This document shows, one piece after another, positions 1 to 64,000 of a DNA stretch of 64,000 nucleotides; the first letter of the stretch is position 1, and each line of letters starts with the position of its first letter. Source of the DNA: Candidatus Hydrothermarchaeum profundi (lineage in GTDB: Archaea; Hydrothermarchaeota; Hydrothermarchaeia; Hydrothermarchaeales; Hydrothermarchaeaceae); contig MTMF02000008.1 of NCBI GenBank assembly GCA_002011125.2, positions 71,019 to 135,018 on the forward strand. Reading direction: 5' to 3'. Made by a program: the position numbers and the translations under genes. The notes under the pieces were generated by a model. It was not told where the DNA came from and searched no databases. It saw nothing but the letters and a program-made list of their open reading frames with translations.

Positions 1-692
1 TGTGCCTGGGCATGTATGCTACTTAGCGGAAAGTCCCTGTATACAAATCTTATTTTTCCCTCTTTTGCTAATTCCTTTAGCTTAGGTACTGGAGGTTCCC
101 AATTTGGGTCTCTTGACTTCATTCTGGAAGTAATTCCTTCATTATATCCGGCTACTCCACTACAGAATGGGCACTGGAAATCCGAAAATTCAATAACAAC
201 TACAGGAGCGTTATCTGGACCGATACATGGATCATCATCTGCGCTTAGAGTAACTCTCTCATATGTTCTATTACTTTCCTCCGTAGGTTGTTGCAGTTCA
301 GATTTGAGATCTATGACTACTATTCCATCTTGGTTTGGTAGAATAACTCTTCCATCTCTAGTAGCATATACGGAGAAAAACTGAGCTTGCTGTCCAGATT
401 GAACTTTGAGTACAATGACATAAAGGTTTTCTCCGAGTTCTTCAACTTTCTCAAGAGTGCCTGTTACGCCTTGGGGATTAAGAATACGGCTATTAATAAA
501 CTCCATTGTCATATTTGCTACTTCCTCTTTAGAAAGCTCAGAGTTTTCTTCATTGACTACATTTTGGTTATCTACTTCTTGAGTTGTTTCTTTAGGCTTT
601 CCACCTATCTGGTTGCTCTGTGATATAATGCCCCCGAAAAAAAGAATAGCTACACCAATAGCAATTAATATATATACTTGTTTCTGCTTCAT
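1..692 (-). CDS. DsbA-family thiol oxidoreductase/thioredoxin-like protein, partial (C-terminus beyond left edge)
   Basis: The frame is open from an ATG at 692 to the window edge (230 codons, cut at its C-terminal side). A membrane anchor or signal segment lies at residues about 6-24, then a polar linker. A thioredoxin-fold segment starts near residue 160 with the redox motif CPFC at 174-177 in the context VIEFSDFQCPFC, followed by IRFVYRDFPL, as in the DsbA/Thioredoxin_4 family. The family forms or isomerises disulfides in exported proteins, so this one probably acts outside the membrane. A GGAGG ribosome site sits 5-9 bases before the ATG and a TATA-like CTTTTATATT at 716-725. The specific redox partner is unknown. 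Confidence 0.8.
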   Translation of the reverse strand, partial: MKQKQVYILIAIGVAILFFGGIISQSNQIGGKPKETTQEVDNQNVVNEENSELSKEEVANMTMEFINSRILNPQGVTGTLEKVEELGENLYVIVLKVQSGQQAQFFSVYATRDGRVILPNQDGIVVIDLKSELQQPTEESNRTYERVTLSADDDPCIGPDNAPVVVIEFSDFQCPFCSGVAGYNEGITSRMKSRDPNWEPPVPKLKELAKEGKIRFVYRDFPLSSIHAQA

Positions 693-886
693 TTAGCCTC
701 CATCTTAAACTTCACAATATAAAAGAATTCTGATTTAAAGTAGATTTTATTTAACATATTTTGAAATTTTCTTAAGAAATAAAACGTTAAAAGTAAATTT
801 ACATGTTAATTACATGTAAAACACCGAAAAATTTTTATAATGGGCCGGGAGATTTTATCATACTTAGTCGAAGGAGGTGTATCCTA

Positions 887-976
887 ATGCTCGGCGACAT
901 TGTAGGAGCAATTGGTGCGGCCTGTATAGCTATATTTCTAGTTATAATGGTCGCTGGGATGGCAGGAGTTATCTAA
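887..976 (+). CDS. 29-residue single-helix membrane microprotein
   Basis: A 29-codon frame starts at an ATG preceded by a very strong Shine-Dalgarno (AAGGAGGTG, about 6 bases away) and by an archaeal TATA box (TTTTTATAAT, about 831-840). The product is almost entirely one hydrophobic helix rich in Ala, Ile, Val and Gly. Promoter, ribosome site and stop are all in place, so translation is likely despite its size. The function is unknown; it could be a small subunit of a membrane complex. Confidence 0.6.
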   Translation: MLGDIVGAIGAACIAIFLVIMVAGMAGVI

Positions 977-1052
977 AAAGCAACTCTCTCTAATCGGATA
1001 GAATATTTTAGGAAAGGGGTTTTTGACCCCTTCCTATTATAAAATAGAATAG

Positions 1053-1490
1053 TTAAAATTTAGTTACTCCATCTGGGACTCGATATAATTTGAATTTAAC
1101 TTTGTTATTTTCTATAGCTTCTTTAACCATTCTCTGGGGTTTATCTAGCCCTTTTTTACCTGTTTTAATTTCTAAGAAAACTATCTCCTCTATTTTGTTA
1201 TGACTTCTACCCTTAAAGACGACCATATCGATAGGGTCTCCTAGAAATTTGACGTCTGTTGGATCATAGTTAAAACCAGGTAGAAAGGGAGCAAGCTGTT
1301 CGCTAAACTTTCCTCCTAGAGTTACTCTGCTTCTCCTCTTTGCGTCCTCTCTTATTTCGCTCTCCTTTTCCTTAATCCATTCCTCAAATTTTAGATCATA
1401 TTCTTTTTTCGTTATTTTCCTCGCTACTATAAAGCCGACTAGAAGTGAGATAAAAATTATTAAGGCTAAAGTAATTGTTTCGTCAATCAT
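1053..1490 (-). CDS. Membrane-anchored predicted endonuclease distantly related to archaeal Holliday junction resolvase
   Basis: 145 residues. An N-terminal membrane helix (about 4-24) is followed by a basic coiled segment, then RSRVTLGGKFSEQLAPFLP and a PD-(D/E)xK-like core with GDPIDMVVFKG and IVFLEIKTGK, where the D...ExK residues would bind metal. This matches the archaeal family described as a secreted or membrane nuclease related to Holliday junction resolvases. I chose the ATG at 1490, which has GAGGTGG just upstream, rather than an in-frame ATG 12 codons earlier. The substrate is unknown. It is divergent from aroD. Confidence 0.7.
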   Translation of the reverse strand: MIDETITLALIIFISLLVGFIVARKITKKEYDLKFEEWIKEKESEIREDAKRRSRVTLGGKFSEQLAPFLPGFNYDPTDVKFLGDPIDMVVFKGRSHNKIEEIVFLEIKTGKKGLDKPQRMVKEAIENNKVKFKLYRVPDGVTKF

Positions 1491-1575
1491 ATATCCACCT
1501 CTTTTAATCTCAAGTTCGTAATCCATATTCTATTTCCGATACAATTTTAAAATAGATTTTTTAATTAATTAAGAT

Positions 1576-2316
1576 ATGACCAATGATATCTTTTCTAAAC
1601 GACCGGCTATTTGTGCTTCGATAATTGCAAACACTGTTGAAGAATATCTGGAAGATGTTAGGGGGGTTGATGGTGCGGATATAATAGAGATAAGAGCTGA
1701 TGGATTGAATGTAAGGTCTCATGATATCCAAAGAGCTTATAAATCTGAAATAAAAAGGTTGCTAAGGAATGTGAGGATTCAAACGGATTTACCAGTAATA
1801 CTTACTTTGAGAGGGGAAAAAGAGGGAGGAGCATTCGCGGGTACAGAAGCGGATAGAATCGAGTGCATAAGGGACTCTCTTAAATTAGCTGACATAGTAG
1901 ATATAGAGTTAGCTATGGAAGGCGAACAAAGAGACGAACTGATAAAGGAAGCAAGGCAGATGAATAAAAAGGTTATAGTATCGTATCATGATCTAAGTTC
2001 TACCCCTGCGGAAGATGCCATGATGAGTATCCTTGAAGAAGAAGTCGAGATTGGGGCAAATGTTGCGAAACTTGCGGTGACTGCTAACTCAAAAAAAGAT
2101 GTAATTAAACTTTTAAATGTAACTCGAGAGATGGCAGAAGGAATGGAAGTACCCATCTGTACAATTGCTATGGGTGACTACGGCAGGATCTCTAGAATAG
2201 TAGCTCCCTTTTTTGGTTCTGTTATGACTTACGGGTATGTCTCAAATGAAACCGCACCAGGCCAGTTAAGTATATTAGAACTTAGAAGAGCATTAGAAAT
2301 TTTGGGATTGAAATGA
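1576..2316 (+). CDS. aroD: 3-dehydroquinate dehydratase, type I
   Basis: Dehydrates 3-dehydroquinate to 3-dehydroshikimate, the third step of the shikimate pathway, in the cytoplasm. Type I hallmarks are visible: EIR near residue 38, a catalytic His in VSYHDLSSTP (about 138), and the Schiff-base Lys in ANVAKLAVTA (about 165). The length of 246 residues is normal for the family, and the C-terminus has the expected APGQLS segment. A TATA-like ATTTTAAAAT about 26 bases upstream of the ATG suggests a leaderless mRNA. The stop overlaps the aroE start by 4 bases (ATGA), so the two genes are co-translated. Confidence 0.95.
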   Translation: MTNDIFSKRPAICASIIANTVEEYLEDVRGVDGADIIEIRADGLNVRSHDIQRAYKSEIKRLLRNVRIQTDLPVILTLRGEKEGGAFAGTEADRIECIRDSLKLADIVDIELAMEGEQRDELIKEARQMNKKVIVSYHDLSSTPAEDAMMSILEEEVEIGANVAKLAVTANSKKDVIKLLNVTREMAEGMEVPICTIAMGDYGRISRIVAPFFGSVMTYGYVSNETAPGQLSILELRRALEILGLK

Positions 2317-3170
2317 GGATTGATGCAAAGACCAAGGTTTTCTGTGTAATTGGAGACCCGATAGAGCATTCCTTATCTCCGCCTATGCATAACGCAGTAT
2401 TTGAAAAACTAAATTTAGGTTGTGTGTATGTAGCGTTCATGGTTAAACAGGCGGATCTAAAAGACGCGTTAAAAGGATTTAAAGCATTGGGTATTAGAGG
2501 TATTAATGTAACTATACCTCACAAAGTGGCAGTTATAAAGTACTTGGATAGGCTGTCTGAGGAAGCACGTATAATCGGAGCTGTTAATACAATAAAAATT
2601 GGGGAAGAGGTAGTAGGTTATAATACCGATGGGATAGGTGCTCTTAGAGCGTTGAGGGAAGGGGGAGCTGACCCAGAGGATAAAAATGTTTTAATTTTAG
2701 GATCTGGCGGTGCTGCAAGAGCGATTTCTGTTACTCTTGCATTACAAGGGAATGTTAATTCTATCATGATTTTAGGCATTGATAAGGACGAGCTACTCCG
2801 ATTAATAGCTGATATTACAAAAAAAACAGGGATAAATGCTAGCGGGAAGATTATGACAGAAGATACTAAGAAAGAAGAAATTATGAAAGCAGATATATTG
2901 ATCCATTGTACTCCTGTTGGCATGTATCCCCGAATTGATGAGTCCTTAGTGACGGCAGAGATGTTAAAAGAGGACCTGCATGTTATGGATATAGTGTATA
3001 CTCCTAGGGAAACCAAGTTGTTAAAAGAAGCTAAGAAAGCGGGATGCAATACCATCGAGGGGCTCTGGATGTTTATCTATCAAGCAGCTGAATCTGAAAA
3101 AATATGGCTGGGTGTCGATGCTCCTGTGGACTTGATGAAGGAGGTCGTGGTAAAGGAGCTGGAAAGATGA
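2313..3170 (+). CDS. aroE: Shikimate dehydrogenase (NADP+)
   Basis: Reduces 3-dehydroshikimate to shikimate. The N-terminal substrate domain has the SLSPPMHN motif (about 21-28) and the catalytic Lys in NVTIPHK (Lys71) with its partner Asp in NTDG (about 106). The Rossmann domain has the NADP loop GSGGAARAIS (about 130). Its 285 residues match the AroE family. The start overlaps the aroD stop and the stop overlaps the next start, so it is the middle gene of a tightly coupled operon. Confidence 0.95.
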   Translation: MRIDAKTKVFCVIGDPIEHSLSPPMHNAVFEKLNLGCVYVAFMVKQADLKDALKGFKALGIRGINVTIPHKVAVIKYLDRLSEEARIIGAVNTIKIGEEVVGYNTDGIGALRALREGGADPEDKNVLILGSGGAARAISVTLALQGNVNSIMILGIDKDELLRLIADITKKTGINASGKIMTEDTKKEEIMKADILIHCTPVGMYPRIDESLVTAEMLKEDLHVMDIVYTPRETKLLKEAKKAGCNTIEGLWMFIYQAAESEKIWLGVDAPVDLMKEVVVKELER

Positions 3171-3526
3171 ATGAAGATGAGATTCTTAGGAGACTTGAGC
3201 CTAACTACGAGGATTTAACCGCTAATGAGATCACTGATCTTATAAAAAAGAAAGCAACATCTGAGGAAAGGGCGTTTTTAGAAAGAAAAAAAGAAGAAAA
3301 AATGCGCCTTGCTATTCAGGCGGAAGAGCTTATAAAACAGGGCAGATTGAATAGAGCCTTAGAAATGCTAAACTTCGCACTCTCTTTGGGTACATATGGA
3401 AATGAGTATCCGTTAGGCCTATTAGGGGACCTGTATTTGAAGAGGGGGGATAAGAAAAAAGCTTTGGAGATGTATAAAAAATCTGGAACGATTGATTCTC
3501 TTAAAAAAGCTAGAAAGCTGGAGTAA
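3167..3526 (+). CDS. Small TPR-like helical protein, unknown function
   Basis: 119 residues, using the ATG that overlaps the aroE stop (ATGA). An in-frame ATG 21 codons upstream lies wholly inside aroE and is unlikely. The N-terminal half is charged helix (about 10-50). The C-terminal half holds helix pairs resembling tetratricopeptide repeats (RLNRALEMLNFALSLG, then GDLYLKRGDKKKALEMY). No catalytic motif is seen. It ends at the base where the next gene begins (TAATG), so it travels with aroDE and the methyltransferase, but its role there is unknown. Confidence 0.75.
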   Translation: MNEDEILRRLEPNYEDLTANEITDLIKKKATSEERAFLERKKEEKMRLAIQAEELIKQGRLNRALEMLNFALSLGTYGNEYPLGLLGDLYLKRGDKKKALEMYKKSGTIDSLKKARKLE

Positions 3527-4020
3527 TGAGCACCTGTGAATATGTTCCTATACCCGATGAAGCTGCTAGGGAAATGCTTAAGGCCTTAGAAGTAAAGAAG
3601 GGGGAGCTGCTATATGACCTCGGAAGCGGTACGGCTAATATTTTGATAATTGCTGCTGAGGAATTTGGAGCAAAATGTATTGGAATCGAGGTGCGGCAGA
3701 GACTTGTAGAATGGTCGCTGGAGGATATAAAGAATTTAGGATTGCATGATAGGATTACTGTTATCAAGGATAACTTTTTTTCTCAGAGATTCTGGTATCA
3801 TTTAGGAGGAAGAGAGCTCACTATAAGGGACGCAGATGTTGTAACTATGTATTTAACATTGCAGGTGCAAGAGGCATTGAGGGATAGGATTGAGAAGGAG
3901 CTAAAGCCGGGTACTAGAGTTGGTTCATACGCCTTTAAGCTTAGAGGATGGGAACCCGTGAAAGTAGTTAATTCTAAGGAAGCTCCAATTTATATTTTTG
4001 AGAAAGGAAAAAGCTTCTAG
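3526..4020 (+). CDS. aKMT-like SAM-dependent (protein lysine) methyltransferase, copy 1
   Basis: 164 residues. It begins with the YVPIPDEAAREML segment typical of archaeal broad-specificity protein lysine methyltransferases (aKMT family). SAM motif I is intact (LLYDLGSGTANILI), and CIGIEVR follows as motif II. The family methylates lysines of many cytoplasmic proteins; whether this copy does is inference. The last gene of the aroD operon, it overlaps the converging aroK end by 4 bases. Its final 30 bases are identical to the end of the paralogue at 4572-5075. Confidence 0.75.
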   Translation: MSTCEYVPIPDEAAREMLKALEVKKGELLYDLGSGTANILIIAAEEFGAKCIGIEVRQRLVEWSLEDIKNLGLHDRITVIKDNFFSQRFWYHLGGRELTIRDADVVTMYLTLQVQEALRDRIEKELKPGTRVGSYAFKLRGWEPVKVVNSKEAPIYIFEKGKSF

Positions 4021-4526
4021 AGTTTATCTTTTAAAGCTTTTAAAATTTCATCAACTACTTCGTCTACAGTTAGATTTGAAGTGTCTATTTTAATGTCGTG
4101 GTTTGCGTAGAATGGGGCTCGGTACTCCATTAATTCTTTGATCTTTTTTTTAGGATCTTTAACACGTAAAAGCGGTCTATGGGTTTCGTTCTTTATCCTT
4201 TCATAAATAACCGCTGGATCGGCATAGAGATACACTATTGTTCCATTTTTTTTTAAATTATCCATATTTTCTTTATTTAAAACCACGCCTCCGCCTGTAA
4301 TTATAATATGGTTACTTAACTTAGATACTTCTTCGACAGCTTTTTTTTCCAGCTCTCTGAATTTAATTTCTCCCATTTTTTCAAAAATATCTGGGATACT
4401 CATCCCTGTATCCTCTTCGATTTTATCATCGGTATCAATGACTTTCATTCCAGTCTTTTCAGAGAGTTTTTTTCCTACAGAGGTCTTTCCAGCACCCATA
4501 AATCCTGTAAGCACTATATTTTTCAT
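4017..4526 (-). CDS. aroK: Shikimate kinase, bacterial P-loop (AroK) type
   Basis: Phosphorylates shikimate at the 3-hydroxyl with ATP. The 169 residues show the Walker A motif GFMGAGKTSVGK near the N-terminus, the DTDDKIEEDTGMSI shikimate-binding Asp segment, a FRELE Arg, the IITGGG loop and a lid Arg in THRPLL. This is the NMP-kinase-like AroK family. Most archaea instead use an unrelated GHMP-type shikimate kinase, so bacterial origin is likely. It lies antisense between two aKMT-like paralogues in a shikimate gene neighbourhood, which supports the assignment. Confidence 0.93.
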   Translation of the reverse strand: MKNIVLTGFMGAGKTSVGKKLSEKTGMKVIDTDDKIEEDTGMSIPDIFEKMGEIKFRELEKKAVEEVSKLSNHIIITGGGVVLNKENMDNLKKNGTIVYLYADPAVIYERIKNETHRPLLRVKDPKKKIKELMEYRAPFYANHDIKIDTSNLTVDEVVDEILKALKDKL

Positions 4527-4571
4527 TACAGCAAAATTTTTAAAATCTCATATTAATACATTTTTACCTTA

Positions 4572-5075
4572 ATGTTCGTTGGTGAGTATACTCCTATACC
4601 GCGAGCAGCCGCAATTGAGATGTTAAAGGAATCAGGGATCAAGGAGGGGGATACACTCTATATGCTGAGCTGTGGAGATGGGGATCTGCTAATAATGGCG
4701 GCAAGAAGATTTGGAGTAAGATGTGTTGGTATTGAACGTAAAAAGGTCTTAACTGACGATGCATTTGAGAAGGTGAAAAAGAGCGGGTTGGAGGATAGAA
4801 TCACAATACTCAACGATAACTTTCATTTTCCGAGGTTCTGGTCCCATATTGACGATAGAGAAGAAAAACCTTATGCCTTAAGGAATGCTGATGTTGTAAT
4901 CTATTACCTAACCCTTCAAGTCCAGGAATTGCTTAGAGATAAATTGGTAAAAGAACTTAGGAAAGGTGCTAGAGTGGCATCCTATGCATTTAAACTTATG
5001 GGATGGGAACCGGTTAAGACAAAAGTTGTGGAAGGCGTTCCATTCTATATTTTTGAGAAAGGAAAAAGCTTCTAG
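4572..5075 (+). CDS. aKMT-like methyltransferase paralogue with altered SAM motif I, copy 2
   Basis: 167 residues, clearly paralogous to the protein at 3526-4020 along its whole length (EYTPIPRAAAIEML, DRITILNDNF, VIYYLTLQVQELLRDKL, YIFEKGKSF). Motif I has drifted: the usual LYDLGSG reads LYMLSCGDGDLL here, losing the Asp and the first Gly. SAM binding may be weakened or lost, and the protein may be a regulatory or inactive paralogue. The gene overlaps the converging hemY end by 4 bases. The start is an ATG with no clear ribosome site. Confidence 0.7.
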   Translation: MFVGEYTPIPRAAAIEMLKESGIKEGDTLYMLSCGDGDLLIMAARRFGVRCVGIERKKVLTDDAFEKVKKSGLEDRITILNDNFHFPRFWSHIDDREEKPYALRNADVVIYYLTLQVQELLRDKLVKELRKGARVASYAFKLMGWEPVKTKVVEGVPFYIFEKGKSF

Positions 5076-6475
5076 CTCAGGTAACCTACTACTTTCTGTG
5101 AGGTTAGGTACGCATCTGCAGTACAATAATTTATACCGACCCCTCTAAATGCATTACCGGTCATAAATAATCCTGGATGTTTATTGAGTCGTTTTTCTAT
5201 TATTTCAAGACGTTTTTTATGTCCTAAGGTGTATTGAGGTATCCCCTTTTCATGTCTAAAAACTTTCGCAAATATAGGCTCCGCATCTATCCCCATTATT
5301 TCCATAAGCTCTCCCTTAGCGATGTTAATCAGCTGGTCCTTAGAGAGAAGTGCTAACTCAGGCTGCATTGCTCCCCCGATCATAATCCTAAATAAATATT
5401 TACCCTCTGGCGCTCTGCCTGGAAATATACTACTGGTCCATAGACATCCTATTATTTTTCGTTTCTCGTTTCTTGCTACCAAAAATCCAAAACCATCTAG
5501 AGGGTGATTAAGCTCTTTACGGTTATATCCAAGGGCAACTACTGATATAGGCACATAGGGTATCTCTAGCAGCTTCTGGGATATCTCTGGGTCTAATTCT
5601 TTTATCATTTTGCTTGTTGTGTAAGCGGGTGTTGCTGTTATGATTATATCTGCCTCCAAGGCATCATTTCCCTCTAGCTCGGCGATATATTTGGGTTTTT
5701 TATCATCTATTCTACTGATCTTTTCAACCCTTTTGCCTTTGATTATATCTCCCTCAATTTTCTCTGCAAGAGTATCTATAAGGGTCTGTATTCCACCTTT
5801 GAAGGAAGTTAGTCTGCCCCCTGGACCAGCGGTAGCTTTCATTTTTATTCCCGTTTTCTTTGCCTGTTTCATACGCTTTATCATCCCTCTTATAAGGCTG
5901 CCATTTCCCTCCTTTTCCACTTCTAGAAGGAGAGGGAAACAGCTTTCCATACTTAACTTTTCTGCGTCACCTCCGAAGACACCGCTAACCATTGGAGCTA
6001 TTAGTTTGTTAACAGCTTCTTGTCCCATATGCCTTCTTGCAAACTCCGCTATAGTTTCCTCTTCTCCCTCGGGTTTAGGTTTGGTGAATATCTCCATCGC
6101 AACCCTCATTTTACCTTTCAGCGAGAGGAGGTCAGATTTCAAAAAAGCTATTGGTGACTCTGGGAGTTGTTTTAATTTTCCATCAGAGTAGATGAACCTT
6201 TTTCTCGCAACATCGTTACTAGGTTGTAGCAGGTCGTTTATTCCTAAGGCATCTACTAGTTTTAGTGTGCTGGGCTTATTATCAAGAAATCCGTTGGCTC
6301 CTACCTCAATGGTATACCCCTTTTCCCGCATCGTTTGAACTTTACCTCCTAATTTTTCAGATGCTTCTATTAGGGTTATGTCTACGTCGATACCTTTGTC
6401 TCTGGCTTTTTCTTGTATATTGAAGGCGGTCGATAATCCAGAGATTCCCCCGCCAACTACAACTACTCTGTTCAT
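5072..6475 (-). CDS. hemY: Protoporphyrinogen/coproporphyrinogen III oxidase, HemY/CgoX type
   Basis: An FAD-dependent oxidase of 467 residues. The N-terminal dinucleotide-binding motif is VVVGGGISGLSTAF, followed by ASEKLGGKVQTMREKG. The middle contains the family signature region APMVSGVFGGDAEKLSM. The C-terminus has the second FAD-contacting segment MTGNAFRGVGINYC. It removes six electrons from a porphyrinogen to make a porphyrin. Its neighbours hemE and hemH and the absence of any hemG or hemJ favour coproporphyrinogen as substrate (CgoX role), but the sequence alone does not decide this. Last gene of the ahbD-hemE-hemH-hemY operon, 38 bases after hemH. Confidence 0.9.
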   Translation of the reverse strand: MNRVVVVGGGISGLSTAFNIQEKARDKGIDVDITLIEASEKLGGKVQTMREKGYTIEVGANGFLDNKPSTLKLVDALGINDLLQPSNDVARKRFIYSDGKLKQLPESPIAFLKSDLLSLKGKMRVAMEIFTKPKPEGEEETIAEFARRHMGQEAVNKLIAPMVSGVFGGDAEKLSMESCFPLLLEVEKEGNGSLIRGMIKRMKQAKKTGIKMKATAGPGGRLTSFKGGIQTLIDTLAEKIEGDIIKGKRVEKISRIDDKKPKYIAELEGNDALEADIIITATPAYTTSKMIKELDPEISQKLLEIPYVPISVVALGYNRKELNHPLDGFGFLVARNEKRKIIGCLWTSSIFPGRAPEGKYLFRIMIGGAMQPELALLSKDQLINIAKGELMEIMGIDAEPIFAKVFRHEKGIPQYTLGHKKRLEIIEKRLNKHPGLFMTGNAFRGVGINYCTADAYLTSQKVVGYLS

Positions 6476-6513
6476 AAAAATCCATTAGAATTTAAATGAG
6501 AGCAAATATAAAA

Positions 6514-7455
6514 TCATTGTGTATTTGCCTTTACAATTTCTGTTAGTGCAAGAACGAATTCAGGATTATCGTTAAGTGACTGTGTTCTCCTGAGAGTCAC
6601 TCCTAACTTCTGTGCATACTTTTTAAGCTTGATATCTATATCATAGAGGGTTTCCAAATGGTCGGAAACAAAACTGATAGGCACTACTAAAATATTTTTA
6701 ATATCCTTCTCGCTTAATGTTTTAATAACGTCCTCTGTTTTAGGTCCTAGCCATTTAATTGGTCCAGATTGACTTTGGAATCCAAGACTCCATTTAATAC
6801 CGTCTAGTTGTCTTTCTACTCCTTTTATCGTAGCCATTATCTCTGATAAGTAAGGATCTCCTTCTTCTATTACTTTCTGAGGTAGGGAATGAGCGCTAAA
6901 TAAAACATGAACTTCTTTTTCTTCAAATTCTGAGAGTCCTCTTCTAATACTGTTTGCCAAGGCGGTTAGATAACCCGGATGATCATACCACCTGTCTATA
7001 ACTTTTACGCTAATTTTTGGATTTATTTTCTCAATTGCAATATTCAGTTTTTTAACGCATGTGCCAGTTGTAGTTCTAGAATACTGTGGGAAAAGAGGTA
7101 AAGCCAGAATATCTTTTATTCCTGTTTTAACTACGCTTTCAACGGCTTCTTCTATAGTAGGATGCCAATAGCGCATTCCAACAAATACTTCAAAATCTCT
7201 CCCAAGCTCATTTTTAAGAGCCGCAGCTTGCCTCAAGGTTATATCTACAATCGGGCTTTTACCGCCTATTTTCTCGTACCTTTCCCTAACCTTTCTCGCC
7301 CGAAACTTAGATATGAGCTTCGCTGTAGGTTTCTGGAAAGGAAGTCTTATGATATCCCTGTCCGAGAAAAGATTATAAAGGAAAGGTTCAATGGAGGATA
7401 TCGAGTCGGGACCTCCTAAATTCATCATGATTATTGCTTTTTTCTCGGTAGTCAT
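6514..7455 (-). CDS. hemH: Ferrochelatase (HemH/CpfC family)
   Basis: Inserts Fe2+ into a porphyrin. 313 residues, using the ATG at 7455 that overlaps the hemE stop (ATGA); a GTG four codons earlier is the alternative. It shows MMNLGGPDS at the N-terminus, the HSLPQKV segment with the metal-site His, FQSQSGPIKWLGP, and ISFVSDHLETLYDID with the catalytic Glu. With hemE and hemY in one operon it most likely acts on coproporphyrin III (CpfC role). Ferrochelatase is uncommon in archaea, which usually use siroheme-based heme synthesis, so transfer from bacteria is likely. Confidence 0.92.
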   Translation of the reverse strand: MTTEKKAIIMMNLGGPDSISSIEPFLYNLFSDRDIIRLPFQKPTAKLISKFRARKVRERYEKIGGKSPIVDITLRQAAALKNELGRDFEVFVGMRYWHPTIEEAVESVVKTGIKDILALPLFPQYSRTTTGTCVKKLNIAIEKINPKISVKVIDRWYDHPGYLTALANSIRRGLSEFEEKEVHVLFSAHSLPQKVIEEGDPYLSEIMATIKGVERQLDGIKWSLGFQSQSGPIKWLGPKTEDVIKTLSEKDIKNILVVPISFVSDHLETLYDIDIKLKKYAQKLGVTLRRTQSLNDNPEFVLALTEIVKANTQ

Positions 7456-8480
7456 CGTATGCTCCACTTTTTTACGAATTTCACCATGGAAATTACATTT
7501 TCTACAGGTGTTTGTGGTAAGATACCATGCCCTAAGTTAAATATGTGTCCAGGCCTATTTTCAGCTCTATACAAGATATCCCTAACTCTCTCCTTTATCA
7601 AAGGTTTAGTGGTTAATAATATCGCTGGATCAAGATTTCCTTGTATTCCCACATTATATCCTATTCTTTTCCAAGCCTCGTCTAGGTTAATCCTCCAGTC
7701 AATACCTATGACATCTCCCCCAGATTCTCTCATAAGCTCTAAGAGGGTTGAAGCTCCTGTAGCAAAATATATTATAGGGACCTTGTTTTTAAGAGACTTT
7801 ATTACCTTCTTCGTAAATGGCAGTACATATCGCTCATAATCTGTAGGGGAGAGGCATCCTACCCATGAATCGAATAGTTGCAAGGCATGTACTCCAGAGT
7901 CGATCTGATAATTCAAATATTTAACAATAGTATCTGATAGTTTATTCATTAATTTATTGTAGGTGTTTGTGTCTTTCCACATCATAACTTTCAGATTTTC
8001 ATAGTTTCTGCTTCCTTCACCTTCAACCATATAACTCGCTAACGTGAAAGGAGCTCCAGAAAACCCTATTAGTGGAACTCTTTCTTCTAAATGCTTCAAA
8101 GCGAGTTTTATGCTCTCCTCTACGAATGGGATATCTTCTTCTGGTTCTGGAATCTTCAATGATTCTACCTCCCTAGAGTTCCTTACAGGGTTCAGGATGA
8201 CAGGGCCAATTGTTTCTTGGAACTCTATTTTAATTCCCATAGCTTCGATAGGGATTAGTATATCTGAAAACAAAATTGCAGCATCTACTTGCAGCTTATC
8301 AACCGGCTGGATAGTTATCTTTGCGGCAACCTTAGGATTTTTACACATTTCGAGAAAAGAATATTTTTCTCTTATCTCTTGATACTCTTCCATATATCTG
8401 CCCGCTTGACGCATAAGCCAAACAGGGGTTCTTGGGGTTTTCTCAAGGTTACATGCTTTTAGAAAAAGGTCATTTTCCAA
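7452..8480 (-). CDS. hemE: Uroporphyrinogen III decarboxylase
   Basis: Decarboxylates uroporphyrinogen III to coproporphyrinogen III. The 342 residues begin with the family-typical RTPVWLMRQAGRYMEEYQ segment (Arg residues that bind substrate carboxylates) and contain FSDILIPIEAMG with the catalytic Asp, GFSGAPFTLASYMVEG, and a C-terminal FNLGHGILPQTP, which carries the conserved His. Second gene of the heme operon, 74 bases after the radical SAM gene and overlapping hemH by 4 bases. Confidence 0.95.
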   Translation of the reverse strand: MENDLFLKACNLEKTPRTPVWLMRQAGRYMEEYQEIREKYSFLEMCKNPKVAAKITIQPVDKLQVDAAILFSDILIPIEAMGIKIEFQETIGPVILNPVRNSREVESLKIPEPEEDIPFVEESIKLALKHLEERVPLIGFSGAPFTLASYMVEGEGSRNYENLKVMMWKDTNTYNKLMNKLSDTIVKYLNYQIDSGVHALQLFDSWVGCLSPTDYERYVLPFTKKVIKSLKNKVPIIYFATGASTLLELMRESGGDVIGIDWRINLDEAWKRIGYNVGIQGNLDPAILLTTKPLIKERVRDILYRAENRPGHIFNLGHGILPQTPVENVISMVKFVKKWSIR

Positions 8481-8554
8481 AGTTTTCTCTCCTTTTATTT
8501 CAATATGACTCTAAATTCTTTGATATACCTGAGAGATATTTTCTATTTAAGTTT

Positions 8555-9622
8555 CTACAAGTTTTTTTCTTTTACTATCCTAATAGGGTTATATGTGCAA
8601 TACGGCTCTTCTGCGAGATAATCTCCATGAACAGCATAGGCTCTTGCTCGGCAACCCCCACAGACCATTAAATATTCGCACTCCCCGCATTTTCCTTTAT
8701 ATATTTTAAAATTTCTAAGGTTTCTAAGTAATTGAGAATTCTCCCATATCTCTTTAAAAGATTGTTCTTTTATGTTTCCTGCATTTTCCGGGAAGTAAGA
8801 GCAAGGGTGAACATTACCTTTGTGATCAATGAAGGCTATTAATTGTCCTGCAACACAACCTTTATTGCCTCCCGTAGAGAAGCTTAGATTCCTACGTTTA
8901 AACTCTCTGCCCTCTTTTTTTGCTAGTTGCCTAAAGACCCTATAGTACTGTGGAGCACAAGTTGGCCTGACTAATATTTCATCCTCCTCTTTTTCCATAG
9001 TATAGTGCCACTTCAAAATTTCTTCATAATCTTCTCTGGAAATTAGTTCCTCCATAATCTCTTTTCCTCTGCCAGTGGGAACTATCATAAACATGTACCA
9101 AGCGGTTGCGCCAAGTTTCTTTGCAAGCTTATAAACATTGGGTATATCTGCTTGGTTTCTCTTAGTAAATGAGGAATTTATTATAAAGGGTATACTATGT
9201 TTCTTGAGTAATCTTGCAGCATTGATCGTACCTTTGAATGCTCCTTTTTGCCTCCTAAAATTATCATGAATTTCTTCCTTAGAACCGTCGAGGCTGAGTG
9301 CAACGATTTTAATACCTGAGGCCTTCATTTTTTCGCATATTTCATCGGTCACTAAGGTGCCATTAGTTGCAAGGCACATCCTTAGACCTTTACTCGTACC
9401 ATAGCTAGCTATGTCGAATACATCTTCCCTTAAAAGAGGCTCACCGCCTGATAGCACTATGACCGGGTCATAGTATTTAGAGATATCATCGAGAAGTCTT
9501 TTTGCTTCTGTGGTAGAAGGTCCATTTTCTTCGCTCAAACTAGCTGATGCTCTACAATGAATGCAATTAAGATTACATCGGCCAGTTAGCTCCCACGCTA
9601 TCCATTTGGGTTCAAAATCCAT
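8555..9622 (-). CDS. ahbD: Radical SAM/SPASM protein, AhbD-like heme synthase
   Basis: 355 residues. The radical SAM cluster motif is CNLNCIHC (Cys16, 20, 23) in the context [13 protein letters not shown], close to AhbD of archaea and sulfate reducers. SGGEPLL and ATNGTLV follow. The C-terminal SPASM region has several Cys ([34 protein letters not shown]) for auxiliary clusters. AhbD decarboxylates two propionates of iron-coproporphyrin III to give heme b. Being first in an operon with hemE, hemH and hemY supports a terminal heme role. Other SPASM maturases look similar, so the family call is good and the exact reaction is inferred. Confidence 0.75.
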
Positions 9623-9632
9623 TAAAATTACC

Positions 9633-9651
9633 TTTCCTTAGAGTAAGGAAA
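9633..9651. promoter_or_regulatory. Inverted repeat, candidate operator of heme operon / tyrA divergent promoter
   Basis: A perfect 8-bp inverted repeat, TTTCCTTA-GAG-TAAGGAAA, lies 11 bases upstream of the ahbD ATG in the 76-bp gap between divergent ahbD and tyrA. A TATA-like stretch (about 9667-9677) sits where transcription of the minus strand would start in or near this repeat, so a bound dimeric repressor could block it. No regulator is identified. Confidence 0.45.
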
Positions 9652-9698
9652 TTAACATTACAAAAATGTTTATATTATGCAATAAATAAGACTCCAGC

Positions 9699-11006
9699 AT
9701 GAAAATTTCTATAATTGGAGGATCGGGGGATTTTGGAAGAATCTTTGCCAAGATTTTCAGAGAAGAAGGATATGAAGTAATTATTACTGGGAGAAATGTG
9801 GAAAAAGGAGCAAAAGTCGCCAGAGAGATAGGCGTGAAATTTACAAATAATAATAAAAAAGCAGCTGAAGCAGCTGATATCGTTATCGTATCAGTTTATA
9901 TAGATAATACAGTTGAAGTTATAAAAGAAGTTGCTCCCTATGTAAGACCTGGTTGTCTTTTAATGGACTTTACCTCAGTAAAGGAAGAACCCTGTAGTGC
10001 AATGGTTAAGTTTGCGGGTGAAGATGTTGAGATTATTGGCGTTCACCCAATGTTTGGGCCTAGAATAACCTCTTTGGAGGGTCAAACTTTTATTTTAACT
10101 CCGATTAGAAGCGAAAGATGGTTGCCCTTTCTCCAAGAGTTCTTAAAAAAGCATAAGGCTAAATTTTACGTTACTACTCCTGAGGAACATGATCGCATAA
10201 TGAGTGTTGTACAGGGCTTGACTCATTTTGCATATATATCTGTTGCATCTACACTAAAAGAGCTTGACATAGATGTGAAGTATACTAAAAAGTTTGCATC
10301 GCCAATCTACGGTTTAATGTTGGATCTGATTGCTAGAATCGTAGGGCAGAGTCCCCAGCTATATGCGGCAATACAGATTCATAATCCTAGAGTGATAGAG
10401 GTTCATGAGAAATTCATAGAAGAAGCCAAAAAACTGAAGGATATAGTTGCAAGGAAAGATAAAGAATCATTTATTAAAGTGATGGTTGAGAGTTCAAAAC
10501 ATCTGGGGGACATAGATTCCGCTATGGGAAGAAGTGATAAAGCGATTCTTGCTTTGACTGGAGAGCTGAAAAAACTGAGTAGAGCGGTTGGCGAAGAAGT
10601 TGCATTAAAACACATATATTCAGGTGTAGTTCACGTTGGAAAAGTAAAACAGGTAGACCCAGATAGAGTTACTCTTATTACATTTTCTGGAAAGGAAGTT
10701 AACTTGAAGTTATCCAATGTCGAACTTTTAAGCAGGGAAGAGTTGGAGAAATGGAAGCTAGAAAACCTACCTAGGGTTATCAGAGATTTCTCAATAATGT
10801 TTGACGAAAAAGTAAATGAGGAAATTATACTGAAGGTTGTAAAGTCTTTTGATAAAAGGATAGTGGATTGTTCATTGCTGGATATCTATAGAGGAAAACA
10901 GATTCCGAAGGGAAAAAAAAGTATTACTATAAGAGTAGAAGGATATGAGCTAGATTTCAAAAAAATAGAAGAGTTGTTTAGAGGAATTGGAGGAATATTA
11001 AGATAG
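9699..11006 (+). CDS. tyrA: Prephenate dehydrogenase with extra C-terminal FDX-ACB-like domain
   Basis: 435 residues. The N-terminal Rossmann motif is IIGGSGDFGRIFAKIF, followed by DFTSVKEEPC and GVHPMFGPR, where the His and Arg are those of archaeal/bacterial prephenate dehydrogenases (oxidative decarboxylation to 4-hydroxyphenylpyruvate, tyrosine synthesis). QGLTHF is the second substrate motif. Residues about 275-350 hold a helical and beta linker. The last 75 residues (VDCSLLDIYRGKQIPKGKKSITIRV split around residue 400) resemble the ferredoxin-fold anticodon-binding domain of PheRS beta, an unusual tail that might sense an amino acid or tRNA. The dehydrogenase call is firm; the tail call is inference. 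Confidence 0.85.
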   Translation: MKISIIGGSGDFGRIFAKIFREEGYEVIITGRNVEKGAKVAREIGVKFTNNNKKAAEAADIVIVSVYIDNTVEVIKEVAPYVRPGCLLMDFTSVKEEPCSAMVKFAGEDVEIIGVHPMFGPRITSLEGQTFILTPIRSERWLPFLQEFLKKHKAKFYVTTPEEHDRIMSVVQGLTHFAYISVASTLKELDIDVKYTKKFASPIYGLMLDLIARIVGQSPQLYAAIQIHNPRVIEVHEKFIEEAKKLKDIVARKDKESFIKVMVESSKHLGDIDSAMGRSDKAILALTGELKKLSRAVGEEVALKHIYSGVVHVGKVKQVDPDRVTLITFSGKEVNLKLSNVELLSREELEKWKLENLPRVIRDFSIMFDEKVNEEIILKVVKSFDKRIVDCSLLDIYRGKQIPKGKKSITIRVEGYELDFKKIEELFRGIGGILR

Positions 11007-11007
11007 T

Positions 11008-11142
11008 TCATCTAAAAAATAAGTATATAAGGCCTAACCAGCTGAGAATAAATACAATACTCCAAAGTTGCAGTAGTAGTATTTCGTATTTGGACTTTAA
11101 AGTCAGTCTCTCTTTAACTCTCATTCTACGTTTTTCATACAT
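11008..11142 (-). CDS. 44-residue single-helix membrane protein
   Basis: An ATG-started frame of 44 codons converging on tyrA. A basic N-terminus (KRRMRVKERLTLKSKYE) precedes one hydrophobic helix at residues about 20-42. No ribosome site is obvious; a TATA-like region (ATTTAAG / ATATATTA) lies upstream in the AT-rich gap. The function is unknown. Confidence 0.45.
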   Translation of the reverse strand: MYEKRRMRVKERLTLKSKYEILLLQLWSIVFILSWLGLIYLFFR

Positions 11143-11285
11143 ACCCTAATATATGGTAAAAGAAATATTTAAGCTTTATTTTGAAAAAAAAATTCCAAAA
11201 AATCATATATTTAAAAATTTATTTAAAATAAGGCTTTTAATTGTTTAAAAAAGTAAACAAAATCACAGAATGTGTAAAGAATATT

Positions 11286-11741
11286 TCACAATAATTCGGT
11301 TAATAGAACTTTGAACCATCCGAGCTTAGGTACTACGAGGACTACTCTCCCTTTTATGAGGTCTTCGCTTATTGGAGGGGCTATTCCTGACTGCTGATCT
11401 GAAAATCGATTAGTTATCCTATTGTCCCCTTTTGTTATAAAGTAGCGTCTACCGTCTACTTCTTCTATACCTATAACTCTATGTACTACGGGGATACCTC
11501 TCCACGGGTTTTCAAAAACTATAATGTCCCCAACTTTTATTTCATCTGGATCTACTCCTTTAACTATTACTAAATCACCTTTATGAAAAGTGGGCTCCAT
11601 ACTGTTGGATACAACCGCCATAATAGGTTTCTCAGTACCGAGCGCATGACCTAAACCAATATTAATAATGTTAGCGAGAATCAAGCCCAGCACTACATAA
11701 ATTACGGTTTCCTTTATTTCTTTCTTCAAGTCCATATTCAA
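11286..11741 (-). CDS. Signal peptidase I, archaeal Sec11-like
   Basis: 151 residues. A membrane helix at about 13-32 anchors the protein. The catalytic Ser is in VVSNSMEPTF (box B), then GDLVIVKGV, and the His that replaces the bacterial Lys is in IPVVHRVIGI, followed by FITKGDNR. It removes signal peptides from Sec substrates at the outer membrane face. The Ser-His arrangement is that of archaeal and ER signal peptidases. A second hydrophobic segment lies at the C-terminus. Confidence 0.88.
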   Translation of the reverse strand: MNMDLKKEIKETVIYVVLGLILANIINIGLGHALGTEKPIMAVVSNSMEPTFHKGDLVIVKGVDPDEIKVGDIIVFENPWRGIPVVHRVIGIEEVDGRRYFITKGDNRITNRFSDQQSGIAPPISEDLIKGRVVLVVPKLGWFKVLLTELL

Positions 11742-11888
11742 AAAGTTCAGGGGTATCCACTAAAAATATATGTGAAACATCTATTAAGATACCCAAGAAG
11801 AATTTGATTTTATTTAATGAATTTCTTAAAGGGTTAAATTCTCATCAACGTTAAGTTCAATTTAAATAACAAAAATCTAGGCGGTAGA

Positions 11889-12485
11889 ATGGAAGAAATT
11901 GAAAAAGAGTGGGACAGGATATATAGGCTTTACTCGCCCTCTCAGCTTCCTTGGGAAACAGGCACTCCCTCTGAGGACCTAGTAGAACTAATTGACAAAG
12001 GCGAGATCGAAAAGGGCAATATTTTAGATATTTGTTCTGGCCTTGGTACACACTTGCGTTACTTAGCAAGAAAAGGCTTTGAAGTATATGGGATTGATAT
12101 ATCACCCACAGCTGTAGAGTATGCTATGAAGAGATGTAAAGAGGAAGGCTTAACTTGTCATATAACCTCTGGAAATGCAGCTGACCTCAAATATCCTGAA
12201 AAATTTTTCACTTTTGTATTTGATAGAGGATGTTTTCATCACATGCAGATTCAGGATAGGGAGAATTATATTAAGGGGATCTATAGGGTTTTAAGGGATA
12301 ACGGTAAATATTACATGGCGTGTTTTAGTGATAGAAATGGGAGAGGATGGAATCATTTTACTGAAGAGCAGATAAGGAGGTATTTTGAACCTTACTTTAA
12401 AATTAAAAGCATTAGGGAAATAGTCCACAGGGAGCCAAATAGCGCAAAAGTCTACCTTTTTGCGGTATTTATGGAGAAGCGATGA
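11889..12485 (+). CDS. Class I SAM-dependent methyltransferase
   Basis: 198 residues with motif I ILDICSGLGTHLRYLARKG, the acidic residue of motif II in VYGIDISPTAVEYA, and FDRGCFHHM as the post-II region. The N-terminus (WDRIYRLYSPSQLPWETG) resembles small-molecule methyltransferases such as the TPMT/TehB group, which often detoxify metalloids or thiols. The substrate cannot be read from the sequence. The gene stands alone between the signal peptidase gene and a small Cys-rich protein gene. Confidence 0.8.
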   Translation: MEEIEKEWDRIYRLYSPSQLPWETGTPSEDLVELIDKGEIEKGNILDICSGLGTHLRYLARKGFEVYGIDISPTAVEYAMKRCKEEGLTCHITSGNAADLKYPEKFFTFVFDRGCFHHMQIQDRENYIKGIYRVLRDNGKYYMACFSDRNGRGWNHFTEEQIRRYFEPYFKIKSIREIVHREPNSAKVYLFAVFMEKR

Positions 12486-12588
12486 TTGTAAAAAGAGATT
12501 TGTAAGAATTTATAACTATTGTAAAAGTTTTAAAATTTGATATGGAAAACTAGTAGTATAAAAATAATTGATGTTGATTTAAGATTTT

Positions 12589-12849
12589 TCAAGGGTGGAG
12601 GGGCTTTTCAAGCTGTTGTCCTAAGTCACAGCTGTCGCATTCTTCAAGGTAAGGTCCACCTGCTGCGAAGCAACAGTCTATACATATATTAAACCCCATT
12701 ACAGAACAGTTTGCAACGCTTTTAATAACAACTCCTAGCGCCTCTAACTGCTCTGCGGATACCCCGCAGATCTCGCAGTATTCATCGGACTCCATATCAC
12801 TCAACAATTTGATTAACGTCTTAAATAAATCAAGTGAATTTGTATTCAA
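12589..12849 (-). CDS. Small cysteine-rich protein, probable metal binding
   Basis: 86 residues from the first ATG; an ATG at codon 18 (MESDEYC) is equally possible. Cys residues occur in pairs or clusters (YCEICG, NCSVM, NICIDCC, ECDSCD), giving two or more potential Zn or Fe-S sites. No family is recognised. It lies between a methyltransferase and the menaquinone genes without tight linkage. Confidence 0.6.
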   Translation of the reverse strand: MNTNSLDLFKTLIKLLSDMESDEYCEICGVSAEQLEALGVVIKSVANCSVMGFNICIDCCFAAGGPYLEECDSCDLGQQLEKPLHP

Positions 12850-12954
12850 AAATGTTCATTAATTTTGAAGAAACAATCATTTACGGATAACTTTTATTCA
12901 TATTTTCTTGATCGTGAGTGAGATTTTTAAAAAGGGTTAGGATATAATAATCAG

Positions 12955-14043
12955 CTAATATTCTTTAATAATCTTGTAGAGAGTCGTTCTTTGAGCGGCA
13001 GGCCTGCCTATATCTTTAATCAATCGGACTATTTTTTCTGGTGGTAAATAGTTACTTTTAACGCCTGCAGCTCTTACCACGTTTTCCTCTATCATTGTCC
13101 CTCCAAAGTCGTTCGCACCATAAAACAAAGCTATCTGTGCTACTTTTGTACCTTGAGTAACCCAGGATGCCTGTATATTTCTAATATTATTAAGAATTAA
13201 TCTAGATATAGCCACAATTTTCAAATAGTCTACTCCGGTAGAACTCATGTAGGTCTCTCTTGCTAGCTTTGTATTTTGAGGTTGGAAACTCCAGGGTATA
13301 AACGCAGTAAATCCTCCTGTTTTGTCCTGGATTTCTCTAATTCTAATAAGATGTTTTATCCTACTTTTATAAGATTCACCAAGACCGTACACCATAGTAG
13401 CGGTCGTAGGCAAACCTAACGAATGAGCGGTAACCATCACTTTTTTCCACTCTTCCCAGCTAATCTTGTTAGGGCTTACCTTCTTCCTAATTTCATCATC
13501 AAGTATCTCTGCTCCCCCGCCAGGTAAACTCTGTAAGCCTGCCTCTATAAGCCTCTCCAAGGTTTCTCTAAGACTGATACCAGAAGTTTTGGATATAAAG
13601 TGTATCTCGCTGGGCGAGAAAAAGTGTCTTTGCACGTGGGGAAATCTCTCTTGAGTTGCCTTCAGAATATCTTCGTAATATTCTATCGGCAGATCAGGGT
13701 TTAATCCTCCCTGTAATAATATTTGAGTAGCACCTAAGTCGACAGCTTTTTTTATTTTTTCCATGATCTCTTCGAGAGTTAGAGTATATGCTTCTCTTGA
13801 TTTTTTAGATCTGTAAAAAGCGCAGAACTTACATCCGCTTACACATACATTAGTATAATTTATGTTGCTGTCTATAACAAAGGTAACGAGGTCTCCGCAA
13901 ACCATTTTCCTCAAGGTATCAGCGACGGTACCTAAACTTACTAGATCATTATTTTTGAATAAAGCTAAACCCTCTTCTATGTCTAGGGGTTCTCTTGCCA
14001 ATGCTTTTTCATATATCGCCGTTAGCTCAGTTTCAATTAGCAT
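12955..14043 (-). CDS. mqnC: Cyclic dehypoxanthine futalosine synthase (radical SAM)
   Basis: 362 residues. The radical SAM motif is CVSGCKFC (Cys67, 71, 74) after INYTNV, as in MqnC/CofH relatives. Other family features are LLQGGLNPDLP, SLPGGGAEIL, and the C-terminal FYGANDFGGTMIEENVVRAAG. It cyclises dehypoxanthine futalosine in the futalosine menaquinone pathway. The start overlaps the mqnA stop by 7 bases, so mqnE-mqnA-mqnC form one transcription unit. Similarity to mqnE next door shows ancient paralogy; neighbour context supports assigning this one as MqnC. Confidence 0.9.
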   Translation of the reverse strand: MLIETELTAIYEKALAREPLDIEEGLALFKNNDLVSLGTVADTLRKMVCGDLVTFVIDSNINYTNVCVSGCKFCAFYRSKKSREAYTLTLEEIMEKIKKAVDLGATQILLQGGLNPDLPIEYYEDILKATQERFPHVQRHFFSPSEIHFISKTSGISLRETLERLIEAGLQSLPGGGAEILDDEIRKKVSPNKISWEEWKKVMVTAHSLGLPTTATMVYGLGESYKSRIKHLIRIREIQDKTGGFTAFIPWSFQPQNTKLARETYMSSTGVDYLKIVAISRLILNNIRNIQASWVTQGTKVAQIALFYGANDFGGTMIEENVVRAAGVKSNYLPPEKIVRLIKDIGRPAAQRTTLYKIIKEY

Positions 14044-14870
14044 TTCGCAACACCGAAAAAATCTAGCTCCGGTTTTTCAGTCAATATACCGTATTTAAAA
14101 GCTTTTTCAAAATAGACTTCAAGTCCCCTGATACTGCGTGCATCCAGATCGTAATCTATTAGTTCAAGATGTTTTTTCATAAAACTCTGACTTACTCCAA
14201 GCTCCTCTGCCAGCCGTGCTGATATGTAGTCCATCTCTTTAAAAGCTTTATCTCTAGATTTCACAAGATAATTATAGAATCTCTCTATCTCATGAGGCTT
14301 CTGGATAGCGGATTGTTTATTTATTACCCACAGAGCATACACCATCTTCTCTCCAGTTAGTTTCATCCATTCTTCCCCTAAATCACAGATATACCTTCTG
14401 CCAGCGTAGTTGGCTTTAAGAGCATGGTCTCCAATGAGGAGAGCAGCATCAGCTTTTTGAAGCATTGAGTCAAGATCTGGTTCCGGGTGATTAAAAAACT
14501 CCACATTTATATCATGTAATTGTAATATGATCCTCAGTAGTGCAGCAGAAGTAGCTGTTGTACCAGGTATAGCTATTGTTTTGCTCTCTATTTCTGAAAG
14601 TTCATCAAAATCATCTGAAAATAATATAATGCTCATGGTTTTACCTAACGCGCTTATGCTGAAATCTGGTAGAAGACAGAATTCTCTGAAATATTGCCCG
14701 TAGATTATTGAAGAGACAGGAGCAATATCTATGCTCCCCTCTCGAAGCATTACCCCTAGTTCCGGAGGGTGCCCCCTAACATAACTCAGATCATCTGCTG
14801 TGATCATCCCGTTGGTAAGTGGATAGTAGACGAAATCTGTGTTTTTGAAATAAGTTTGACCTATTATCAT
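14037..14870 (-). CDS. mqnA: Chorismate dehydratase
   Basis: 277 residues of the periplasmic-binding-protein-like MqnA/MqnD fold. The N-terminus carries YYPLTNGM and GHPPELGVMLREGSIDIAPVSS (split), and IAIPGTTATSAALLRIIL binds substrate. It dehydrates chorismate to 3-enolpyruvyl-benzoate, the first step of the futalosine route. It lies between mqnE (4-bp gap) and mqnC (7-bp overlap). Confidence 0.9.
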   Translation of the reverse strand: MIIGQTYFKNTDFVYYPLTNGMITADDLSYVRGHPPELGVMLREGSIDIAPVSSIIYGQYFREFCLLPDFSISALGKTMSIILFSDDFDELSEIESKTIAIPGTTATSAALLRIILQLHDINVEFFNHPEPDLDSMLQKADAALLIGDHALKANYAGRRYICDLGEEWMKLTGEKMVYALWVINKQSAIQKPHEIERFYNYLVKSRDKAFKEMDYISARLAEELGVSQSFMKKHLELIDYDLDARSIRGLEVYFEKAFKYGILTEKPELDFFGVAKC

Positions 14871-14874
14871 CTAT

Positions 14875-16020
14875 TTACTCCCTATATACTCTCAAAATCT
14901 CATGGACCGAGGTGCGTAAGGCGGGGATTCTGCCAGCATTCCTTATAAGGGCAAGCAATTTTTTTTCTGTCATCATTCCTCCAGCAATACCTCCAGCAGC
15001 TTTAGTTATACGTTCCTCTACAACAGTTCCTTCGAGGTCATTTGCTCCATAATGAAGGGATATCTGAGCTAGTTTCTCTCCAAGCATAACCCAATACGCT
15101 TTGATATTAGTTATGTAGTCATTAAGCATTATTCTTGAAATAGCGATAGTTCTAAGGATATCAAAACCGCTTGGACCCTCCTCTGATACAAGTCCATCCT
15201 TTAATAGTGGGGTATTCTTTGGGTGAAACGGAAGAGGAATGAAAGCTTGAAATCCATTGGTTTCTTTCTGGGCTTTTCTCAGCCACAGTAAATGGTCCAC
15301 ACGATCCTCTTTGGACTCTAAATGTCCAAATAACATTGTGGCGTTACTTTTTATTCCAAGTAAATGGGCTTCTTTCATTATTTTTATCCAACCCTCAGCA
15401 GAAACTTTGTTTGGGCATATCTTCTTGCGCAATTCCTCATTTAGTATCTCGGCGCCTCCTCCAGGCATACTCCCCAGGCCTGCATCTTTAAGCCGTTGCA
15501 GAACCTCCTTTGTGCTTAACCCCGAGATTTCTGAAAAATAGTTGATCTCCGCCGCTGTAAAAGCCTGTATATGAACTTCAGGAAACTTCTTTTTTATCAT
15601 TTTAACCATTTCCTCGTAGAATTCAAATGGCAAATCTGGGTGGTGACTCCCAACTATATGGAAGTCCTTTATACCTTTCTTCACAGAGCCTTCAACTTTC
15701 TTTAGGATCTCATCTATAGACATAGTATATGATCCAGCTTGGCCTTTTTCTCTGTAGTAGGCACAAAAAGAGCACTTAGAAATACAGACATTAGTATAGT
15801 TTATATGCCGATTCAAAGCGAAAGTTACAATATCCCCTACAGTTCTTTTGCGTAGTTCATCTGCTAGTGCTCCCAAAGCGAGTAAATTATTAGTGTTAAA
15901 AAGTGTAATACCATCGCTTCTATCAAGCTCCTCTCCTGCTAAGGATTTGTCAATAACATCCTTTAAATCGCTGTCATTAATATATTTGTATAATAACAAT
16001 TCAGTACCCCTTCTTACCAC
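14875..16020 (-). CDS. mqnE: Aminofutalosine synthase (radical SAM)
   Basis: 381 residues with CISKCSFC (Cys79, 83, 86) after INYTNV, then FHIVGSHHPDLPFEFY, SMPGGGAEIL, and near the C-terminus HYGANDLEGTVVEERI. It joins the chorismate dehydratase product to SAM to make 6-amino-6-deoxyfutalosine. The HHPDLP motif distinguishes it from the mqnC paralogue. The start is a GTG at 16020; a downstream TTG is possible. First gene of the mqnE-mqnA-mqnC unit. Confidence 0.9.
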   Translation of the reverse strand: MVRRGTELLLYKYINDSDLKDVIDKSLAGEELDRSDGITLFNTNNLLALGALADELRKRTVGDIVTFALNRHINYTNVCISKCSFCAYYREKGQAGSYTMSIDEILKKVEGSVKKGIKDFHIVGSHHPDLPFEFYEEMVKMIKKKFPEVHIQAFTAAEINYFSEISGLSTKEVLQRLKDAGLGSMPGGGAEILNEELRKKICPNKVSAEGWIKIMKEAHLLGIKSNATMLFGHLESKEDRVDHLLWLRKAQKETNGFQAFIPLPFHPKNTPLLKDGLVSEEGPSGFDILRTIAISRIMLNDYITNIKAYWVMLGEKLAQISLHYGANDLEGTVVEERITKAAGGIAGGMMTEKKLLALIRNAGRIPALRTSVHEILRVYRE

Positions 16021-16225
16021 TTCGCAGTAGTGGTATTTATTATTTATGGAGCCGGAACAGTTGTAAAATTATAGATATTTATCTTCTATATCACGGTCTT
16101 CGATTCTTTTTTCCAAAGTTGAAGCCTAAAAAGGTTTTATATTTTCTAAAAGAAACTAAATTCTTGGCAAAACAGTTATATTACTTTAGGAGGTAATCAT
16201 CTAGGTTTGTATAGTGCAGTATCGA

Positions 16226-16366
16226 TCACAAAGTGATTCTCTTTTCTGCATTTCCTTTAGAGTCTCTCGGAATCATTCCGAGTCGTAGTTCTTTCATCAG
16301 ATTATCCCAGCGTCTTTTAATTTCAGATTCCGCATAAGTTGGTGTAGGGATATTTTTTGCTGTCAT
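16226..16366 (-). CDS. 46-residue hypothetical protein
   Basis: An ATG frame of 46 codons in the 470-bp gap upstream of mqnE. The product is polar and basic (EIKRRWDNLMKELRLGMIP), predicted helical with no hydrophobic segment. The ribosome site is weak. It could be a small real protein or the remnant of a larger gene; nothing else in the gap is recognisable. Confidence 0.4.
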   Translation of the reverse strand: MTAKNIPTPTYAESEIKRRWDNLMKELRLGMIPRDSKGNAEKRITL

Positions 16367-16488
16367 AAAACCCTATTTCTAAAGGATAAGTGCAAGTATT
16401 TTTGGTTTACATAAATGGTTGAAAAGGTATACGCTTATGTCTTAAGATTTAGAAAGCTTTTTTATTTCTAGCCTTGTAATCGAGAAAG

Positions 16489-16848
16489 ATGGAGGATAAT
16501 TGTGAAAGATTTAAGCTAATATTTTTAGGTAACATTTTGCTATTTGGACTAGTACTTTTCAATGAAATTAGTATAATCACCGGGAAAATAGAGTTAATGC
16601 GCTTTTTTATGGTGCTGGTAGTTCTCTTATTAGCCTTTAAAAATAGAAGCTACAGGCTCATTAATTCTAAAATAAAATGTTCGCGTTCGTTTTTTGAAAT
16701 TTCTTTTAAAATCGCTATAGTGCTTTTAGGGGTAAGTCTGCTCATAGAGCCTTTTGGTTTTCCTGTTGTTAGCAAGTACTCTCTTTTTATCCTAGCAATT
16801 ATAGGAGCACAGTCTTACCTTATGGCAAAAAAGCTGGATAAGCATTGA
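16489..16848 (+). CDS. Small membrane protein, unknown
   Basis: 119 residues with four hydrophobic segments (about 10-25, 33-50, 70-87, 95-112) separated by short basic loops. No family is recognised. It lies between the mqnE promoter region and mqnD, 53 bases before mqnD, so co-transcription is possible but no menaquinone role is shown. Confidence 0.6.
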   Translation: MEDNCERFKLIFLGNILLFGLVLFNEISIITGKIELMRFFMVLVVLLLAFKNRSYRLINSKIKCSRSFFEISFKIAIVLLGVSLLIEPFGFPVVSKYSLFILAIIGAQSYLMAKKLDKH

Positions 16849-16901
16849 TTTCTAAAACTATCCCAAAGAATTATAATTAAGAATCGATATTCATCAAAAA
16901 T

Positions 16902-17726
16902 ATGTCTAGGATACTAATAGCTCACAGTCCAGATTCAGACGATGCATTCATGTTTTATGCGCTGATAACAGGTAAAGTCGGATGCGAACAGCTGGAATTC
17001 GAGCAGATACTCGCGGATATTGAAACACTAAATCAAAAAGCATTAAAAGGCGAATATGAGGTAAGCGCAGTATCGATACATGCGTATCCTTACATAGCAG
17101 ATAAATATGTACTCATGAATAGTGGAGCAAGTATGGGGTATAACTACGGGCCAATTGTTGTCTCAAAAGAGCCTATGGAAAGTTTAAAAGGTAAAAAAGT
17201 AGCAGTTCCAGGAAAATTAACTTCCGCGTTTCTAGAATTAAAGCTATATGAAGAAGAATTTACTCCGATCTTTATAAACTTTGATAGGATTATAGACGCT
17301 GTGGATAATGAAAAGGTAGATGCGGGGCTCATAATTCATGAAGGTCAGTTAACGTATAGGAGTAAAAAACTCTACAAGGTTGTAGATCTAGGTGAGTGGT
17401 GGTACGAGGAAACTGGTTTACCTCTGCCTTTAGGGGGAAATGTAATCCGAAAGGATATAGGAAAAGAACTAATGGAGAAGATTGCCTTATGTGTAAAGAA
17501 AAGCATTTTGTATGCACAGTCTCATGAAGATGAGGCTTTAGAATATGCGATGAAATTCGGGAGAGGTCTCCGTAATCAAGAAGCAAAGAAGTTTGTAAGA
17601 ATGTATGTTAATGAGTTTACGGTTGATTACGGTGAGAAGGGCAGAGAGGCAGTGAGGCTTCTGTTGGAGAGGGGGTATGAAAGAGGTCTTATTCCTGTAA
17701 AAGTGGAACCGGAGTTTATTGGATAG
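16902..17726 (+). CDS. mqnD: 1,4-dihydroxy-6-naphthoate synthase
   Basis: 274 residues with the MqnD N-terminus (AHSPDSDDAFMFYAL), VSAVSIHAYPYIADKY, PGKLTSAFLELKLY and DAGLIIHEGQLTY, followed by GLPLPLGGNVIRKDI. It cleaves cyclic dehypoxanthine futalosine to 1,4-dihydroxy-6-naphthoate. It converges on the prenyltransferase gene. Family signature and pathway neighbours agree. Confidence 0.92.
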   Translation: MSRILIAHSPDSDDAFMFYALITGKVGCEQLEFEQILADIETLNQKALKGEYEVSAVSIHAYPYIADKYVLMNSGASMGYNYGPIVVSKEPMESLKGKKVAVPGKLTSAFLELKLYEEEFTPIFINFDRIIDAVDNEKVDAGLIIHEGQLTYRSKKLYKVVDLGEWWYEETGLPLPLGGNVIRKDIGKELMEKIALCVKKSILYAQSHEDEALEYAMKFGRGLRNQEAKKFVRMYVNEFTVDYGEKGREAVRLLLERGYERGLIPVKVEPEFIG

Positions 17727-17735
17727 TTTTCTGTT

Positions 17736-18587
17736 TTAAAGTAGAATATCCGCTCCTATGAATATCAAGAAACAGATTCCTACGACTGCATTAACATTGA
17801 AAAAAGCGATAGGGACTTTTTGCAGGTTAGTAGGGCTGATTATTAAATGTTCATAAACGAGGAGAATAGAAATAACTCCAATTCCTATCAGGAATATCGT
17901 TTGGAGATCTACAAAAAATCTCAATGAAATAAGGAAAAAAACGGTTAAGGCATGAAAAAGGGCGGATATTTTTAGTCCCTCTTTTATGCCAAACACCTTA
18001 GGTATCGATTTAAGTCCATATTGTTTATCGAACTCTAAGTCTTGGTAAGAGTAGATAACATCGAAGCCAGCCACCCAGAATGTAACAGCAAGACCTAATA
18101 ATATAGGGGCGAGGTCAAGTGAGGCCGTTACAGCTACCCAAGCGCCGACAGGCGCTATCCCAAGGGTCATGCCAAGCACTATATGTGAGAGGCATGTGTA
18201 TCTCTTGAGGTAAGGGTAAATCACGAAGAGGGCGACTGCGAAAGGATATAGTACAACACAGAGCCAATTGAGCATCAGAGCAGATATGAATAGCATAGTC
18301 AATGAGAATGCAATGTACATCTTAATTTCTTTCTCGCTGATTAATCCGGAAGGAAGTGCTCTGTTACGTGTCCTAGGGTTTTTTGCGTCAATTTCTCTAT
18401 CTATAAGTCTGTTTAACGACATAGCAGCGGTTCTTGCGCTTATCAAACCAATAGTTATCCAAAAAAGAACCCATACAGAGGGGATTCCTTTCGCTGCGAG
18501 TATCGCTCCAGAATATAGAAAAGGCATGCTGAAAACCGTATGCTCTATTTTTATATCCTTAAAAAATATTTCTAGCTTGCTGGGCAT
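17736..18587 (-). CDS. mqnP: UbiA-family prenyltransferase, probable menaquinone (MqnP) enzyme
   Basis: A polytopic membrane protein with about eight helices. It carries the first Asp-rich motif NRLIDREIDAKNPRT and the second motif YSYQDLEFDKQYG, both needed for Mg-diphosphate binding. It should attach an isoprenoid to 1,4-dihydroxy-6-naphthoate or its decarboxylated form. The ATG at 18587, preceded by GGTGGTAGG, gives the start MPSKLEIFF typical of the family; a longer upstream frame overlaps ubiD and is unlikely. It lies 17 bases after the UbiD-like gene. Confidence 0.88.
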   Translation of the reverse strand: MPSKLEIFFKDIKIEHTVFSMPFLYSGAILAAKGIPSVWVLFWITIGLISARTAAMSLNRLIDREIDAKNPRTRNRALPSGLISEKEIKMYIAFSLTMLFISALMLNWLCVVLYPFAVALFVIYPYLKRYTCLSHIVLGMTLGIAPVGAWVAVTASLDLAPILLGLAVTFWVAGFDVIYSYQDLEFDKQYGLKSIPKVFGIKEGLKISALFHALTVFFLISLRFFVDLQTIFLIGIGVISILLVYEHLIISPTNLQKVPIAFFNVNAVVGICFLIFIGADILL

Positions 18588-18604
18588 CCTACCACCAAAT
18601 AGGA

Positions 18605-20053
18605 TTAGATCCCATAGTCTTTCCACTTCTTATCTACTAGTTCCTTAATCTCGCTGGTCATCGTGATTACCTCTGGCCATTCTCTCTCAAATCCCTCTTC
18701 TTTCAGTTTTCTTGTTGCATCAATACCTATTTTAGAACCTAGGTTTGACAATGGAGTAGCATGGTCAAGACTGTCCATAGGAGTTCTCTCTATGATAGTA
18801 ATGTCTCTTGCTGGATCAATCCTTGTCGAAACTGCCCACAGGACTTCTGATAGGTTATGTATGTCAACATCGTGATCGACCACGACTATTACTTTCGTGA
18901 ACATCATCTGTCCCAATCCCCATAAAGCTAGCATCACTTTCTTGGCATGCCCCGGGTATCTTTTCTTTATAGATACTATGGCAAGATTATGAAACACACT
19001 CTCGATAGGGAGATTTATGTCAACGATTTCTGGGAACTGTGCTCGTAGGAGTGGCAGAAATATTCTTTCTACAGCCTTACCTAGGTAAGCATCTTCCATA
19101 GGGGGAACCCCTACAATCGTAGTTGGATAAACAGGATTTTCTTTATGGGTTATGCAGGTTATATGAAAAACCGGATAAAGATCTGCCAGAGAATAGTAGC
19201 CTGTATGGTCACCGAAAGGGCCTTCAGTTCTCCTTTCTTCAGGATCCACATACCCCTCAAGCACTATCTCCGCATTTGCTGGCACTTCAAGACCTATTGT
19301 TTTGCATTTAACTAGCTCAACGGGTTTCTTTCGTATGAAACCTGCGAAGACTAGTTCGTCAAAACCTTCAGGTAGAGGTGCAACTGCTGAGAATATAGTA
19401 GCAGGGTCCCCTCCTAACGCTACGGCTACCTCAAGTCGCTCATTGCTTTTTTCGGCAGTATTAAAATGTTTAGCTCCGTGTTTGTGTATCTGCCAATGCA
19501 TGCCTGTTGTTCTACTATCATAGACTTGCATTCGGTACATACCTACATTTCTTTCTCCTGTATCAGGGTCTTTAGTGAAAACTAAGGGAAGGGTGATATA
19601 CCTGCCCCCATCTTTTGGCCAGCATTTTATAATCGGAAACTCGTTGAGATCAGCTTCTTCTCCTATTTTCACGACTTGTTGGCATGGGGCTTTTTTAACT
19701 ATTTTTGGAGGATAAGAGAGTAATTCCTTCACTTTCGATATCCCTTTCATCTTTTCTATAAGTCCTGAGGGGACCTTTGGTCTCAGTAACTCAGACATTC
19801 TTATTCCAATTCCTTCAAGGTTATCTGTCTCTAAAGCTAACTTCATCCTTTCCATGGTACCAAAGAGATTGCCTACTACAGGTATATCACAGTCTTTGAC
19901 GTTCTCAAATAGAATGGCAGGTCCCTTTTGTTTCACAGTTCTGTCAAGTATCTCGGTTATTTCTAGGTCTCTGTCAACTTCAGTGTGAACTCTCTTAAGT
20001 TCTCCCTTCTCCTCAAGTACTTCAATAAAATTCTGAAGGTCCAAGTAAACCAT
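18605..20053 (-). CDS. ubiD: UbiD-family decarboxylase, probable menaquinone pathway (MqnL-like)
   Basis: 482 residues of the prenylated-FMN-dependent UbiD family. It contains the family landmarks GMYRMQVYD, MHWQIHKHGAKH, EGPFGDHTGYYS (with the catalytic Glu/Arg region) and the C-terminal IGIDATRK. In the futalosine route a UbiD-like enzyme removes the ring carboxylate. It is transcribed with the prenyltransferase. The prFMN-making UbiX partner is not in this window. Confidence 0.88.
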   Translation of the reverse strand: MVYLDLQNFIEVLEEKGELKRVHTEVDRDLEITEILDRTVKQKGPAILFENVKDCDIPVVGNLFGTMERMKLALETDNLEGIGIRMSELLRPKVPSGLIEKMKGISKVKELLSYPPKIVKKAPCQQVVKIGEEADLNEFPIIKCWPKDGGRYITLPLVFTKDPDTGERNVGMYRMQVYDSRTTGMHWQIHKHGAKHFNTAEKSNERLEVAVALGGDPATIFSAVAPLPEGFDELVFAGFIRKKPVELVKCKTIGLEVPANAEIVLEGYVDPEERRTEGPFGDHTGYYSLADLYPVFHITCITHKENPVYPTTIVGVPPMEDAYLGKAVERIFLPLLRAQFPEIVDINLPIESVFHNLAIVSIKKRYPGHAKKVMLALWGLGQMMFTKVIVVVDHDVDIHNLSEVLWAVSTRIDPARDITIIERTPMDSLDHATPLSNLGSKIGIDATRKLKEEGFEREWPEVITMTSEIKELVDKKWKDYGI

Positions 20054-20147
20054 TAGAACTCCATTTTATAATAGGGTATTATTAAAATTTCCCAATCACT
20101 AATCGATTTAATACAATACTTATCTATGAAAATTTTAAATATAGCTC

Positions 20148-20570
20148 ATGAAAGGGATTCAAATTGCGGCTAAAGTAACTGCTGGAATAAGTGCATTACT
20201 TGCAGTGACTATGACTTTGTATGTGGTATTGACGCCTGATTTTTATGTAACATACTCCGAAATAGTTGTAGAAACCTTGAATGGAGATTTAGATCGGGTT
20301 AGTAAAATTGGTACTTCTTCCTATCTTCAGGTAAATGGCTTATATGGGCTTATACCCCTTGCTATACCCATTATGCTTTCACTCTTTGGTTATTGGACGT
20401 TATTCTGGGTAACTAAATCCAGGTTGATTATAATCTGGACGATCGCGATTCTGCTACTTCTTTTTTCATTTTTGTTTATATTTTCGATAGGACTAGGCTA
20501 TGTTCCATCAGGTATTGCTATGATATTAGCAGCGATTTTTGAAACTTTTCATTTTTGTAAAGCAAGATAA
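20148..20570 (+). CDS. Small membrane protein, unknown
   Basis: 140 residues with an N-terminal hydrophobic helix (about 5-27), an extracytoplasmic-looking loop of about 40 residues, and three further helices (about 62-80, 88-108, 112-135). No motif suggests a function. It lies divergently from ubiD in the menaquinone region. Confidence 0.6.
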   Translation: MKGIQIAAKVTAGISALLAVTMTLYVVLTPDFYVTYSEIVVETLNGDLDRVSKIGTSSYLQVNGLYGLIPLAIPIMLSLFGYWTLFWVTKSRLIIIWTIAILLLLFSFLFIFSIGLGYVPSGIAMILAAIFETFHFCKAR

Positions 20571-20605
20571 AATGCTGTTTCTTTTTATAAAATAGATAAC
20601 ACTAC

Positions 20606-20716
20606 CTACTCTTTTTTCTTGTCTTCTTTATGGTGATATTTTAAAAAGTCTTGTAGTGAACAGAGGAGTCCGCATTTATCTGGATTTTTATCGTAATAGG
20701 GTTTTGCTTGCATCAT
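20606..20716 (-). CDS. 36-residue small protein
   Basis: A 36-codon frame starting with two ATGs in the gap before ubiE. It has one CGLLC pair and a charged C-terminus (HHKEDKKKE). The CxxxC could bind metal. Ribosome site is weak. Probable but unproven. Confidence 0.4.
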   Translation of the reverse strand: MMQAKPYYDKNPDKCGLLCSLQDFLKYHHKEDKKKE

Positions 20717-20788
20717 ATTACTAATTTAGAAAATTCACTATTAAAGGGATAACGGTAAAGTTATAAGTTATCTCTTCAATTTATTGGC

Positions 20789-21493
20789 ATGGAAGATAAA
20801 GCCGAATCCATCAGAAATATGTTCTCTTCTATTGCTCATCGTTATGACCTCCTGAATACTCTACTAAGCCTAAACCGAGATAAGTATTGGAGAAAATTTA
20901 CAGCTTCAAAAGCAGGTTTGAAGAAAGGAGGTTCTGCTATAGATTTTGCCACAGGAACAGGGGAGCTGGCAATTGAGCTTGCTAAGATAGTGGGAGAGGA
21001 AGGCAGAGTTGTTGGAGTGGATTTTAGCCAAAAGATGTTAGATATAGCAAAAATAAAGGTTGAGAAATCTGGATTAGAGAGAATTATAGAATTTTCTCAT
21101 CAAAGAGCTGAAAGTGTGCCATTCCCTGAGAATACCTTTGATTGTGCAACGATAGGATTTGCCTTGAGAAATGTAACTGATATCCCTACGGTATTAAAGG
21201 AAATGACCCGCGTGGTAAAAGTTGGAGGACGTGTTGTATTATTAGAATTCACGCAGCCTAGGAACCCTGTTGTGAGAAGGCTCTATTTTTTTTACTCCTT
21301 TAACATACTGCCTATGATTGGGGGCATAATTTCCGGCAGAAAAGACGCATATGAATACTTGCCTGAATCAATTCTAAAATTTCCTTCACCTGAAAAGCTT
21401 AGAGATATAATGATAGACGTAGGATTAAAAAATATCAAAATTTACATTCTTACGGGGGGTATAGTGGCAGTTCATGTGGGTGTTAAAGCTTAG
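20789..21493 (+). CDS. ubiE: Demethylmenaquinone (UbiE/MenG) methyltransferase
   Basis: 234 residues with the UbiE N-terminal signature (YDLLNTLLSLNRDKYWRK), SAM motif I AIDFATGTGELAIELA, and the C-terminal family segment EFTQPRNPVVRRLYFFY followed by DAYEYLPESI. It C-methylates demethylmenaquinone as the last step of menaquinone synthesis. Its location beside mqn genes supports this over ubiquinone, which archaea do not make. Confidence 0.93.
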   Translation: MEDKAESIRNMFSSIAHRYDLLNTLLSLNRDKYWRKFTASKAGLKKGGSAIDFATGTGELAIELAKIVGEEGRVVGVDFSQKMLDIAKIKVEKSGLERIIEFSHQRAESVPFPENTFDCATIGFALRNVTDIPTVLKEMTRVVKVGGRVVLLEFTQPRNPVVRRLYFFYSFNILPMIGGIISGRKDAYEYLPESILKFPSPEKLRDIMIDVGLKNIKIYILTGGIVAVHVGVKA

Positions 21494-21550
21494 ACTCGAC
21501 TAAAAACGTCATATAGAAACGCTTATTTAAGCGAGCTTCAATATAATCTC

Positions 21551-21754
21551 TTGGATAAAATTGATAAAAAAGTGGAGGTTGGACTTATTAAACCAATAGA
21601 ACTAATTCTGCATGTTTTAGCTGGATTGGCTATTCTTGGAGGGATATTCCGCGCTACTACCACTACAGACCCGCAACTGAGTTCTCTCTTGATGAGCCAG
21701 TATTTGCTTTGGGCTATCTTATTTGAGATAATAGCATTTAACACGAAAGAATAA
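21551..21754 (+). CDS. 67-residue two-helix membrane protein
   Basis: Starts with TTG at 21551. A charged N-terminus (DKIDKKVEVG) is followed by two hydrophobic segments (about 16-34 and 45-62). It lies 20 bases before pepQ. The family is not recognised. Confidence 0.55.
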   Translation: MDKIDKKVEVGLIKPIELILHVLAGLAILGGIFRATTTTDPQLSSLLMSQYLLWAILFEIIAFNTKE

Positions 21755-21774
21755 AAAAATAAAGCAGGTATATC

Positions 21775-22758
21775 ATGCGGTTGCAAAGAGCCCTAAAAAT
21801 CTTGGAAGAGAAGGAACTCCAATGCGGAATAGTACTTAAGCCTGAAAACATCTATTATCTAACAGGTTTTTTCCCCTCTTCACGAGCTGTGCTTATTTTA
21901 AAATCAGATCCTGTGCTTCTAATTTCGAAGATGGATTCAACAAGGGCCGAAGAGATAAATATTGAATATCATATCGTTGAAAAATTTGAGAAAGAATTAA
22001 AGGAGCTTCGGTGTGAGGAAATTGCTGTGGAAAAAAACTACATAACCCTTAGCTTCTTTGAAAAATATCTTAATAATAAAATTGTAGAGAACTTGGAGTT
22101 AGAGGAAATGCGATCTATTAAGGATAAAGCAGAGATAAGAGAAATAATGAAAGCGATAAAGATAGCCGAGAAGGCATTAGAGGGATTAAGTTTAGAAGGC
22201 AGGACAGAAAGGGAGGTTTCAGCAGTTTTAGGGCAGCGCATAAATCTTAAAGCAGATTTGGCGTTCAAGCCTATCGTCGCAAGCGGCAGAAATTCTTCTA
22301 GACCTCATCATAACTCATCAGATAAAAAGATTAGGAGAGGGGAAACGGTAATCGTAGACCTCGGAGCGCGTGTTAACTACTATAACTGTGACTTAACACG
22401 AACTTATCTTACTGGCGAGAAAAAAGAATACCTAGACGTATACGAAGCGGTTCTTGAAGCTCAAAAGGCTGCTATCGCAGAGTGCTATTCTGGAAATGAA
22501 ATTAGGAGGCCTGATGAAGTAGCGAGGTCGGTCTTACGAGAATATGATTTGGCAGAATCTTTTCTCCATTCTACCGGTCATGGAGTCGGTCTAGAGGTCC
22601 ATGAAATGCCTGTGGTAAATGGCGAGTCTAAAGGAGCATTTAAGAGTGGGATGGTGGTTACCATTGAGCCGGGGGTTTATAAAGAGTTTGGAGTTAGAAT
22701 TGAAGATATGGTTTTAATTGGTGAAAAACCAAAACTTTTGACAACTATAAAAAAATAA
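21775..22758 (+). CDS. pepQ: Xaa-Pro dipeptidase (M24 metallopeptidase)
   Basis: 327 residues: a short creatinase-like N-domain (to about 105) and a pita-bread catalytic domain with the metal ligands VDLGARVNYYNCDLTRTY (both Asp), HSTGHGVGLEVHE (His), TIEPGVY (Glu) and GVRIEDM (Glu). It cleaves Xaa-Pro dipeptides in the cytoplasm. The protein is somewhat shorter than bacterial PepQ but like archaeal prolidases. It ends 4 bases before larC. Confidence 0.9.
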   Translation: MRLQRALKILEEKELQCGIVLKPENIYYLTGFFPSSRAVLILKSDPVLLISKMDSTRAEEINIEYHIVEKFEKELKELRCEEIAVEKNYITLSFFEKYLNNKIVENLELEEMRSIKDKAEIREIMKAIKIAEKALEGLSLEGRTEREVSAVLGQRINLKADLAFKPIVASGRNSSRPHHNSSDKKIRRGETVIVDLGARVNYYNCDLTRTYLTGEKKEYLDVYEAVLEAQKAAIAECYSGNEIRRPDEVARSVLREYDLAESFLHSTGHGVGLEVHEMPVVNGESKGAFKSGMVVTIEPGVYKEFGVRIEDMVLIGEKPKLLTTIKK

Positions 22759-22762
22759 GTGG

Positions 22763-23962
22763 ATGAACATGTGTATATTTTTTATAGACCCTTCATTTTC
22801 TGGTATTAGTGGAGATATGCTCCTTGGTGCTCTAATCGATTTAGGGGGAGATCTTAAAAAATTCCAAGCGATTATAGAAGCGGTAAAAAAGGAGGAAGGA
22901 GCGAAGTTTTCTGTAAAAGTGAACAAAGTTAGAAAGAAGGGAATAACCGCTACCGATGTAAGCGTGGAATCTAGGGCGAGGTGTGATGATCTAGTTAGCG
23001 CAATAAAGGCTCTTCCGCTAGTAGAAGCTGAAAAGAATTTTAGTCTACAAGTCGCTAAGACTCTCATAGACGCCGAATCTAAGGTCCATGGAGTCTCTGG
23101 TAGGGAAATTCGCCTACATGAACTCGGTAGCATTGATACACTGGTCGATATTGTGGGTACATCGGTACTGGCAAACAGCGTGGGGATGTTATCCTCTGAT
23201 GTAGAGGTATACTCCTCGCATGTTCTTGTCGGCAAAGGTAAAGTTGTTACTGAGGAAGGATTAATGCCGGTTCCGCCTCCTGCAGTACTTGAGATTCTTA
23301 GAGAATATTCTATACCCTTCCGTCTTTCTACTACCGAGGGAGAACTAGCTACCCCTACAGGTGTTTCACTATTATCTCACCTAGCTACAAGCTTTGAAAA
23401 TATTCCAATTATTAGACCGGAAGTAATAGGAATTGGTGCTGGAAAAGCTAATTTGGATTTCCCGAATATTCTTAGGATAGTTAAAGGTTCAAAATTCGAA
23501 AAACTTCGAAAAGAGGAGATAAGGGTTCTAGAAACAAGTTTAGATGATGTTACGGGTGAAGTACTAGGCTATACTATCGGAAAACTCTATGACTCCGGGG
23601 CATTGGATGTTCAAGCCATACCTACTGTTACAAAGAAGAACAGACCCGGGTACATATTGAAGGTAATTTGCAAACCTGAAAATGAAGTTAATCTAGCTGA
23701 GCTGGTGATGAAGGAAACTGGTAGTTTAGGGGTAAGAACCGGCTGCGCTCAAATGAGGTTCATTTTAGATAGAGAAATAAAAACGGTTAAGGTTAAAATC
23801 TCAAACGATGTGGGTGAGGCGAGGGTGAAGATCTCTCGAAACCGTTATGGCGAAGTTGTGAACATCAAGCCAGAATATGAGGATGTAAGGAAAATAGCAG
23901 AGAAAACAAAGATGCCTTTAAAAGACATCATAAAAGCTATTGAAAGAGAAGTTAATCTCTGA
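22763..23962 (+). CDS. larC: LarC-like nickel insertion protein
   Basis: 399 residues of the DUF111/LarC family. It has the N-terminal FFIDPSFSGISGDMLLGALIDLG, HELGSIDTLVDIVG, and the central LETSLDDVTGEVLGY. In bacteria LarC inserts Ni into the pincer cofactor of lactate racemase, using CTP. Some bacterial larC genes are split by a programmed frameshift, while here it is one frame. It converges on larB with an 11-base overlap. No larE or larA is in the window, so a second locus would be needed. Confidence 0.9.
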   Translation: MNMCIFFIDPSFSGISGDMLLGALIDLGGDLKKFQAIIEAVKKEEGAKFSVKVNKVRKKGITATDVSVESRARCDDLVSAIKALPLVEAEKNFSLQVAKTLIDAESKVHGVSGREIRLHELGSIDTLVDIVGTSVLANSVGMLSSDVEVYSSHVLVGKGKVVTEEGLMPVPPPAVLEILREYSIPFRLSTTEGELATPTGVSLLSHLATSFENIPIIRPEVIGIGAGKANLDFPNILRIVKGSKFEKLRKEEIRVLETSLDDVTGEVLGYTIGKLYDSGALDVQAIPTVTKKNRPGYILKVICKPENEVNLAELVMKETGSLGVRTGCAQMRFILDREIKTVKVKISNDVGEARVKISRNRYGEVVNIKPEYEDVRKIAEKTKMPLKDIIKAIEREVNL

Positions 23963-24731
23963 ATTTTGCAGCCCTATTAGCTATTAGCGAGGCCGCAATA
24001 CCTGCTCCAAACCCATTATCTATGTTTACGGCAACTAATCCTGGAGAGCAACTTTGAAGTATAGAAAAGAGGGCAGATTTGCCTTTTCCGCCGATACCAT
24101 ACCCTGTAGAAGTAGGCAGACCGATAACTGGAATATCCACGAGGCCAGCGACAACTGAGGGTAGCGCTCCTTCCATGCCCGCGGCTACTATTACTACGTC
24201 TACGTCGTTTTTTATGATATCTTCAATAGCAGGTATAAGCCTATGAAGACCCGCTACCCCCACATCATAGTGCACATACACCTCACATCCCATTTCTTGA
24301 GAAATAACCCGTGCTTCTTCGGCTCTTTTAATATCGCTAGTACCTGCGCACAATATAGCGACTTTTCCTCCAGTTTTAGTGACTTGGAATTCTTTCTTTT
24401 TTATTATGAGTATTCCGGCTTTATCAAAAGATTCGACATGCAATCCTTTTATGTTCCTTTTTAATGATTTAGCTCTTTCAGAGTTTAGTCTAGTTACAAT
24501 ACATCTACCTTTCTCATTAACCAGCTCTCTTACTATCTCCAATATCTCGTCATCAGATTTTCCCTCGCCGAATACCACTTCTGGAGCGCCGGTTCTATAA
24601 TCTCTATGGACATCTATTATCCCTATACTGCCAATTGTTTTCATGCTAAAAAGCTTTATTTCTTTCTCTGCTTCATCTACGGATAACTTCCCATTCTTGA
24701 AATCTTCTAGGACCTTTTTTAGAGTTCCCAT
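23952..24731 (-). CDS. larB: LarB-like carboxylase of Ni-pincer cofactor synthesis
   Basis: 259 residues with an N-terminal helical region and a PurE-like C-domain (ILCAGTSDIKRAEEARVIS, VVAAGMEGALPSVVAGLV, IGLPTSTGYG). LarB carboxylates nicotinic acid adenine dinucleotide to start pincer cofactor synthesis. The pairing with larC supports this over AIR carboxylase, which lacks the N-terminal extension. A TATA-like ATTTAAATAC about 25 bases upstream suggests a leaderless transcript. Confidence 0.88.
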   Translation of the reverse strand: MGTLKKVLEDFKNGKLSVDEAEKEIKLFSMKTIGSIGIIDVHRDYRTGAPEVVFGEGKSDDEILEIVRELVNEKGRCIVTRLNSERAKSLKRNIKGLHVESFDKAGILIIKKKEFQVTKTGGKVAILCAGTSDIKRAEEARVISQEMGCEVYVHYDVGVAGLHRLIPAIEDIIKNDVDVVIVAAGMEGALPSVVAGLVDIPVIGLPTSTGYGIGGKGKSALFSILQSCSPGLVAVNIDNGFGAGIAASLIANRAAKFRD

Positions 24732-24772
24732 ATTGATACAATACCCCTATTTGTATTTAAATCTTAAAAAAG

Positions 24773-24853
24773 GTGGGAAGGAAAGTAAAATCAGCGATCC
24801 CCCTTTGAAGGTATGAGGAAGGAGAGGAGTTAAAGCCAATTTTCCCTTCCCAC
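24773..24853. other. Long hairpin, possible structured RNA or terminator
   Basis: A perfect 9-bp stem (GTGGGAAGG with CCTTCCCAC) encloses about 63 bases between the ferritin-like gene (ending 24899) and the larB promoter. On the minus strand the 3' arm runs into T6, as expected of a transcription end for the ferritin-like gene. On the plus strand a T6 run follows 11 bases later. It could be a terminator, a small RNA or a 3' UTR element. Confidence 0.35.
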
Positions 24854-24898
24854 AGTTATGTTTTTTAATGCAAACCCATATAAAAAACTTTGTTTAAA

Positions 24899-25324
24899 CT
24901 ATCTACCTAGGGCTGTCTTGAGATCCATGGCGTGCTCCTGTTCCATGGCTAGTATTTCTCTCAGTTTTTGGGCTAAAGCCAATTCTTTCAACTCTTCTGC
25001 TTGCCCGATTCTTTCTTTGTATCGCCTAATCGCGTCTTCTTCTCCTTCAAGGTCTTGCTCTAGCATTTCTACATTGTCTTTAGAACTCTTGGCTGGATAC
25101 ACTTCAGTTGCTGGAAAGCCTCCTAGGTAGTCTATCTGCTCCGCTAATATTAAGGCGTGTTGGAGTTCTTCTTGAGCATGAATTTTTATTTCCTTTATAA
25201 TATCTCCATACTGGGCACCTGTAAGAACCCCGCTATGCTGTATATATTGTACCATTGCTGTATATTCCCAGGATAGGTCCTTATTTAACAAATCTATTAG
25301 TTCTTCTTTCGTTATGGTCATCAT
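24899..25324 (-). CDS. Ferritin-like (bacterioferritin/rubrerythrin-type) protein
   Basis: 141 residues, a four-helix bundle with di-iron ligand motifs: Glu in LSWEYTAMVQYIQHSG, the pair EELQH (Glu and His), then EGEEDAIRRYKE and AMEQEHAMDLK. This matches ferritin-like proteins used for iron storage or peroxide removal. The GGAGGTAGAATGATG context gives two adjacent ATG choices. It is divergent from the candidate RiPP operon. Confidence 0.82.
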   Translation of the reverse strand: MMTITKEELIDLLNKDLSWEYTAMVQYIQHSGVLTGAQYGDIIKEIKIHAQEELQHALILAEQIDYLGGFPATEVYPAKSSKDNVEMLEQDLEGEEDAIRRYKERIGQAEELKELALAQKLREILAMEQEHAMDLKTALGR

Positions 25325-25404
25325 TCTACCTCCTAAATAATTTAATGATGGGAATAATTTAAATACGTTTATGCATGCTATTAAAATGGGGAGGTGAAAA
25401 CAGG

Positions 25405-25473
25405 ATGGAAATCAAAAAAATCGAAAAAGAGAACAGATATTCAACTTGTAAATGTCATAAGAGTTGTATGTAA
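25405..25473 (+). CDS. 22-residue Cys-rich peptide, candidate RiPP precursor
   Basis: An ATG with a strong GGAGGTG ribosome site upstream opens a 22-codon frame. The N-terminal 12 residues are charged (EIKKIEKEN), like a leader. The C-terminal part reads STCKCHKSCM with three Cys, the usual target of thioether-forming or epimerising radical SAM enzymes. It stops directly before the next gene's ATG (TAAATG), and a radical SAM/SPASM enzyme with an RRE-like domain follows. The precursor role is inferred from composition and position. Confidence 0.6.
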   Translation: MEIKKIEKENRYSTCKCHKSCM

Positions 25474-25614
25474 ATGAATATAGATGAAGAGCTTAGAAAA
25501 CGTATATGCAAAAAATGCGATTTCTATAAAGAGGGTGAGCGGTTAGAGTGTGGTGCATACAAAATAAGTAAGAAGCTTGTTGAAAATGGTAAAATTTCGT
25601 TGGAAGATCTTTAA
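25474..25614 (+). CDS. 46-residue Cys-containing small protein of the radical SAM operon
   Basis: Starts immediately after the stop of the 22-residue peptide and overlaps the next ATG by one base (TAATG), so translation of the three genes is coupled. It has ICKKCDFYKEGERLECGAY, with three Cys resembling half a zinc or Fe-S site, then a helical tail. It could be a second substrate, a leader-binding partner or a metal carrier. No family is recognised. Confidence 0.55.
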   Translation: MNIDEELRKRICKKCDFYKEGERLECGAYKISKKLVENGKISLEDL

Positions 25615-26777
25615 TGTTTCCTAAATTAAAAGGATGCGCTCTTAAGAAGGCTGAAGGACTCTTCATATATGACTTTATTCGTGATGAACTGTATGAGGTA
25701 GATGAGGAAGCTTTTGATTTTTTGAAGTATTGTACAGGGAAAAACAAGCTTGAAGAAATCCCAAACTCTGATGAAGGAAAAGAAGTTTTGAAGTTTGCTT
25801 TAAGTGAAGGTCTTGTTGAAGATGATTTTGACGCAAATGCTCCAGAGCAGTACTCGGTCAAAAATAATCCTGCTCCTTCTTTAAGGTATCTACAGCTTCA
25901 TATAACTGAAAGGTGCAATCTAAACTGCAAGCATTGTTACCTTGGATCAAAAGGAATGCGGAGTTTAAATTTTGAAACAGCTACTAAAGCTATAAGAGAG
26001 TTTGGAGAAATCGGATGGAAACTATTGGTTACAGGAGGAGAACCTCTACTGTATGAGAGATTTTGGGATATCCTTTCCTATGCTAGCAAATTTCCGATTA
26101 GGGTTGAGGTCCTCAGCAACGGGACTCTTATCACAGATGAGATCGCTGAGAGAATGTCCAAGCATGTCCACTCTATACAGATTAGCTTGGATGGAATGAA
26201 AGAAGGGCATGAAGCCTTACGGGGTTTGGGCTCTTTTGAAAAGACTATTAGCGGTATAAAAGCTGCTAAAAAATATATTTCTGTATCAATAGCCACGATG
26301 ATACATGCAAAGAATATTAATGAATTTGATGACCTCAAGGAGTTGGTAGAGGACCTAGAAGCTGCTGAGTGGATGCTTGATGTACCCTCGCTAAAGGGGA
26401 ATTTATTGGAGAATAGAGGTTTGATACCTAAGAAATCTGACGCTGTAAGAATCTATAAAAATTATGGATATGGAGGGGGAAGTCATTCTGGAGATGAAGA
26501 TTTTTCATGTGGCTCACATTTGTGTTCGATAGATGTAGATGGAAATGTTACGAAATGTGGTTTTTTCTCAAGTAGCGTTGGAAAAATAGGAACTAAGCCT
26601 TTGCTAAAATGCTGGCATGAAATTGTTGAAAAGTACCTTCCAAAGCTAAACTCGTTGGAGTGCAAGAATTGCGAATACCTATATGAGTGTAGAGGGGGGT
26701 GCAGGTATAGAGCGGCTTTAGATAAAAATTTCACTGCGAAGGATCTCTTCATGTGCGATATTTATCTTAATAAATAA
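25614..26777 (+). CDS. RRE-SPASM radical SAM peptide maturase
   Basis: 387 residues. Residues 1-75 look like a PqqD-type RiPP recognition element (KKAEGLFIYDFIRDELYEVD, then a helix and EGLVEDDF). The radical SAM motif is CNLNCKHC (Cys101, 105, 108), with TGGEPLLYERF and SNGTLIT. The C-terminus is a SPASM domain (CSIDVDGNVTKCGFF, CKNCEYLYECRGGC, MCDIY) for auxiliary Fe-S clusters. Such enzymes crosslink or epimerise ribosomal peptides, so the upstream Cys peptide is the natural substrate candidate. Heme d1 or PQQ-like roles are less likely given the context. Confidence 0.82.
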   Translation: MFPKLKGCALKKAEGLFIYDFIRDELYEVDEEAFDFLKYCTGKNKLEEIPNSDEGKEVLKFALSEGLVEDDFDANAPEQYSVKNNPAPSLRYLQLHITERCNLNCKHCYLGSKGMRSLNFETATKAIREFGEIGWKLLVTGGEPLLYERFWDILSYASKFPIRVEVLSNGTLITDEIAERMSKHVHSIQISLDGMKEGHEALRGLGSFEKTISGIKAAKKYISVSIATMIHAKNINEFDDLKELVEDLEAAEWMLDVPSLKGNLLENRGLIPKKSDAVRIYKNYGYGGGSHSGDEDFSCGSHLCSIDVDGNVTKCGFFSSSVGKIGTKPLLKCWHEIVEKYLPKLNSLECKNCEYLYECRGGCRYRAALDKNFTAKDLFMCDIYLNK

Positions 26778-26831
26778 TTGTTGCTTTAAGTCCCCGTAAG
26801 AATAATAAATCATTTAAGCCAAATTTCAAAT

Positions 26832-27785
26832 ATGCTGAAAGAAATTTATGATATAGCAATAATTGGAAGCGGCCCAGTTGGACTAGCCTCTGCCATGTAT
26901 GCAGGAAGACTGGACATGAAAACTGTGGTCTTTGGGGACCTTTTAGGGGGTGCAATCACTTTAACGGATATTGTGGAAAATTATCCAGGATTTAAAAGTA
27001 TATCAGGCTCTGAATTGGCAGATAGGTTAATAGAGCATGCCAAGGAGTACAACGCCGAGTTTATAGAGGGAATGGTTGAAAGAGTTGAGCCATATGAAGA
27101 TGTTTATCGCCTTATCTCTAGAGGAGATAAATATTTCTCTAAAACGGTTCTTTTTGCGACAGGTACAAAACATAGGAAGCTTGAAGTCCCTGGTTCTGAA
27201 AAATTTGAAAGAAGAGGGGTGCATTATTGCGCCTTATGCGATGGTCCACTCTATAAGGACAAAAAAGTTGGCGTGGTTGGAGGTAGTGATTCAGCCGCTA
27301 AGGAAGCGTTACTTTTAGAAAAATATGCTAACGAGGTCTATATAATCTACCGGGGAGAAAAGATACATCCAGAGCCAGTAAATGCTAAAAGGATTGAAAA
27401 AAGTTCAAAGATCAAGATAATAACAAAGACAAACATCATAGGACTGGAGGGAGGAGATACTCTGAGCAGAATATTGCTCGATAGGGAATATAATGGGCAA
27501 AAGGAACTTGAGCTAGACGGTCTTTTCGTAGCTATCGGTGGGATACCACGCTCAGAGCTTGCTATACCATTAGGCGTGGCAGTTAATAAGAAAGGCGAAA
27601 TAAAAATAGATAGAGCTGGAAGAACCAATATCGAAGGAATATTCGCAGCCGGTGATGTTGTAGATTCAGAATTTAAGCAAGCCATCACAGGTATAGGTGA
27701 AGGGGTTGCGGCAGTATATCAGGCTTACCGGTATATTAACGAGAAGGAGTTTGTCTGTACATGCTTGGATGAAGAATACCTCTAA
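26832..27785 (+). CDS. trxB: Thioredoxin reductase
   Basis: 317 residues. FAD motif IIGSGPVGLASAMYAGR at the N-terminus, the redox-active pair CALC (Cys133, 136) in YCALCDGPLYKDKK, a second nucleotide motif GVVGGSDSAAKEAL, and the C-terminal FAAGDVV FAD contact. It reduces thioredoxin with NAD(P)H. GGSDSA replaces the usual GGGDSA, and YRGEK stands where NADPH-specific enzymes have HRR, so cofactor preference may differ. A C-terminal CTC is extra. Confidence 0.88.
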   Translation: MLKEIYDIAIIGSGPVGLASAMYAGRLDMKTVVFGDLLGGAITLTDIVENYPGFKSISGSELADRLIEHAKEYNAEFIEGMVERVEPYEDVYRLISRGDKYFSKTVLFATGTKHRKLEVPGSEKFERRGVHYCALCDGPLYKDKKVGVVGGSDSAAKEALLLEKYANEVYIIYRGEKIHPEPVNAKRIEKSSKIKIITKTNIIGLEGGDTLSRILLDREYNGQKELELDGLFVAIGGIPRSELAIPLGVAVNKKGEIKIDRAGRTNIEGIFAAGDVVDSEFKQAITGIGEGVAAVYQAYRYINEKEFVCTCLDEEYL

Positions 27786-27790
27786 ATTTT

Positions 27791-29173
27791 TTATTTTAGT
27801 GGTCCTCTAAGTTTTTCTTCAAAAATTTTCAGAACCTCATCTCTTTTCATCAAGCCTTTCTCTACAACTACCTCTATAACAGATTTTCCCTCTCTAAGGG
27901 CTTCCTTTGCAACCTCTGCTGCTTTCATGTACCCTATATAAGGTGTTAATGCAGTTGCAAGAGAGGGATTTTTCTCAAGGTATAAGCTACATTTTTCAAC
28001 ATTAGCTGTTATGCCTCTAACGCACTTCTTCTCAAATACTGGCAGGTAATTTACAAGTAAATCAATTGAAAAATGAAGATTGTGATTTATTACTGGAGCA
28101 AATACATTTAGATCTATCTGGCCAGCCTGCTCTGCTAGAGATACAGTAAGATCGTTGCCTATTATCTGGAAAGCCACCATGTTCAAGCATTCAGCCATAA
28201 CCGGGTTAACTTTTCCAGGCATAATCGAAGACCCTGGCTGGACTGGAGGTAAAGTAATTTCAGCTAGCCCAGTAACAGGTCCTGAACTCAGCAGTCTAAG
28301 GTCATTTGCTATTCTAGTAAGCTCTATCGCGAGATCCCTTAGTGATCCAGAAAAGGCTACAGCAGAAGAGAAACTCTGGAGTCCTTCTCTCGGATCTCTT
28401 GCTGGTCTTAAATCAAGGGCCGTCATTTCTCTAAGTTTTTCGATCACTAAAGTTCGATATTTAGGGTGACTGTTTAGGCCTGTTCCAACAGCAGTTCCAC
28501 CTAAAGCTATTTCTTCTAGATCCTTACTCTTTTCTTTAATTCGGTCTGTACATCTTCTTATGGCAGAAGCATAGGCATAGAATTCTTGGCCCAGCGTTAT
28601 GGGAACAGCGTCCTGTAAGTGCGTTCTTCCTGATTTAACTATGTCTCGAAATTCTTTTCCTTTTTTCTCAAATGCATCAGCTAAGCTTTCTAAGGTTTCG
28701 AGCAGTTTGGGTATTCTAAATAGGATTGAAAGGCACATGGCACTTGGAAATGTATCATTACTGGACTGGGCCATATTCACATGGTCATTAGGACCGATTA
28801 TCTCATACTTACCTTTTTTTTCTCCAAGTATCTCCAATGCCCTATTTGCAATGACCTCGTTGACGTTCATATTAAATGAGGTTCCAGCTCCCGCCTGATA
28901 TACATCGACTACAAATTGGTCTTGGAATTTTCCATCTAAAATTTCGTTACATGCATTTACGATGGCGTCTCCTTTCTTTTTATCTAGCTGCCCTAACTCC
29001 ATATTAGTAAGACATGCTGCCTTTTTTATCATTACATAAGCTCTTATCATCGCAGGATGCACTTTTAACCCGCTCACAGGGAAATTCTCTAATGCACGTT
29101 GAGTTTGTATCCCATAATAAGCGTCTTCAGGGATCTCTTTTTTTCCAAGAGGATCTTCTTCAATCCTTACCAT
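27791..29173 (-). CDS. aspA: Aspartate ammonia-lyase / class II fumarase family protein
   Basis: 460 residues of the fumarase/aspartase superfamily. It has IPEDAYYGIQTQRALENFPVSG, GAGTSFNMNVNEVIANRA, SGRTHLQDAVPITLGQE, and the signature GSSIMPGKVNP with the catalytic Ser loop. YYG and NMNVNEVIANRA favour aspartase, while QSSNDTFPSA looks more like fumarase C, so the substrate (aspartate or malate) is not certain. It converges on trxB. Confidence 0.8.
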   Translation of the reverse strand: MVRIEEDPLGKKEIPEDAYYGIQTQRALENFPVSGLKVHPAMIRAYVMIKKAACLTNMELGQLDKKKGDAIVNACNEILDGKFQDQFVVDVYQAGAGTSFNMNVNEVIANRALEILGEKKGKYEIIGPNDHVNMAQSSNDTFPSAMCLSILFRIPKLLETLESLADAFEKKGKEFRDIVKSGRTHLQDAVPITLGQEFYAYASAIRRCTDRIKEKSKDLEEIALGGTAVGTGLNSHPKYRTLVIEKLREMTALDLRPARDPREGLQSFSSAVAFSGSLRDLAIELTRIANDLRLLSSGPVTGLAEITLPPVQPGSSIMPGKVNPVMAECLNMVAFQIIGNDLTVSLAEQAGQIDLNVFAPVINHNLHFSIDLLVNYLPVFEKKCVRGITANVEKCSLYLEKNPSLATALTPYIGYMKAAEVAKEALREGKSVIEVVVEKGLMKRDEVLKIFEEKLRGPLK

Positions 29174-29218
29174 ACCATTCGTTTTATTAAAAGAGGTTTT
29201 ATATTTTTTGATGCGGTA

Positions 29219-29632
29219 TTACATAAGTAGCATTGCAGCGATGCCTCTAATAACATCCTTCTGTGAGATTATCCCGACAATTTTATCGTTTTCTTTAACA
29301 AGGAGATGTCTAACATTTTTTTTCTTCATAAGTTTAAAAGCATCAAATAGGTCTGAAGACGGGGGTATTGTTATCAGGTTGGTCGACATTAATCCTGCGA
29401 CCCCCTTGGGATTCCCTCCATGATACGCCAATCTCACAAAATCCTTATCAGTGACTATCCCTATTATTTTGTCATCTTTTTTTACCACTACGCTGCTAAT
29501 GCTATTCTTTAACATAGCCTCAGCGGCATCACTAACAAGTACGTTTGGCGGTACTGAGATGATATTCTCGACCATAACATCCGAGACCTTTATTATCCCC
29601 CCGTTCAACAATTTTTTCTCCATGACATTCAT
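29219..29632 (-). CDS. CBS-domain pair protein
   Basis: 137 residues made of two CBS motifs (VSDVMVENIISVPPNVLVSD and GLMSTNLITIPPSSDLFDAF), each ending with the usual GIVTDKDFVR or GIISQKDVIRGI. Such tandem CBS modules bind adenosine nucleotides and regulate partners. GGAGGAGAAAT precedes the ATG. No partner enzyme is fused. Confidence 0.85.
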   Translation of the reverse strand: MNVMEKKLLNGGIIKVSDVMVENIISVPPNVLVSDAAEAMLKNSISSVVVKKDDKIIGIVTDKDFVRLAYHGGNPKGVAGLMSTNLITIPPSSDLFDAFKLMKKKNVRHLLVKENDKIVGIISQKDVIRGIAAMLLM

Positions 29633-29654
29633 ATTTCTCCTCCTATTAATATAT

Positions 29655-31409
29655 TTACTCTTCTATCCTTTTAAGCTGCGCTTTATACATTTCCACAATT
29701 TCTTCGACAGTAGTACAATCTTCTGGGCTTTTATCTTGACGCCATCTTCCTGTGAATCTTGGAAATCTAATGGCTATTCCAAATCCTTCTTTTACTTCAC
29801 CGTAGGCAGATGTATGAGTAGGGCTTAAAGTAAGCTCGTCTCCTATAATTTCTATGACTAAGGCGGGAGTGAACCATATGTCAGCTTCCATTTGGCTATC
29901 TACTCGCGGATGGACATGCTCTATCTTGTAGGGAGAAAGCATTTCAGGTAACTTTTCAAGATCTTCGTCGGTAAAGCCGGATCCAACTTTGCAGATCGTT
30001 GTGAAAACGTCTCTTTTTCTATTGTAAACAGCTGCAAGAAGGGCTCCGTATACACCTGACCTTCTCCCTCTTCCTGTGAAGGCTCCTACAATAACTGCGT
30101 CTATAGGCTCAATCATCTTAGATTGATATGAGCGCTTTAGTTTTATCCAGAGCCATCCTCTAGCCCCCGCCTGGTAAACTCCTTTTTCAGATTTTAGTAT
30201 TAATCCTTCGCAGCCTGCAGCTATAGCTTTTTCAAAGAATTCTTCTACTTCTTTAGGGTCATCTGTTATTAATGCCTCTGCCAGTCTAAATTCATCTGAT
30301 TCTTTGACAGATTTCTTAAGAGCCTCCCTACGCTCGATGTAGGGCGCTTGAGTTAAGTCTCTCCCATCAATATATAGGGCATCAAACAAGAATAAGTTTA
30401 CAGGGAACTTTTCTGCAGCCTCCTCTATGCCATATTTCCGCCTCCTATGCATTAGTAGCTGGAAGGGGAGGAGTTCCCCGGTTTCGGGGTTAACTGCCAC
30501 AGCTTCGCCTTCAATTATGGCTTCTTTGGCTTTAATATTTTTTTTCGATAATTCAAGTAGGTCAGGGTACTGGGATGTTATATTTTCAAGGCGCCTAGTG
30601 AATAGCGTTACTTCATCGTTATATTTATGGATCTGCACTCTTTCTCCGTCATATTTCCACTCGCATGCAGCTCGTCCACCAAGCTTCTCTAGTATTTCTT
30701 CAGCTGTTGAAAGCCTCTGAGCCAGCATCATTCTTATCGGTCTGCCTACTTTTACATGATATTTCTCAATAGCATCAATGCCGTAGTTTGCGAGGGTCTT
30801 GGCTACATCACCTAAATCAGATGTAAGGTTATATGCCCTCTCTACGGCTTCCCTTTTACCTTTATCTCCTGCAAAGCTGATTGTTAGAGCATCTAGGATA
30901 GTCATATCTGCGATGCCTAGTCTCAACTTACCAGTTACCATTCGGAGAAGATATTTTGCTTCTTTTGGACTAGCATCGCTAAGTAGGCCTGAGAGTAGCT
31001 TCATCTTTAAGTCTTGGCTGCCAGGGCCGGTTGATCTTGCAATCTTGTCCAGCTTATCATATACCTCAGCTATATCTAGTGGCTTAGCGAATAGGGACGC
31101 TTGGGTCTTTCTCTTAGCGAGTTCTTCTGCGGTTAGCCCTAAGTCTCCTTTTTCTCTTAGCACTTTCATTACTTCATCTTGAGATATGCCGTAAGCCTTA
31201 GAAATGGCTTTTACTGCTAGCTTCTCAGCTATTCCAAGATTTACATCTACGAAATCTGGGTAAAGTTTTCCTTGAGTCATATATACAACCTTGTCCAGCA
31301 GTTCAACAGGGGTCCGCCTGAAAAATTCAACTAGGTAGTCAGTCATCTCTAGACGCTTAGTTGTTCCTTCTATTTTCTCATAAACTTCAACTAGTTCTGC
31401 AAATCTCAA
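29655..31409 (-). CDS. lig: ATP-dependent DNA ligase
   Basis: 584 residues, the normal archaeal length. An N-terminal DNA-binding helical domain (1-220) is followed by the adenylation domain with the nucleophile Lys252 in EWKYDGERVQIH, FTRRLENITSQYP, EGEAVAV, GLILKS and WIKLKRSY, then the OB domain. It seals nicks in replication and repair. The start overlaps the end of the cyclo-ligase-like gene by 4 bases, so the two are co-transcribed. Confidence 0.95.
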   Translation of the reverse strand: MRFAELVEVYEKIEGTTKRLEMTDYLVEFFRRTPVELLDKVVYMTQGKLYPDFVDVNLGIAEKLAVKAISKAYGISQDEVMKVLREKGDLGLTAEELAKRKTQASLFAKPLDIAEVYDKLDKIARSTGPGSQDLKMKLLSGLLSDASPKEAKYLLRMVTGKLRLGIADMTILDALTISFAGDKGKREAVERAYNLTSDLGDVAKTLANYGIDAIEKYHVKVGRPIRMMLAQRLSTAEEILEKLGGRAACEWKYDGERVQIHKYNDEVTLFTRRLENITSQYPDLLELSKKNIKAKEAIIEGEAVAVNPETGELLPFQLLMHRRRKYGIEEAAEKFPVNLFLFDALYIDGRDLTQAPYIERREALKKSVKESDEFRLAEALITDDPKEVEEFFEKAIAAGCEGLILKSEKGVYQAGARGWLWIKLKRSYQSKMIEPIDAVIVGAFTGRGRRSGVYGALLAAVYNRKRDVFTTICKVGSGFTDEDLEKLPEMLSPYKIEHVHPRVDSQMEADIWFTPALVIEIIGDELTLSPTHTSAYGEVKEGFGIAIRFPRFTGRWRQDKSPEDCTTVEEIVEMYKAQLKRIEE

Positions 31410-32065
31410 TTTTTCACCCTAATTACTCTTTTTGGAGTTGTAATTATATCAACTTCTTGGTCGTGCGGTTCCCATGGAATCTTCTTCACTATTTGAAGCT
31501 CATGAACTGTAGTAGCTACTGGTATATTGCCGTACTTCTCTTTTATCATAGCGATTTCTCTATCACCATATCCTCCTCCTTTTCCAAGCCTCCTACCTTT
31601 AAGGTCTACTGCTACACATCCTGTGACTATCAAATCTACCGGTGGAAGCTCTTTTATTTTTTCTCCAAGCTTAAATGCGCCCCTTATGGTTGATGCAAAC
31701 TCTTCTTTTCCTCCGACCCTCTCAGGCTCTATTTTTAAATAGCCCTCCTTCAATTTAGGCGTTGCCATAAGCAATGTCTTTTTATCTTTTAATGCCAATT
31801 CTCTGACTTTCTTCTGGGCGTAGTCAGGGTTAGCAACAATAACCTCGGATTCCTCCCATTCCCCAATTGATGCTAGCATTTTCGCAGCTTTACCGCTACC
31901 TTCAAAGTTAGGTATTCTTCCTCTGACCGGCAGAGGGAACCTTGCAACTCCTTTCTTTTCAAGGGTTTCCCAGATTTTTTCTCTGAGTTTTTGTTTTTCT
32001 TCCAACTTTCTTTTTCCTTTTGCCTGTAGTCTCTTAAAAAATCTATTAGCATCACTTAAAAACAT
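31406..32065 (-). CDS. 5-formyltetrahydrofolate cyclo-ligase-like protein
   Basis: About 219 residues from an ATG at 32065; an upstream TTG is possible. It carries family motifs LREKIWETLEKKGVARF, DLIVTGCVAVD, RLGKGGGYGDREIAM and VATTVHELQIVKKIPWEPHD. In bacteria the family converts 5-formyl-THF to methenyl-THF; many archaeal members lack known folate use, so the substrate is uncertain. It lies upstream of the ligase gene. Confidence 0.8.
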   Translation of the reverse strand: MFLSDANRFFKRLQAKGKRKLEEKQKLREKIWETLEKKGVARFPLPVRGRIPNFEGSGKAAKMLASIGEWEESEVIVANPDYAQKKVRELALKDKKTLLMATPKLKEGYLKIEPERVGGKEEFASTIRGAFKLGEKIKELPPVDLIVTGCVAVDLKGRRLGKGGGYGDREIAMIKEKYGNIPVATTVHELQIVKKIPWEPHDQEVDIITTPKRVIRVKN

Positions 32066-32148
32066 TATGGAGTTTTTCAAATATTAGAAAAGCAGTCACT
32101 AACCATTATCCAAAATATTATATCTAATGGCATAAGAACCATTACACT

Positions 32149-33345
32149 ATGGTGAGATATCCAGATCGTAGAGGAAGATTCGGGCCTTATGGTGGGCGGT
32201 ATATACCTGAAGTACTAATGCCCGCTGTGGTTGAATTAGCAAGGGAATATGCAGAGGCAAAAAAGGATAAAAAATTTCAGGATAAGCTCAAATATTACTT
32301 AAAGGAATACGCGGGTAGACCGACACCTCTAACATACTGTGAAAATCTCAGTAGAGAGGTAGGAGTTAAAATCTATTTAAAAAGAGAAGATTTAGCGCAT
32401 ACAGGGGCTCATAAAATAAATAATACCCTTGGACAAGCTCTACTAGCTAAGCGTATGGGGAAGAAAAGAATAATAGCGGAAACAGGTGCAGGGCAGCATG
32501 GTGTAGCTACAGCTACAGCAGCTGCAGCAGTAGGTCTAGAGTGTGAAATATATATGGGCACCGAGGATATGGAAAGGCAAAAAATGAATGTTTTTAGAAT
32601 GCGGCTTTTAGGTGCTGAAGTTACGCCTGTTAAATCTGGTTCAAGGACGTTAAAGGATGCTATAAACGAGGCCCTTCGAGACTGGCTTACAAATGTAGAG
32701 ACTACCCATTATTTGTTAGGGTCCGTGCTGGGTCCTCACCCCTACCCCATGATGATTAGAGATTTTCAAAGGGTAATAGGGAAGGAGGCGAAGAAACAAA
32801 TCTTAAAGAAAGAAGGACGTTTGCCGAATTTCATAGTCGCTTGTGTTGGTGGAGGAAGCAATGCTATTGGGATATTTTATGATTTCTTAAAGTATAAAGA
32901 AGTTAAATTAGTTGGAGTTGAGGCTGGAGGGGAAGGAATTACAACTGGAAAGCATGCGGCGAGATTTGCATCCAATAAAAATGGTAGGAAGGGTGTTTTA
33001 CATGGAACTTTAACTTATGTATTACAGGATAAATATGGCCAAATTTTACCTACGCACAGTGTTTCTGCAGGACTAGACTATCCGGCAGTAGGCCCTGAGC
33101 ATTCTTGGTTAAGAGAGATAGGGAGAACAGAGTATCACTACGCTACCGATGCTGAGGCATTAGGGGCATTCCATATTCTCTCAGAAAAAGAAGGCATAAT
33201 TCCGGCGCTTGAGTCTGCGCATGCTGTTGCATGGGTTTTAAAAAACAAAAATAAATTTAACAAGGAGGATATCATACTCATCAATCTATCGGGAAGAGGC
33301 GACAAGGACGTTGAGGCAGTAGCTAAGCGAGAAGGAGTACTTTAA
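32149..33345 (+). CDS. trpB: Tryptophan synthase beta subunit (TrpB1 type)
   Basis: 398 residues. The N-terminus [17 protein letters not shown] and the PLP Lys in [23 protein letters not shown] are standard, with GGGSNAIG for phosphate binding and ESAHA near the C-terminus. It condenses indole with serine to tryptophan. It is the conventional form that pairs with TrpA, but no trpA is adjacent. A TATA-like stretch lies about 25-30 bases upstream. Confidence 0.95.
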
Positions 33346-33376
33346 TCATATGATTGTTTAGTATTTTAAGAAAGAG

Positions 33377-34123
33377 ATGTATTTTGAAGTTGCTCCAACA
33401 GCGGAATCTGCTAAAAAATTTTTAGAAGAGCAGAGCCCAAAGTCGATGATCCTTATAATCGGAGATTGTAGAGTAAAGTACCGGGGGAGGGCAAAGTCGT
33501 TTCTAGATTTTGGAGAAAGACTCGTAGTAATTAAAAGAGATAAATCGATTATGGTTCAGCGAGATACAAAGTGTGAGCCAGTTAACTGGCAGCCTCCTGG
33601 AAGTGTGATTGAATACGGCTGTAATGATGAATTTCTAGTGATCTACGCATTCAGAAATAACCCTCCTGAAAAAATGAGGATTGAGTTTAGAAAGATAAAA
33701 ATGGTTTTATCTACCGTGCTACAGGATTATGCTCCCCTAAATGTTGTAGGTATGGAAACGTCATATGTAGGGAAGATAATGGAAGACCCAGCGATAATAG
33801 AGGAGGGATTCCACATTTATAAAAAGGAAAAAAGAACAGCGTCAGGTTCTATTGACATCTACGGTGTTGATAGCAAGGGAGTCCCTGTTATTGTTGAAGT
33901 AAAACGCAGTCAAGTCACTCCCTTGGCGGTCACCCAGCTAGAAGCGTACGTACTTGACCTAAAAAGAAAAAACCCTGAAGTTGAAGTGAGAGGTATACTG
34001 GTTGCTCCGCGCATTCCAAAGATGGTCAAGAACTTGCTAAGAGAGAAAGGACTTGAGTTTAAGGAAGTCGGATGGGAGTTTGAACTGCCGGATGAGAAGC
34101 AAAAAAGTTTATTAGAGTTTTAG
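33377..34123 (+). CDS. nucS: Endonuclease NucS (EndoMS, mismatch-specific)
   Basis: 248 residues. The N-terminal beta domain contains CRVKYRGRAKSFLDFGERLVVIK (split at the Gly-Arg), for DNA binding and dimerisation, and the C-terminal RecB-like domain has GSIDIYGVD, VIVEVKRSQ and TQLEAYVLD, giving the D...ExK...Q metal site. It cleaves both strands at mismatches or acts on flaps. The usual C-terminal PCNA-interacting tail is represented weakly (QKSLLEF). Confidence 0.92.
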   Translation: MYFEVAPTAESAKKFLEEQSPKSMILIIGDCRVKYRGRAKSFLDFGERLVVIKRDKSIMVQRDTKCEPVNWQPPGSVIEYGCNDEFLVIYAFRNNPPEKMRIEFRKIKMVLSTVLQDYAPLNVVGMETSYVGKIMEDPAIIEEGFHIYKKEKRTASGSIDIYGVDSKGVPVIVEVKRSQVTPLAVTQLEAYVLDLKRKNPEVEVRGILVAPRIPKMVKNLLREKGLEFKEVGWEFELPDEKQKSLLEF

Positions 34124-34165
34124 ATTATTCTATATAGGAGTATCTGAAGTATTGGAGGTATAGAG

Positions 34166-34462
34166 GTGAAGCCTAAGAAGAAAATATTTGACCTTTTTAA
34201 AATATTGCCAGAGAGGTCGGATGAGCCTGAGGTGCCTCTGGAGACTCGGAGATTATTAATAGATATGGCAAGAGAAGGCAAGCTCTCTCAGGATGAGATG
34301 GAGTATCTCAAGAAAAGAGGCATCATAGAGGATTTCCCTAAACCAGAATATACAGAGACAAGAGAGAAAAAAAACCTTACCTCTGAGGAGATAGAGGATA
34401 TAAAAAAGAGACTGGACTTTTTGGAGTCAGAGATCCGCAGGATAAGAAGACTTCTCGGGTAA
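34166..34462 (+). CDS. Hypothetical charged protein with C-terminal coiled coil
   Basis: 98 residues from a GTG preceded by GGAGGTATAGAG. A basic start (KPKKKIFDLFKILPERSD) leads to a helical segment and, at about 70-97, a coiled coil (EEIEDIKKRLDFLESEIRR). No family is recognised. It lies 42 bases after nucS in the same direction. Confidence 0.65.
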   Translation: MKPKKKIFDLFKILPERSDEPEVPLETRRLLIDMAREGKLSQDEMEYLKKRGIIEDFPKPEYTETREKKNLTSEEIEDIKKRLDFLESEIRRIRRLLG

Positions 34463-34475
34463 ATAGAAATTAATA

Positions 34476-34547
34476 GCAAAGGCAGGTTTTTTTGGATGAG
34501 GCGACATGCAAGTTATGTTCTTCTGCAGATAGCCGTCCCACCTTTGC
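34476..34547 (+). ncRNA. Candidate structured RNA upstream of the TrxB-like gene
   Basis: A 7-bp outer stem (GCAAAGG with CCTTTGC) continues after a 2x2 internal loop with GG/CC. Inside, GGA and TCC flank GGC/GCC pairing and an ACAT...ATGT hairpin, so a branched fold is possible over 72 bases. It lies in the 183-bp gap before the FAD oxidoreductase at 34646. A 22-codon frame starting inside (ATGAGGCGACATGC) is an alternative reading. The strand is inferred from neighbouring genes. Confidence 0.35.
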
Positions 34548-34645
34548 CGGTTTATTATAGATGATTTTCTAATATAAATAGTTTTGTATTTTAATGCACA
34601 ACTTGCTAACTATTGGGGGGACTATTTTGTAGGCGTTACAGTTAA

Positions 34646-35617
34646 ATGGAGGAAAGCTTAAACAACCATTTGATGGCAGAGGACTATGATCTAATAGTAG
34701 TTGGTTCTGGTCCAGCAGGTTTAAGCGGAGCTATATTTGCGGCTCAGCGAGGACTGAAAGTATTAATATTTGAAAGTGGAAGCGTTGGTGGAGCGATGTC
34801 GAGTATTTATCCTAATAAAATAATCCCAAATTACCCTGGGTATTCTAATAAGATAACTGGGAGAGAATTAGCGAATTTGTTTGTTGAGGAGGCAAAGGGA
34901 CTTGGAGTTGAGATTAGGAATGAACGGGTATTAGAGATCTCTGTAAATAAAATAGTTAAAACCGGGGATGGAGAATATGAGGCTAAAGCTGTATTAATTG
35001 CTACCGGTTCTCGGCCAAGGGAGCTTGGTATACCTGGTGAAGCCGATTATAATTACGCGGATAGAGGAGTATATTATTTCTCTAAGGAACTAGAGAAATT
35101 TAGGGATAAAAGAGTCCTAATAGTAGGAGGGGGGGATAGTGCTGTAGATGCAGCCCTTGAATTAGTAGAGGTTGCGGCTAAAGTTGTCCTTATACACCGC
35201 AGAGGTAATTTCAGGGCAGTTGATAAGAATGTCCAGAAATTGAAAAAGACTGATGTGGAGATAAGGATGAACACTGAGCTTAGGGAAATAAAAGGCGATG
35301 ATGAAAGGGTAAGGAAAGTTGTAATTTTTAATAATAGCTCTAATGATCGATGGGAATTAGAGATCGATTCGGTCATTCTCGCCGTAGGGATGACGCCAAA
35401 CACTGAGATATTCCAGAAACTTGGTTTAGATTTAGACAGCGAAGGCAGGATAGTTGTGGATTCTGGGCAGCGTACAAATATAGAAGGGATATATGCGGCA
35501 GGTGATATTGTTTCAGGGACAGGTAAATTAGAATTGATAGTTGTCGCTGTAGCGCAGGGGGCTATCGCAGCGCATAATATTTACATGGATATTTACCAGC
35601 CATATTGGATGGAGTGA
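34646..35617 (+). CDS. TrxB-like FAD oxidoreductase lacking the CxxC pair (ferredoxin-NADP reductase-like)
   Basis: 323 residues. FAD motif VVGSGPAGLSGAIFAAQRG, NAD(P) motif VLIVGGGDSAVDAALELV with downstream HRR, and GIYAAGDIV place it in the thioredoxin-reductase fold family. Where true TrxB has CxxC, this protein reads RGVYYFSKELEKFRDK with no Cys, so it cannot reduce thioredoxin by that route. Cys-less homologues include ferredoxin/flavodoxin-NADP reductases, which is the likeliest role. It overlaps the next frame's upstream extension. Confidence 0.78.
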   Translation: MEESLNNHLMAEDYDLIVVGSGPAGLSGAIFAAQRGLKVLIFESGSVGGAMSSIYPNKIIPNYPGYSNKITGRELANLFVEEAKGLGVEIRNERVLEISVNKIVKTGDGEYEAKAVLIATGSRPRELGIPGEADYNYADRGVYYFSKELEKFRDKRVLIVGGGDSAVDAALELVEVAAKVVLIHRRGNFRAVDKNVQKLKKTDVEIRMNTELREIKGDDERVRKVVIFNNSSNDRWELEIDSVILAVGMTPNTEIFQKLGLDLDSEGRIVVDSGQRTNIEGIYAAGDIVSGTGKLELIVVAVAQGAIAAHNIYMDIYQPYWME

Positions 35618-35643
35618 ACTTATCTAAGCGAGCGGGAATTATC

Positions 35644-36036
35644 ATGATAGAGAAAGAAATCCTTGAGAAATATAGAACGATTGCAGTTGTGGGATGTTCT
35701 AGAGATCCTAATAAACCAGCGCATTATGTTCCAAGATATCTCAAAGAGCATGGGTATAGGATAATTCCAATAAATCCCTTCGCTGAAGAAGTTTTAGGTG
35801 AAAAAGCGTACCCCTCGCTTTTGGATGTCCCAGGGGATATAGAGGTCGTAGAAGTTTTCAGGCCAAATAAAGAGGCACAAGAGATTGTAAAGATGGCAGT
35901 GGAAAAAGGAGCAAAAGCTGTATGGCTTCAAGAGGGCATTGTTAGCCTGGAGGCATCTCGGATGGCAAGAGAGGCAGGAATAAAGTTTGTTATGGATAAG
36001 TGCATGATGAAAGAGCATATGAGGTATTTCAAATAG
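35644..36036 (+). CDS. CoA-binding domain protein (YccU-like)
   Basis: 130 residues from the ATG at 35644; an in-frame ATG 13 codons upstream overlaps the previous gene and is less likely. It shows the succinyl-CoA-synthetase-like Rossmann core: IAVVGCSRDPNKPAHYVPRYL, IIPINPF, VEVFRPNKEAQEIVKMAVEKGAK (split), and VWLQEGI. Stand-alone proteins of this family bind CoA; no catalytic role is established. The CSRDPNKPAH segment is typical. Confidence 0.82.
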   Translation: MIEKEILEKYRTIAVVGCSRDPNKPAHYVPRYLKEHGYRIIPINPFAEEVLGEKAYPSLLDVPGDIEVVEVFRPNKEAQEIVKMAVEKGAKAVWLQEGIVSLEASRMAREAGIKFVMDKCMMKEHMRYFK

Positions 36037-36075
36037 CTTATGTTTAGGTTGTAAGAGCTATCAGGAGGTTTTAAC

Positions 36076-37266
36076 TTGGAATTAACAAACAGCGGGGTAA
36101 ATGTTAGAGGCTTCAGCTGTGCGGGTTGGAGGAAAGGTAAATACGGAGTAGCTATGGTATTAAGCGATGTTGAAGTGAACTGTGCGATATCTGTTACATC
36201 TAATAGAGTGAAGGCTGCTCCTTTACTCGTATCTCTTGATCATGTAAAAATGGGAAAGATTAGAGGAGTAGTTGCGAACTCGGGAAATGCCAACGCATAT
36301 ACTGGTGTAGGAGGCGTTCAGGATGCTAAGGAAATGTGCGCCTTTGCTGCAGGAAAGCTTAGACTAGCGGCCGAGAATTTTCTTGTGGCCTCTACAGGCA
36401 TTATTGGCCGTAGACTTGATATGGACATAGTAAAGGAAGGAATTAATTTTGTTTCTGAAAATCTCAGCTCATCTTCCAAGGCATCCCTCGAAGCGGCGAA
36501 GGCTATAATGACGACAGATACGACTCCTAAAATGATTTCTGTAAAAACTTCCCTCAAAGATGGTACGACTGTGGAGATCGGAGCTATAGCTAAGGGCTCA
36601 GGTATGATCGCTCCGAAACTGCATGCTACGATGCTATGCTTTATTACCACAGATGCATACGTACCCAAGGATAAAATAAAAAAGATCCTTGCAAATTCTA
36701 TCGACCAAAGCTTTAACATGACAGTTGTCGATGGGGATACCAGCACCAATGATTTCGTTGCTCTATTAGCAAATGGCATGGCTGGAAATAAAGATGTAGA
36801 CGATAATTTTGTAGAAGCATTGAACTTTGTAACAAGAGAGATCGCTAAAAAAATCGCTAGAGATGGCGAGGGAGCCACTAAGACAATCAAAGTCAAAATA
36901 TTGAAAGCGGCAAATTTGGAAGATGCTAGAAAGGCCGCTAGAACAGTAGTAGGATCAAATCTTGTTAAGGCATCCATATATGGTGAGGACTTGAATTGGG
37001 GGAGGATAATAGCTGCCCTTGGATACTGTGGAGCGGAGTTTGAACCTGAAAAACTTAGTATCAGTATAAACGGCTTTCGGTTAGTAGATAAAGGGAGAGT
37101 ATTGGCAATACCGGGTACACAAGAATTTGATAAAGCTAAAAAATCTCTTAAAAAATCAGAAGTTGAGATATCAGTTGAATTAAACTCAGGAAATGCAAGT
37201 GCAACAGCTTATGGATGTGATTTAACCCCAGAATATGTAAAAATAAATTCAGGATACACTACTTAA
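36076..37266 (+). CDS. argJ: Glutamate N-acetyltransferase / ornithine acetyltransferase
   Basis: 396 residues, TTG start with GGAGG about 9 bases upstream. Landmarks are VVANSGNANAYTG, STGIIGRRLDM, and the self-cleavage site region GSGMIAPKLHATMLCFITTD, where the nucleophilic Thr of ATML begins the beta chain. NTn-type autoprocessing gives two subunits. It transfers acetyl from N-acetylornithine to glutamate, recycling arginine synthesis. argB follows after 94 bases. Confidence 0.93.
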   Translation: MELTNSGVNVRGFSCAGWRKGKYGVAMVLSDVEVNCAISVTSNRVKAAPLLVSLDHVKMGKIRGVVANSGNANAYTGVGGVQDAKEMCAFAAGKLRLAAENFLVASTGIIGRRLDMDIVKEGINFVSENLSSSSKASLEAAKAIMTTDTTPKMISVKTSLKDGTTVEIGAIAKGSGMIAPKLHATMLCFITTDAYVPKDKIKKILANSIDQSFNMTVVDGDTSTNDFVALLANGMAGNKDVDDNFVEALNFVTREIAKKIARDGEGATKTIKVKILKAANLEDARKAARTVVGSNLVKASIYGEDLNWGRIIAALGYCGAEFEPEKLSISINGFRLVDKGRVLAIPGTQEFDKAKKSLKKSEVEISVELNSGNASATAYGCDLTPEYVKINSGYTT

Positions 37267-37360
37267 GGGGAGATTGACATATCCAATTCATCTTTAGCCT
37301 ATGTACAGTAGCTGATGAATAAAAAGCTATATATCTCTCGGGAATTCTAAGTGTAGGTTC

Positions 37361-38239
37361 ATGAATCGTGCAGAGGTTTTAGCGGAGGCTCTCCCTTATA
37401 TAGAGAAGTTCAGAGGATCTTATATTGTTATCAAGTATGGCGGGCATGCCATGTTAGATGAGAGGGCCAAGGACTGGACCATAAAAGACACTATTCTTCT
37501 AAAATACGTTGGCATGAAGCCTGTAATCGTCCATGGTGGTGGTCCGGAGATATCAGTTGCTATGGAGAAAATGGGCAAAAAACCCAAGTTTATTGAGGGA
37601 CTGAGAGTAACCGATGAAGAGACATTGGACATCGCTAAAATGGTGCTGGTAGGTAAGATTAACACCGATATTGTTTCTCGAATAAATAGTATGGGCTGTA
37701 AAGCAATTGGTTTATCAGGTAAAGACGGAGGCCTGATTATAGCGAAAAAACGTCCTCCTCAGAAGATAGTTAGTGAAGGGGTGGAAAAGGAAGTAGATCT
37801 AGGACTAGTAGGCGAGACTGAGGAAATAAATCCTGAGATAATACGCATTCTTACAGATAGTGATTATATCCCTGTTATCTCGCCTATAGGTTTATCCCGG
37901 GAAGGTGCCAGCCTTAATTTAAATGCAGATACAGTTGCAGGTGACATAGCAAGCGCTATTGGAGCAAAAAAATTGGTCATTCTCACAGATGTCCCCGGAG
38001 TTATGATGGATGTTAATGATAGAGGTACTCTTATAAAAGTGCTTAAGACTTCTCGGATACCTGTTTTGATTAAAAGAGGAGTGATTAAAGGCTCAATGGT
38101 GCCAAAAGTAGAGGCATGCAAAAAATCTGTTTGGGCGGGAGTAGATAAAGCCCATATAATAGATGGTAGGGTAGAGCATGCTATTCTCCTTGAGCTTTTC
38201 ACCGAGGAAGGGATGGGCACGATGGTAGAGAGAGGATAG
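37361..38239 (+). CDS. argB: N-acetylglutamate kinase
   Basis: 292 residues of the amino-acid kinase family. YIVIKYGGHAM holds the ATP-site Lys, VIVHGGGPEIS the Gly-rich loop, FIEGLRVTDEETL the substrate region, and LNLNADTVAGDIA and LVILTDVPGVM the C-domain. It phosphorylates N-acetylglutamate. A TATA-like AGCTATATAT about 30 bases upstream suggests its own promoter in addition to read-through from argJ. Confidence 0.94.
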   Translation: MNRAEVLAEALPYIEKFRGSYIVIKYGGHAMLDERAKDWTIKDTILLKYVGMKPVIVHGGGPEISVAMEKMGKKPKFIEGLRVTDEETLDIAKMVLVGKINTDIVSRINSMGCKAIGLSGKDGGLIIAKKRPPQKIVSEGVEKEVDLGLVGETEEINPEIIRILTDSDYIPVISPIGLSREGASLNLNADTVAGDIASAIGAKKLVILTDVPGVMMDVNDRGTLIKVLKTSRIPVLIKRGVIKGSMVPKVEACKKSVWAGVDKAHIIDGRVEHAILLELFTEEGMGTMVERG

Positions 38240-38316
38240 TGTGATAGAAGCCCTTAGAAAAAGAATTATAAAATGCAATTTTAAATGGGGAGTGCTTACG
38301 ATAGCCTATCAAATAT

Positions 38317-38829
38317 CTAAAACTCTTCATAGTGTACTTTTTCTTTACTAAACTCTTCCTTAGAATGGGCTGCTTTTTTCTCAGCCGGTCTGCCTATTGA
38401 GAGAAGGCAGAGAACTCTATAATTCTCAGGTATTTTGAGAATTTCTTTTACATATTCTTCAGCATCTCGTCCCTCTAGCTCGCTCTCATAAATTTGAATC
38501 CAGCAACCACCTAATCCCAGGTCGACTGCTTGTAATAGTATATGCTCTGCGGCAATACTGCAGTCTTCAACCCATCTTTTAGCTAGCTTCATGTCAGCGC
38601 AGACAGCTATAACAAGCGGAGCCTTAGCTGCAGGGCCAGAGTAAGGCGTGGCCTTTGATAGTTTTTCTTTTTTATCCGGATCTCTAACGACTATAAAATG
38701 CCATGGTCTCGAATTAAAGGAAGAGGGGGAATACATGGCCGCCTCTAACAGAGCATTTACTTCTTCTTCAGTGACTTCATCGGGGCTATACTTCCGAATA
38801 GACCTCCTCTCAATTATGGATTTAATCAT
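38317..38829 (-). CDS. Nitroreductase-family FMN oxidoreductase
   Basis: 170 residues. The FMN-binding N-terminus IIERRSIRKYSPDEV, then AMYSPSSFNSRPWHFIVVRDP, and near the C-terminus LCLLSIGRPAEKK are typical of small nitroreductase-like proteins. These dimeric enzymes reduce nitroaromatics, quinones or flavins with NAD(P)H; the physiological substrate is not predictable here. It converges on argB. Confidence 0.87.
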   Translation of the reverse strand: MIKSIIERRSIRKYSPDEVTEEEVNALLEAAMYSPSSFNSRPWHFIVVRDPDKKEKLSKATPYSGPAAKAPLVIAVCADMKLAKRWVEDCSIAAEHILLQAVDLGLGGCWIQIYESELEGRDAEEYVKEILKIPENYRVLCLLSIGRPAEKKAAHSKEEFSKEKVHYEEF

Positions 38830-38864
38830 AAATCCACATTCTATCTAAAAGGTATTAAATTTTA

Positions 38865-38984
38865 TTATGAAAGGAGATACAATACCGCCACTATTGAAAT
38901 GCCCATAAACAATAGTGACATCACTATTAGGCCCACAGCGGCTCCCATAAACCACTTGAAATCGCCTTTAGTTTCATAACGCAT
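38865..38984 (-). CDS. 39-residue single-helix membrane protein
   Basis: An ATG frame with a GGAGGTTTG ribosome site upstream. A short charged start (RYETKGDFKW) leads into one long hydrophobic helix (about 12-38). No family is recognised. Confidence 0.5.
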   Translation of the reverse strand: MRYETKGDFKWFMGAAVGLIVMSLLFMGISIVAVLYLLS

Positions 38985-39156
38985 TTATCAAACCTCCACT
39001 TTCTTTGTGTTCTATAAGTTATACATTTTTCCAACAATATAAAAATTTTTTGGATAAAATTCTCAAAAACAATAAAAATATTAAATTTCAATTCAATAAA
39101 ATTTTATAAAAATAGAATTAAAACTCAATCGATATACTTCAAGAAATGGTGATAAA

Positions 39157-39231
39157 TGCAGCCTGGGGGATTCGAACCCCCGTCAGTGGCTTGGAAGGCC
39201 ACGGTCCTAGGCCAGACTAGACTAAGGCTGC
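39157..39231 (-). tRNA. tRNA-Gly (anticodon TCC)
   Basis: The reverse complement folds as a cloverleaf: acceptor GCAGCCT/AGGCTGC, T arm with GGTTCGAATCC, anticodon stem GTGGC/GCCAC with loop CTTCCAA giving anticodon TCC, discriminator A. No intron. The 5' end overlaps the last 10 bases of the ornithine cyclodeaminase gene. Confidence 0.92.
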
Positions 39232-40451
39232 ATTTTCCTTTTTTTAAGTTCTTCTGCTAATCTCGGTAGAAATATCCCCACGTCTGTAACAATTCCTAAA
39301 GCTTGCGCAGTTCCTCTATCTGTGAGCTTAGTTACCGTAGCGGGGTTTATATCAACACAGATGGTTTTAACGTAAGAGGGCAAAAGATTGCCCACCGCTA
39401 TAGAGTGAAGCATAGTGGAAAGCATTAGTACGATACCCACACCTCTAAGATTCTCAAGCATAGCTTTTTGAGCTTCTACAGCATCAGTAATCACTTCAGG
39501 CAATGGACCGTCGTCTCTAATAGAACCTGCGAGTATAAATGGGACATTGTTTTTTATACATTCATACATTACTCCCCCTCTCAATTTCTTCATTTTAACC
39601 AAGTTTTTAATTGATCCAGCACGGAGTACTTCGTTGATAGCGTAGAGGTGGTTTCTATGCCCTCCTTCCGTAGGTCTGCCTGTTTTAATATCCACTCCCA
39701 AAGATGAGCCATAAAGCTGATTTTCTATATCGTGTACTGGGAGAGCGTTTCCGGCAAAAAGTACATCTACGAATCCTTCTCTTATCATACTTGCTAAGGC
39801 ATCACCAGCGCCTGTATGGATGACTGCGGGTCCAGCAACTACTAATACTTTTTTTCTCTGAGATTTTGTTGCAAGGATCTCATCAGCTATCTTGGAAACT
39901 AATGATGGAGTAGGCTTTTCAGACGACACAGTACTCTTCATAAACTCGAATATCGTATATCCCCTCGGTCTTGCAGGTGGCTCAACTCGTATTCCTTTAT
40001 TTCCTACAATGATTAAGTCTCCTTTTTTCACGGTATTTATTTTCCTACAATATGCCCTCTTATTCTCTAGGTCCACTACGATTACCGAGTCCATCTTTAT
40101 ATCTTCTACCTCTATCCACTCTCCATCGATTCTTACATAGGTAGGGTGGTTAGTGGTCGAGTAGAAGTTTCTGGGAAGAGTCTTGTCCTTTGGGGCTTCT
40201 TGGAGTTCAGCTTCCTCGACCTCAGGGACCCTAGCTCCTATCTGATGAAGAGTACTTAAAATAACATCCAAGTGTTTTCTATTCTTGCCTTTAACCAATA
40301 TACGCGCATAGCTTGGATCAGTTTTATGCTTCCCTATCTCAAATTGCAATACGTCAAAGTCTCCCCCAAGGTCCATTATAGTGTCAAAAACCTTTGGCAA
40401 TATGAAGGAGTCAATTATATGGCCCTTTAATTCTATTTCTCGGACATTCAT
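39222..40451 (-). CDS. Archaeal ornithine cyclodeaminase (LOR/SDH bifunctional-enzyme domain family)
   Basis: 409 residues. The N-terminal part (to about 110) matches the LOR/SDH conserved domain (ELKGHIIDSFILPKVFDTIM). The C-terminal Rossmann part has KVLVVAGPAVIHTGAGDAL, VDVLFAGNALPVHDIE and STMLHSIAVGNLLPS. Archaeal members related to the C-domain of ArgZ/AgrE convert ornithine to proline. The argJ-argB neighbourhood fits an arginine/ornithine role. The stop codon lies inside tRNA-Gly, so the two transcripts share 10 bases. Confidence 0.85.
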   Translation of the reverse strand: MNVREIELKGHIIDSFILPKVFDTIMDLGGDFDVLQFEIGKHKTDPSYARILVKGKNRKHLDVILSTLHQIGARVPEVEEAELQEAPKDKTLPRNFYSTTNHPTYVRIDGEWIEVEDIKMDSVIVVDLENKRAYCRKINTVKKGDLIIVGNKGIRVEPPARPRGYTIFEFMKSTVSSEKPTPSLVSKIADEILATKSQRKKVLVVAGPAVIHTGAGDALASMIREGFVDVLFAGNALPVHDIENQLYGSSLGVDIKTGRPTEGGHRNHLYAINEVLRAGSIKNLVKMKKLRGGVMYECIKNNVPFILAGSIRDDGPLPEVITDAVEAQKAMLENLRGVGIVLMLSTMLHSIAVGNLLPSYVKTICVDINPATVTKLTDRGTAQALGIVTDVGIFLPRLAEELKKRKMQP

Positions 40452-40575
40452 CGGATTAGAACTTATATTATCACTAATATAACGCTTTTCATAGGTGAGC
40501 GAAGATAGAGGTAAAAATTGGTTCTAGGCCATATAAGAAAAAACTAAATAACCTGAAGATATCCGCCTATACCGT

Positions 40576-40588
40576 AAAATTTTATAAG
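40576..40588 (+). promoter_or_regulatory. TATA box of tRNA-Glu
   Basis: AAATTTTATAAG is centred about 30 bases upstream of the first base of tRNA-Glu, at the expected distance for an archaeal TATA element. Confidence 0.55.
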
Positions 40589-40612
40589 ATGTTAAACAAA
40601 CCAGAGAGCTAA

Positions 40613-40687
40613 GCCCCGGTAGTGTAGACCGGCCAATCATGCGGCCCTTTCGAGGCCGCGACTCGGGTTCAAATCCCGGCCGGGGCA
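40613..40687 (+). tRNA. tRNA-Glu (anticodon TTC)
   Basis: Acceptor GCCCCGG/CCGGGGC with discriminator A, T arm GGGTTCAAATCCC, anticodon stem CGGCC/GGCCG with loop CTTTCGA giving TTC. No intron. It stands just before the DarTG island and could be an integration site, but no second copy of its 3' end was found in the window. Confidence 0.93.
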
Positions 40688-40842
40688 TATTTTTAACTAT
40701 CGTAAAGCTTCGCCTTTAAGAGCTATGAAACAGGAAATTTTTTGGGTATGACTAGAAATATCTATAAAAGGCGGGGTTTTAAAAGGAGTGCTTAGGAGTT
40801 ATATACCTGTCTTTATCCCAATGATAGGGAGGTACTTAAGAT

Positions 40843-41565
40843 TTAGAAATTGGGATAATGGTCACTTTTTCGTATCAACTTAGTTTGAACTGAGTCAAAT
40901 TGATTTTTTTTGGATTTATCATAAAGAATTCGAAATAACCTCTCATATGTTTTTTTTCCAACGCCATCCACATTCATTAAGAATCTAAATCTTCTAAAGG
41001 GTTGATTTTGCTTAATTTTGTATGCTATGTCCCGTCTAACCTTATACTTAGAAACTAATTCGTCAACTTCTAATAAATTCAAAGCTCTGACCATCTTTTT
41101 CTCGACTCCTCTTGGGAACTTTAGATCGTCTAAACATATGTAAACAGGGATATCAAATTTTGAGAGATATTTTTCCATGATTTCCTTCACATCATCCCAC
41201 TTTAGTCCCCCATGAGTAATTCCAAGTGGAGGAAACGCAATTGATTTAATGCCTAATTCCGTGTAATTTTCTAATAAATATTTTAAACCGGATTCAATCC
41301 ACTCAATCTTTGAAGGGTCTTTCCAATGAAACTTTGTTGGAAAATTTAAAATCCAAACATCAGGATATTTATATAGGAATGGTTTTCCCGTCTTTACTTT
41401 TTGCATTTTACATCGAGCCAAATAATCCTCAAACATTTCTGGATATCTCAACCGGTATTCAAGCGCTATACCAGCACCCATTACTCCAACACAATTAACA
41501 GTATTCACGATTGTCTGAACTTTTAAATTAAATACTGTATTATCGGAATATTTCGGATATGTCAT
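40843..41565 (-). CDS. darG: DarG-like macrodomain antitoxin
   Basis: 240 residues. The N-terminal macrodomain has IVNTVNCVGVMGAGIALEYR, NFPTKFHWKDPS, and IAFPPLGITHGGLKWDDV, the arrangement of DarG ADP-ribosyl-thymidine hydrolases (the usual GCGNGGL reads GITHGGL here). The C-terminal 80 residues carry a helix-hairpin-helix-like FLMNVDGVGKKTYERLFRIL and would bind DarT or DNA. DarG removes ADP-ribose from DNA and also binds the toxin directly. The start overlaps the darT stop (ATGA), so the pair is co-translated. Pairing plus motifs make the call firm. Confidence 0.88.
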   Translation of the reverse strand: MTYPKYSDNTVFNLKVQTIVNTVNCVGVMGAGIALEYRLRYPEMFEDYLARCKMQKVKTGKPFLYKYPDVWILNFPTKFHWKDPSKIEWIESGLKYLLENYTELGIKSIAFPPLGITHGGLKWDDVKEIMEKYLSKFDIPVYICLDDLKFPRGVEKKMVRALNLLEVDELVSKYKVRRDIAYKIKQNQPFRRFRFLMNVDGVGKKTYERLFRILYDKSKKNQFDSVQTKLIRKSDHYPNF

Positions 41566-42311
41566 TGTGTGTCCTCATAAAAATAAAAGCTCTTGTCTAT
41601 AACTATTGGAATTTCAAGCTCAATTTTTTGTTTTAAACTTACTTTCGCATTTTCATCATATAACACTATTTTCTGAATTCTATCAGGAGGAACTTTACTT
41701 GGTACAAGAACTTCAGCCTGTTTTTTTCTTTTTGATTCTCCATCATAGCATCTTACCTCTGGGGGAAATAATTCCCAAGAAATATCTTTTAATTTTCGAA
41801 GATCGCAAAAAAACCTCGTTTCCTTTGCTGCTGCATTACCATCAGAGATATAAACGCCGGGTAAAAGCAATATGGATCTATCTACACAGAGATAGCAGAT
41901 ATTTTTTTCAAATTCTTTTCTTTTATAGTGCATTGGAGTCTTTTTTGCGAAGTATAGACACACATAGTCATGTATAGGTCTCCCTCCAATATTTTTGTTC
42001 TCTCGGATATCTTGAACACTATCCTCTGCAATAGATTTATGAGGGATCCTATATGCTTCATTGTAACACAATATTCCTTTTTCTAAAATAGAGGGAACGT
42101 TTTCAATTGGGGTTAAGTAATATAATTCCAGTAAGAGATTTTTAAATTCTTCAGGAATATCATCATAATAGTAGTTGAAAATTGAGTCCGGTATACCTTT
42201 GATATCACCATCCTCATATTCTATGATACCTTCATCAGCCATTTCTTCAATAGTAGGATAAACCCGAAAAGGGATCTCTCGATATCGATATTTTAAGTAC
42301 AATTTTTTCAA
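41562..42311 (-). CDS. darT: DarT-like DNA thymidine ADP-ribosyltransferase toxin
   Basis: 249 residues from a TTG at 42311. The DarT (DUF4433) core begins near residue 65: ELYYLTPIENVPSILEKGIL (NAD-binding), YVCLYFAKKTPMHYKRK (the ADP-ribosylating turn region), AAAKETRFF, and QAEVLVPSKVPPDRI with the catalytic Glu. It would transfer ADP-ribose from NAD+ to thymidines of single-stranded DNA, halting replication; DarTG systems act in phage defence. The first 60 residues resemble a winged helix, and that domain continues upstream of this start (see 42312-42382). Confidence 0.85.
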   Translation of the reverse strand: MKKLYLKYRYREIPFRVYPTIEEMADEGIIEYEDGDIKGIPDSIFNYYYDDIPEEFKNLLLELYYLTPIENVPSILEKGILCYNEAYRIPHKSIAEDSVQDIRENKNIGGRPIHDYVCLYFAKKTPMHYKRKEFEKNICYLCVDRSILLLPGVYISDGNAAAKETRFFCDLRKLKDISWELFPPEVRCYDGESKRKKQAEVLVPSKVPPDRIQKIVLYDENAKVSLKQKIELEIPIVIDKSFYFYEDTQ

Positions 42312-42382
42312 AATCTGAGCCTTATTTACTCTACTACTAGGAAAAAATTCAAGATATGCAGATAAAATTTCTTTTTTTTCAT
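42312..42382 (-). other. darT: Upstream extension of darT with ATG in the other frame and A8 slippery run
   Basis: The darT frame stays open about 25 codons upstream and reads KKEILSAYLEFFPSSR then VNKAQIL, completing a winged-helix-like domain, but it has no ATG. An ATG at 42382-42380 begins ATG followed by A8 and G in the other frame and would stop after 18 codons. A -1 shift at A-AAA-AAG, or one extra A, joins this ATG to darT. This may be programmed frameshifting, slippage, phase variation or a sequence error. Confidence 0.5.
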
Positions 42383-42536
42383 TTGGAATTTAAAAATCTC
42401 GCTATGTTTTTTGTTATTAAATTTGTCTTTTTCCAATATTTTTTTATTTTGTAGAAATATTTTTGAAAAAATTTTTTTCACGTTTTTTTAATAAGATTAA
42501 CTTAATACACAGGATATTTCGATATATATTTTTACC

Positions 42537-42746
42537 ATGCTCTCTCTTGGATTAACCATATGCGCCTTGGCGCCGCAAAAAAATGACATGGATAGGCTTT
42601 ATAGGAAAACAGCTTCAAGGTGGTGCTTGGAAGATACTAATTTCTGGTGCGGCGAGGTTGGGGATAGTAGAAAGAGGAATTGCGATGAATGTATGAAACG
42701 CTTTACAGGACATCATTCACCTCTAGATAATATTCTCTTATGGTAG
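42537..42746 (+). CDS. Possible small Cys-rich protein (weak)
   Basis: A 69-codon frame; codon 18 is another ATG. The second half has WCLEDTNFWCGEV and NCDECMKRFTGHH, spacing reminiscent of a zinc finger. It overlaps the converging lipoprotein gene by 44 bases. A TATA-like GATATATATTTTT lies too close to the first ATG for a normal promoter. Weak candidate. Confidence 0.3.
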   Translation: MLSLGLTICALAPQKNDMDRLYRKTASRWCLEDTNFWCGEVGDSRKRNCDECMKRFTGHHSPLDNILLW

Positions 42747-43236
42747 ATCCAGGCTTGCAACGGTATTCAATGTAGACTTCTTCATTAAAATGCATATTAA
42801 CCAGCTTCGGAGGTTTAAGACATTCTTCTTTTAATATGAGCATCCCTGGCATGTAATCTCTCCAAGATTCCTCGTTACTATACCCAAGTTGGCATTCGCA
42901 TTTCTCATAGAAGTCCATCACGCCGATCATCGAATAAGTTTTCTCATAGTATAGTACCCTGTTCCCCATGTCCCATGTAGAACCGACTAGATGCCCTGGA
43001 AGCTTTATCTCCAACCTATACCCCTTTGAATCCTCCAAGAATGCCTTGCCACCTAATGTTAATATGAGCTTTCCAGATACTGTGACCTCCTCTCCTAAAA
43101 ACGTCTCCGGCTGTTTGACTATCTCCTCAATCGAGGTACCACCTAAGGATGCTTCAATACTTCCTTTATCTATGCATCCCCCAGACAGCATAAATGCAAG
43201 GAGACTAAGTAGAAAGAAGCATACCTTTAGACTCAT
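42703..43236 (-). CDS. Predicted lipoprotein with OB-fold-like domain
   Basis: 177 residues. Signal peptide and lipobox end at LSGGC (Cys21), so the mature protein should be lipid-anchored outside the membrane. The mature part, with IVKQPETFLGEEVTVSGKLI and KAFLEDSKGYRLEIKLP, resembles OB-fold domains that follow lipoboxes in many archaea. Two further Cys lie in YEKCECQLGY. Last gene of a minus-strand trio, overlapping the preceding gene by 32 bases. It may be a surface protein of the provirus or a flanking host gene. Confidence 0.7.
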   Translation of the reverse strand: MSLKVCFFLLSLLAFMLSGGCIDKGSIEASLGGTSIEEIVKQPETFLGEEVTVSGKLILTLGGKAFLEDSKGYRLEIKLPGHLVGSTWDMGNRVLYYEKTYSMIGVMDFYEKCECQLGYSNEESWRDYMPGMLILKEECLKPPKLVNMHFNEEVYIEYRCKPGSTIREYYLEVNDVL

Positions 43237-43498
43237 AGGCGCCTTGCAGCTTAATTTCTTCTATTATCTTCTCGGCAAGGTTTCCAAGTCCCTGTTCTGT
43301 AAGCATCTTCTTTATCTTCCATATGGGCAAGGGCAACATAGAGAAGATCTCAACCACCTTCATGCTAACAAATTCCCGTAGCTCCCAGGATCCAACTACC
43401 TCAATGTATGCATGGACCCCGTCTCCCTCCATATCATATATATCTACACTATATACTAGATCTGAATCGCAAACCGGGCAACTTGCCTCAAGAAACAT
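43205..43498 (-). CDS. Small protein with N-terminal CxxC
   Basis: 97 residues. EASCPVCDSD at the N-terminus is a half zinc ribbon; the rest is mixed beta and a C-terminal helical part (IWKIKKMLTEQGLGNLAEK). It overlaps the ribbon-helix-helix gene upstream by 11 bases and the lipoprotein gene downstream by 32 bases, so the three are one operon. No known family. Confidence 0.65.
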   Translation of the reverse strand: MFLEASCPVCDSDLVYSVDIYDMEGDGVHAYIEVVGSWELREFVSMKVVEIFSMLPLPIWKIKKMLTEQGLGNLAEKIIEEIKLQGAYESKGMLLST

Positions 43499-43757
43499 CC
43501 TTTCCTTCCTCCAAACCCTCTAACACCTTCTTCCTTAACTCTGGATCCTCCTTCAAGATTCTAATCAACCTATCCGCTCTTCGATCATGCTCGAAACGTT
43601 CTTTTTCCAATTGTTCTTTCAGTCTCCAAATCGCCATCCTCACTATATCACTTATATTTCCGTATTCCCCCTTTTCCTCAAGGTCTTTTAGCCATTTGTA
43701 AAAGAATGGTTGAACCCTTACATGAAGGGTGTATACTTTCTTTCTTTCGTCTACCAT
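43488..43757 (-). CDS. Ribbon-helix-helix DNA-binding protein
   Basis: 89 residues. A beta strand (YTLHVRVQPFFYKWL) is followed by two helices (EYGNISDIVRMAIWRLKEQL), the ribbon-helix-helix pattern, then a charged helical tail. Such dimers repress their own promoters. It is divergent from a second ribbon-helix-helix gene across a 118-bp gap with three 11-bp tandem repeats. Confidence 0.75.
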   Translation of the reverse strand: MVDERKKVYTLHVRVQPFFYKWLKDLEEKGEYGNISDIVRMAIWRLKEQLEKERFEHDRRADRLIRILKEDPELRKKVLEGLEEGKDVS

Positions 43758-43799
43758 ACAATCACCTATGTATTATTATAGCATTACATATAAAAATAT

Positions 43800-43832
43800 G
43801 CATTTAAATGGCATTTAAAAGGCGTTACAAAA
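43800..43832. repeat. Three 11-bp tandem repeats, candidate RHH operator
   Basis: GCATTTAAATG, GCATTTAAAAG and GCGTTACAAAA run head to tail between two divergent ribbon-helix-helix genes. The 11-bp spacing (one helical turn) suits cooperative binding of RHH dimers on one DNA face. The repeats also hold TATA-like TTTAAA cores, so binding would compete with transcription initiation. Confidence 0.45.
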
Positions 43833-43875
43833 TTCTTTTATCATGTGATTATAATGCATTCTTATGGTGATACAA

Positions 43876-44037
43876 ATGGAAAACAACAACGTTAGTATGA
43901 CCATAAGGCTTCCTAAACTACTTAAAGAAAACATGGAAGCCCTCGTAAGGGAGGGGAAATATCAAAGCAAGGGCGACCTAATACGTACAGCTGTTCGAAA
44001 AATAATTGAGCAAGAAAAGGAGGGGGAGGTGGCTTAG
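43876..44037 (+). CDS. 53-residue ribbon-helix-helix regulator
   Basis: ATG start with GGTGAT before it; another in-frame ATG lies 4 codons upstream. NVSMTIRLPKLLKENMEAL and SKGDLIRTAVRKIIEQ are the strand and two helices of a CopG-type protein. It ends one base before the integrase GTG, so it probably controls integrase expression. Confidence 0.75.
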   Translation: MENNNVSMTIRLPKLLKENMEALVREGKYQSKGDLIRTAVRKIIEQEKEGEVA

Positions 44038-44038
44038 G

Positions 44039-45319
44039 GTGGACCCACGAGAAGTAGGCAAGATAACAAGAGAAGAGGTAGAAGAATACCGGAAGCTCTG
44101 CGAGAAGGACCCGGTATGGAAACAATACCTCGAGTTCAAGCGGAGCAACCGAGTCCAGGACAGGCGTATACTCTCATTCCTAATATTCCTGACCAAGGTC
44201 GAAGGCCGTGAAGCAAATCCCATAACACCAACGGAGCTTAGAGACAGACGCCTATCTGAGATCAAAAAAGGATCAGCGAAAAGCAAGGTCAAACACGACA
44301 TACTAGCATTCCTAGACTACCTAAGACATACATGCAAGGACTGCGGATACTGGATAGAAGGAGACCCACTAGCCCCGGAAAACATGCCGACCATGGCATG
44401 CCCAAGATGCGGGGGAACAAACCTATCGGCAAATACTAGGAACGCCATAGCCCAGGGGGTAAGAGGATTCTTCAGAGCAACAATAGACATGGAAGGAGCC
44501 AGCCCATTCAGGAAAGGCGAAAACTTCCCAGAATACGGATGGAACAAGGAGAAGAAGATCGTGATAACGCAGGAGCTATACGGAGACATGCTAGCGGTTG
44601 CCAACGATATCCAGAGGGTGATCCTTGTCCTGCTAAGGCAGACCGGTATGAGCAGCGACATACTCTACATCAAGGTTACAAACGAGCTAATGAACCAGCT
44701 TAACCAGGAGCCTCTCCCAGAGGTCGTTGTCTTCCCATGGAAAAGAACCAAGGTCATGGGGAAAGACTCACACCCAAGGTATGCGGCTATCTGCGGTGAC
44801 GGTGTAAGAATCATCAAGAGCTGGATAGAATACAAGAACTTGAAGCCTGGAGACTACCTTATCCCCGGGAGAAACGGGAAGCCCATGACCAAAGTGCAGC
44901 TGAGGGTAAACTTTAACGCCGTGGTCAAGAAAGCGGGGATCAAGACAAACGGTGAAAGACTCACGCCTCACGTGATGCGTGCAGCAGCCTTCACAGACCT
45001 TGTCTGGGCGAAGGATCATGACTTCGCCAAGTATGTTACCGGTAAGAACGTGGGAATCGAGATCATAACATACTACAATGGCCACCTAGACGACATCAAG
45101 GCCTTCTATCGTAAGGTCATCCCCCGGATGAATCCCCTGGAGCAGGTGCGCATAGAAAACAAGACTCTCAAAGACCGCCTGGACAGCCTCGAGGCTGAGA
45201 ACAAGGAGCTCAAGTCAACGCTTCAGGCAATCCTTCAATCCATGCATGAGCTAAGAACAGAGCTAGCAGCGATTAAGGGCATGGACAAGGGCCAGCTTTT
45301 AAAGGAAGCAATACTATAG
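44039..45319 (+). CDS. Tyrosine recombinase/integrase with inserted zinc ribbon
   Basis: 426 residues from the GTG at 44039, which follows the regulator stop and has GGAGGTGG upstream; an in-frame TTG 11 codons earlier lies inside the regulator. An N-terminal SAM-like helical domain is interrupted by a zinc ribbon (CKDCG and CPRCGG, about residues 99-124). The catalytic set is Arg200 in LLRQTGMSS, Lys235 in PWKRTK, His311 and Arg314 in TPHVMRAAAF, His349 in YYNGH, and Tyr357 in AFYRK. The C-terminus (380-420) is a coiled coil. It should integrate and excise this element. Confidence 0.9.
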   Translation: MDPREVGKITREEVEEYRKLCEKDPVWKQYLEFKRSNRVQDRRILSFLIFLTKVEGREANPITPTELRDRRLSEIKKGSAKSKVKHDILAFLDYLRHTCKDCGYWIEGDPLAPENMPTMACPRCGGTNLSANTRNAIAQGVRGFFRATIDMEGASPFRKGENFPEYGWNKEKKIVITQELYGDMLAVANDIQRVILVLLRQTGMSSDILYIKVTNELMNQLNQEPLPEVVVFPWKRTKVMGKDSHPRYAAICGDGVRIIKSWIEYKNLKPGDYLIPGRNGKPMTKVQLRVNFNAVVKKAGIKTNGERLTPHVMRAAAFTDLVWAKDHDFAKYVTGKNVGIEIITYYNGHLDDIKAFYRKVIPRMNPLEQVRIENKTLKDRLDSLEAENKELKSTLQAILQSMHELRTELAAIKGMDKGQLLKEAIL

Positions 45320-45334
45320 AGGGGGTTCTAGGTC

Positions 45335-45517
45335 TTGGTAAAGGTTAGGATCTCCTATAGCGCCAGGCTAGAGGGGGAAGGGGAGGCGACTACCACAGTT
45401 GACCTATATGCTGACATGCCGGTGGAGGATTATGCGTTGCACAGGCTGCTTTGCAAGTATGCCCTTGGGCTGCTTGAGCAGCAAGTAAAGATCTACAAGG
45501 GGGGTGGCAAAAGTTGA
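45335..45517 (+). CDS. 60-residue protein, unknown
   Basis: TTG start at 45335 with GGGGG upstream. The first half is predicted beta (KVRISYSARLEGEGEATTTV), the second helical. It overlaps the next start by 4 bases. Possibly an integrase accessory by position; no family recognised. Confidence 0.55.
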   Translation: MVKVRISYSARLEGEGEATTTVDLYADMPVEDYALHRLLCKYALGLLEQQVKIYKGGGKS

Positions 45518-45990
45518 ATGGAACGTTTAAGCCAACCCTTGATCGTTCTAGCGTTGATCGGTTTATTGATAATATCAGAAAGATCGGTGGAGATGATAAG
45601 AGCCTACAAAGGGCGCTAGAATGGTTTAACGATCACTTCGAAGAATTCAGGCTTGGAGAGGACCCGGAAAAGGAGGAGCTAAAGAAGAAAATAGAAAGGC
45701 TCGAAGCGGAGCTTGACAGGGAAAGAGAAAGGCTTGAAAGCCTTCGCAACGCCGACCCAAAGGTACTAGTTAAAGAGAAAGAATGGGATGTTAAGAGAGA
45801 CATAGAGAGAGACAAGATAGAGATAAAAAAACTAGAGCTAGAGCTGAAAAAAGAGCTTGCTAGTTCTAAGAATGCTGTTGAGATCTTCAAGCTGCTTTTG
45901 AAGACCGGGAAGATCAACCCGGAGATAACAGACGCAATCAACCACAAGATCCGTAAAGAGTTGAAGCTCGACGCATTGGAGGAGGGATGA
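45514..45990 (+). CDS. Coiled-coil protein
   Basis: 158 residues from a TTG after GGGGGGTGG. A long charged coiled coil spans about residues 45-125 (KKIERLEAELDRERERLESL, IKKLELELKKELAS), with a short helical tail. Could be a structural or DNA-bridging protein; function unknown. Confidence 0.6.
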   Translation: MNGTFKPTLDRSSVDRFIDNIRKIGGDDKSLQRALEWFNDHFEEFRLGEDPEKEELKKKIERLEAELDRERERLESLRNADPKVLVKEKEWDVKRDIERDKIEIKKLELELKKELASSKNAVEIFKLLLKTGKINPEITDAINHKIRKELKLDALEEG

Positions 45991-45993
45991 AGC

Positions 45994-46146
45994 ATTTGCT
46001 GTATTAGATGCAGGCAATTCGATGTATGCCCCTATAGGCCCTTCTGTTGTTCAATCTGTGGTGACTACTATCCATGCAGGCATCACATGCAACGGCCAGC
46101 CTCGATAGAGCAGAAGATTATCCCAGAGTTCCTAGAGGAGGCGTGA
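45994..46146 (+). CDS. 50-codon Cys-rich frame with no standard start codon
   Basis: An open frame follows a strong GGAGGAGGG and reads CCIRCRQFDVCPYRPFCC, then SICGDYYPCRHH, with nine Cys; no in-frame ATG, GTG or TTG precedes the Cys block. ATT at 45994 is suitably placed after the ribosome site. It ends with TGA overlapping the next GTG (GTGA). Either ATT initiates, or the frame is entered from the preceding gene by frameshift. Confidence 0.4.
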   Translation: MCCIRCRQFDVCPYRPFCCSICGDYYPCRHHMQRPASIEQKIIPEFLEEA

Positions 46147-46334
46147 GGTGGTGGAAAGCGATGGTTCTTAGGCCACGAACCATTCTGCTTATCGGGCTTT
46201 TCTACTACTTGCTAGGGATGGCGGGGCTTTACGTCTGGCCGCCCCTACTAGGCCTACATATTACTGTTATGGCTGCGGGCATGGGCATGATGCTCCTCGC
46301 AGTAATAACCACGCTGAAGAAAAAAACGAGATAG
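46143..46334 (+). CDS. Two-helix membrane microprotein
   Basis: 63 residues from GTG at 46143, overlapping the previous TGA; ATG at 46161 is an alternative with GGTGG before it. Two hydrophobic helices (about 12-32 and 35-55) and a basic tail (KKKTR). Unknown function; may be an envelope protein. Confidence 0.5.
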   Translation: MRWWKAMVLRPRTILLIGLFYYLLGMAGLYVWPPLLGLHITVMAAGMGMMLLAVITTLKKKTR

Positions 46335-46349
46335 AGGGAGGAATCAAGA

Positions 46350-46466
46350 GTGACGGATGATGCCCAGGTCTGGATTGCGATGCTGGCCCTTTATTGGCTA
46401 CTACTCATGCAAGAACTCGAAATAAGAAGACTCAAAAAGAGCATACAGGGAGGCGGAGAGGGATGA
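46350..46466 (+). CDS. 38-residue membrane microprotein
   Basis: GTG start after AGGGAGGAATC. One hydrophobic helix (VWIAMLALYWLLLMQ) followed by a basic helix. It overlaps the next ATG (ATGA). Operon position supports translation. Confidence 0.45.
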   Translation: MTDDAQVWIAMLALYWLLLMQELEIRRLKKSIQGGGEG

Positions 46467-46687
46467 GCTATTCCAATGGCAGTAAAGAGGCTAGAGAGTG
46501 GTGGACCCCAGAGAAGAAGGCCACAATTATAGTCCTAGCGGGGGCCCTACTTTCCAGCGCAGGAGTCATAATGGTTGACTCCAGCAACTTGGCTGTGCAG
46601 GTCTTAGGTGTCTTTGCCTTCGTAGCGGGGTTGAATCTTGTGATAGGACAAGTCTACCATGGATACGCCAGGGGGTGTAGGGGATGA
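46463..46687 (+). CDS. 74-residue two-helix membrane protein
   Basis: ATG overlapping the upstream stop, with GGCGGAGAGG before it. Helices at about 18-38 and 43-62 (VQVLGVFAFVAGLNLVIG). Small soluble ends. Unknown function. Confidence 0.5.
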   Translation: MSYSNGSKEAREWWTPEKKATIIVLAGALLSSAGVIMVDSSNLAVQVLGVFAFVAGLNLVIGQVYHGYARGCRG

Positions 46688-46896
46688 GGGACACAGCCAT
46701 TCATTGCTTATTTATCGCTGCTTTCCTCCTGATAGCATTCCTAGGAGTAAGGGGCTTTAACCAAGAGCTCGGACGGAGCCCTGAGGAGGCCCTAGCCTAC
46801 GGGCTACTCGCATTCGCAAGCATACTCGGAGTAGGCATCACTGTGACCTGCCTGGCCATCCAATACCTATACCGCGCCGAGGAAAAGGAGGGATAG
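46684..46896 (+). CDS. 70-residue two-helix membrane protein
   Basis: Starts with ATG overlapping the previous stop. Helices at about 6-24 and 38-62, charged ends. It belongs to the run of tiny membrane proteins of the middle region. Unknown function. Confidence 0.5.
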   Translation: MRDTAIHCLFIAAFLLIAFLGVRGFNQELGRSPEEALAYGLLAFASILGVGITVTCLAIQYLYRAEEKEG

Positions 46897-46900
46897 AGAG

Positions 46901-47041
46901 GTGAGCAGACGGCCACTGTGCGAGGGATGCCGGCGGGAGAAAAACCCCCGAGGAGACTTCTACTGCCCCCGGCTCAACAGCATCATAGACCGCGGGCAAT
47001 GCCTACGAGCCCGAAAACCAAGAAAGGAGGCAATGGGATGA
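46901..47041 (+). CDS. 46-residue Cys-containing protein
   Basis: GTG start 4 bases after the previous stop, preceded by GGAGGG. LCEGCRREKNPRGDFYCPRL followed by DRGQCLRARK gives four Cys in zinc-knuckle spacing. Its stop overlaps the next ATG (ATGA). Confidence 0.5.
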   Translation: MSRRPLCEGCRREKNPRGDFYCPRLNSIIDRGQCLRARKPRKEAMG

Positions 47042-47262
47042 AGCAGGTGATACGGAATAAGGCTTGTAGGTTTAGGTATGAGGAAAAGAGAACAAGGTAT
47101 AACCGGTTTTTAGGAGACGATACGAGTCATGTTGTGCCTGAGAGGGGCTACCGTTGCAAACTAAGAGACAGGGTAAAACACGGGCTGAAATGCGACTACC
47201 CCACGCTAACGGATAAGGAATGCCCACGAGCCAACAAGGGTGGTGGAAGTGGGGTTCATTGA
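47038..47262 (+). CDS. 74-residue Cys-containing basic protein
   Basis: ATG at 47038, overlapping the previous stop. Four well separated Cys (NKACRFRY, YRCKLRD, LKCDYP, KECPRAN) and many Arg/Lys suggest a small zinc- or nucleic-acid-binding protein. Confidence 0.5.
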   Translation: MKQVIRNKACRFRYEEKRTRYNRFLGDDTSHVVPERGYRCKLRDRVKHGLKCDYPTLTDKECPRANKGGGSGVH

Positions 47263-47554
47263 AGATTTTCTCTACCTACGTGTAGAGCTTGTTAAGCTCC
47301 AGATATTAATGCTTACAGTATACTTCATTTTCACCGTCCTCATAGCATTTGTCATTAACTTCCTGAAGATCTCTGTCCCCTTCATCTTCTACAGGATAGA
47401 CCCGGAGTTTCTAGAGAAGATATTCGTATTCGAGAAAAAGGACCTCAGAAAAGTCGAATGGATCTTCTATGCAATACTCATTATCTCCGTCTCCATCCTC
47501 GGGATCCTACTCGGGGCTCTGATAAACCTCCATAAAATAATGGGGGGATCATAA
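47240..47554 (+). CDS. Two-helix membrane protein
   Basis: About 104 residues from one of several GTG codons (47240, 47243 or 47249; the last has GGTGG before it). Helices at about 18-43 and 74-96 flank a charged loop. Unknown function. Confidence 0.5.
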   Translation: MVEVGFIEDFLYLRVELVKLQILMLTVYFIFTVLIAFVINFLKISVPFIFYRIDPEFLEKIFVFEKKDLRKVEWIFYAILIISVSILGILLGALINLHKIMGGS

Positions 47555-47556
47555 GG

Positions 47557-47742
47557 ATGGAGGATTTCCATGTATACAAGGTCGAGAGGACATATAGGGC
47601 AAAGTGCCCTAAGTGCCTCTTCGAGAATACGAAGAAGTTCTATGAGACAGATCTTGGAGAAGAATTCCTGAGCATCTGCTTCGGCTGCGGGTCACTGCTC
47701 AAGTTCAAGAAGGTCTCAAGCGTGGTGGAATATCATGGCTAG
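47557..47742 (+). CDS. 61-residue zinc-ribbon protein
   Basis: ATG with ATAAGG context. KCPKCLFENTK and ICFGCGSLLKF form a four-Cys zinc ribbon over a compact beta fold. It overlaps the next gene by 8 bases. Could bind nucleic acid or protein. Confidence 0.55.
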   Translation: MEDFHVYKVERTYRAKCPKCLFENTKKFYETDLGEEFLSICFGCGSLLKFKKVSSVVEYHG

Positions 47743-47941
47743 GAAACCTAGGGAGAAAGCCTTCATTTTCCGCCGCTGGTTTCACCTCCTCCTAACCCTC
47801 TTTGTGAATAGGCTCCCTAGGCCTAAATGCCCTGATATTCTAAGAAAAGAAGTGAGCTATGAGTTCATGGAGAAGGTGGTGATATCATGGAGCCTTCTAA
47901 CCCTTCTCCTAGCCTTTATATTTGAATATATATGGGGGTGA
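47735..47941 (+). CDS. 68-residue protein with C-terminal membrane helix
   Basis: ATG start. The N-terminus is basic (ARKPREKAFIFRRWFH) with a weak hydrophobic stretch, and a clear helix at about 49-66. Unknown function. Confidence 0.45.
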   Translation: MARKPREKAFIFRRWFHLLLTLFVNRLPRPKCPDILRKEVSYEFMEKVVISWSLLTLLLAFIFEYIWG

Positions 47942-47947
47942 TATGTC

Positions 47948-48154
47948 TTGGCCTTGACTCTAAGGTTTTTCTGCAAAATAAAAGTCGTATATACAAGGGA
48001 TGGGAGGCCCAGGCTACTCTGCAACCAGATGGGGGCCTGCCGTAAGACAAGCTCAAAGTACGTTCTAACGAAGAGCTGCTTCAACCAGGGGCCATACAGG
48101 GATGAAGAAGAGGCCCAGCGCCTAGTATTACCCGGGGTGGTGAATGGGAGTTGA
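47948..48154 (+). CDS. 68-residue basic Cys-containing protein
   Basis: TTG start. Four Cys (FFCKIK, LLCNQ, ACRKTS, SCFNQG) in a basic background; the pattern resembles small DNA-binding zinc proteins of archaeal viruses. Its stop overlaps the next TTG. Confidence 0.45.
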   Translation: MALTLRFFCKIKVVYTRDGRPRLLCNQMGACRKTSSKYVLTKSCFNQGPYRDEEEAQRLVLPGVVNGS

Positions 48155-48822
48155 ATCGCACTAAGATCGAGTGGACAGACTACACCTGGAATCCTGTCAC
48201 AGGATGTCTTCATGGTTGCAACTACTGCTACGCAAGGAGGTTAGCGGAAGGAAGGCTAAAGCACCGGTACTCGGATGGATTCTTACCTACCCTCTGGTTG
48301 GAGCGTCTCAGAGATCCTTATCAGGTAAAGAAGCCTTCTAAGATCTTCGTATGCAGCATGGGCGACCTTTTCGGAAAATGGGTCCCCGGTATCTGGATAC
48401 AAGCTATTCTACATGTAGCACATAAGAACCCGCAGCATACGTTCCAATTCCTCACTAAAAACCCGGAGCGATACAAGGAGTTCGAAAAAGACTTCAGCAG
48501 TAATTGCTGGCTGGGAACAACAATTGAAGGCGGGCAATGGACCCGCTGGGATGATCTTCTTTGCGTGGATGCAAGTGTCAGGTTTGTTAGCATGGAACCC
48601 CTGCTTAGCTTCGATTTCGATGATTTCCAGTACATATGTGAGACAGGGGTAGACTGGGTTATCGTGGGTGCACAGACCAACCCCTATAGACAGCCTAAGA
48701 AGGAGTGGATAAAGGACATCATCTACTTGGCCAAGATGTATGGGATCCCCTTGTTTCTGAAAAACAATCTAAACTACAAGCCCGGGATCCAGGAGTTTCC
48801 CCAGATGGGGGTAAAGCGATGA
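48151..48822 (+). CDS. DUF5131 (phage Gp37/Gp68-like) radical SAM-type protein
   Basis: 223 residues, TTG start overlapping the preceding stop. The N-terminus IEWTDYTWNPVTGC and CLHGCNYCYA (Cys19, 23, 26) are the family signature, followed by IFVCSMGDLFG, QFLTKNPERY, LGTTIEGG and SMEPLLSF. These proteins are common in phages and mobile elements; the three-Cys motif implies an Fe-S cluster and SAM chemistry, but the reaction is unknown. A MazG-like gene follows with a 4-base overlap. Confidence 0.85.
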   Translation: MNRTKIEWTDYTWNPVTGCLHGCNYCYARRLAEGRLKHRYSDGFLPTLWLERLRDPYQVKKPSKIFVCSMGDLFGKWVPGIWIQAILHVAHKNPQHTFQFLTKNPERYKEFEKDFSSNCWLGTTIEGGQWTRWDDLLCVDASVRFVSMEPLLSFDFDDFQYICETGVDWVIVGAQTNPYRQPKKEWIKDIIYLAKMYGIPLFLKNNLNYKPGIQEFPQMGVKR

Positions 48823-49091
48823 ATCGCCAAGATATCTATGAAGAGGCCCTCTTGAAATGGGGGGCGGAGTCACAGATATACATGTTGATCGAGGAAATGG
48901 CGGAGCTCACGAAGGCGGTCTGTAAGTACTACCGTGGCAAGAGGACCCAGGATGACGTGCTTGAAGAGATGGTAGACGTGGAAATCATGATCGAGCAGAT
49001 GAAGATAATCTTCGACTACAACGGAAGATTCAACGAGTTGAAGAAAAAGAAGCTCAAGAGGCTTCACAACATGCTGCTTGGGAGGGAATAG
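48819..49091 (+). CDS. MazG-like nucleotide pyrophosphohydrolase
   Basis: 90 residues, ATG overlapping the DUF5131 stop. QIYMLIEEMAELTKAVCKYY and VLEEMVDVEIMIEQM supply the EExxE and ExxD metal sites of all-alpha NTP pyrophosphohydrolases. Viral MazG proteins hydrolyse nucleotides or alarmones such as (p)ppGpp to favour virus growth; the substrate here is unknown. Confidence 0.8.
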   Translation: MNRQDIYEEALLKWGAESQIYMLIEEMAELTKAVCKYYRGKRTQDDVLEEMVDVEIMIEQMKIIFDYNGRFNELKKKKLKRLHNMLLGRE

Positions 49092-49352
49092 ATGATACGT
49101 AAGGTCGTTGGAGATCTTATTTTCGCCGTCGTCTGTGTGATGGTGCTTTATGGCTTCTTTTGGGTTTACTTCAAGATAGACGACTATCTCTGCGGGGAAT
49201 ACTATACGAGCTGCACAATAGCTTATCCGGACACACTCCTATGTCCTTGGGCGCCGATAGCCATAATGATGCTGCTAAGCTTGCTCCTAGTTGTAGCCTT
49301 CATAAGAGTTGGAAGGAGGTTGGATAATGGAGATCTCCAAGGAAGTTGTTGA
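49092..49352 (+). CDS. Two-helix membrane protein with Cys loop
   Basis: 86 residues starting directly after the MazG-like stop. Helices at about 7-27 and 54-74; the loop between has three Cys (DYLCGEYYTSC, LLCPW), perhaps disulfide-bonded outside. It overlaps the next gene by 26 bases. Confidence 0.5.
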   Translation: MIRKVVGDLIFAVVCVMVLYGFFWVYFKIDDYLCGEYYTSCTIAYPDTLLCPWAPIAIMMLLSLLLVVAFIRVGRRLDNGDLQGSC

Positions 49353-49539
49353 CACGATTGCTAACTCGATAGAAAGCCTGGAATGCGAGAAATGCGCTCT
49401 CCGTAACTCTTGGATGGAGGCGCAGGCTGTCAAGGAGCTAAAGAAGGAGGTCACCAGGCTTAAGAAAGAGATAAAGAAGATGAAGCGCAGGAACAGGTAT
49501 CTCATTAAAAAGCTCAATCAGATGGGGGTAGTGGATTGA
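49327..49539 (+). CDS. 70-residue coiled-coil protein
   Basis: ATG at 49327 with GGAGG 5-10 bases upstream. ECEKCALRN is a CxxC near residue 20, then a basic coiled coil (KELKKEVTRLKKEIKKMKRR). Its TGA overlaps the next TTG. Confidence 0.5.
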   Translation: MEISKEVVDTIANSIESLECEKCALRNSWMEAQAVKELKKEVTRLKKEIKKMKRRNRYLIKKLNQMGVVD

Positions 49540-49712
49540 GGAAATCTTCAAGACGAAAAAAAGGAGGTAGAGCGCCGATTTCGGCTAAGAAGCTTATCGA
49601 GATAGTCAGATATTATCGTATGGGCTACGGCTTCCACTCGACCGCCCGTAAGGCGGGTGTCTCGCCAAGCACTGTTAAGCGCTACATCCGGGAGCTCAAA
49701 GACCTCCTCTAA
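49536..49712 (+). CDS. 58-residue helix-turn-helix protein
   Basis: TTG start overlapping the upstream stop. A basic N-terminus leads to KKLIEIVRYYRMGYG, then STARKAGVSPSTVKRYIREL, a typical resolvase/transposase-like HTH. It could be a late-gene regulator of the element. It ends against the convergent minus-strand cassette, overlapping it by 4 bases. Confidence 0.6.
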   Translation: MRKSSRRKKGGRAPISAKKLIEIVRYYRMGYGFHSTARKAGVSPSTVKRYIRELKDLL

Positions 49713-49996
49713 TATGTCTTTAGCAGATAGCCAAGTATAACGCCAATAATAACCCCTATTACACCCAAGAGCCCTGATAAAAACAAGTTTATCCTCTGTT
49801 CCCTCTTTCTATCCTTCTCTCTTTCCATTAATCCTAGATAAGGAGAATTATGATCCTCTTTAACATCGCTATAACCTTTGAAATTAGGGCACCTTGGGGT
49901 GTCATCCCAGACCCTCATGTCATGCCTATAACACCAATAGTAGTCTGAAAAGGGAACAAAATATATGCAGTACTTACAATGATCCTTTTTTCCCAT
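49709..49996 (-). CDS. Cys-rich protein with C-terminal membrane helix
   Basis: 95 residues from ATG at 49996 (GGAGG upstream); a TTG eight codons earlier is possible. CKYCIYFVPFSDYYWC and TPRCPNF form a four-Cys metal site in the soluble N-terminus. A helix at about 68-92 anchors the C-terminus. It is on the opposite strand from the surrounding provirus genes and more AT-rich, so likely a cargo gene. Confidence 0.6.
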   Translation of the reverse strand: MGKKDHCKYCIYFVPFSDYYWCYRHDMRVWDDTPRCPNFKGYSDVKEDHNSPYLGLMEREKDRKREQRINLFLSGLLGVIGVIIGVILGYLLKTY

Positions 49997-50055
49997 TATC
50001 CAGGATGCCTCCACTACCAACCTACTTTATGGCAACAGTCCTATAAAAAATATCT

Positions 50056-50733
50056 CTAACAATCAACCTTTTCAACTAAAAAATAAAAGGCGGCAAAGAA
50101 TGCCGTACCGAACGGAAATATTCGGAAATCTCCTTGAAATAAGAGCCCCCATCCAATATTAATTGCTATAAACAAGAGAAGAAAATAATCACTTACCCTC
50201 ATCTTTAAGAAAAAGTTCATAGGCCACTTAGTTACTTCTTTTATCCCACTCAAAAAGTCAGCCGTATCATACAACTCATATAATACTATACCCGTATCTT
50301 CATCTTTAATCTCTTTTTTATCTTTCGCTTTCAAAGTCAACCTTTTATTGAAAATACCCAGCCTCTCCTCAAGCCAATACATTCTACAACTCCTGATTTT
50401 ATTGAAAGCTGTGAGTCTTTTATCTATAAGCAATGCAATCGACATTAATAAAAGAGAAAATATGTAAGGCCCTAATAATCCTTCTAAGCATATTTGTGTA
50501 TCGCTACAGCATTTATAGTATTCTGCATATGTATTACTAATGATCACCAAGGAAGCTCCAAAAAAGACAGATATTATCACATAATTCATGCGGGTGTTTC
50601 TTTTATTCTCCTCCCTGAGTTCTTGATATTCAAACTTTAAAAGAGATATTCTTTGTTCATTATTCAAATCTTCAATATTTACATCCAAATCGTCAATATT
50701 TACGTCTTTTGATGGTTTTTTGGATTTTTTCAT
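50056..50733 (-). CDS. Four-helix membrane protein, probable cargo gene
   Basis: 225 residues. A hydrophilic start with a short internal repeat (VNIDDLDVNIEDL) and a coiled-coil-like stretch precede helices at about 49-68, 87-106, 180-196 and 200-218. The loop between helices 2 and 3 is basic and probably cytoplasmic. Base composition is AT-rich like the host. No family is recognised; membrane proteins in this position can act in exclusion or defence, which is inference only. Confidence 0.6.
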   Translation of the reverse strand: MKKSKKPSKDVNIDDLDVNIEDLNNEQRISLLKFEYQELREENKRNTRMNYVIISVFFGASLVIISNTYAEYYKCCSDTQICLEGLLGPYIFSLLLMSIALLIDKRLTAFNKIRSCRMYWLEERLGIFNKRLTLKAKDKKEIKDEDTGIVLYELYDTADFLSGIKEVTKWPMNFFLKMRVSDYFLLLFIAINIGWGLLFQGDFRIFPFGTAFFAAFYFLVEKVDC

Positions 50734-50775
50734 TGGATTATTTTACTCATTTAAATATAAAAAAGATTTCCAAGG

Positions 50776-51114
50776 CTACTTTACATTGAATATATTCTTC
50801 AGCGCAACGAACATTAAAAAAGAGAGGGCTGCTCCAACCAAGGTAAAGATTCCTATATATTCTAGTACTATTATGATAAGCGGGATGGAGAGAGATGGGG
50901 GTATATTTTCTTCCCCGATTAGATCTAGCAGCACGGTGACTCCAAACCCTATAATCGCTGCTGCGAATACGATAGAAATATTAGCCAAGATCGTCTTTCT
51001 ATCCCGGCTATCAATGATCTTATCCCACTCTACTCTTTTGAAAACTAAAACTAATAGTATTAGAGGGATCGCTGATAATATGACGGCCTTAATAAGCGCC
51101 ATGACTTTTATCAC
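50776..51114 (-). CDS. Three-helix membrane protein, probable cargo gene
   Basis: 112 residues with helices at about 6-23, 43-66 and 75-105. First gene of the minus-strand cassette, 42 bases before the four-helix protein. AT-rich. No known family. Confidence 0.55.
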   Translation of the reverse strand: MIKVMALIKAVILSAIPLILLVLVFKRVEWDKIIDSRDRKTILANISIVFAAAIIGFGVTVLLDLIGEENIPPSLSIPLIIIVLEYIGIFTLVGAALSFLMFVALKNIFNVK

Positions 51115-51345
51115 TATATCTGGAAGTGTAAAAAAAGATTTCTCCTAGCTTCCGAATGCTAAGTCGGATCGATGGAAGAAAGCATTATTGGTTTTTATAT
51201 ACTTGGTTGTCTTTTCTAACCCCTTCGTCCTAAGATTCTTATATGGTTTGATATTCTAACCATCTTGGAAAAAGAATTAAATTTTTCAAACATCTAGTAT
51301 TTTCCATGCCCTGTAAGAGAAAGAGAAGGAAAAGAAGGAAGAAGA

Positions 51346-51391
51346 GGTAAAGGTGGTGATAAGCCTTGGCGACCTCTGGAACAGCCATAGG
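51346..51391 (+). repeat. 46-bp repeat covering RBS and start of coat gene 1 (copy also at 51670-51715)
   Basis: The ribosome site GGTGGTGAT, the TTG start and the first eight codons are identical in the two coat-like genes. Offset between copies is 324 bases. Confidence 0.9.
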
Positions 51392-51626
51392 AGTTGTGAT
51401 CCTACTTGCCACGCTCATGATAGGTGCGCTCATATTCACCCAGGTTGGCGAGCAAGTTGATCAACAGATCAATGAATCAGCGAACCCCGATGCACAGGCG
51501 GCCTTCGATAACATCGAGGACACGGGTTGGAATAGCCTGCAGATGCTTGCGATAAGCGCATTCGTTGCAGCAGCCGTGACGATCCTAGCCATACTCATGG
51601 TGCTAGGAAGAGGAGGCTCGATCTAA
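51366..51626 (+). CDS. Two-helix coat-like protein 1 (spindle-shaped virus major capsid candidate)
   Basis: 86 residues, TTG start after GGTGGTGAT. Two hydrophobic helices (about 8-27, TAIGVVILLATLMIGALIF, and 57-80, ISAFVAAAVTILAILMVLG) flank a short polar loop, the architecture of spindle-virus major coat proteins such as VP1/VP3. The C-terminal third is identical at DNA level to the next gene. A strong, short gene at the start of the late block fits an abundant virion protein. Archaeal pilin or secretion roles are less likely, as there is no class III signal peptide. Confidence 0.65.
   Translation: MATSGTAIGVVILLATLMIGALIFTQVGEQVDQQINESANPDAQAAFDNIEDTGWNSLQMLAISAFVAAAVTILAILMVLGRGGSI
51513..51616 (+). 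repeat. 104-bp direct repeat encoding the second coat helix (copy at 52038-52141)
   Basis: The 3' part of the two coat-like genes is identical over 104 bases (offset 525). Together with the 5' repeat this shows a recent tandem duplication or gene conversion with a diverged middle. Confidence 0.9.
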
Positions 51627-51689
51627 AATGGTCAAGCCCCCGCTCTCTCCTTTCTTTTTTTTATTAAATGGTAAAGGTGGTGATAAGCC

Positions 51690-52160
51690 TTGGCGACCTC
51701 TGGAACAGCCATAGGTGTTTTAATCCTGCTGACAACCCTGATGGTTGGAGCTCTCATCTTTTATAGCCTTGGATCTCAAACTCTTGAACAAGCCCTTGAC
51801 GAGGTAGTTGGCGAAGTAGTTGGAACCGCTAACGGAACTGGGTACCTGTCGGCTTCGCTGGCGCATGGAAGCATTGATCCAGGGAGTGAGACGATCTACT
51901 GTAATGACACGCCTACTTCGAGCTACACTCTAACGTATAGTACTGGGGCGATAGTGGTTGATGGAAGCGATTGCGCTAACGATGTCGTGGAAGCAGATTA
52001 CAGCTATCAGGGTACCGCATACTCGAATATGGAGCAGATCGAGGACACGGGTTGGAATAGCCTGCAGATGCTTGCGATAAGCGCATTCGTTGCAGCAGCC
52101 GTGACGATCCTAGCCATACTCATGGTGCTAGGAAGAGGAGGAAGATCTGGGGGGCTCTAA
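51690..52160 (+). CDS. Two-helix coat-like protein 2 with inserted beta-rich domain
   Basis: 156 residues, same RBS, TTG start and first codons as protein 1 and identical second helix. Between the helices lies an extra segment of about 70 residues (NGTGYLSASLAHGSIDPGS, YTLTYSTGAIVV, VVEADYSYQGTAY) with two Cys and N-glycosylation-type sites. It resembles beta-rich display repeats seen in phage surface proteins, so it may decorate the virion exterior. Probably a minor coat subunit. Confidence 0.65.
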   Translation: MATSGTAIGVLILLTTLMVGALIFYSLGSQTLEQALDEVVGEVVGTANGTGYLSASLAHGSIDPGSETIYCNDTPTSSYTLTYSTGAIVVDGSDCANDVVEADYSYQGTAYSNMEQIEDTGWNSLQMLAISAFVAAAVTILAILMVLGRGGRSGGL

Positions 52161-52162
52161 AG

Positions 52163-52471
52163 TTGATCATCGAGCTCTACTATCTCTTTTTTTTTATTTC
52201 AACGGTCCTCGGGGTAGTAGCAGTTGTTAGCCCGCTTGGAAGCAGCAGCCAAAAGATCAGCAGCCCCATAGCCTTCGTACTATTCACAGCGCTAGGAATG
52301 CAGAGCTTCGACATAAAACGTGTCTACGTCCTAGAGGTCAACCAGACTCTGATGCAGCATATAACCACGATCAGCGATACCTCATTCGCCTACGTCTGCT
52401 ATGGCCTGGCTGTTATCATGTTTGTGATCGCCTTCGTAAGCAACTTATTGGTCTTGAGGGAGGTTGAGTAG
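52163..52471 (+). CDS. Membrane protein of late region
   Basis: 102 residues, TTG start. Hydrophobic helices at about 3-23, 33-48 and 76-95, with a polar segment VYVLEVNQTLMQHITTI between. Position directly after the coat genes suggests a virion or assembly role. Confidence 0.55.
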   Translation: MIIELYYLFFFISTVLGVVAVVSPLGSSSQKISSPIAFVLFTALGMQSFDIKRVYVLEVNQTLMQHITTISDTSFAYVCYGLAVIMFVIAFVSNLLVLREVE

Positions 52472-52473
52472 AG

Positions 52474-52914
52474 TTGGATAAGGAGGATATAAAGAACATC
52501 GAGAAGATCCGGGAAGTTCAAAGAGAAAAGGCGCAGAGTGATCTACCTTTTAACTCGTATATCTACTCGGCTATACCGATTGGGGCCGACCCGCATGTGC
52601 AGAGGGAGTACTGGGCTTTCGTGAATAAGCAGCTTGCCCTTGCGAACCACACAGGCGATGACGTGGAAAGCATACTTAACCGGCTCAGGATCATAGATCT
52701 TGAGACTAAGTCAAAGCTTAGGCGATATGAGTTAAGGAGCTTTGAGAAGGTCAACCGGGGGAACTACTCGAATACCAGGGTTTTCGTTCAAAGCCTTGCC
52801 AGCCTTGGAAAGGATATGGCTTTGATCAAGGAGATGGGTAAGAGCCGTAAGGAGATAACGGTTGAGGATAAGCCGCCGGAGCCTAAGCTTAGGAAGATAC
52901 GGATAGGGGGATGA
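52474..52914 (+). CDS. Soluble helical protein of late region
   Basis: 146 residues, TTG start 2 bases after the previous stop. Mostly charged helices (KNIEKIREVQREKAQ, RLRIIDLETKSKLRRYELR) with a basic C-terminus (KLRKIRIGG). No membrane segment. Its stop overlaps the next ATG. Possibly an internal virion or scaffolding protein; unproven. Confidence 0.55.
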   Translation: MDKEDIKNIEKIREVQREKAQSDLPFNSYIYSAIPIGADPHVQREYWAFVNKQLALANHTGDDVESILNRLRIIDLETKSKLRRYELRSFEKVNRGNYSNTRVFVQSLASLGKDMALIKEMGKSRKEITVEDKPPEPKLRKIRIGG

Positions 52915-53693
52915 TGGCCTTGGCTAGCTGGATACTCGAGCATTATGCTGCTATACTTGCCGTCTCGATAGTCTTTCATGGCCTAGGTATAGCCTTCCTG
53001 GTAGTGCTCTGGAAGCTTCATCCCGGCTTTCTGAAGCATGTCATGGCGAAGCTCCGGGGGAAGGACTTCGTTTTTGTCATGAGAAGTGACCGTAAGATGG
53101 GTTTTCTCCCGGCGGAATACCGGGAGGGAGACCTGCATACGGCTATGGGAAGCTTTTCGGCTGAGCCTGACGACATGGGTGTATATGAGGGGATCCCAAC
53201 GGCGATAGCTTACGCCCCGTATGCCAGGTCATTGAACCCTAAGGCGCTGGTGGCCCTGCGGAAGATAAGGCGGCTGGGTATTGACAACTACCATGACCTA
53301 ATCCGCATCCTATACATCGACTTGGAGAAGCTTAAGGAAAAAGGGGAGATCAAGGAGGAAGAGGCCCAGGAGATCCTGAAGCTTAGAAAAGAGCTCGGGG
53401 AGCTTGACGGGAAGATCCTGAACGACCTCGAGGTCATCAGGGTCAACGATGTGATCAACTTCCTTGAGGAGGACAACCCGATCATCAAGGATGCAAAGAT
53501 CGAGAGAGAGGTAACCGATGAACTGCGGAAGATAAGGAACCCGATAACCCGGCTTATGCCCTATGTCTTCATGTTCATGATGGTGATGATGGCTGCTGCG
53601 ATAGCCTTCGCTATAATCCAGACAGTTGGAGGGGGGAAGGGAGAAGACCAGATTATTAAGGAATCTACAACGGCTGCTTTGAAGGTGGGATAA
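52911..53693 (+). CDS. Two-anchor membrane protein of late region
   Basis: 260 residues. An N-terminal helix (about 8-34), a hydrophilic middle with charged helices (about 125-205, including a DLEKLKEKGEIKEEEAQEIL segment) and a C-terminal helix (about 222-243). Start ATG overlaps the upstream stop. Likely structural, given neighbours. No family recognised. Confidence 0.55.
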   Translation: MMALASWILEHYAAILAVSIVFHGLGIAFLVVLWKLHPGFLKHVMAKLRGKDFVFVMRSDRKMGFLPAEYREGDLHTAMGSFSAEPDDMGVYEGIPTAIAYAPYARSLNPKALVALRKIRRLGIDNYHDLIRILYIDLEKLKEKGEIKEEEAQEILKLRKELGELDGKILNDLEVIRVNDVINFLEEDNPIIKDAKIEREVTDELRKIRNPITRLMPYVFMFMMVMMAAAIAFAIIQTVGGGKGEDQIIKESTTAALKVG

Positions 53694-53696
53694 GAA

Positions 53697-55646
53697 ATGG
53701 GTGAATGGGGAACTGAACTGGATGCTCCGGCATGGGTAAAGGCCTTCAAAGAAGATCCTACTGGAAGGCTGACCAGGATCATAGTTCAATATCGTTATGG
53801 ACGTGGACAGCATGGAACAGCGACACCACGGGAGTTAACCGTTGAAGAAGCCAAGGAGACCCCGGAGTATCGATCCAAGGATGTTCCTAAGCTTAAGGTT
53901 GACCCGGTAACTGGGGAGGAAATGGTTTATGATCCTAAGACCGGGGTGACATATAGCCGGGAGGCCTGGGAAAACAAGCAGGTCCGGGACTTCGTCCAGG
54001 AGGTAAAAGAAAAGACTGGAACTGAGCCTACGCCGGAGGAGATAAAGGAGTTCAAGGAGAAAGGAGAGGTAACGATAAGACGCCAGAGGCTCTATTTAGC
54101 ATCGCCTTTCCCACCAGCACCAGAGGAGGAAAAAAAGCTCATTATAAGGGGCGAGCAGGTTTTGAGGAAAAAGGGTGAAGAGACTGAGACATTAATTCTT
54201 AAACCCGACATATCGGGTCCTTCTTGGTATGATAGGCCAGCCGGGGCCCAGCCGACCACGCCAACTTTTTCGCCGGAGTGGGAAAAATATTGGGACGAGA
54301 GGGCTGCTATAAGGAGAGAGCTTGAGAAGCAGACGCTTGAAGTAGCAGCCGAGGTTGCTGGAAGCATGGCGGTTGGAGCATTAGTGGGGCTTCCGATAGG
54401 AGTGGCTAGCAAGATCTCGGTTCCCTTTGCAAAAGGATTAGCTGTTGGCGCTACTGGAGCAGGTGCAGCGGTGCTTGGGAAAGAAGTTAAGAAGGACATA
54501 GAGGCTGGGAAGACGGAGAAAGCGGTTCAGGATGTCTTACTCTTTGGGATCGGAGGCTTAGGAGCAGTACCAGGCTACAGGGCTGGAGCTAAGATCGGGA
54601 GCATAATGAGAGGCGCTCCAACTATCAGGCTGGTTGAAGGTAAGCTCACTTATAAGGGCCAGCAGGTGACCTCGGAGTGGTTGAAGGCTCAAGTAGAGAG
54701 AAAGCCAGCAAGGGTCGAGTCTGTTGATATAGAGCCTACTGGGGAAGGATCCTTGAAGGGGATTGAGCTAGGATATGCAAAAACCAGGACCCTAAAGGTT
54801 GATAGAGACATAATGGTCCAGGTGGAGGACCTGGTTCCTTCAAGGACTGTTGAAACAGGCTTCCCCATGGAGGCAACGCTTAGAGAAGTAAAGATTGGTG
54901 AACCAGAGTATAGGGAGGTTAAGGTAACAGGCCATAAGATCGTTACGGAGAAGGGAGAGCTAAGAAACCTGCTTGCTGAGAAAAGAGTGAGGACAGAAAG
55001 AGAGGGAGAAATTAGTGCAACCGTTGAGGAAAGGAGGACCATCCCGGATATACCTGGTGAGAGGAGTAAGATCATACATGAAGTCAATGTTGGGAAGGCT
55101 AAGGAGGGAGGGCTAGCTGAACAGGTCGGTAGAGAGAGGTTTAGGTATAAGCCTATCATTACTGAGGGCCTAGGAGAAAAGGCATGGTTCAAGAACCTTT
55201 ATTCAAGCTTACCGTTATCATTCTTTAGGGCAAGGTCCTTTACAGGGCCTCAAGAGAAAACACCGGAGTTAGACCTAGATCTACAGGATATTTCCATCCT
55301 TCAAAGAGAAGACCTAACAGAACTGGAGCAACAGGACACCCTTAAACTTCAGAGAGAGGACCTAATAGCCGATCTAGGTCTATCTGATATTGTTATCAGC
55401 CTTCAAAGAGCTAGTCTAATACCGTCAGCGAAGGCGATAGAAACCCCTTTCCAGGAGACCCCTGTAGAGCCAAGGACTCCGGTGGCTCCGGAGGTTATCC
55501 CTGAACTCCTCGAAACCGAGCTAGGCTTTGGAGGAAGGAGACGTGGGTCAAAAGGCCGGGGTGGAATGAGGGTAGCGAAGATCTACAACATCGAGAACGC
55601 CTTCGCAACACCGGAACAATTCCTTAGAAAGATCTTAGGGGGGTGA
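53697..55646 (+). CDS. 649-residue late protein with central glycine/alanine hydrophobic region
   Basis: N-terminal 200 residues are hydrophilic (PVTGEEMVYDPKTGVTYSRE is a calcium- or repeat-like loop). A Gly/Ala-rich hydrophobic region at about 215-290 (VAGSMAVGALVGLPIGVA, KGLAVGATGAGAAVLG) could insert in membranes. The C-terminal part is beta-rich, then has short repeats around LQREDL (ILQREDL, KLQREDL, SLQRASL) and a Gly/Arg-rich tail (FGGRRRGSKGRGG). Large size and position suggest a minor virion or DNA-delivery protein. No family recognised. Confidence 0.6.
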   Translation: MGEWGTELDAPAWVKAFKEDPTGRLTRIIVQYRYGRGQHGTATPRELTVEEAKETPEYRSKDVPKLKVDPVTGEEMVYDPKTGVTYSREAWENKQVRDFVQEVKEKTGTEPTPEEIKEFKEKGEVTIRRQRLYLASPFPPAPEEEKKLIIRGEQVLRKKGEETETLILKPDISGPSWYDRPAGAQPTTPTFSPEWEKYWDERAAIRRELEKQTLEVAAEVAGSMAVGALVGLPIGVASKISVPFAKGLAVGATGAGAAVLGKEVKKDIEAGKTEKAVQDVLLFGIGGLGAVPGYRAGAKIGSIMRGAPTIRLVEGKLTYKGQQVTSEWLKAQVERKPARVESVDIEPTGEGSLKGIELGYAKTRTLKVDRDIMVQVEDLVPSRTVETGFPMEATLREVKIGEPEYREVKVTGHKIVTEKGELRNLLAEKRVRTEREGEISATVEERRTIPDIPGERSKIIHEVNVGKAKEGGLAEQVGRERFRYKPIITEGLGEKAWFKNLYSSLPLSFFRARSFTGPQEKTPELDLDLQDISILQREDLTELEQQDTLKLQREDLIADLGLSDIVISLQRASLIPSAKAIETPFQETPVEPRTPVAPEVIPELLETELGFGGRRRGSKGRGGMRVAKIYNIENAFATPEQFLRKILGG

Positions 55647-55655
55647 AAAGGGAAA

Positions 55656-55913
55656 TTGGGTGCAATAAAAGTATGGGTAACCGTACTAGTCGGCTGGTTC
55701 ATCCTTGGAGCAGCATATCTTTTCATGGAGCCAATGTTCGCAATGATCTCCAATATTGCCTTGCAAAACGGGGTTGACAGGGCATACCTGGATCTTATAG
55801 AGAAGATGTTCGAGTACTCGCCTATACTGATGGCGGTCTCGCTCCTCATATATGGCATCATAGGGAGCATTCGGAGTGAGGAAGGATCCCAGACAATATA
55901 CCAGAGGTGGTGA
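55656..55913 (+). CDS. 85-residue two-helix membrane protein
   Basis: TTG start after GGTGAAAAGGG. Helices at about 6-27 and 56-73. It overlaps the adhesin start by 7 bases, so the pair is probably translated together. Confidence 0.5.
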   Translation: MGAIKVWVTVLVGWFILGAAYLFMEPMFAMISNIALQNGVDRAYLDLIEKMFEYSPILMAVSLLIYGIIGSIRSEEGSQTIYQRW

Positions 55914-58657
55914 AGCCCTTGCGGAGGCTGCTATTGTTCACGCTTGTGTTGCTTGCGGTAAAGATAGACTTAGCCGGTGCTCTTCCCAGCGAATGCTCTG
56001 GGGCAAGCTATTACGCTCATTATAAGATCAATAATACCGGTGGGGGAAGCCTGACGGATTACCCTGTGTTCTTCAACATTACTCGTGAGGCTCACATGCC
56101 AACTAATGCCTCGAATGGGCTTTGTTTCGCTGTGGATAGTGGAGGTTCTGAGGTCTTTGTCCCTTATTTTGTCGAAGAAGACACTAGCTCCTATATAGAG
56201 GGCTACGTGAATGTTTCAAGCCTCCCTGCTTCCTCTGAGGTCGAGCTCTATGTCTACTATAATACTTCTAACGAGGCCGTTGGGTGGGCTAACATGTTCT
56301 ACTTCTATGACGATGCCTCGGTTGATAGGTCTTCAGAATACTCCATTTCTCTCGGTAGCGGACACAGTTTCGGCTGGGATAGCGCAGGATACTACTATAT
56401 CTCTGGCACCGGTAATAGTGTAACTACGGTTTATCACCCAACAGATATCCCAGACAACTTTACCATGGAGTACAGTATACTAGGTGTTGGTGATGGCAAT
56501 AGCAGAGACAATCTACTTGGTGTAATTAATGACCACTACCCAAGTAGGACAGATTACATAGAGTTTGGTTTGCATCACCAAGCTAATCAATATTTTTATA
56601 GAACTGATGAAAGTGGTGGAAGTTTCTCAGGAAGCTTCACGGATGGCGTTTGGTATAACTTAAAGATAGTTGCATGGAATGGTGTGGCTAAGTTCTATGT
56701 CGATGGCTCTTACTTAGACTCGCTTACCGCTGAAAAGAACAATAGATACTATCCAGCAGCAGAATACTATCCTTACATCACTACAGGAACAACCTATATG
56801 CGTTGGAAGAATGTTAAAGTAAGGAAGTACGCAGAGCCAGATCCGAACGTCTACAAGGTGAGCGGTGAACAAGTAGTAGCAAATGTAACGCAGTTCACTA
56901 TATATTCCCCAACAAACTACTCACTAAATAATCATAATGTTTCTATTAATATTGAATATCTGAATACCTATGGCCTAGAGTGGGTGAAGTACTCGGTAAA
57001 CGGGTCGAATTCTTCAACCTATAACCTCTCTTTTGAGTATGAGGACCCCAGTCAGGCGAACTATACGGAGAGCGGAACCGGAACATGGGCTAACTCCAGC
57101 TATGGCTATGACGGTGACTGGGATACCTATGCAACAATAGGAACTGACTGGCCGAATAATGTCTATCTTTATGTCTATGAGAATTATACCGGGTATAGCG
57201 GGTATTATGCTGATTATACGGCTACATGGCGGTTTAAGTTTGGAGACAATGGTAACTCTGGAAGCGTTAAGGCGCAATGCTTTGACGGCTCAGGCTGGAA
57301 TACCCTGTATGACAGCGGGACAATAGAGAAGCCCGGCTATGGTAAAACTGTTGATGTTGATCTTCCCTTGGGATGCCTGCTGGATCCGATTCAGATTAGA
57401 ACCGTGCTTTGGAGCCAGCAGGTCATGGGCTACCAGAGGTATTATGAGGGGATGCTTATCTTCCATAGTCCAACCGAATATAATCTCACGGACTCAACGA
57501 TCCTGGGTCAAGGGTTTTATGAGCTCGTGGCCTGGGCAAACGATACAAATGGGGATATAAGGAGCAGCGACCCGGTATATTTCTATGTCGGGCAAGCGAA
57601 TGCTACTATAAGAGTTCTTGACGAGATAAGCCTGGACACGGTGGGCTTTGATGTTCCGATAAACGTTTTTAACGCAACGAGCTTCGAGCTTATAGCGAAT
57701 GTAACCGCTGTAGGCGGGGAAGCCAATCTCCTTATACCGGATGATCCCGTTTACTTCCAAGCCGGTGATGTAAACGATACAAGCAATCCCTACATTAGGA
57801 GATACTATCTTGATGCTGAGCCCTCTAACGTAACGGTTGATATCCTGTTTCCGGTTGGAGACGTGGTTAACACCATATTTGTTTTGAACGACTATACCGG
57901 GAGGTTTGGTAGCTCTAACATTAAGGTTAAGAAGTACATACAGAATAACCTGACAACCGTTGACTGGAACTTTTTCGACATCGAGGATAAGAGCAGCCAT
58001 TACTTCCTTAAGAACCATAATTATCAGATCTACCTTGATAACGGAGTAGAGGAGAGAAGCCTAGGATGGTTCACGCCAGTACAGGACTCCATCACCAGCC
58101 TAGTGGTATCTGATATCGAGGTTAACGCTATTGCTAATGACTGGCTTAACTACTCCTTCAAGGCCGAGAATGAGACAGGCCTCATAGAATTTGTCTGGAA
58201 TAGCAGCATACCGGTCAGCAGGGTTGAGCTCTGGATAAACTATACGAATGGAACCCTGGTAGCCTATTATTCACAGACCGCAGACCTTGGGAGCATAACG
58301 CACTATGTTGACAACGGCTATAACTATATCGTGAGGTATAGGGTTGAAGCTGTTTCCGGGGAAGTATTTGATCCGATTATTCCCGTGGTCTTCGTGAAAA
58401 GCATTCCAAGCCTTTTCTACCCCTTGCCGAGTGGCTGGACATGGCTCTATGGTGCTTTTAGCGTTGGCATGATAATACTCATATGTATCGCTTTTAGCCG
58501 TGAAAACGCTGAGATAGCAGCGGTGCTAAGCGTGGGGGTCGCCGGGTTCTTCTATTATATTGACTGGCTCCCGGTGAGCGGGTTGGCGATAGCCCTTGCA
58601 GCTATCGTTGCGGTGTTCGGGTACATGGAGAGAAGCCGTAAGGGGGTTGAGAAATGA
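55907..58657 (+). CDS. Large secreted/anchored adhesin with DUF2341 and LamG-like domains
   Basis: 916 residues from GTG. Signal peptide at 1-25 (RRLLLFTLVLLAVKIDLAGA). A DUF2341 domain follows (YYAHYKINNTGGGSLTDYPV, FVPYFVEEDTSSYIEGYVNV, VELYVYYNTSN). A concanavalin/LamG-like domain (about 180-300: WYNLKIVAWNGVAKFYVDG) is next, then Ig-like segments and many Asn-Xaa-Ser/Thr sites. Two C-terminal helices (about 858-910) anchor it in a membrane. DUF2341/LamG proteins are virion surface components in PAV1-like viruses, so receptor binding is likely. Confidence 0.78.
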   Translation: MVKPLRRLLLFTLVLLAVKIDLAGALPSECSGASYYAHYKINNTGGGSLTDYPVFFNITREAHMPTNASNGLCFAVDSGGSEVFVPYFVEEDTSSYIEGYVNVSSLPASSEVELYVYYNTSNEAVGWANMFYFYDDASVDRSSEYSISLGSGHSFGWDSAGYYYISGTGNSVTTVYHPTDIPDNFTMEYSILGVGDGNSRDNLLGVINDHYPSRTDYIEFGLHHQANQYFYRTDESGGSFSGSFTDGVWYNLKIVAWNGVAKFYVDGSYLDSLTAEKNNRYYPAAEYYPYITTGTTYMRWKNVKVRKYAEPDPNVYKVSGEQVVANVTQFTIYSPTNYSLNNHNVSINIEYLNTYGLEWVKYSVNGSNSSTYNLSFEYEDPSQANYTESGTGTWANSSYGYDGDWDTYATIGTDWPNNVYLYVYENYTGYSGYYADYTATWRFKFGDNGNSGSVKAQCFDGSGWNTLYDSGTIEKPGYGKTVDVDLPLGCLLDPIQIRTVLWSQQVMGYQRYYEGMLIFHSPTEYNLTDSTILGQGFYELVAWANDTNGDIRSSDPVYFYVGQANATIRVLDEISLDTVGFDVPINVFNATSFELIANVTAVGGEANLLIPDDPVYFQAGDVNDTSNPYIRRYYLDAEPSNVTVDILFPVGDVVNTIFVLNDYTGRFGSSNIKVKKYIQNNLTTVDWNFFDIEDKSSHYFLKNHNYQIYLDNGVEERSLGWFTPVQDSITSLVVSDIEVNAIANDWLNYSFKAENETGLIEFVWNSSIPVSRVELWINYTNGTLVAYYSQTADLGSITHYVDNGYNYIVRYRVEAVSGEVFDPIIPVVFVKSIPSLFYPLPSGWTWLYGAFSVGMIILICIAFSRENAEIAAVLSVGVAGFFYYIDWLPVSGLAIALAAIVAVFGYMERSRKGVEK

Positions 58658-59019
58658 GCCTGCTTCATAAGTATATAACGGTCACGATCATAATTAGCCT
58701 GTCCTTTAACCTGGTGAATCTCACGGGGATATTCCAGTTTGAGCAAAGCGTTCCACTTCAAATAAACTACCAAGGCGAATGGGATAGCCTGAAGACCTAT
58801 CTTGAGGATCCAGGTATTTTCGACTATTTTAAGGCACTGGGCTTCCTCACGGTTCAAGGGCTAGCCCTTATATTCAAGTTTGCAGTCAGCCTTTTCACGA
58901 TCTACTATGACATAATGAGGGCCTTCATGATACCGGAGGCCATGGCTTTCACGATACAGGCTAGCCTAGATCTACTGGTATTCCTTGGAATCGCTTATAC
59001 GGTGCGTGGGGGTGGATAA
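58654..59019 (+). CDS. Membrane protein following the adhesin
   Basis: 121 residues, ATG overlapping the adhesin stop. Helices at about 6-25, 62-87 and 96-117, with a loop of about 35 residues after the first helix (NLTGIFQFEQSVPLQINY). Probably part of the virion tip or an adhesin partner, by position only. Confidence 0.5.
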   Translation: MSLLHKYITVTIIISLSFNLVNLTGIFQFEQSVPLQINYQGEWDSLKTYLEDPGIFDYFKALGFLTVQGLALIFKFAVSLFTIYYDIMRAFMIPEAMAFTIQASLDLLVFLGIAYTVRGGG

Positions 59020-59025
59020 AGGATT

Positions 59026-59367
59026 ATGGCTTTCTACAACTTGACCAACACCACTTTCTATTTTAATGCCAGCGAGATGGGGATCGTTCAGAACTGGAGT
59101 AACATGAGCAGCCCAAACGAATACCTCTATCCGATGTTATGGTGGGAGACAAGCCTAGGAAGCATGTTTTGGCTGCTGCTATTCTTCAGCATGGTATCGA
59201 TAGTCTTTGTTAAGACCAAGAGCATGGTGACCACTAGCGTCGTGGTGATCTTCCTTAGCAGCCTGATGATCCTCCGGCTCCCAGATACTGCTCAGATGAT
59301 CGCATACTTTGCCCTCGTAATGGGGGTATTCGGAGTGCTCTACAAGATCCTTGTTGGAAGGGGATGA
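59026..59367 (+). CDS. Three-helix membrane protein
   Basis: 113 residues, ATG. An N-terminal loop rich in Asn glycosylation-type sites (NLTNTTFYFNASEMG, NWSNMS) precedes helices at about 43-63, 68-87 and 92-110. Orientation would place the N-terminus outside. Late region. Confidence 0.5.
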   Translation: MAFYNLTNTTFYFNASEMGIVQNWSNMSSPNEYLYPMLWWETSLGSMFWLLLFFSMVSIVFVKTKSMVTTSVVVIFLSSLMILRLPDTAQMIAYFALVMGVFGVLYKILVGRG

Positions 59368-59544
59368 ATGGTGGACGACTACCTGGTGATAATAGGTAAG
59401 GAAGCGCTACCCGCCACGAGGGATAACCTGCTCCTCTTGAAGAGGAGGAGCGGGCTGGTGATAGAGAGGTCTGGTAAGAGGCTCTATAAGGTTAAGAACG
59501 GTGTCCCGGATCCTGAGGTGATAATAAGGGCGCTGCTGGGGTGA
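59368..59544 (+). CDS. 58-residue small basic protein
   Basis: ATG one base after the upstream stop, with GGAAGGGG before it. Compact beta/alpha pattern (YLVIIGKEALPATRD, SGLVIERSGKRLYKV). No family recognised; translation supported by tight spacing. Confidence 0.5.
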   Translation: MVDDYLVIIGKEALPATRDNLLLLKRRSGLVIERSGKRLYKVKNGVPDPEVIIRALLG

Positions 59545-59548
59545 TATA

Positions 59549-59923
59549 GTGGGAGAGGAAACTATAATGGAGAAGGTCTCCAGGAGCAGTGAGGCCACGG
59601 AACAGTTCCTTAACTTTAAGATCCGTGATAGTCTACGTCTGATGCTTGAGCAGGGTAATCAGAGGGGGTTTATCGAGCTTGTCGAGCTACTGGAGTACAA
59701 TCTTCAGCCCGTGTTTGACGAAGAATACCGGGAGGATATCAAGCGGATTGAGGAAGCCAAAAAAGAGTTCCTGGAGGAGAACCTAGGTGCGGATCCTTTT
59801 CAAAATAGGGAGCTTAAGAAACAAGCGGCTTATGATGCTGCAAAAGAGAAGTATGGGGCCCTGATACGCCTGCTCTCCAGGAAGGGCCTGACCGGGGCGC
59901 TTGACGGGTTTGAGGACCTATGA
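59549..59923 (+). CDS. 124-residue helical protein upstream of the ATPase
   Basis: GTG start at 59549, the adjacent stop being at 59544. Predicted all-helical and charged (QFLNFKIRDSLRLMLEQG, YREDIKRIEEAKKEFLEE). It overlaps the ATPase gene by 4 bases and may be its partner. Confidence 0.5.
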   Translation: MGEETIMEKVSRSSEATEQFLNFKIRDSLRLMLEQGNQRGFIELVELLEYNLQPVFDEEYREDIKRIEEAKKEFLEENLGADPFQNRELKKQAAYDAAKEKYGALIRLLSRKGLTGALDGFEDL

Positions 59924-60762
59924 GCATACTAATCGACCATATCAGGGAGAGGCTCAGGCATAACAAGAACTTCATGATGAATATTAGTGGAGAAACCGGT
60001 TCAGGTAAGAGCTATTCGGCTCTCCGTATCGCCGAGCTCATTGACCCGGGCTTTAATGCTGAGAGGATCGTTTTCACGCCTGAGGACTATATCAATGCGA
60101 TAGAAGCTGCTAGGAAGAGGGAATGCATCATATTTGATGAGGCTGGCGTGGGGATACCTAACCGTGAGTGGTACAGCATTACGAACCGGCTTGTGAACTA
60201 TACTAGCCAGATATTCAGGTTCAAGAACCTTGTTGTGATCTATACTAGTCCTTTCAGTAAGTTCATTGATAGCAGCCTTGTTAAGCTGCTTCACGCCTAT
60301 GCTGAGACCGTGGGGATAGACTACAAGAACAACTTGTGCCATCTTAAGGTGTTCAGGCTTCAGTATAATGAGAGAGCCGGGAAGCTCTACTATCACTACC
60401 TTACGCTTAGGGAGCCCGGGGGGATGCTTAAGAGGATAGTCAGGGTAAGGGTTTCAAGGCCCAGCCCCGAGCTGGTAAGGGAGTATGAGGCTAAGAAAAA
60501 GAGGTACTTCAAGACCCTGCTCAAGGACGCACAGGAGATAATAGAAGAGGCGAAGAGGAGGGAGGAAGAGAAGAAGAGGCTCGGGAGAATAGACTATGAA
60601 GAGATCTGCGACAAGGTCGTTGCTGACCTCGACAAGTATACCCGGAGCTGGGGGAAGCGTAAGATCATAGATACTAAGAGGATTGAGGCGGACTTCAACA
60701 TAAGCTATGGAGCTGCGAGGAAGGTTGTTGGGAAGCTGCTTTCTAGAGGGGTCATATCTTGA
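59920..60762 (+). CDS. P-loop ATPase with C-terminal winged helix
   Basis: 280 residues. Walker A is SGETGSGKSYSAL (about 24-31), Walker B CIIFDEAG (about 70-77), followed by NYTSQIFRFKNLVVIYTSP with a sensor-like Ser/Thr. A long charged helix (about 195-225) leads to a winged-helix-like end (TKRIEADFNISYGAARKVVGK). It belongs with ATPases of archaeal viruses and plasmids, near Zot/FtsK-HerA-type proteins, and may drive morphogenesis, packaging or replication control. The exact job is open. Confidence 0.75.
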   Translation: MSILIDHIRERLRHNKNFMMNISGETGSGKSYSALRIAELIDPGFNAERIVFTPEDYINAIEAARKRECIIFDEAGVGIPNREWYSITNRLVNYTSQIFRFKNLVVIYTSPFSKFIDSSLVKLLHAYAETVGIDYKNNLCHLKVFRLQYNERAGKLYYHYLTLREPGGMLKRIVRVRVSRPSPELVREYEAKKKRYFKTLLKDAQEIIEEAKRREEEKKRLGRIDYEEICDKVVADLDKYTRSWGKRKIIDTKRIEADFNISYGAARKVVGKLLSRGVIS

Positions 60763-60829
60763 AAAAATGGAATTAATCTAATATAGTAAAAAAAAAGGCA
60801 AAATTTTAACAGGTTGGAGGTTAATTGAT

Positions 60830-61045
60830 TTGGGAGAGAGAGGTAAAAGGTTTTTAGAGAAGAACCCGGTAGAATCTCTAAGTAATGTTAAGAAGCGGGA
60901 GATCCTGTTTTCCTTAGATCTTGCCATGAGGGCTATTAAGATGAAGGAGAAGCTAGGAATACCTCTCACGCCGAAGGAACTCTACCTAATCGATGTATGT
61001 GAAGAAGCAATCCCTGCATTAAAGGAGAGCCTTAAAGAAAAATAG
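60830..61045 (+). CDS. 71-residue helical protein next to the iteron region
   Basis: TTG start. Charged, all-helical (VKKREILFSLDLAMRAIKMK, TPKELYLIDVCEEAIPALK). Last gene before the palindrome and iterons. Could bind the origin, but there is no clear motif. Confidence 0.5.
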   Translation: MGERGKRFLEKNPVESLSNVKKREILFSLDLAMRAIKMKEKLGIPLTPKELYLIDVCEEAIPALKESLKEK

Positions 61046-61105
61046 CGCTGATGCTTTCAAGGGGTTGTGATCTAGCTTCCAAGAAAGGGAGCGATGATAA
61101 TAGGT

Positions 61106-61131
61106 TAATATTGGGTATATACCCAATATTA
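61106..61131. repeat. 26-bp perfect palindrome
   Basis: Each half is TAATATTGGGTAT followed by its exact complement, with no spacer. It lies just upstream of the TTACTCCAA iterons and 60 bases after the last provirus gene. It may extrude as a cruciform or bind a dimeric initiator. Confidence 0.75.
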
Positions 61132-61143
61132 TTCATACTCATA

Positions 61144-61573
61144 TTTACTCCAATTTTACTCCAATAGTTTTTACCAGAACTAGATACTCCAAAGAAATAT
61201 TATTTTACTCCAAAATTACTCCAAAATTTTTGAGGAATTATTATTTCTAATCATATTTTTGGAGTAAAATCATGGAGTATTTGTTCATGCTTTTTGAATA
61301 AACTAATATCACTTTTTTGGTTTCAAGCTTTTTTCGAAAAATAAGCTTAAATCAGGCTTCTTTTTACTCCAAGCTTACTCCAAAGAAAAAGACCGTAAAG
61401 ATAATGTGTTACTCAGACCAAGCCAACGATCAAAAACCATGTTACTCCATAGCATGGAGTAGTACAAAAATGTACATTAACCAAGACCAAAAATATCTAT
61501 GTCTACTATGCTACTTTATAGCATGGAGTAATTTTACTCCAAACAGAAACTTGTGATACATTTTTGGAGTAAA
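61144..61573. repeat. Iteron cluster (TTACTCCAA), candidate replication origin
   Basis: About a dozen copies of TTACTCCAA or its complement TTGGAGTAA occur in 430 bases that lack a convincing gene. Several are paired 11 bases apart (61144 and 61155; 61204 and 61215; 61363 and 61374), and some are inverted around short centres (TTACTCCATAGCATGGAGTA near 61442). Such phased repeats in AT-rich DNA beside a palindrome are typical of plasmid and virus origins. No obvious Rep protein is encoded, so the initiator is unknown. Confidence 0.6.
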
Positions 61574-61606
61574 AAATTAAAAAAGGAAAGTTTAACTTAT
61601 GGTGAT

Positions 61607-61801
61607 TTAAAAATAGGGAAGCTTCTCTTTTATTTTCATTATCTTTTTAGGTAGTTTGGAAACATGTTTTTCTATTCTTCCTAAAATCTCAACAGATCGT
61701 CTTCCACAATAATCACATTTATCACTTTCCCGAGAAATTATACGCTCTTTACCGTATTGATAACAAGATGGATTTTTGCATCTTATTCTCATTTGGCTCA
61801 T
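61607..61801 (-). CDS. 64-residue zinc-ribbon protein
   Basis: ATG at 61801; a second in-frame ATG follows three codons later. RCKNPSCYQYGKE and DKCDYCGRRSVEI give a four-Cys zinc ribbon, then a basic helical tail (KLPKKIMKIKEKLP). It is AT-rich and on the opposite strand from the late genes, so may be host DNA or an early virus regulator. Confidence 0.5.
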   Translation of the reverse strand: MSQMRIRCKNPSCYQYGKERIISRESDKCDYCGRRSVEILGRIEKHVSKLPKKIMKIKEKLPYF

Positions 61802-62332
61802 TTTAAATCAAAATGGCAGTAACTCTCCACGTATATTGTAACTCTCCACTATATATAATATAAGTTAAATATAAACCGTTGACAAATATAAAAATCTATT
61901 TCCTAGTTCAAGACTACCAATTATATAATCCAAGTCAAAAATTGCGCTTTATGCTTTTCCGATACTACATATTTTTATTTTTCTGCGGTTACCAGTACCA
62001 TGAGGTACTTCTCAATAATTAGTTGCCTATTTTCACTGATGAAAACTGTCTTATCTTTGAATCCACGTCTATCAGCCTTATTGGACATGAGCTAAACGGA
62101 GGATAAGTCTTTTCTCAGCTCTTCAATCGCCGTTAAACGCTCACTCTTTTAAGCCAGATGTTTATTCCTGCTCTTTGTAAGTATTTTACCTTTACTTCTA
62201 GGAAAAAAATAAATAGGCTAATGACTACTGAGTCTTGGCTAATACGCACTTTAATATTCTGTGTAAATACCTTGGAGACAAATTTTCTAAGGTTAGGAAA
62301 ATAATCAGAGATATACAATCAGAAATCTGTAT
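61802..62332. other. AT-rich gap, no convincing gene
   Basis: No frame here has a ribosome site plus recognisable protein character. A 61-codon minus frame at 62133-62318 is the longest. A near-repeat GTAACTCTCCAC...GTAACTCTCCAC occurs at about 61810-61850. The right border of the provirus may lie here. Confidence 0.4.
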
Positions 62333-62407
62333 GGCCACGGTAGTGTAGCCTGGTTAGCACAAGGGACTGTGGATCCCTTAGCCCGAGTTCAAATCTCGGC
62401 CGTGGCC
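62333..62407 (+). tRNA. tRNA-His (anticodon GTG)
   Basis: Acceptor GCCACGG/CCGTGGC with the extra 5' G (G-1) opposite discriminator C, characteristic of tRNA-His. Anticodon stem AGGGA/TCCCT with loop CTGTGGA gives GTG. T arm GAGTTCAAATCTC. No intron. Possible att target of the neighbouring provirus, but no partial copy was found elsewhere in the window. Confidence 0.92.
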
Positions 62408-62773
62408 CTAACTTTCTATTATTCGCTTGGACAAAGATTAAATCTCCCTTATTATTTACAGTAATCAGAAAGCGCTATTGACCAAAAGTCTACTTGGCTC
62501 TTATTTCTGGGCGCAAAAATCTAGTGGCCAATTTAAATTAAGAAAAAAAGTTCTTTTGCTTTCATACCTACATAAAATTGGTAATTCTATCAGGATTTTT
62601 AAGGAACTTCTTTCTTGGAAAAAACCTTCAAAATTACAACTTATTAACCCTGCAAAGGATACCCTAAGTTTAAATACTAGACAATATTACACTAACGTTA
62701 CTCGAAAAAGGCGGCGCTTAATATTAATTTCTTCGACTTAAGTCCTCTTTTCCGTCAAAATAGGTGATACAAG
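62408..62773. other. Gap between tRNA-His and zinc-ribbon gene
   Basis: AT-rich. An 87-codon frame at 62478-62741 is Lys/Leu/Ser-rich with no ribosome site and looks like chance. Nothing else recognised. Confidence 0.35.
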
Positions 62774-62953
62774 ATGGAAGAATACCTCCAATGCCCCCAA
62801 TGCTGGCGACATTACAACGAAGACAATGTCGTGGGGAAAACAACAGCAATAAAAGAAGGGATTAAGAGTACATACGAAGTTGTCCACTGCTCTTGTGGAA
62901 AAATATTTAGGGGCAGAAAGGTGGATGAAAAACAGCTTCCGAGGAGGCATTAA
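62774..62953 (+). CDS. 59-residue zinc-ribbon protein
   Basis: ATG with TAGGTGAT about 7 bases upstream. YLQCPQCWRHYN near the start and VHCSCGKIFRG near the end form a CxxC...CxC zinc site. It lies upstream of the 16S rRNA gene in the same direction. Function unknown. Confidence 0.55.
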   Translation: MEEYLQCPQCWRHYNEDNVVGKTTAIKEGIKSTYEVVHCSCGKIFRGRKVDEKQLPRRH

Positions 62954-63260
62954 AAAATTGATGTTTTCTCAAGTTTCAAATAAACCAAAAAAAGGGACCG
63001 TTACAACATTTATTTCACTCGGCAAGTGTCTGGGTGAATACTACAAATTCCAAGTGAATTTGATTAATCACGTTAATCTTACCAAAAATATTCAGGAGAC
63101 ACGGAGACGGCAGCAGCTTCGAAGGGTGCATTTTGCAGATGATGAGAAGCTGTGTTGTTCCAATCCGTGGTACAATAACTATGGAGACCCGAGTTATATG
63201 GCTTCGGGTCTGACGTAAACTCGAGTGTGGTGAAACCCTGCCTACGGTGCGGTAATACCA
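62954..63260 (+). promoter_or_regulatory. 16S rRNA leader and promoter region
   Basis: ACCAAAAATATTC at about 63081-63093 is a BRE/TATA-like element that would start transcription near 63115, giving a leader of about 145 bases. The leader contains GC-rich segments and a hairpin around GACCCGAG...CTTCGGGTC (63187-63213) that may take part in rRNA processing. Boundaries are estimates. Confidence 0.4.

Positions 63261-64000
<740 letters not shown>

What the first reader, a model, noticed from the sequence alone, without database searches (positions are those of the whole stretch)
5072..9622. Hybrid heme operon: coproporphyrin-type hemE-hemH-hemY with a radical SAM AhbD-like enzyme in place of HemQ
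The four genes are in one minus-strand operon: AhbD-like, HemE, HemH, HemY. In Gram-positive bacteria HemE, CgoX (HemY) and CpfC (HemH) make Fe-coproporphyrin III, and the peroxide-dependent HemQ/ChdC finishes heme. AhbD of the siroheme route uses the same Fe-coproporphyrin III substrate. This operon would therefore join a bacterial-type upper branch to an O2-independent archaeal last step, without HemQ. Ferrochelatase and HemY are rare in archaea.
Basis: partly seen in the sequence, partly recalled or inferred. Interest (0 to 1): 0.8.

Follow-up and report, generated by a model that had tools for sequence, protein, structure and literature searches.

The report
Imported bacterial heme operon in archaeon
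An uncultured deep-sea archaeon has replaced its usual way of finishing heme with a four-gene operon of a kind common in oxygen-avoiding bacteria, and the order of the last steps in that operon is an open question that one enzyme assay could settle.

Summary
The genome (2.19 Mb, 97.7% complete) has no detectable HemQ, HemF, HemN, AhbA/B or AhbC. Two parts of the interpretation fail. First, the radical SAM enzyme is not an archaeal AhbD: it belongs to a separate clade, 61-74% identical to proteins in the same gene order in many Nitrospirota, Desulfuromonadales and other bacteria, and below the curated AhbD cut-off (441-464 bits; cut-off 500). Second, HemH and HemY are not coproporphyrin-type: HemH has the human-type active-site lip and lacks diagnostic CpfC residues; HemY lies outside the B. 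subtilis CgoX clade. Within the archaeal order (Ca. Hydrothermarchaeota) this set and the siroheme set (AhbA/B/C plus another AhbD) exclude each other, and HemQ is absent throughout, so whole late pathways were swapped. I slightly favour the radical SAM enzyme acting before iron insertion, as a HemN substitute, over the published idea that AhbD finishes coproheme.

The parts
8555..9622 (-). Radical SAM/SPASM enzyme, 'operon-type' clade of the AhbD family; CX3CX2C (C16, C20, C23) and full SPASM cysteines (C222, C256, C274, C312, C315, C321, C324, C342); Tyr176 where siroheme-type AhbDs have His
7452..8480 (-). hemE, uroporphyrinogen III decarboxylase (TTG start with AAGGAGAG upstream)
6514..7467 (-). 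hemH, class II ferrochelatase with the PpfC-type lip; Leu17 proximal, His193 and Glu272 catalytic; probable ATG start at 7455 overlapping the hemE stop
5072..6475 (-). hemY, FAD-dependent porphyrinogen oxidase, not of the B. subtilis CgoX clade
9633..9651 (.). Perfect 8+3+8 inverted repeat TTTCCTTA-GAG-TAAGGAAA, 10 bp upstream of the radical SAM gene and between it and the divergent tyrA; possible operator (inference only, role untested)
   Evidence: sequence; only site in the window

Best explanation
Shown by sequence: this is a bacterial-type, HemQ-free late heme operon that stands in for the siroheme route in part of one archaeal order (Ca. Hydrothermarchaeota). Inferred mechanism: HemE makes coproporphyrinogen III. 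The operon-type radical SAM enzyme then turns the ring A and B propionates into vinyls at the iron-free stage, doing the job of the missing HemN/HemF. HemY oxidises the product to protoporphyrin IX, probably passing electrons to a non-oxygen acceptor such as menaquinone. The lip-bearing HemH inserts iron last. That the radical SAM enzyme does the decarboxylations is likely (about 0.9, as no other candidate was found); that it acts before iron insertion is only slightly favoured.
For: HemH: 235 bits to human PpfC against 142 and 131 to B. subtilis and Listeria CpfC. It is split from B. subtilis CpfC at SH-aLRT 99. The segment from the proximal residue to the conserved Ser is 54 residues, as in human (54), against 41 in B. 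subtilis. The lip is reported to close over the vinyl rings, and its absence in CpfC to be what admits coproporphyrin (PMC9133952). CpfC residues that bind p4 (T14), p7 (R29) and p2 (Y124), and the proximal Tyr, are Gly, Phe, Cys and Leu here; human has Gly, Phe, Ser, Met. Aquifex (G077), with a true HemN (785 bits), has a 47%-identical HemH with the same lip and no operon-type enzyme, whereas the 30 other bacterial genomes all have the operon-type enzyme and none of those tested for HemN passes its cut-off. HemF and HemQ are absent from all 30 genomes tested. The enzyme clade is distinct: stem 100/100, scores 441-464 below the AhbD cut-off, 13 fixed differences including His176 to Tyr. HemY lies outside the CgoX clade.
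Against: M. barkeri AhbD, the nearest characterised enzyme, hardly converts iron-free or zinc coproporphyrin III; the iron is thought to carry the electron (PMC11306076). All auxiliary-cluster cysteines of that enzyme are kept here. Arg63 matches the CpfC p6-binding Arg and differs from human Gln, though this site varies widely. The lip rule rests on Gram-positive against human enzymes, and I found no report of the substrate of any ferrochelatase from these HemN-less bacteria. Reviews assign AhbD to coproheme in such pathways.
Confidence: 0.48

Rival explanations
1. Coproporphyrin route ending in AhbD: HemE, then HemY makes coproporphyrin III, HemH makes coproheme, and the operon-type radical SAM enzyme makes heme b.
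For: Nearest characterised homologue acts on Fe-coproporphyrin III and needs the iron (PMC11306076); cysteine set identical (PMC10452713); no HemQ, HemN or HemF; reviews state that AhbD can be the last enzyme of the coproporphyrin route. G044 pairs hemE-hemH-hemY with a canonical AhbD and lacks AhbA/B/C.
Against: HemH has the PpfC lip and lacks the p2- and p7-binding residues and T14 of CpfC; HemY is not CgoX-type; the operon-type clade is not the clade of the siroheme-type AhbDs. In G044, HemY is CgoX-type and the HemH lip is shortened, so it differs from the window in the expected direction.
Confidence: 0.4
2. No fixed order: HemY and HemH are generalists and the radical SAM enzyme works on more than one coproporphyrin form.
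For: Ferrochelatases and HemY enzymes accept non-physiological porphyrins in vitro (PMC10427985, PMC9794026); HemH here has mixed features such as Arg63.
Against: No positive evidence; the gene set is tightly linked and conserved.
Confidence: 0.08
3. The operon is a misbinned bacterial contig in the archaeal genome.
For: Nearest HemH sequences outside the order are bacterial.
Against: It sits inside a longer contig with archaeal-type neighbours (e.g. prot_lys_mtase_Arch family methyltransferases); the set recurs in at least 12 genomes of the order, as one group for the radical SAM enzyme (89/92) and for HemY (96/95); operon GC 0.388 against 0.41 for the window.
Confidence: 0.02

Closest known systems
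AhbD heme synthase of the siroheme route (Methanosarcina barkeri, Desulfovibrio vulgaris)
   Same: Radical SAM plus SPASM; same radical SAM and auxiliary-cluster cysteines; removes two propionate carboxyls as vinyls (function inferred here)
   Different: 43-51% identity to the siroheme-type AhbDs used here; separate clade; below TIGR04545 cut-off; His176 replaced by Tyr; partner genes hemE/hemH/hemY instead of ahbA/B/C
Coproporphyrin-dependent pathway of Gram-positive bacteria (HemE, CgoX, CpfC, ChdC/HemQ)
   Same: HemE, a HemY-family oxidase and a HemH-family chelatase; no HemN or HemF
   Different: No HemQ; HemH has the lip and lacks CpfC residues; HemY not CgoX-type
Anaerobic protoporphyrin-dependent pathway (HemE, HemN, HemG/HemY/HemJ, HemH), e.g. 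Aquifex
   Same: HemE; HemH with PpfC lip; HemY not of the CgoX clade; oxygen-independent decarboxylation
   Different: No HemN; an AhbD-family enzyme in its place
ahbD-hemE-hemH(-hemY) operons of Nitrospirota, Desulfuromonadales and others
   Same: Same gene order, 61-74% identical radical SAM enzyme, same HemH type
   Different: Host is bacterial; hemY often elsewhere in the genome

Membership tests
AhbD heme b synthase (TIGR04545 equivalog) | Radical SAM CX3CX2C and SPASM cysteines | tested here: met
   C16, C20, C23; C222, C256, C274, C312, C315, C321, C324, C342; pattern as in PMC10452713
AhbD heme b synthase (TIGR04545 equivalog) | Score over curated cut-off (500 bits) | tested here: not met
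   442 bits; other operon-type 441-464; siroheme-type and G044 519-567
AhbD heme b synthase (TIGR04545 equivalog) | Falls in the clade of siroheme-pathway AhbDs | tested here: not met
   Separate clade, 100/100 stem; no Methanosarcina or Desulfovibrio sequence was in the tree
AhbD heme b synthase (TIGR04545 equivalog) | Converts Fe-coproporphyrin III to heme b | not testable with these tools
   needs an assay
Coproporphyrin-dependent pathway | CpfC-type HemH: no lip, Tyr/Phe proximal, T14, R29, Y124 | tested here: not met
   lip present; Leu, Gly, Phe, Cys
Coproporphyrin-dependent pathway | HemY in the CgoX clade | tested here: not met
   only G044 joins B. subtilis CgoX (100/99); other deep branches of that tree are unresolved
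Coproporphyrin-dependent pathway | HemQ/ChdC present | tested here: not met
   0 of 20 in the order, 0 of 30 in the wider set
Coproporphyrin-dependent pathway | No HemN and no HemF | tested here: met
Protoporphyrin-dependent pathway | PpfC-type HemH | tested here: met
Protoporphyrin-dependent pathway | HemN or HemF present | tested here: not met
Siroheme-dependent heme route | AhbA/AhbB and AhbC present | tested here: not met
   PF17805 only 16 bits, in an Lrp-like protein; AhbC-like proteins at most 198 bits outside the operon, 213 in it, against 650

The most novel reading that the evidence does not exclude
The operon-type radical SAM enzyme is an unrecognised third kind of coproporphyrinogen III to protoporphyrinogen IX enzyme, beside HemF and HemN, used by Nitrospirota, Desulfuromonadales and other HemN-less bacteria and passed as an operon to Hydrothermarchaeota. 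Heme in these organisms would then be made through protoporphyrin IX, not through coproheme.
Probability: 0.45. Interest if true: 0.75.

Novelty: new variant of a known kind. Interest (0 to 1): 0.55.

Why it matters
Heme synthesis is usually drawn as three routes. Many anaerobic or microaerobic bacteria, Nitrospira and Geobacter relatives among them, have none of HemN, HemF and HemQ in the genomes tested here, and AhbD is assigned to such pathways by analogy. The ferrochelatase sequence argues for a different order of steps than that analogy gives. Two purified proteins would decide it, for an important group of bacteria. The archaeal order also shows a whole late pathway being swapped for another with the same product, which bears on how the three routes evolved.

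Tried and rejected
HemN_C hit in the own genome (21.7 bits): lies in a 341-aa protein next to a speD-like gene with no HemN-like sequence; I judged it by reading to be a branched-polyamine synthase-like protein, not HemN. PF17805 hit in the own genome: Lrp-type regulator, not AhbA. The two other AhbD-like proteins of the genome (L002, TIGR04053 family; L003, nearest NirJ2) score far below the AhbC cut-off. Using archaeal origin of the radical SAM gene as evidence for a hybrid: rejected by the tree. Plasmid search for more canonical AhbDs returned mostly TIGR04053-like proteins. Dailey 2015 and 2017 are not in the library; their views are taken from later papers.
Full report
OBSERVATION. hemE, hemH and hemY pass their curated family cut-offs; the radical SAM protein scores 442 bits to TIGR04545 (AhbD), under the cut-off of 500. 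The hemH ATG overlaps the hemE stop as ATGA, consistent with translational coupling. The operon is divergent from tyrA, with a perfect 8+3+8 inverted repeat at 9633-9651 in the 76-bp gap; its role is unknown.

ORGANISM. G000 is a 2,186,281-base, 19-contig genome, 97.65% complete. Contig size and match position identify one order-mate, G010, with Archaeon BMS3Abin16, which PMC6759336 places in Candidatus Hydrothermarchaeota. I therefore take the window's order to be in that group.

WHAT IS MISSING. In the own genome there is no HemQ, no HemF, no HemN (best TIGR00538 score 28.8 bits against 325), no AhbA/AhbB (the only hit is an Lrp-type regulator) and no AhbC.

DISTRIBUTION IN THE ORDER. In 20 genomes, HemE/HemH/HemY on one side and AhbA/AhbB/AhbC on the other were not seen together. 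HemE and/or HemY with a 68-74% identical radical SAM enzyme: G000, G002, G009-G018. G006 has HemE, HemH and HemY but its radical SAM gene was not found (89% complete); G016 gave no HemY hit. Siroheme genes: G001 (same family as the window's genome), G004, G005, G008; G003 has AhbA and an AhbD; the class-mates G020-G022 also have siroheme genes. G007 and G019 are 62% complete and not informative. The AhbDs of siroheme-type genomes are 43-51% identical to the window's. HemQ occurs in none of the 20. So upstream genes and the radical SAM enzyme change together. Incomplete bins weaken single absences but not the pattern.

BACTERIAL RELATIVES. In 37 of the 80 loci the order ahbD-hemE-hemH is kept on one strand, and in 11 hemY follows. 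The radical SAM proteins are 61-74% identical to the window's. Among 30 genomes (8 archaeal, 22 bacterial) HemF and HemQ are absent from all, and HemN passes its cut-off only in Aquifex G077. All 30 non-Aquifex bacterial genomes in the last search have an operon-type enzyme; the two Aquifex genomes do not.

TREES. Radical SAM: operon-type (46 rows, bacteria plus archaeal order) against siroheme-type plus G044 (7 rows), 100/100, with a long stem; the archaeal order is one group (89/92) among bacteria whose internal order is unresolved. The tree alone does not give the direction of transfer; breadth in bacteria and siroheme genes in the class-mates make bacteria-to-archaea the likely one. HemY: archaeal order one group (96/95), beside Nitrospirota; G044 joins B. 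subtilis CgoX (100/99). HemH: window on the human side, B. subtilis CpfC and Thermoplasma-like sequences on the other (99), but several long branches and no single archaeal group; this quick tree should be read only for that main split.

ORDER OF STEPS. PMC9133952 states that a 12-residue lip closes over the vinyl rings in human ferrochelatase and that its absence lets CpfC bind coproporphyrin. The window's HemH has the human length in this segment (54 residues; B. subtilis 41; bacteria in the set 54-58; G044 48). PMC9794026 lists the Listeria residues that bind the propionates: T14, Y46 and S53 (p4), Y124 (p2), R45 (p6), R29 (p7). Y46 and S53 are kept in human too, so say nothing; T14, R29, Y124 and the proximal Tyr are Gly, Phe, Cys and Leu in the window. 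By these rules HemH should take protoporphyrin IX, and the vinyls must then be made before it acts. Against this, M. barkeri AhbD needs iron in its substrate, and the operon-type enzyme keeps all its cluster cysteines. It has 13 fixed differences from the siroheme type, among them Tyr176 in 46 of 46 where the siroheme type has His in 7 of 7. Whether residue 176 touches the substrate is not known. I put the protoporphyrin order at about 0.48 and the coproheme order at about 0.40.

ELECTRONS. HemY usually uses oxygen, but the title of PMC6620371 reports S. aureus CgoX as required for anaerobic heme synthesis too. Menaquinone genes of the futalosine type begin 3.3 kb away, so menaquinone is a plausible acceptor; this is inference.

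WHAT IS KNOWN. That AhbD can serve in a coproporphyrin route is stated in PMC7242693, PMC10548856 and PMC12670364. A 2024 automatic survey reported a complete coproporphyrin module in one Ca. Hydrothermarchaeota genome (PMC11459464). Thermoplasmatales hemE/hemH without the rest was noted in 2010 (PMC3004389). I found no text on the operon-type clade, its bacterial distribution or the lip in its HemH partners, within the open-access library only.

LIMITS. No assay, no wide HemH tree, only seven siroheme-type AhbDs, no sequence of a characterised AhbD in the tree, and upstream genes hemA, hemL, hemB, hemC and hemD not checked.

Noticed in passing
   Followed up: partly
window 12955-21493: Menaquinone genes of the futalosine type (MqnC, two VitK2_biosynth proteins, an MqnE-like radical SAM protein, and by reading UbiA-, UbiD- and UbiE-like proteins) 3.3 kb from the heme operon.
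   Followed up: partly
window 40843-42311: Macro-domain gene overlapping a DarT gene: a DarTG-type toxin-antitoxin pair.
   Followed up: partly
window ~44006-63000: Phage-integrase-family gene followed by many ORFs, several without Pfam matches; GC 0.453 from 50 kb on against 0.41 for the window: probably an integrated virus or other mobile element.
   Followed up: partly
L127 (G027) and L126 (G042): Other archaea carry HemH of the B. subtilis CpfC type without lip (41-residue segment; G027 166 bits to B. subtilis against 84 to human); in L126 an AhbD-like radical SAM gene lies next to hemH.
   Followed up: partly
L083 (G007) 7774-8815: Operon-type radical SAM gene that matches in separate frames, so apparently broken by frameshifts, in a 62% complete genome; assembly error or decay.
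   Followed up: no
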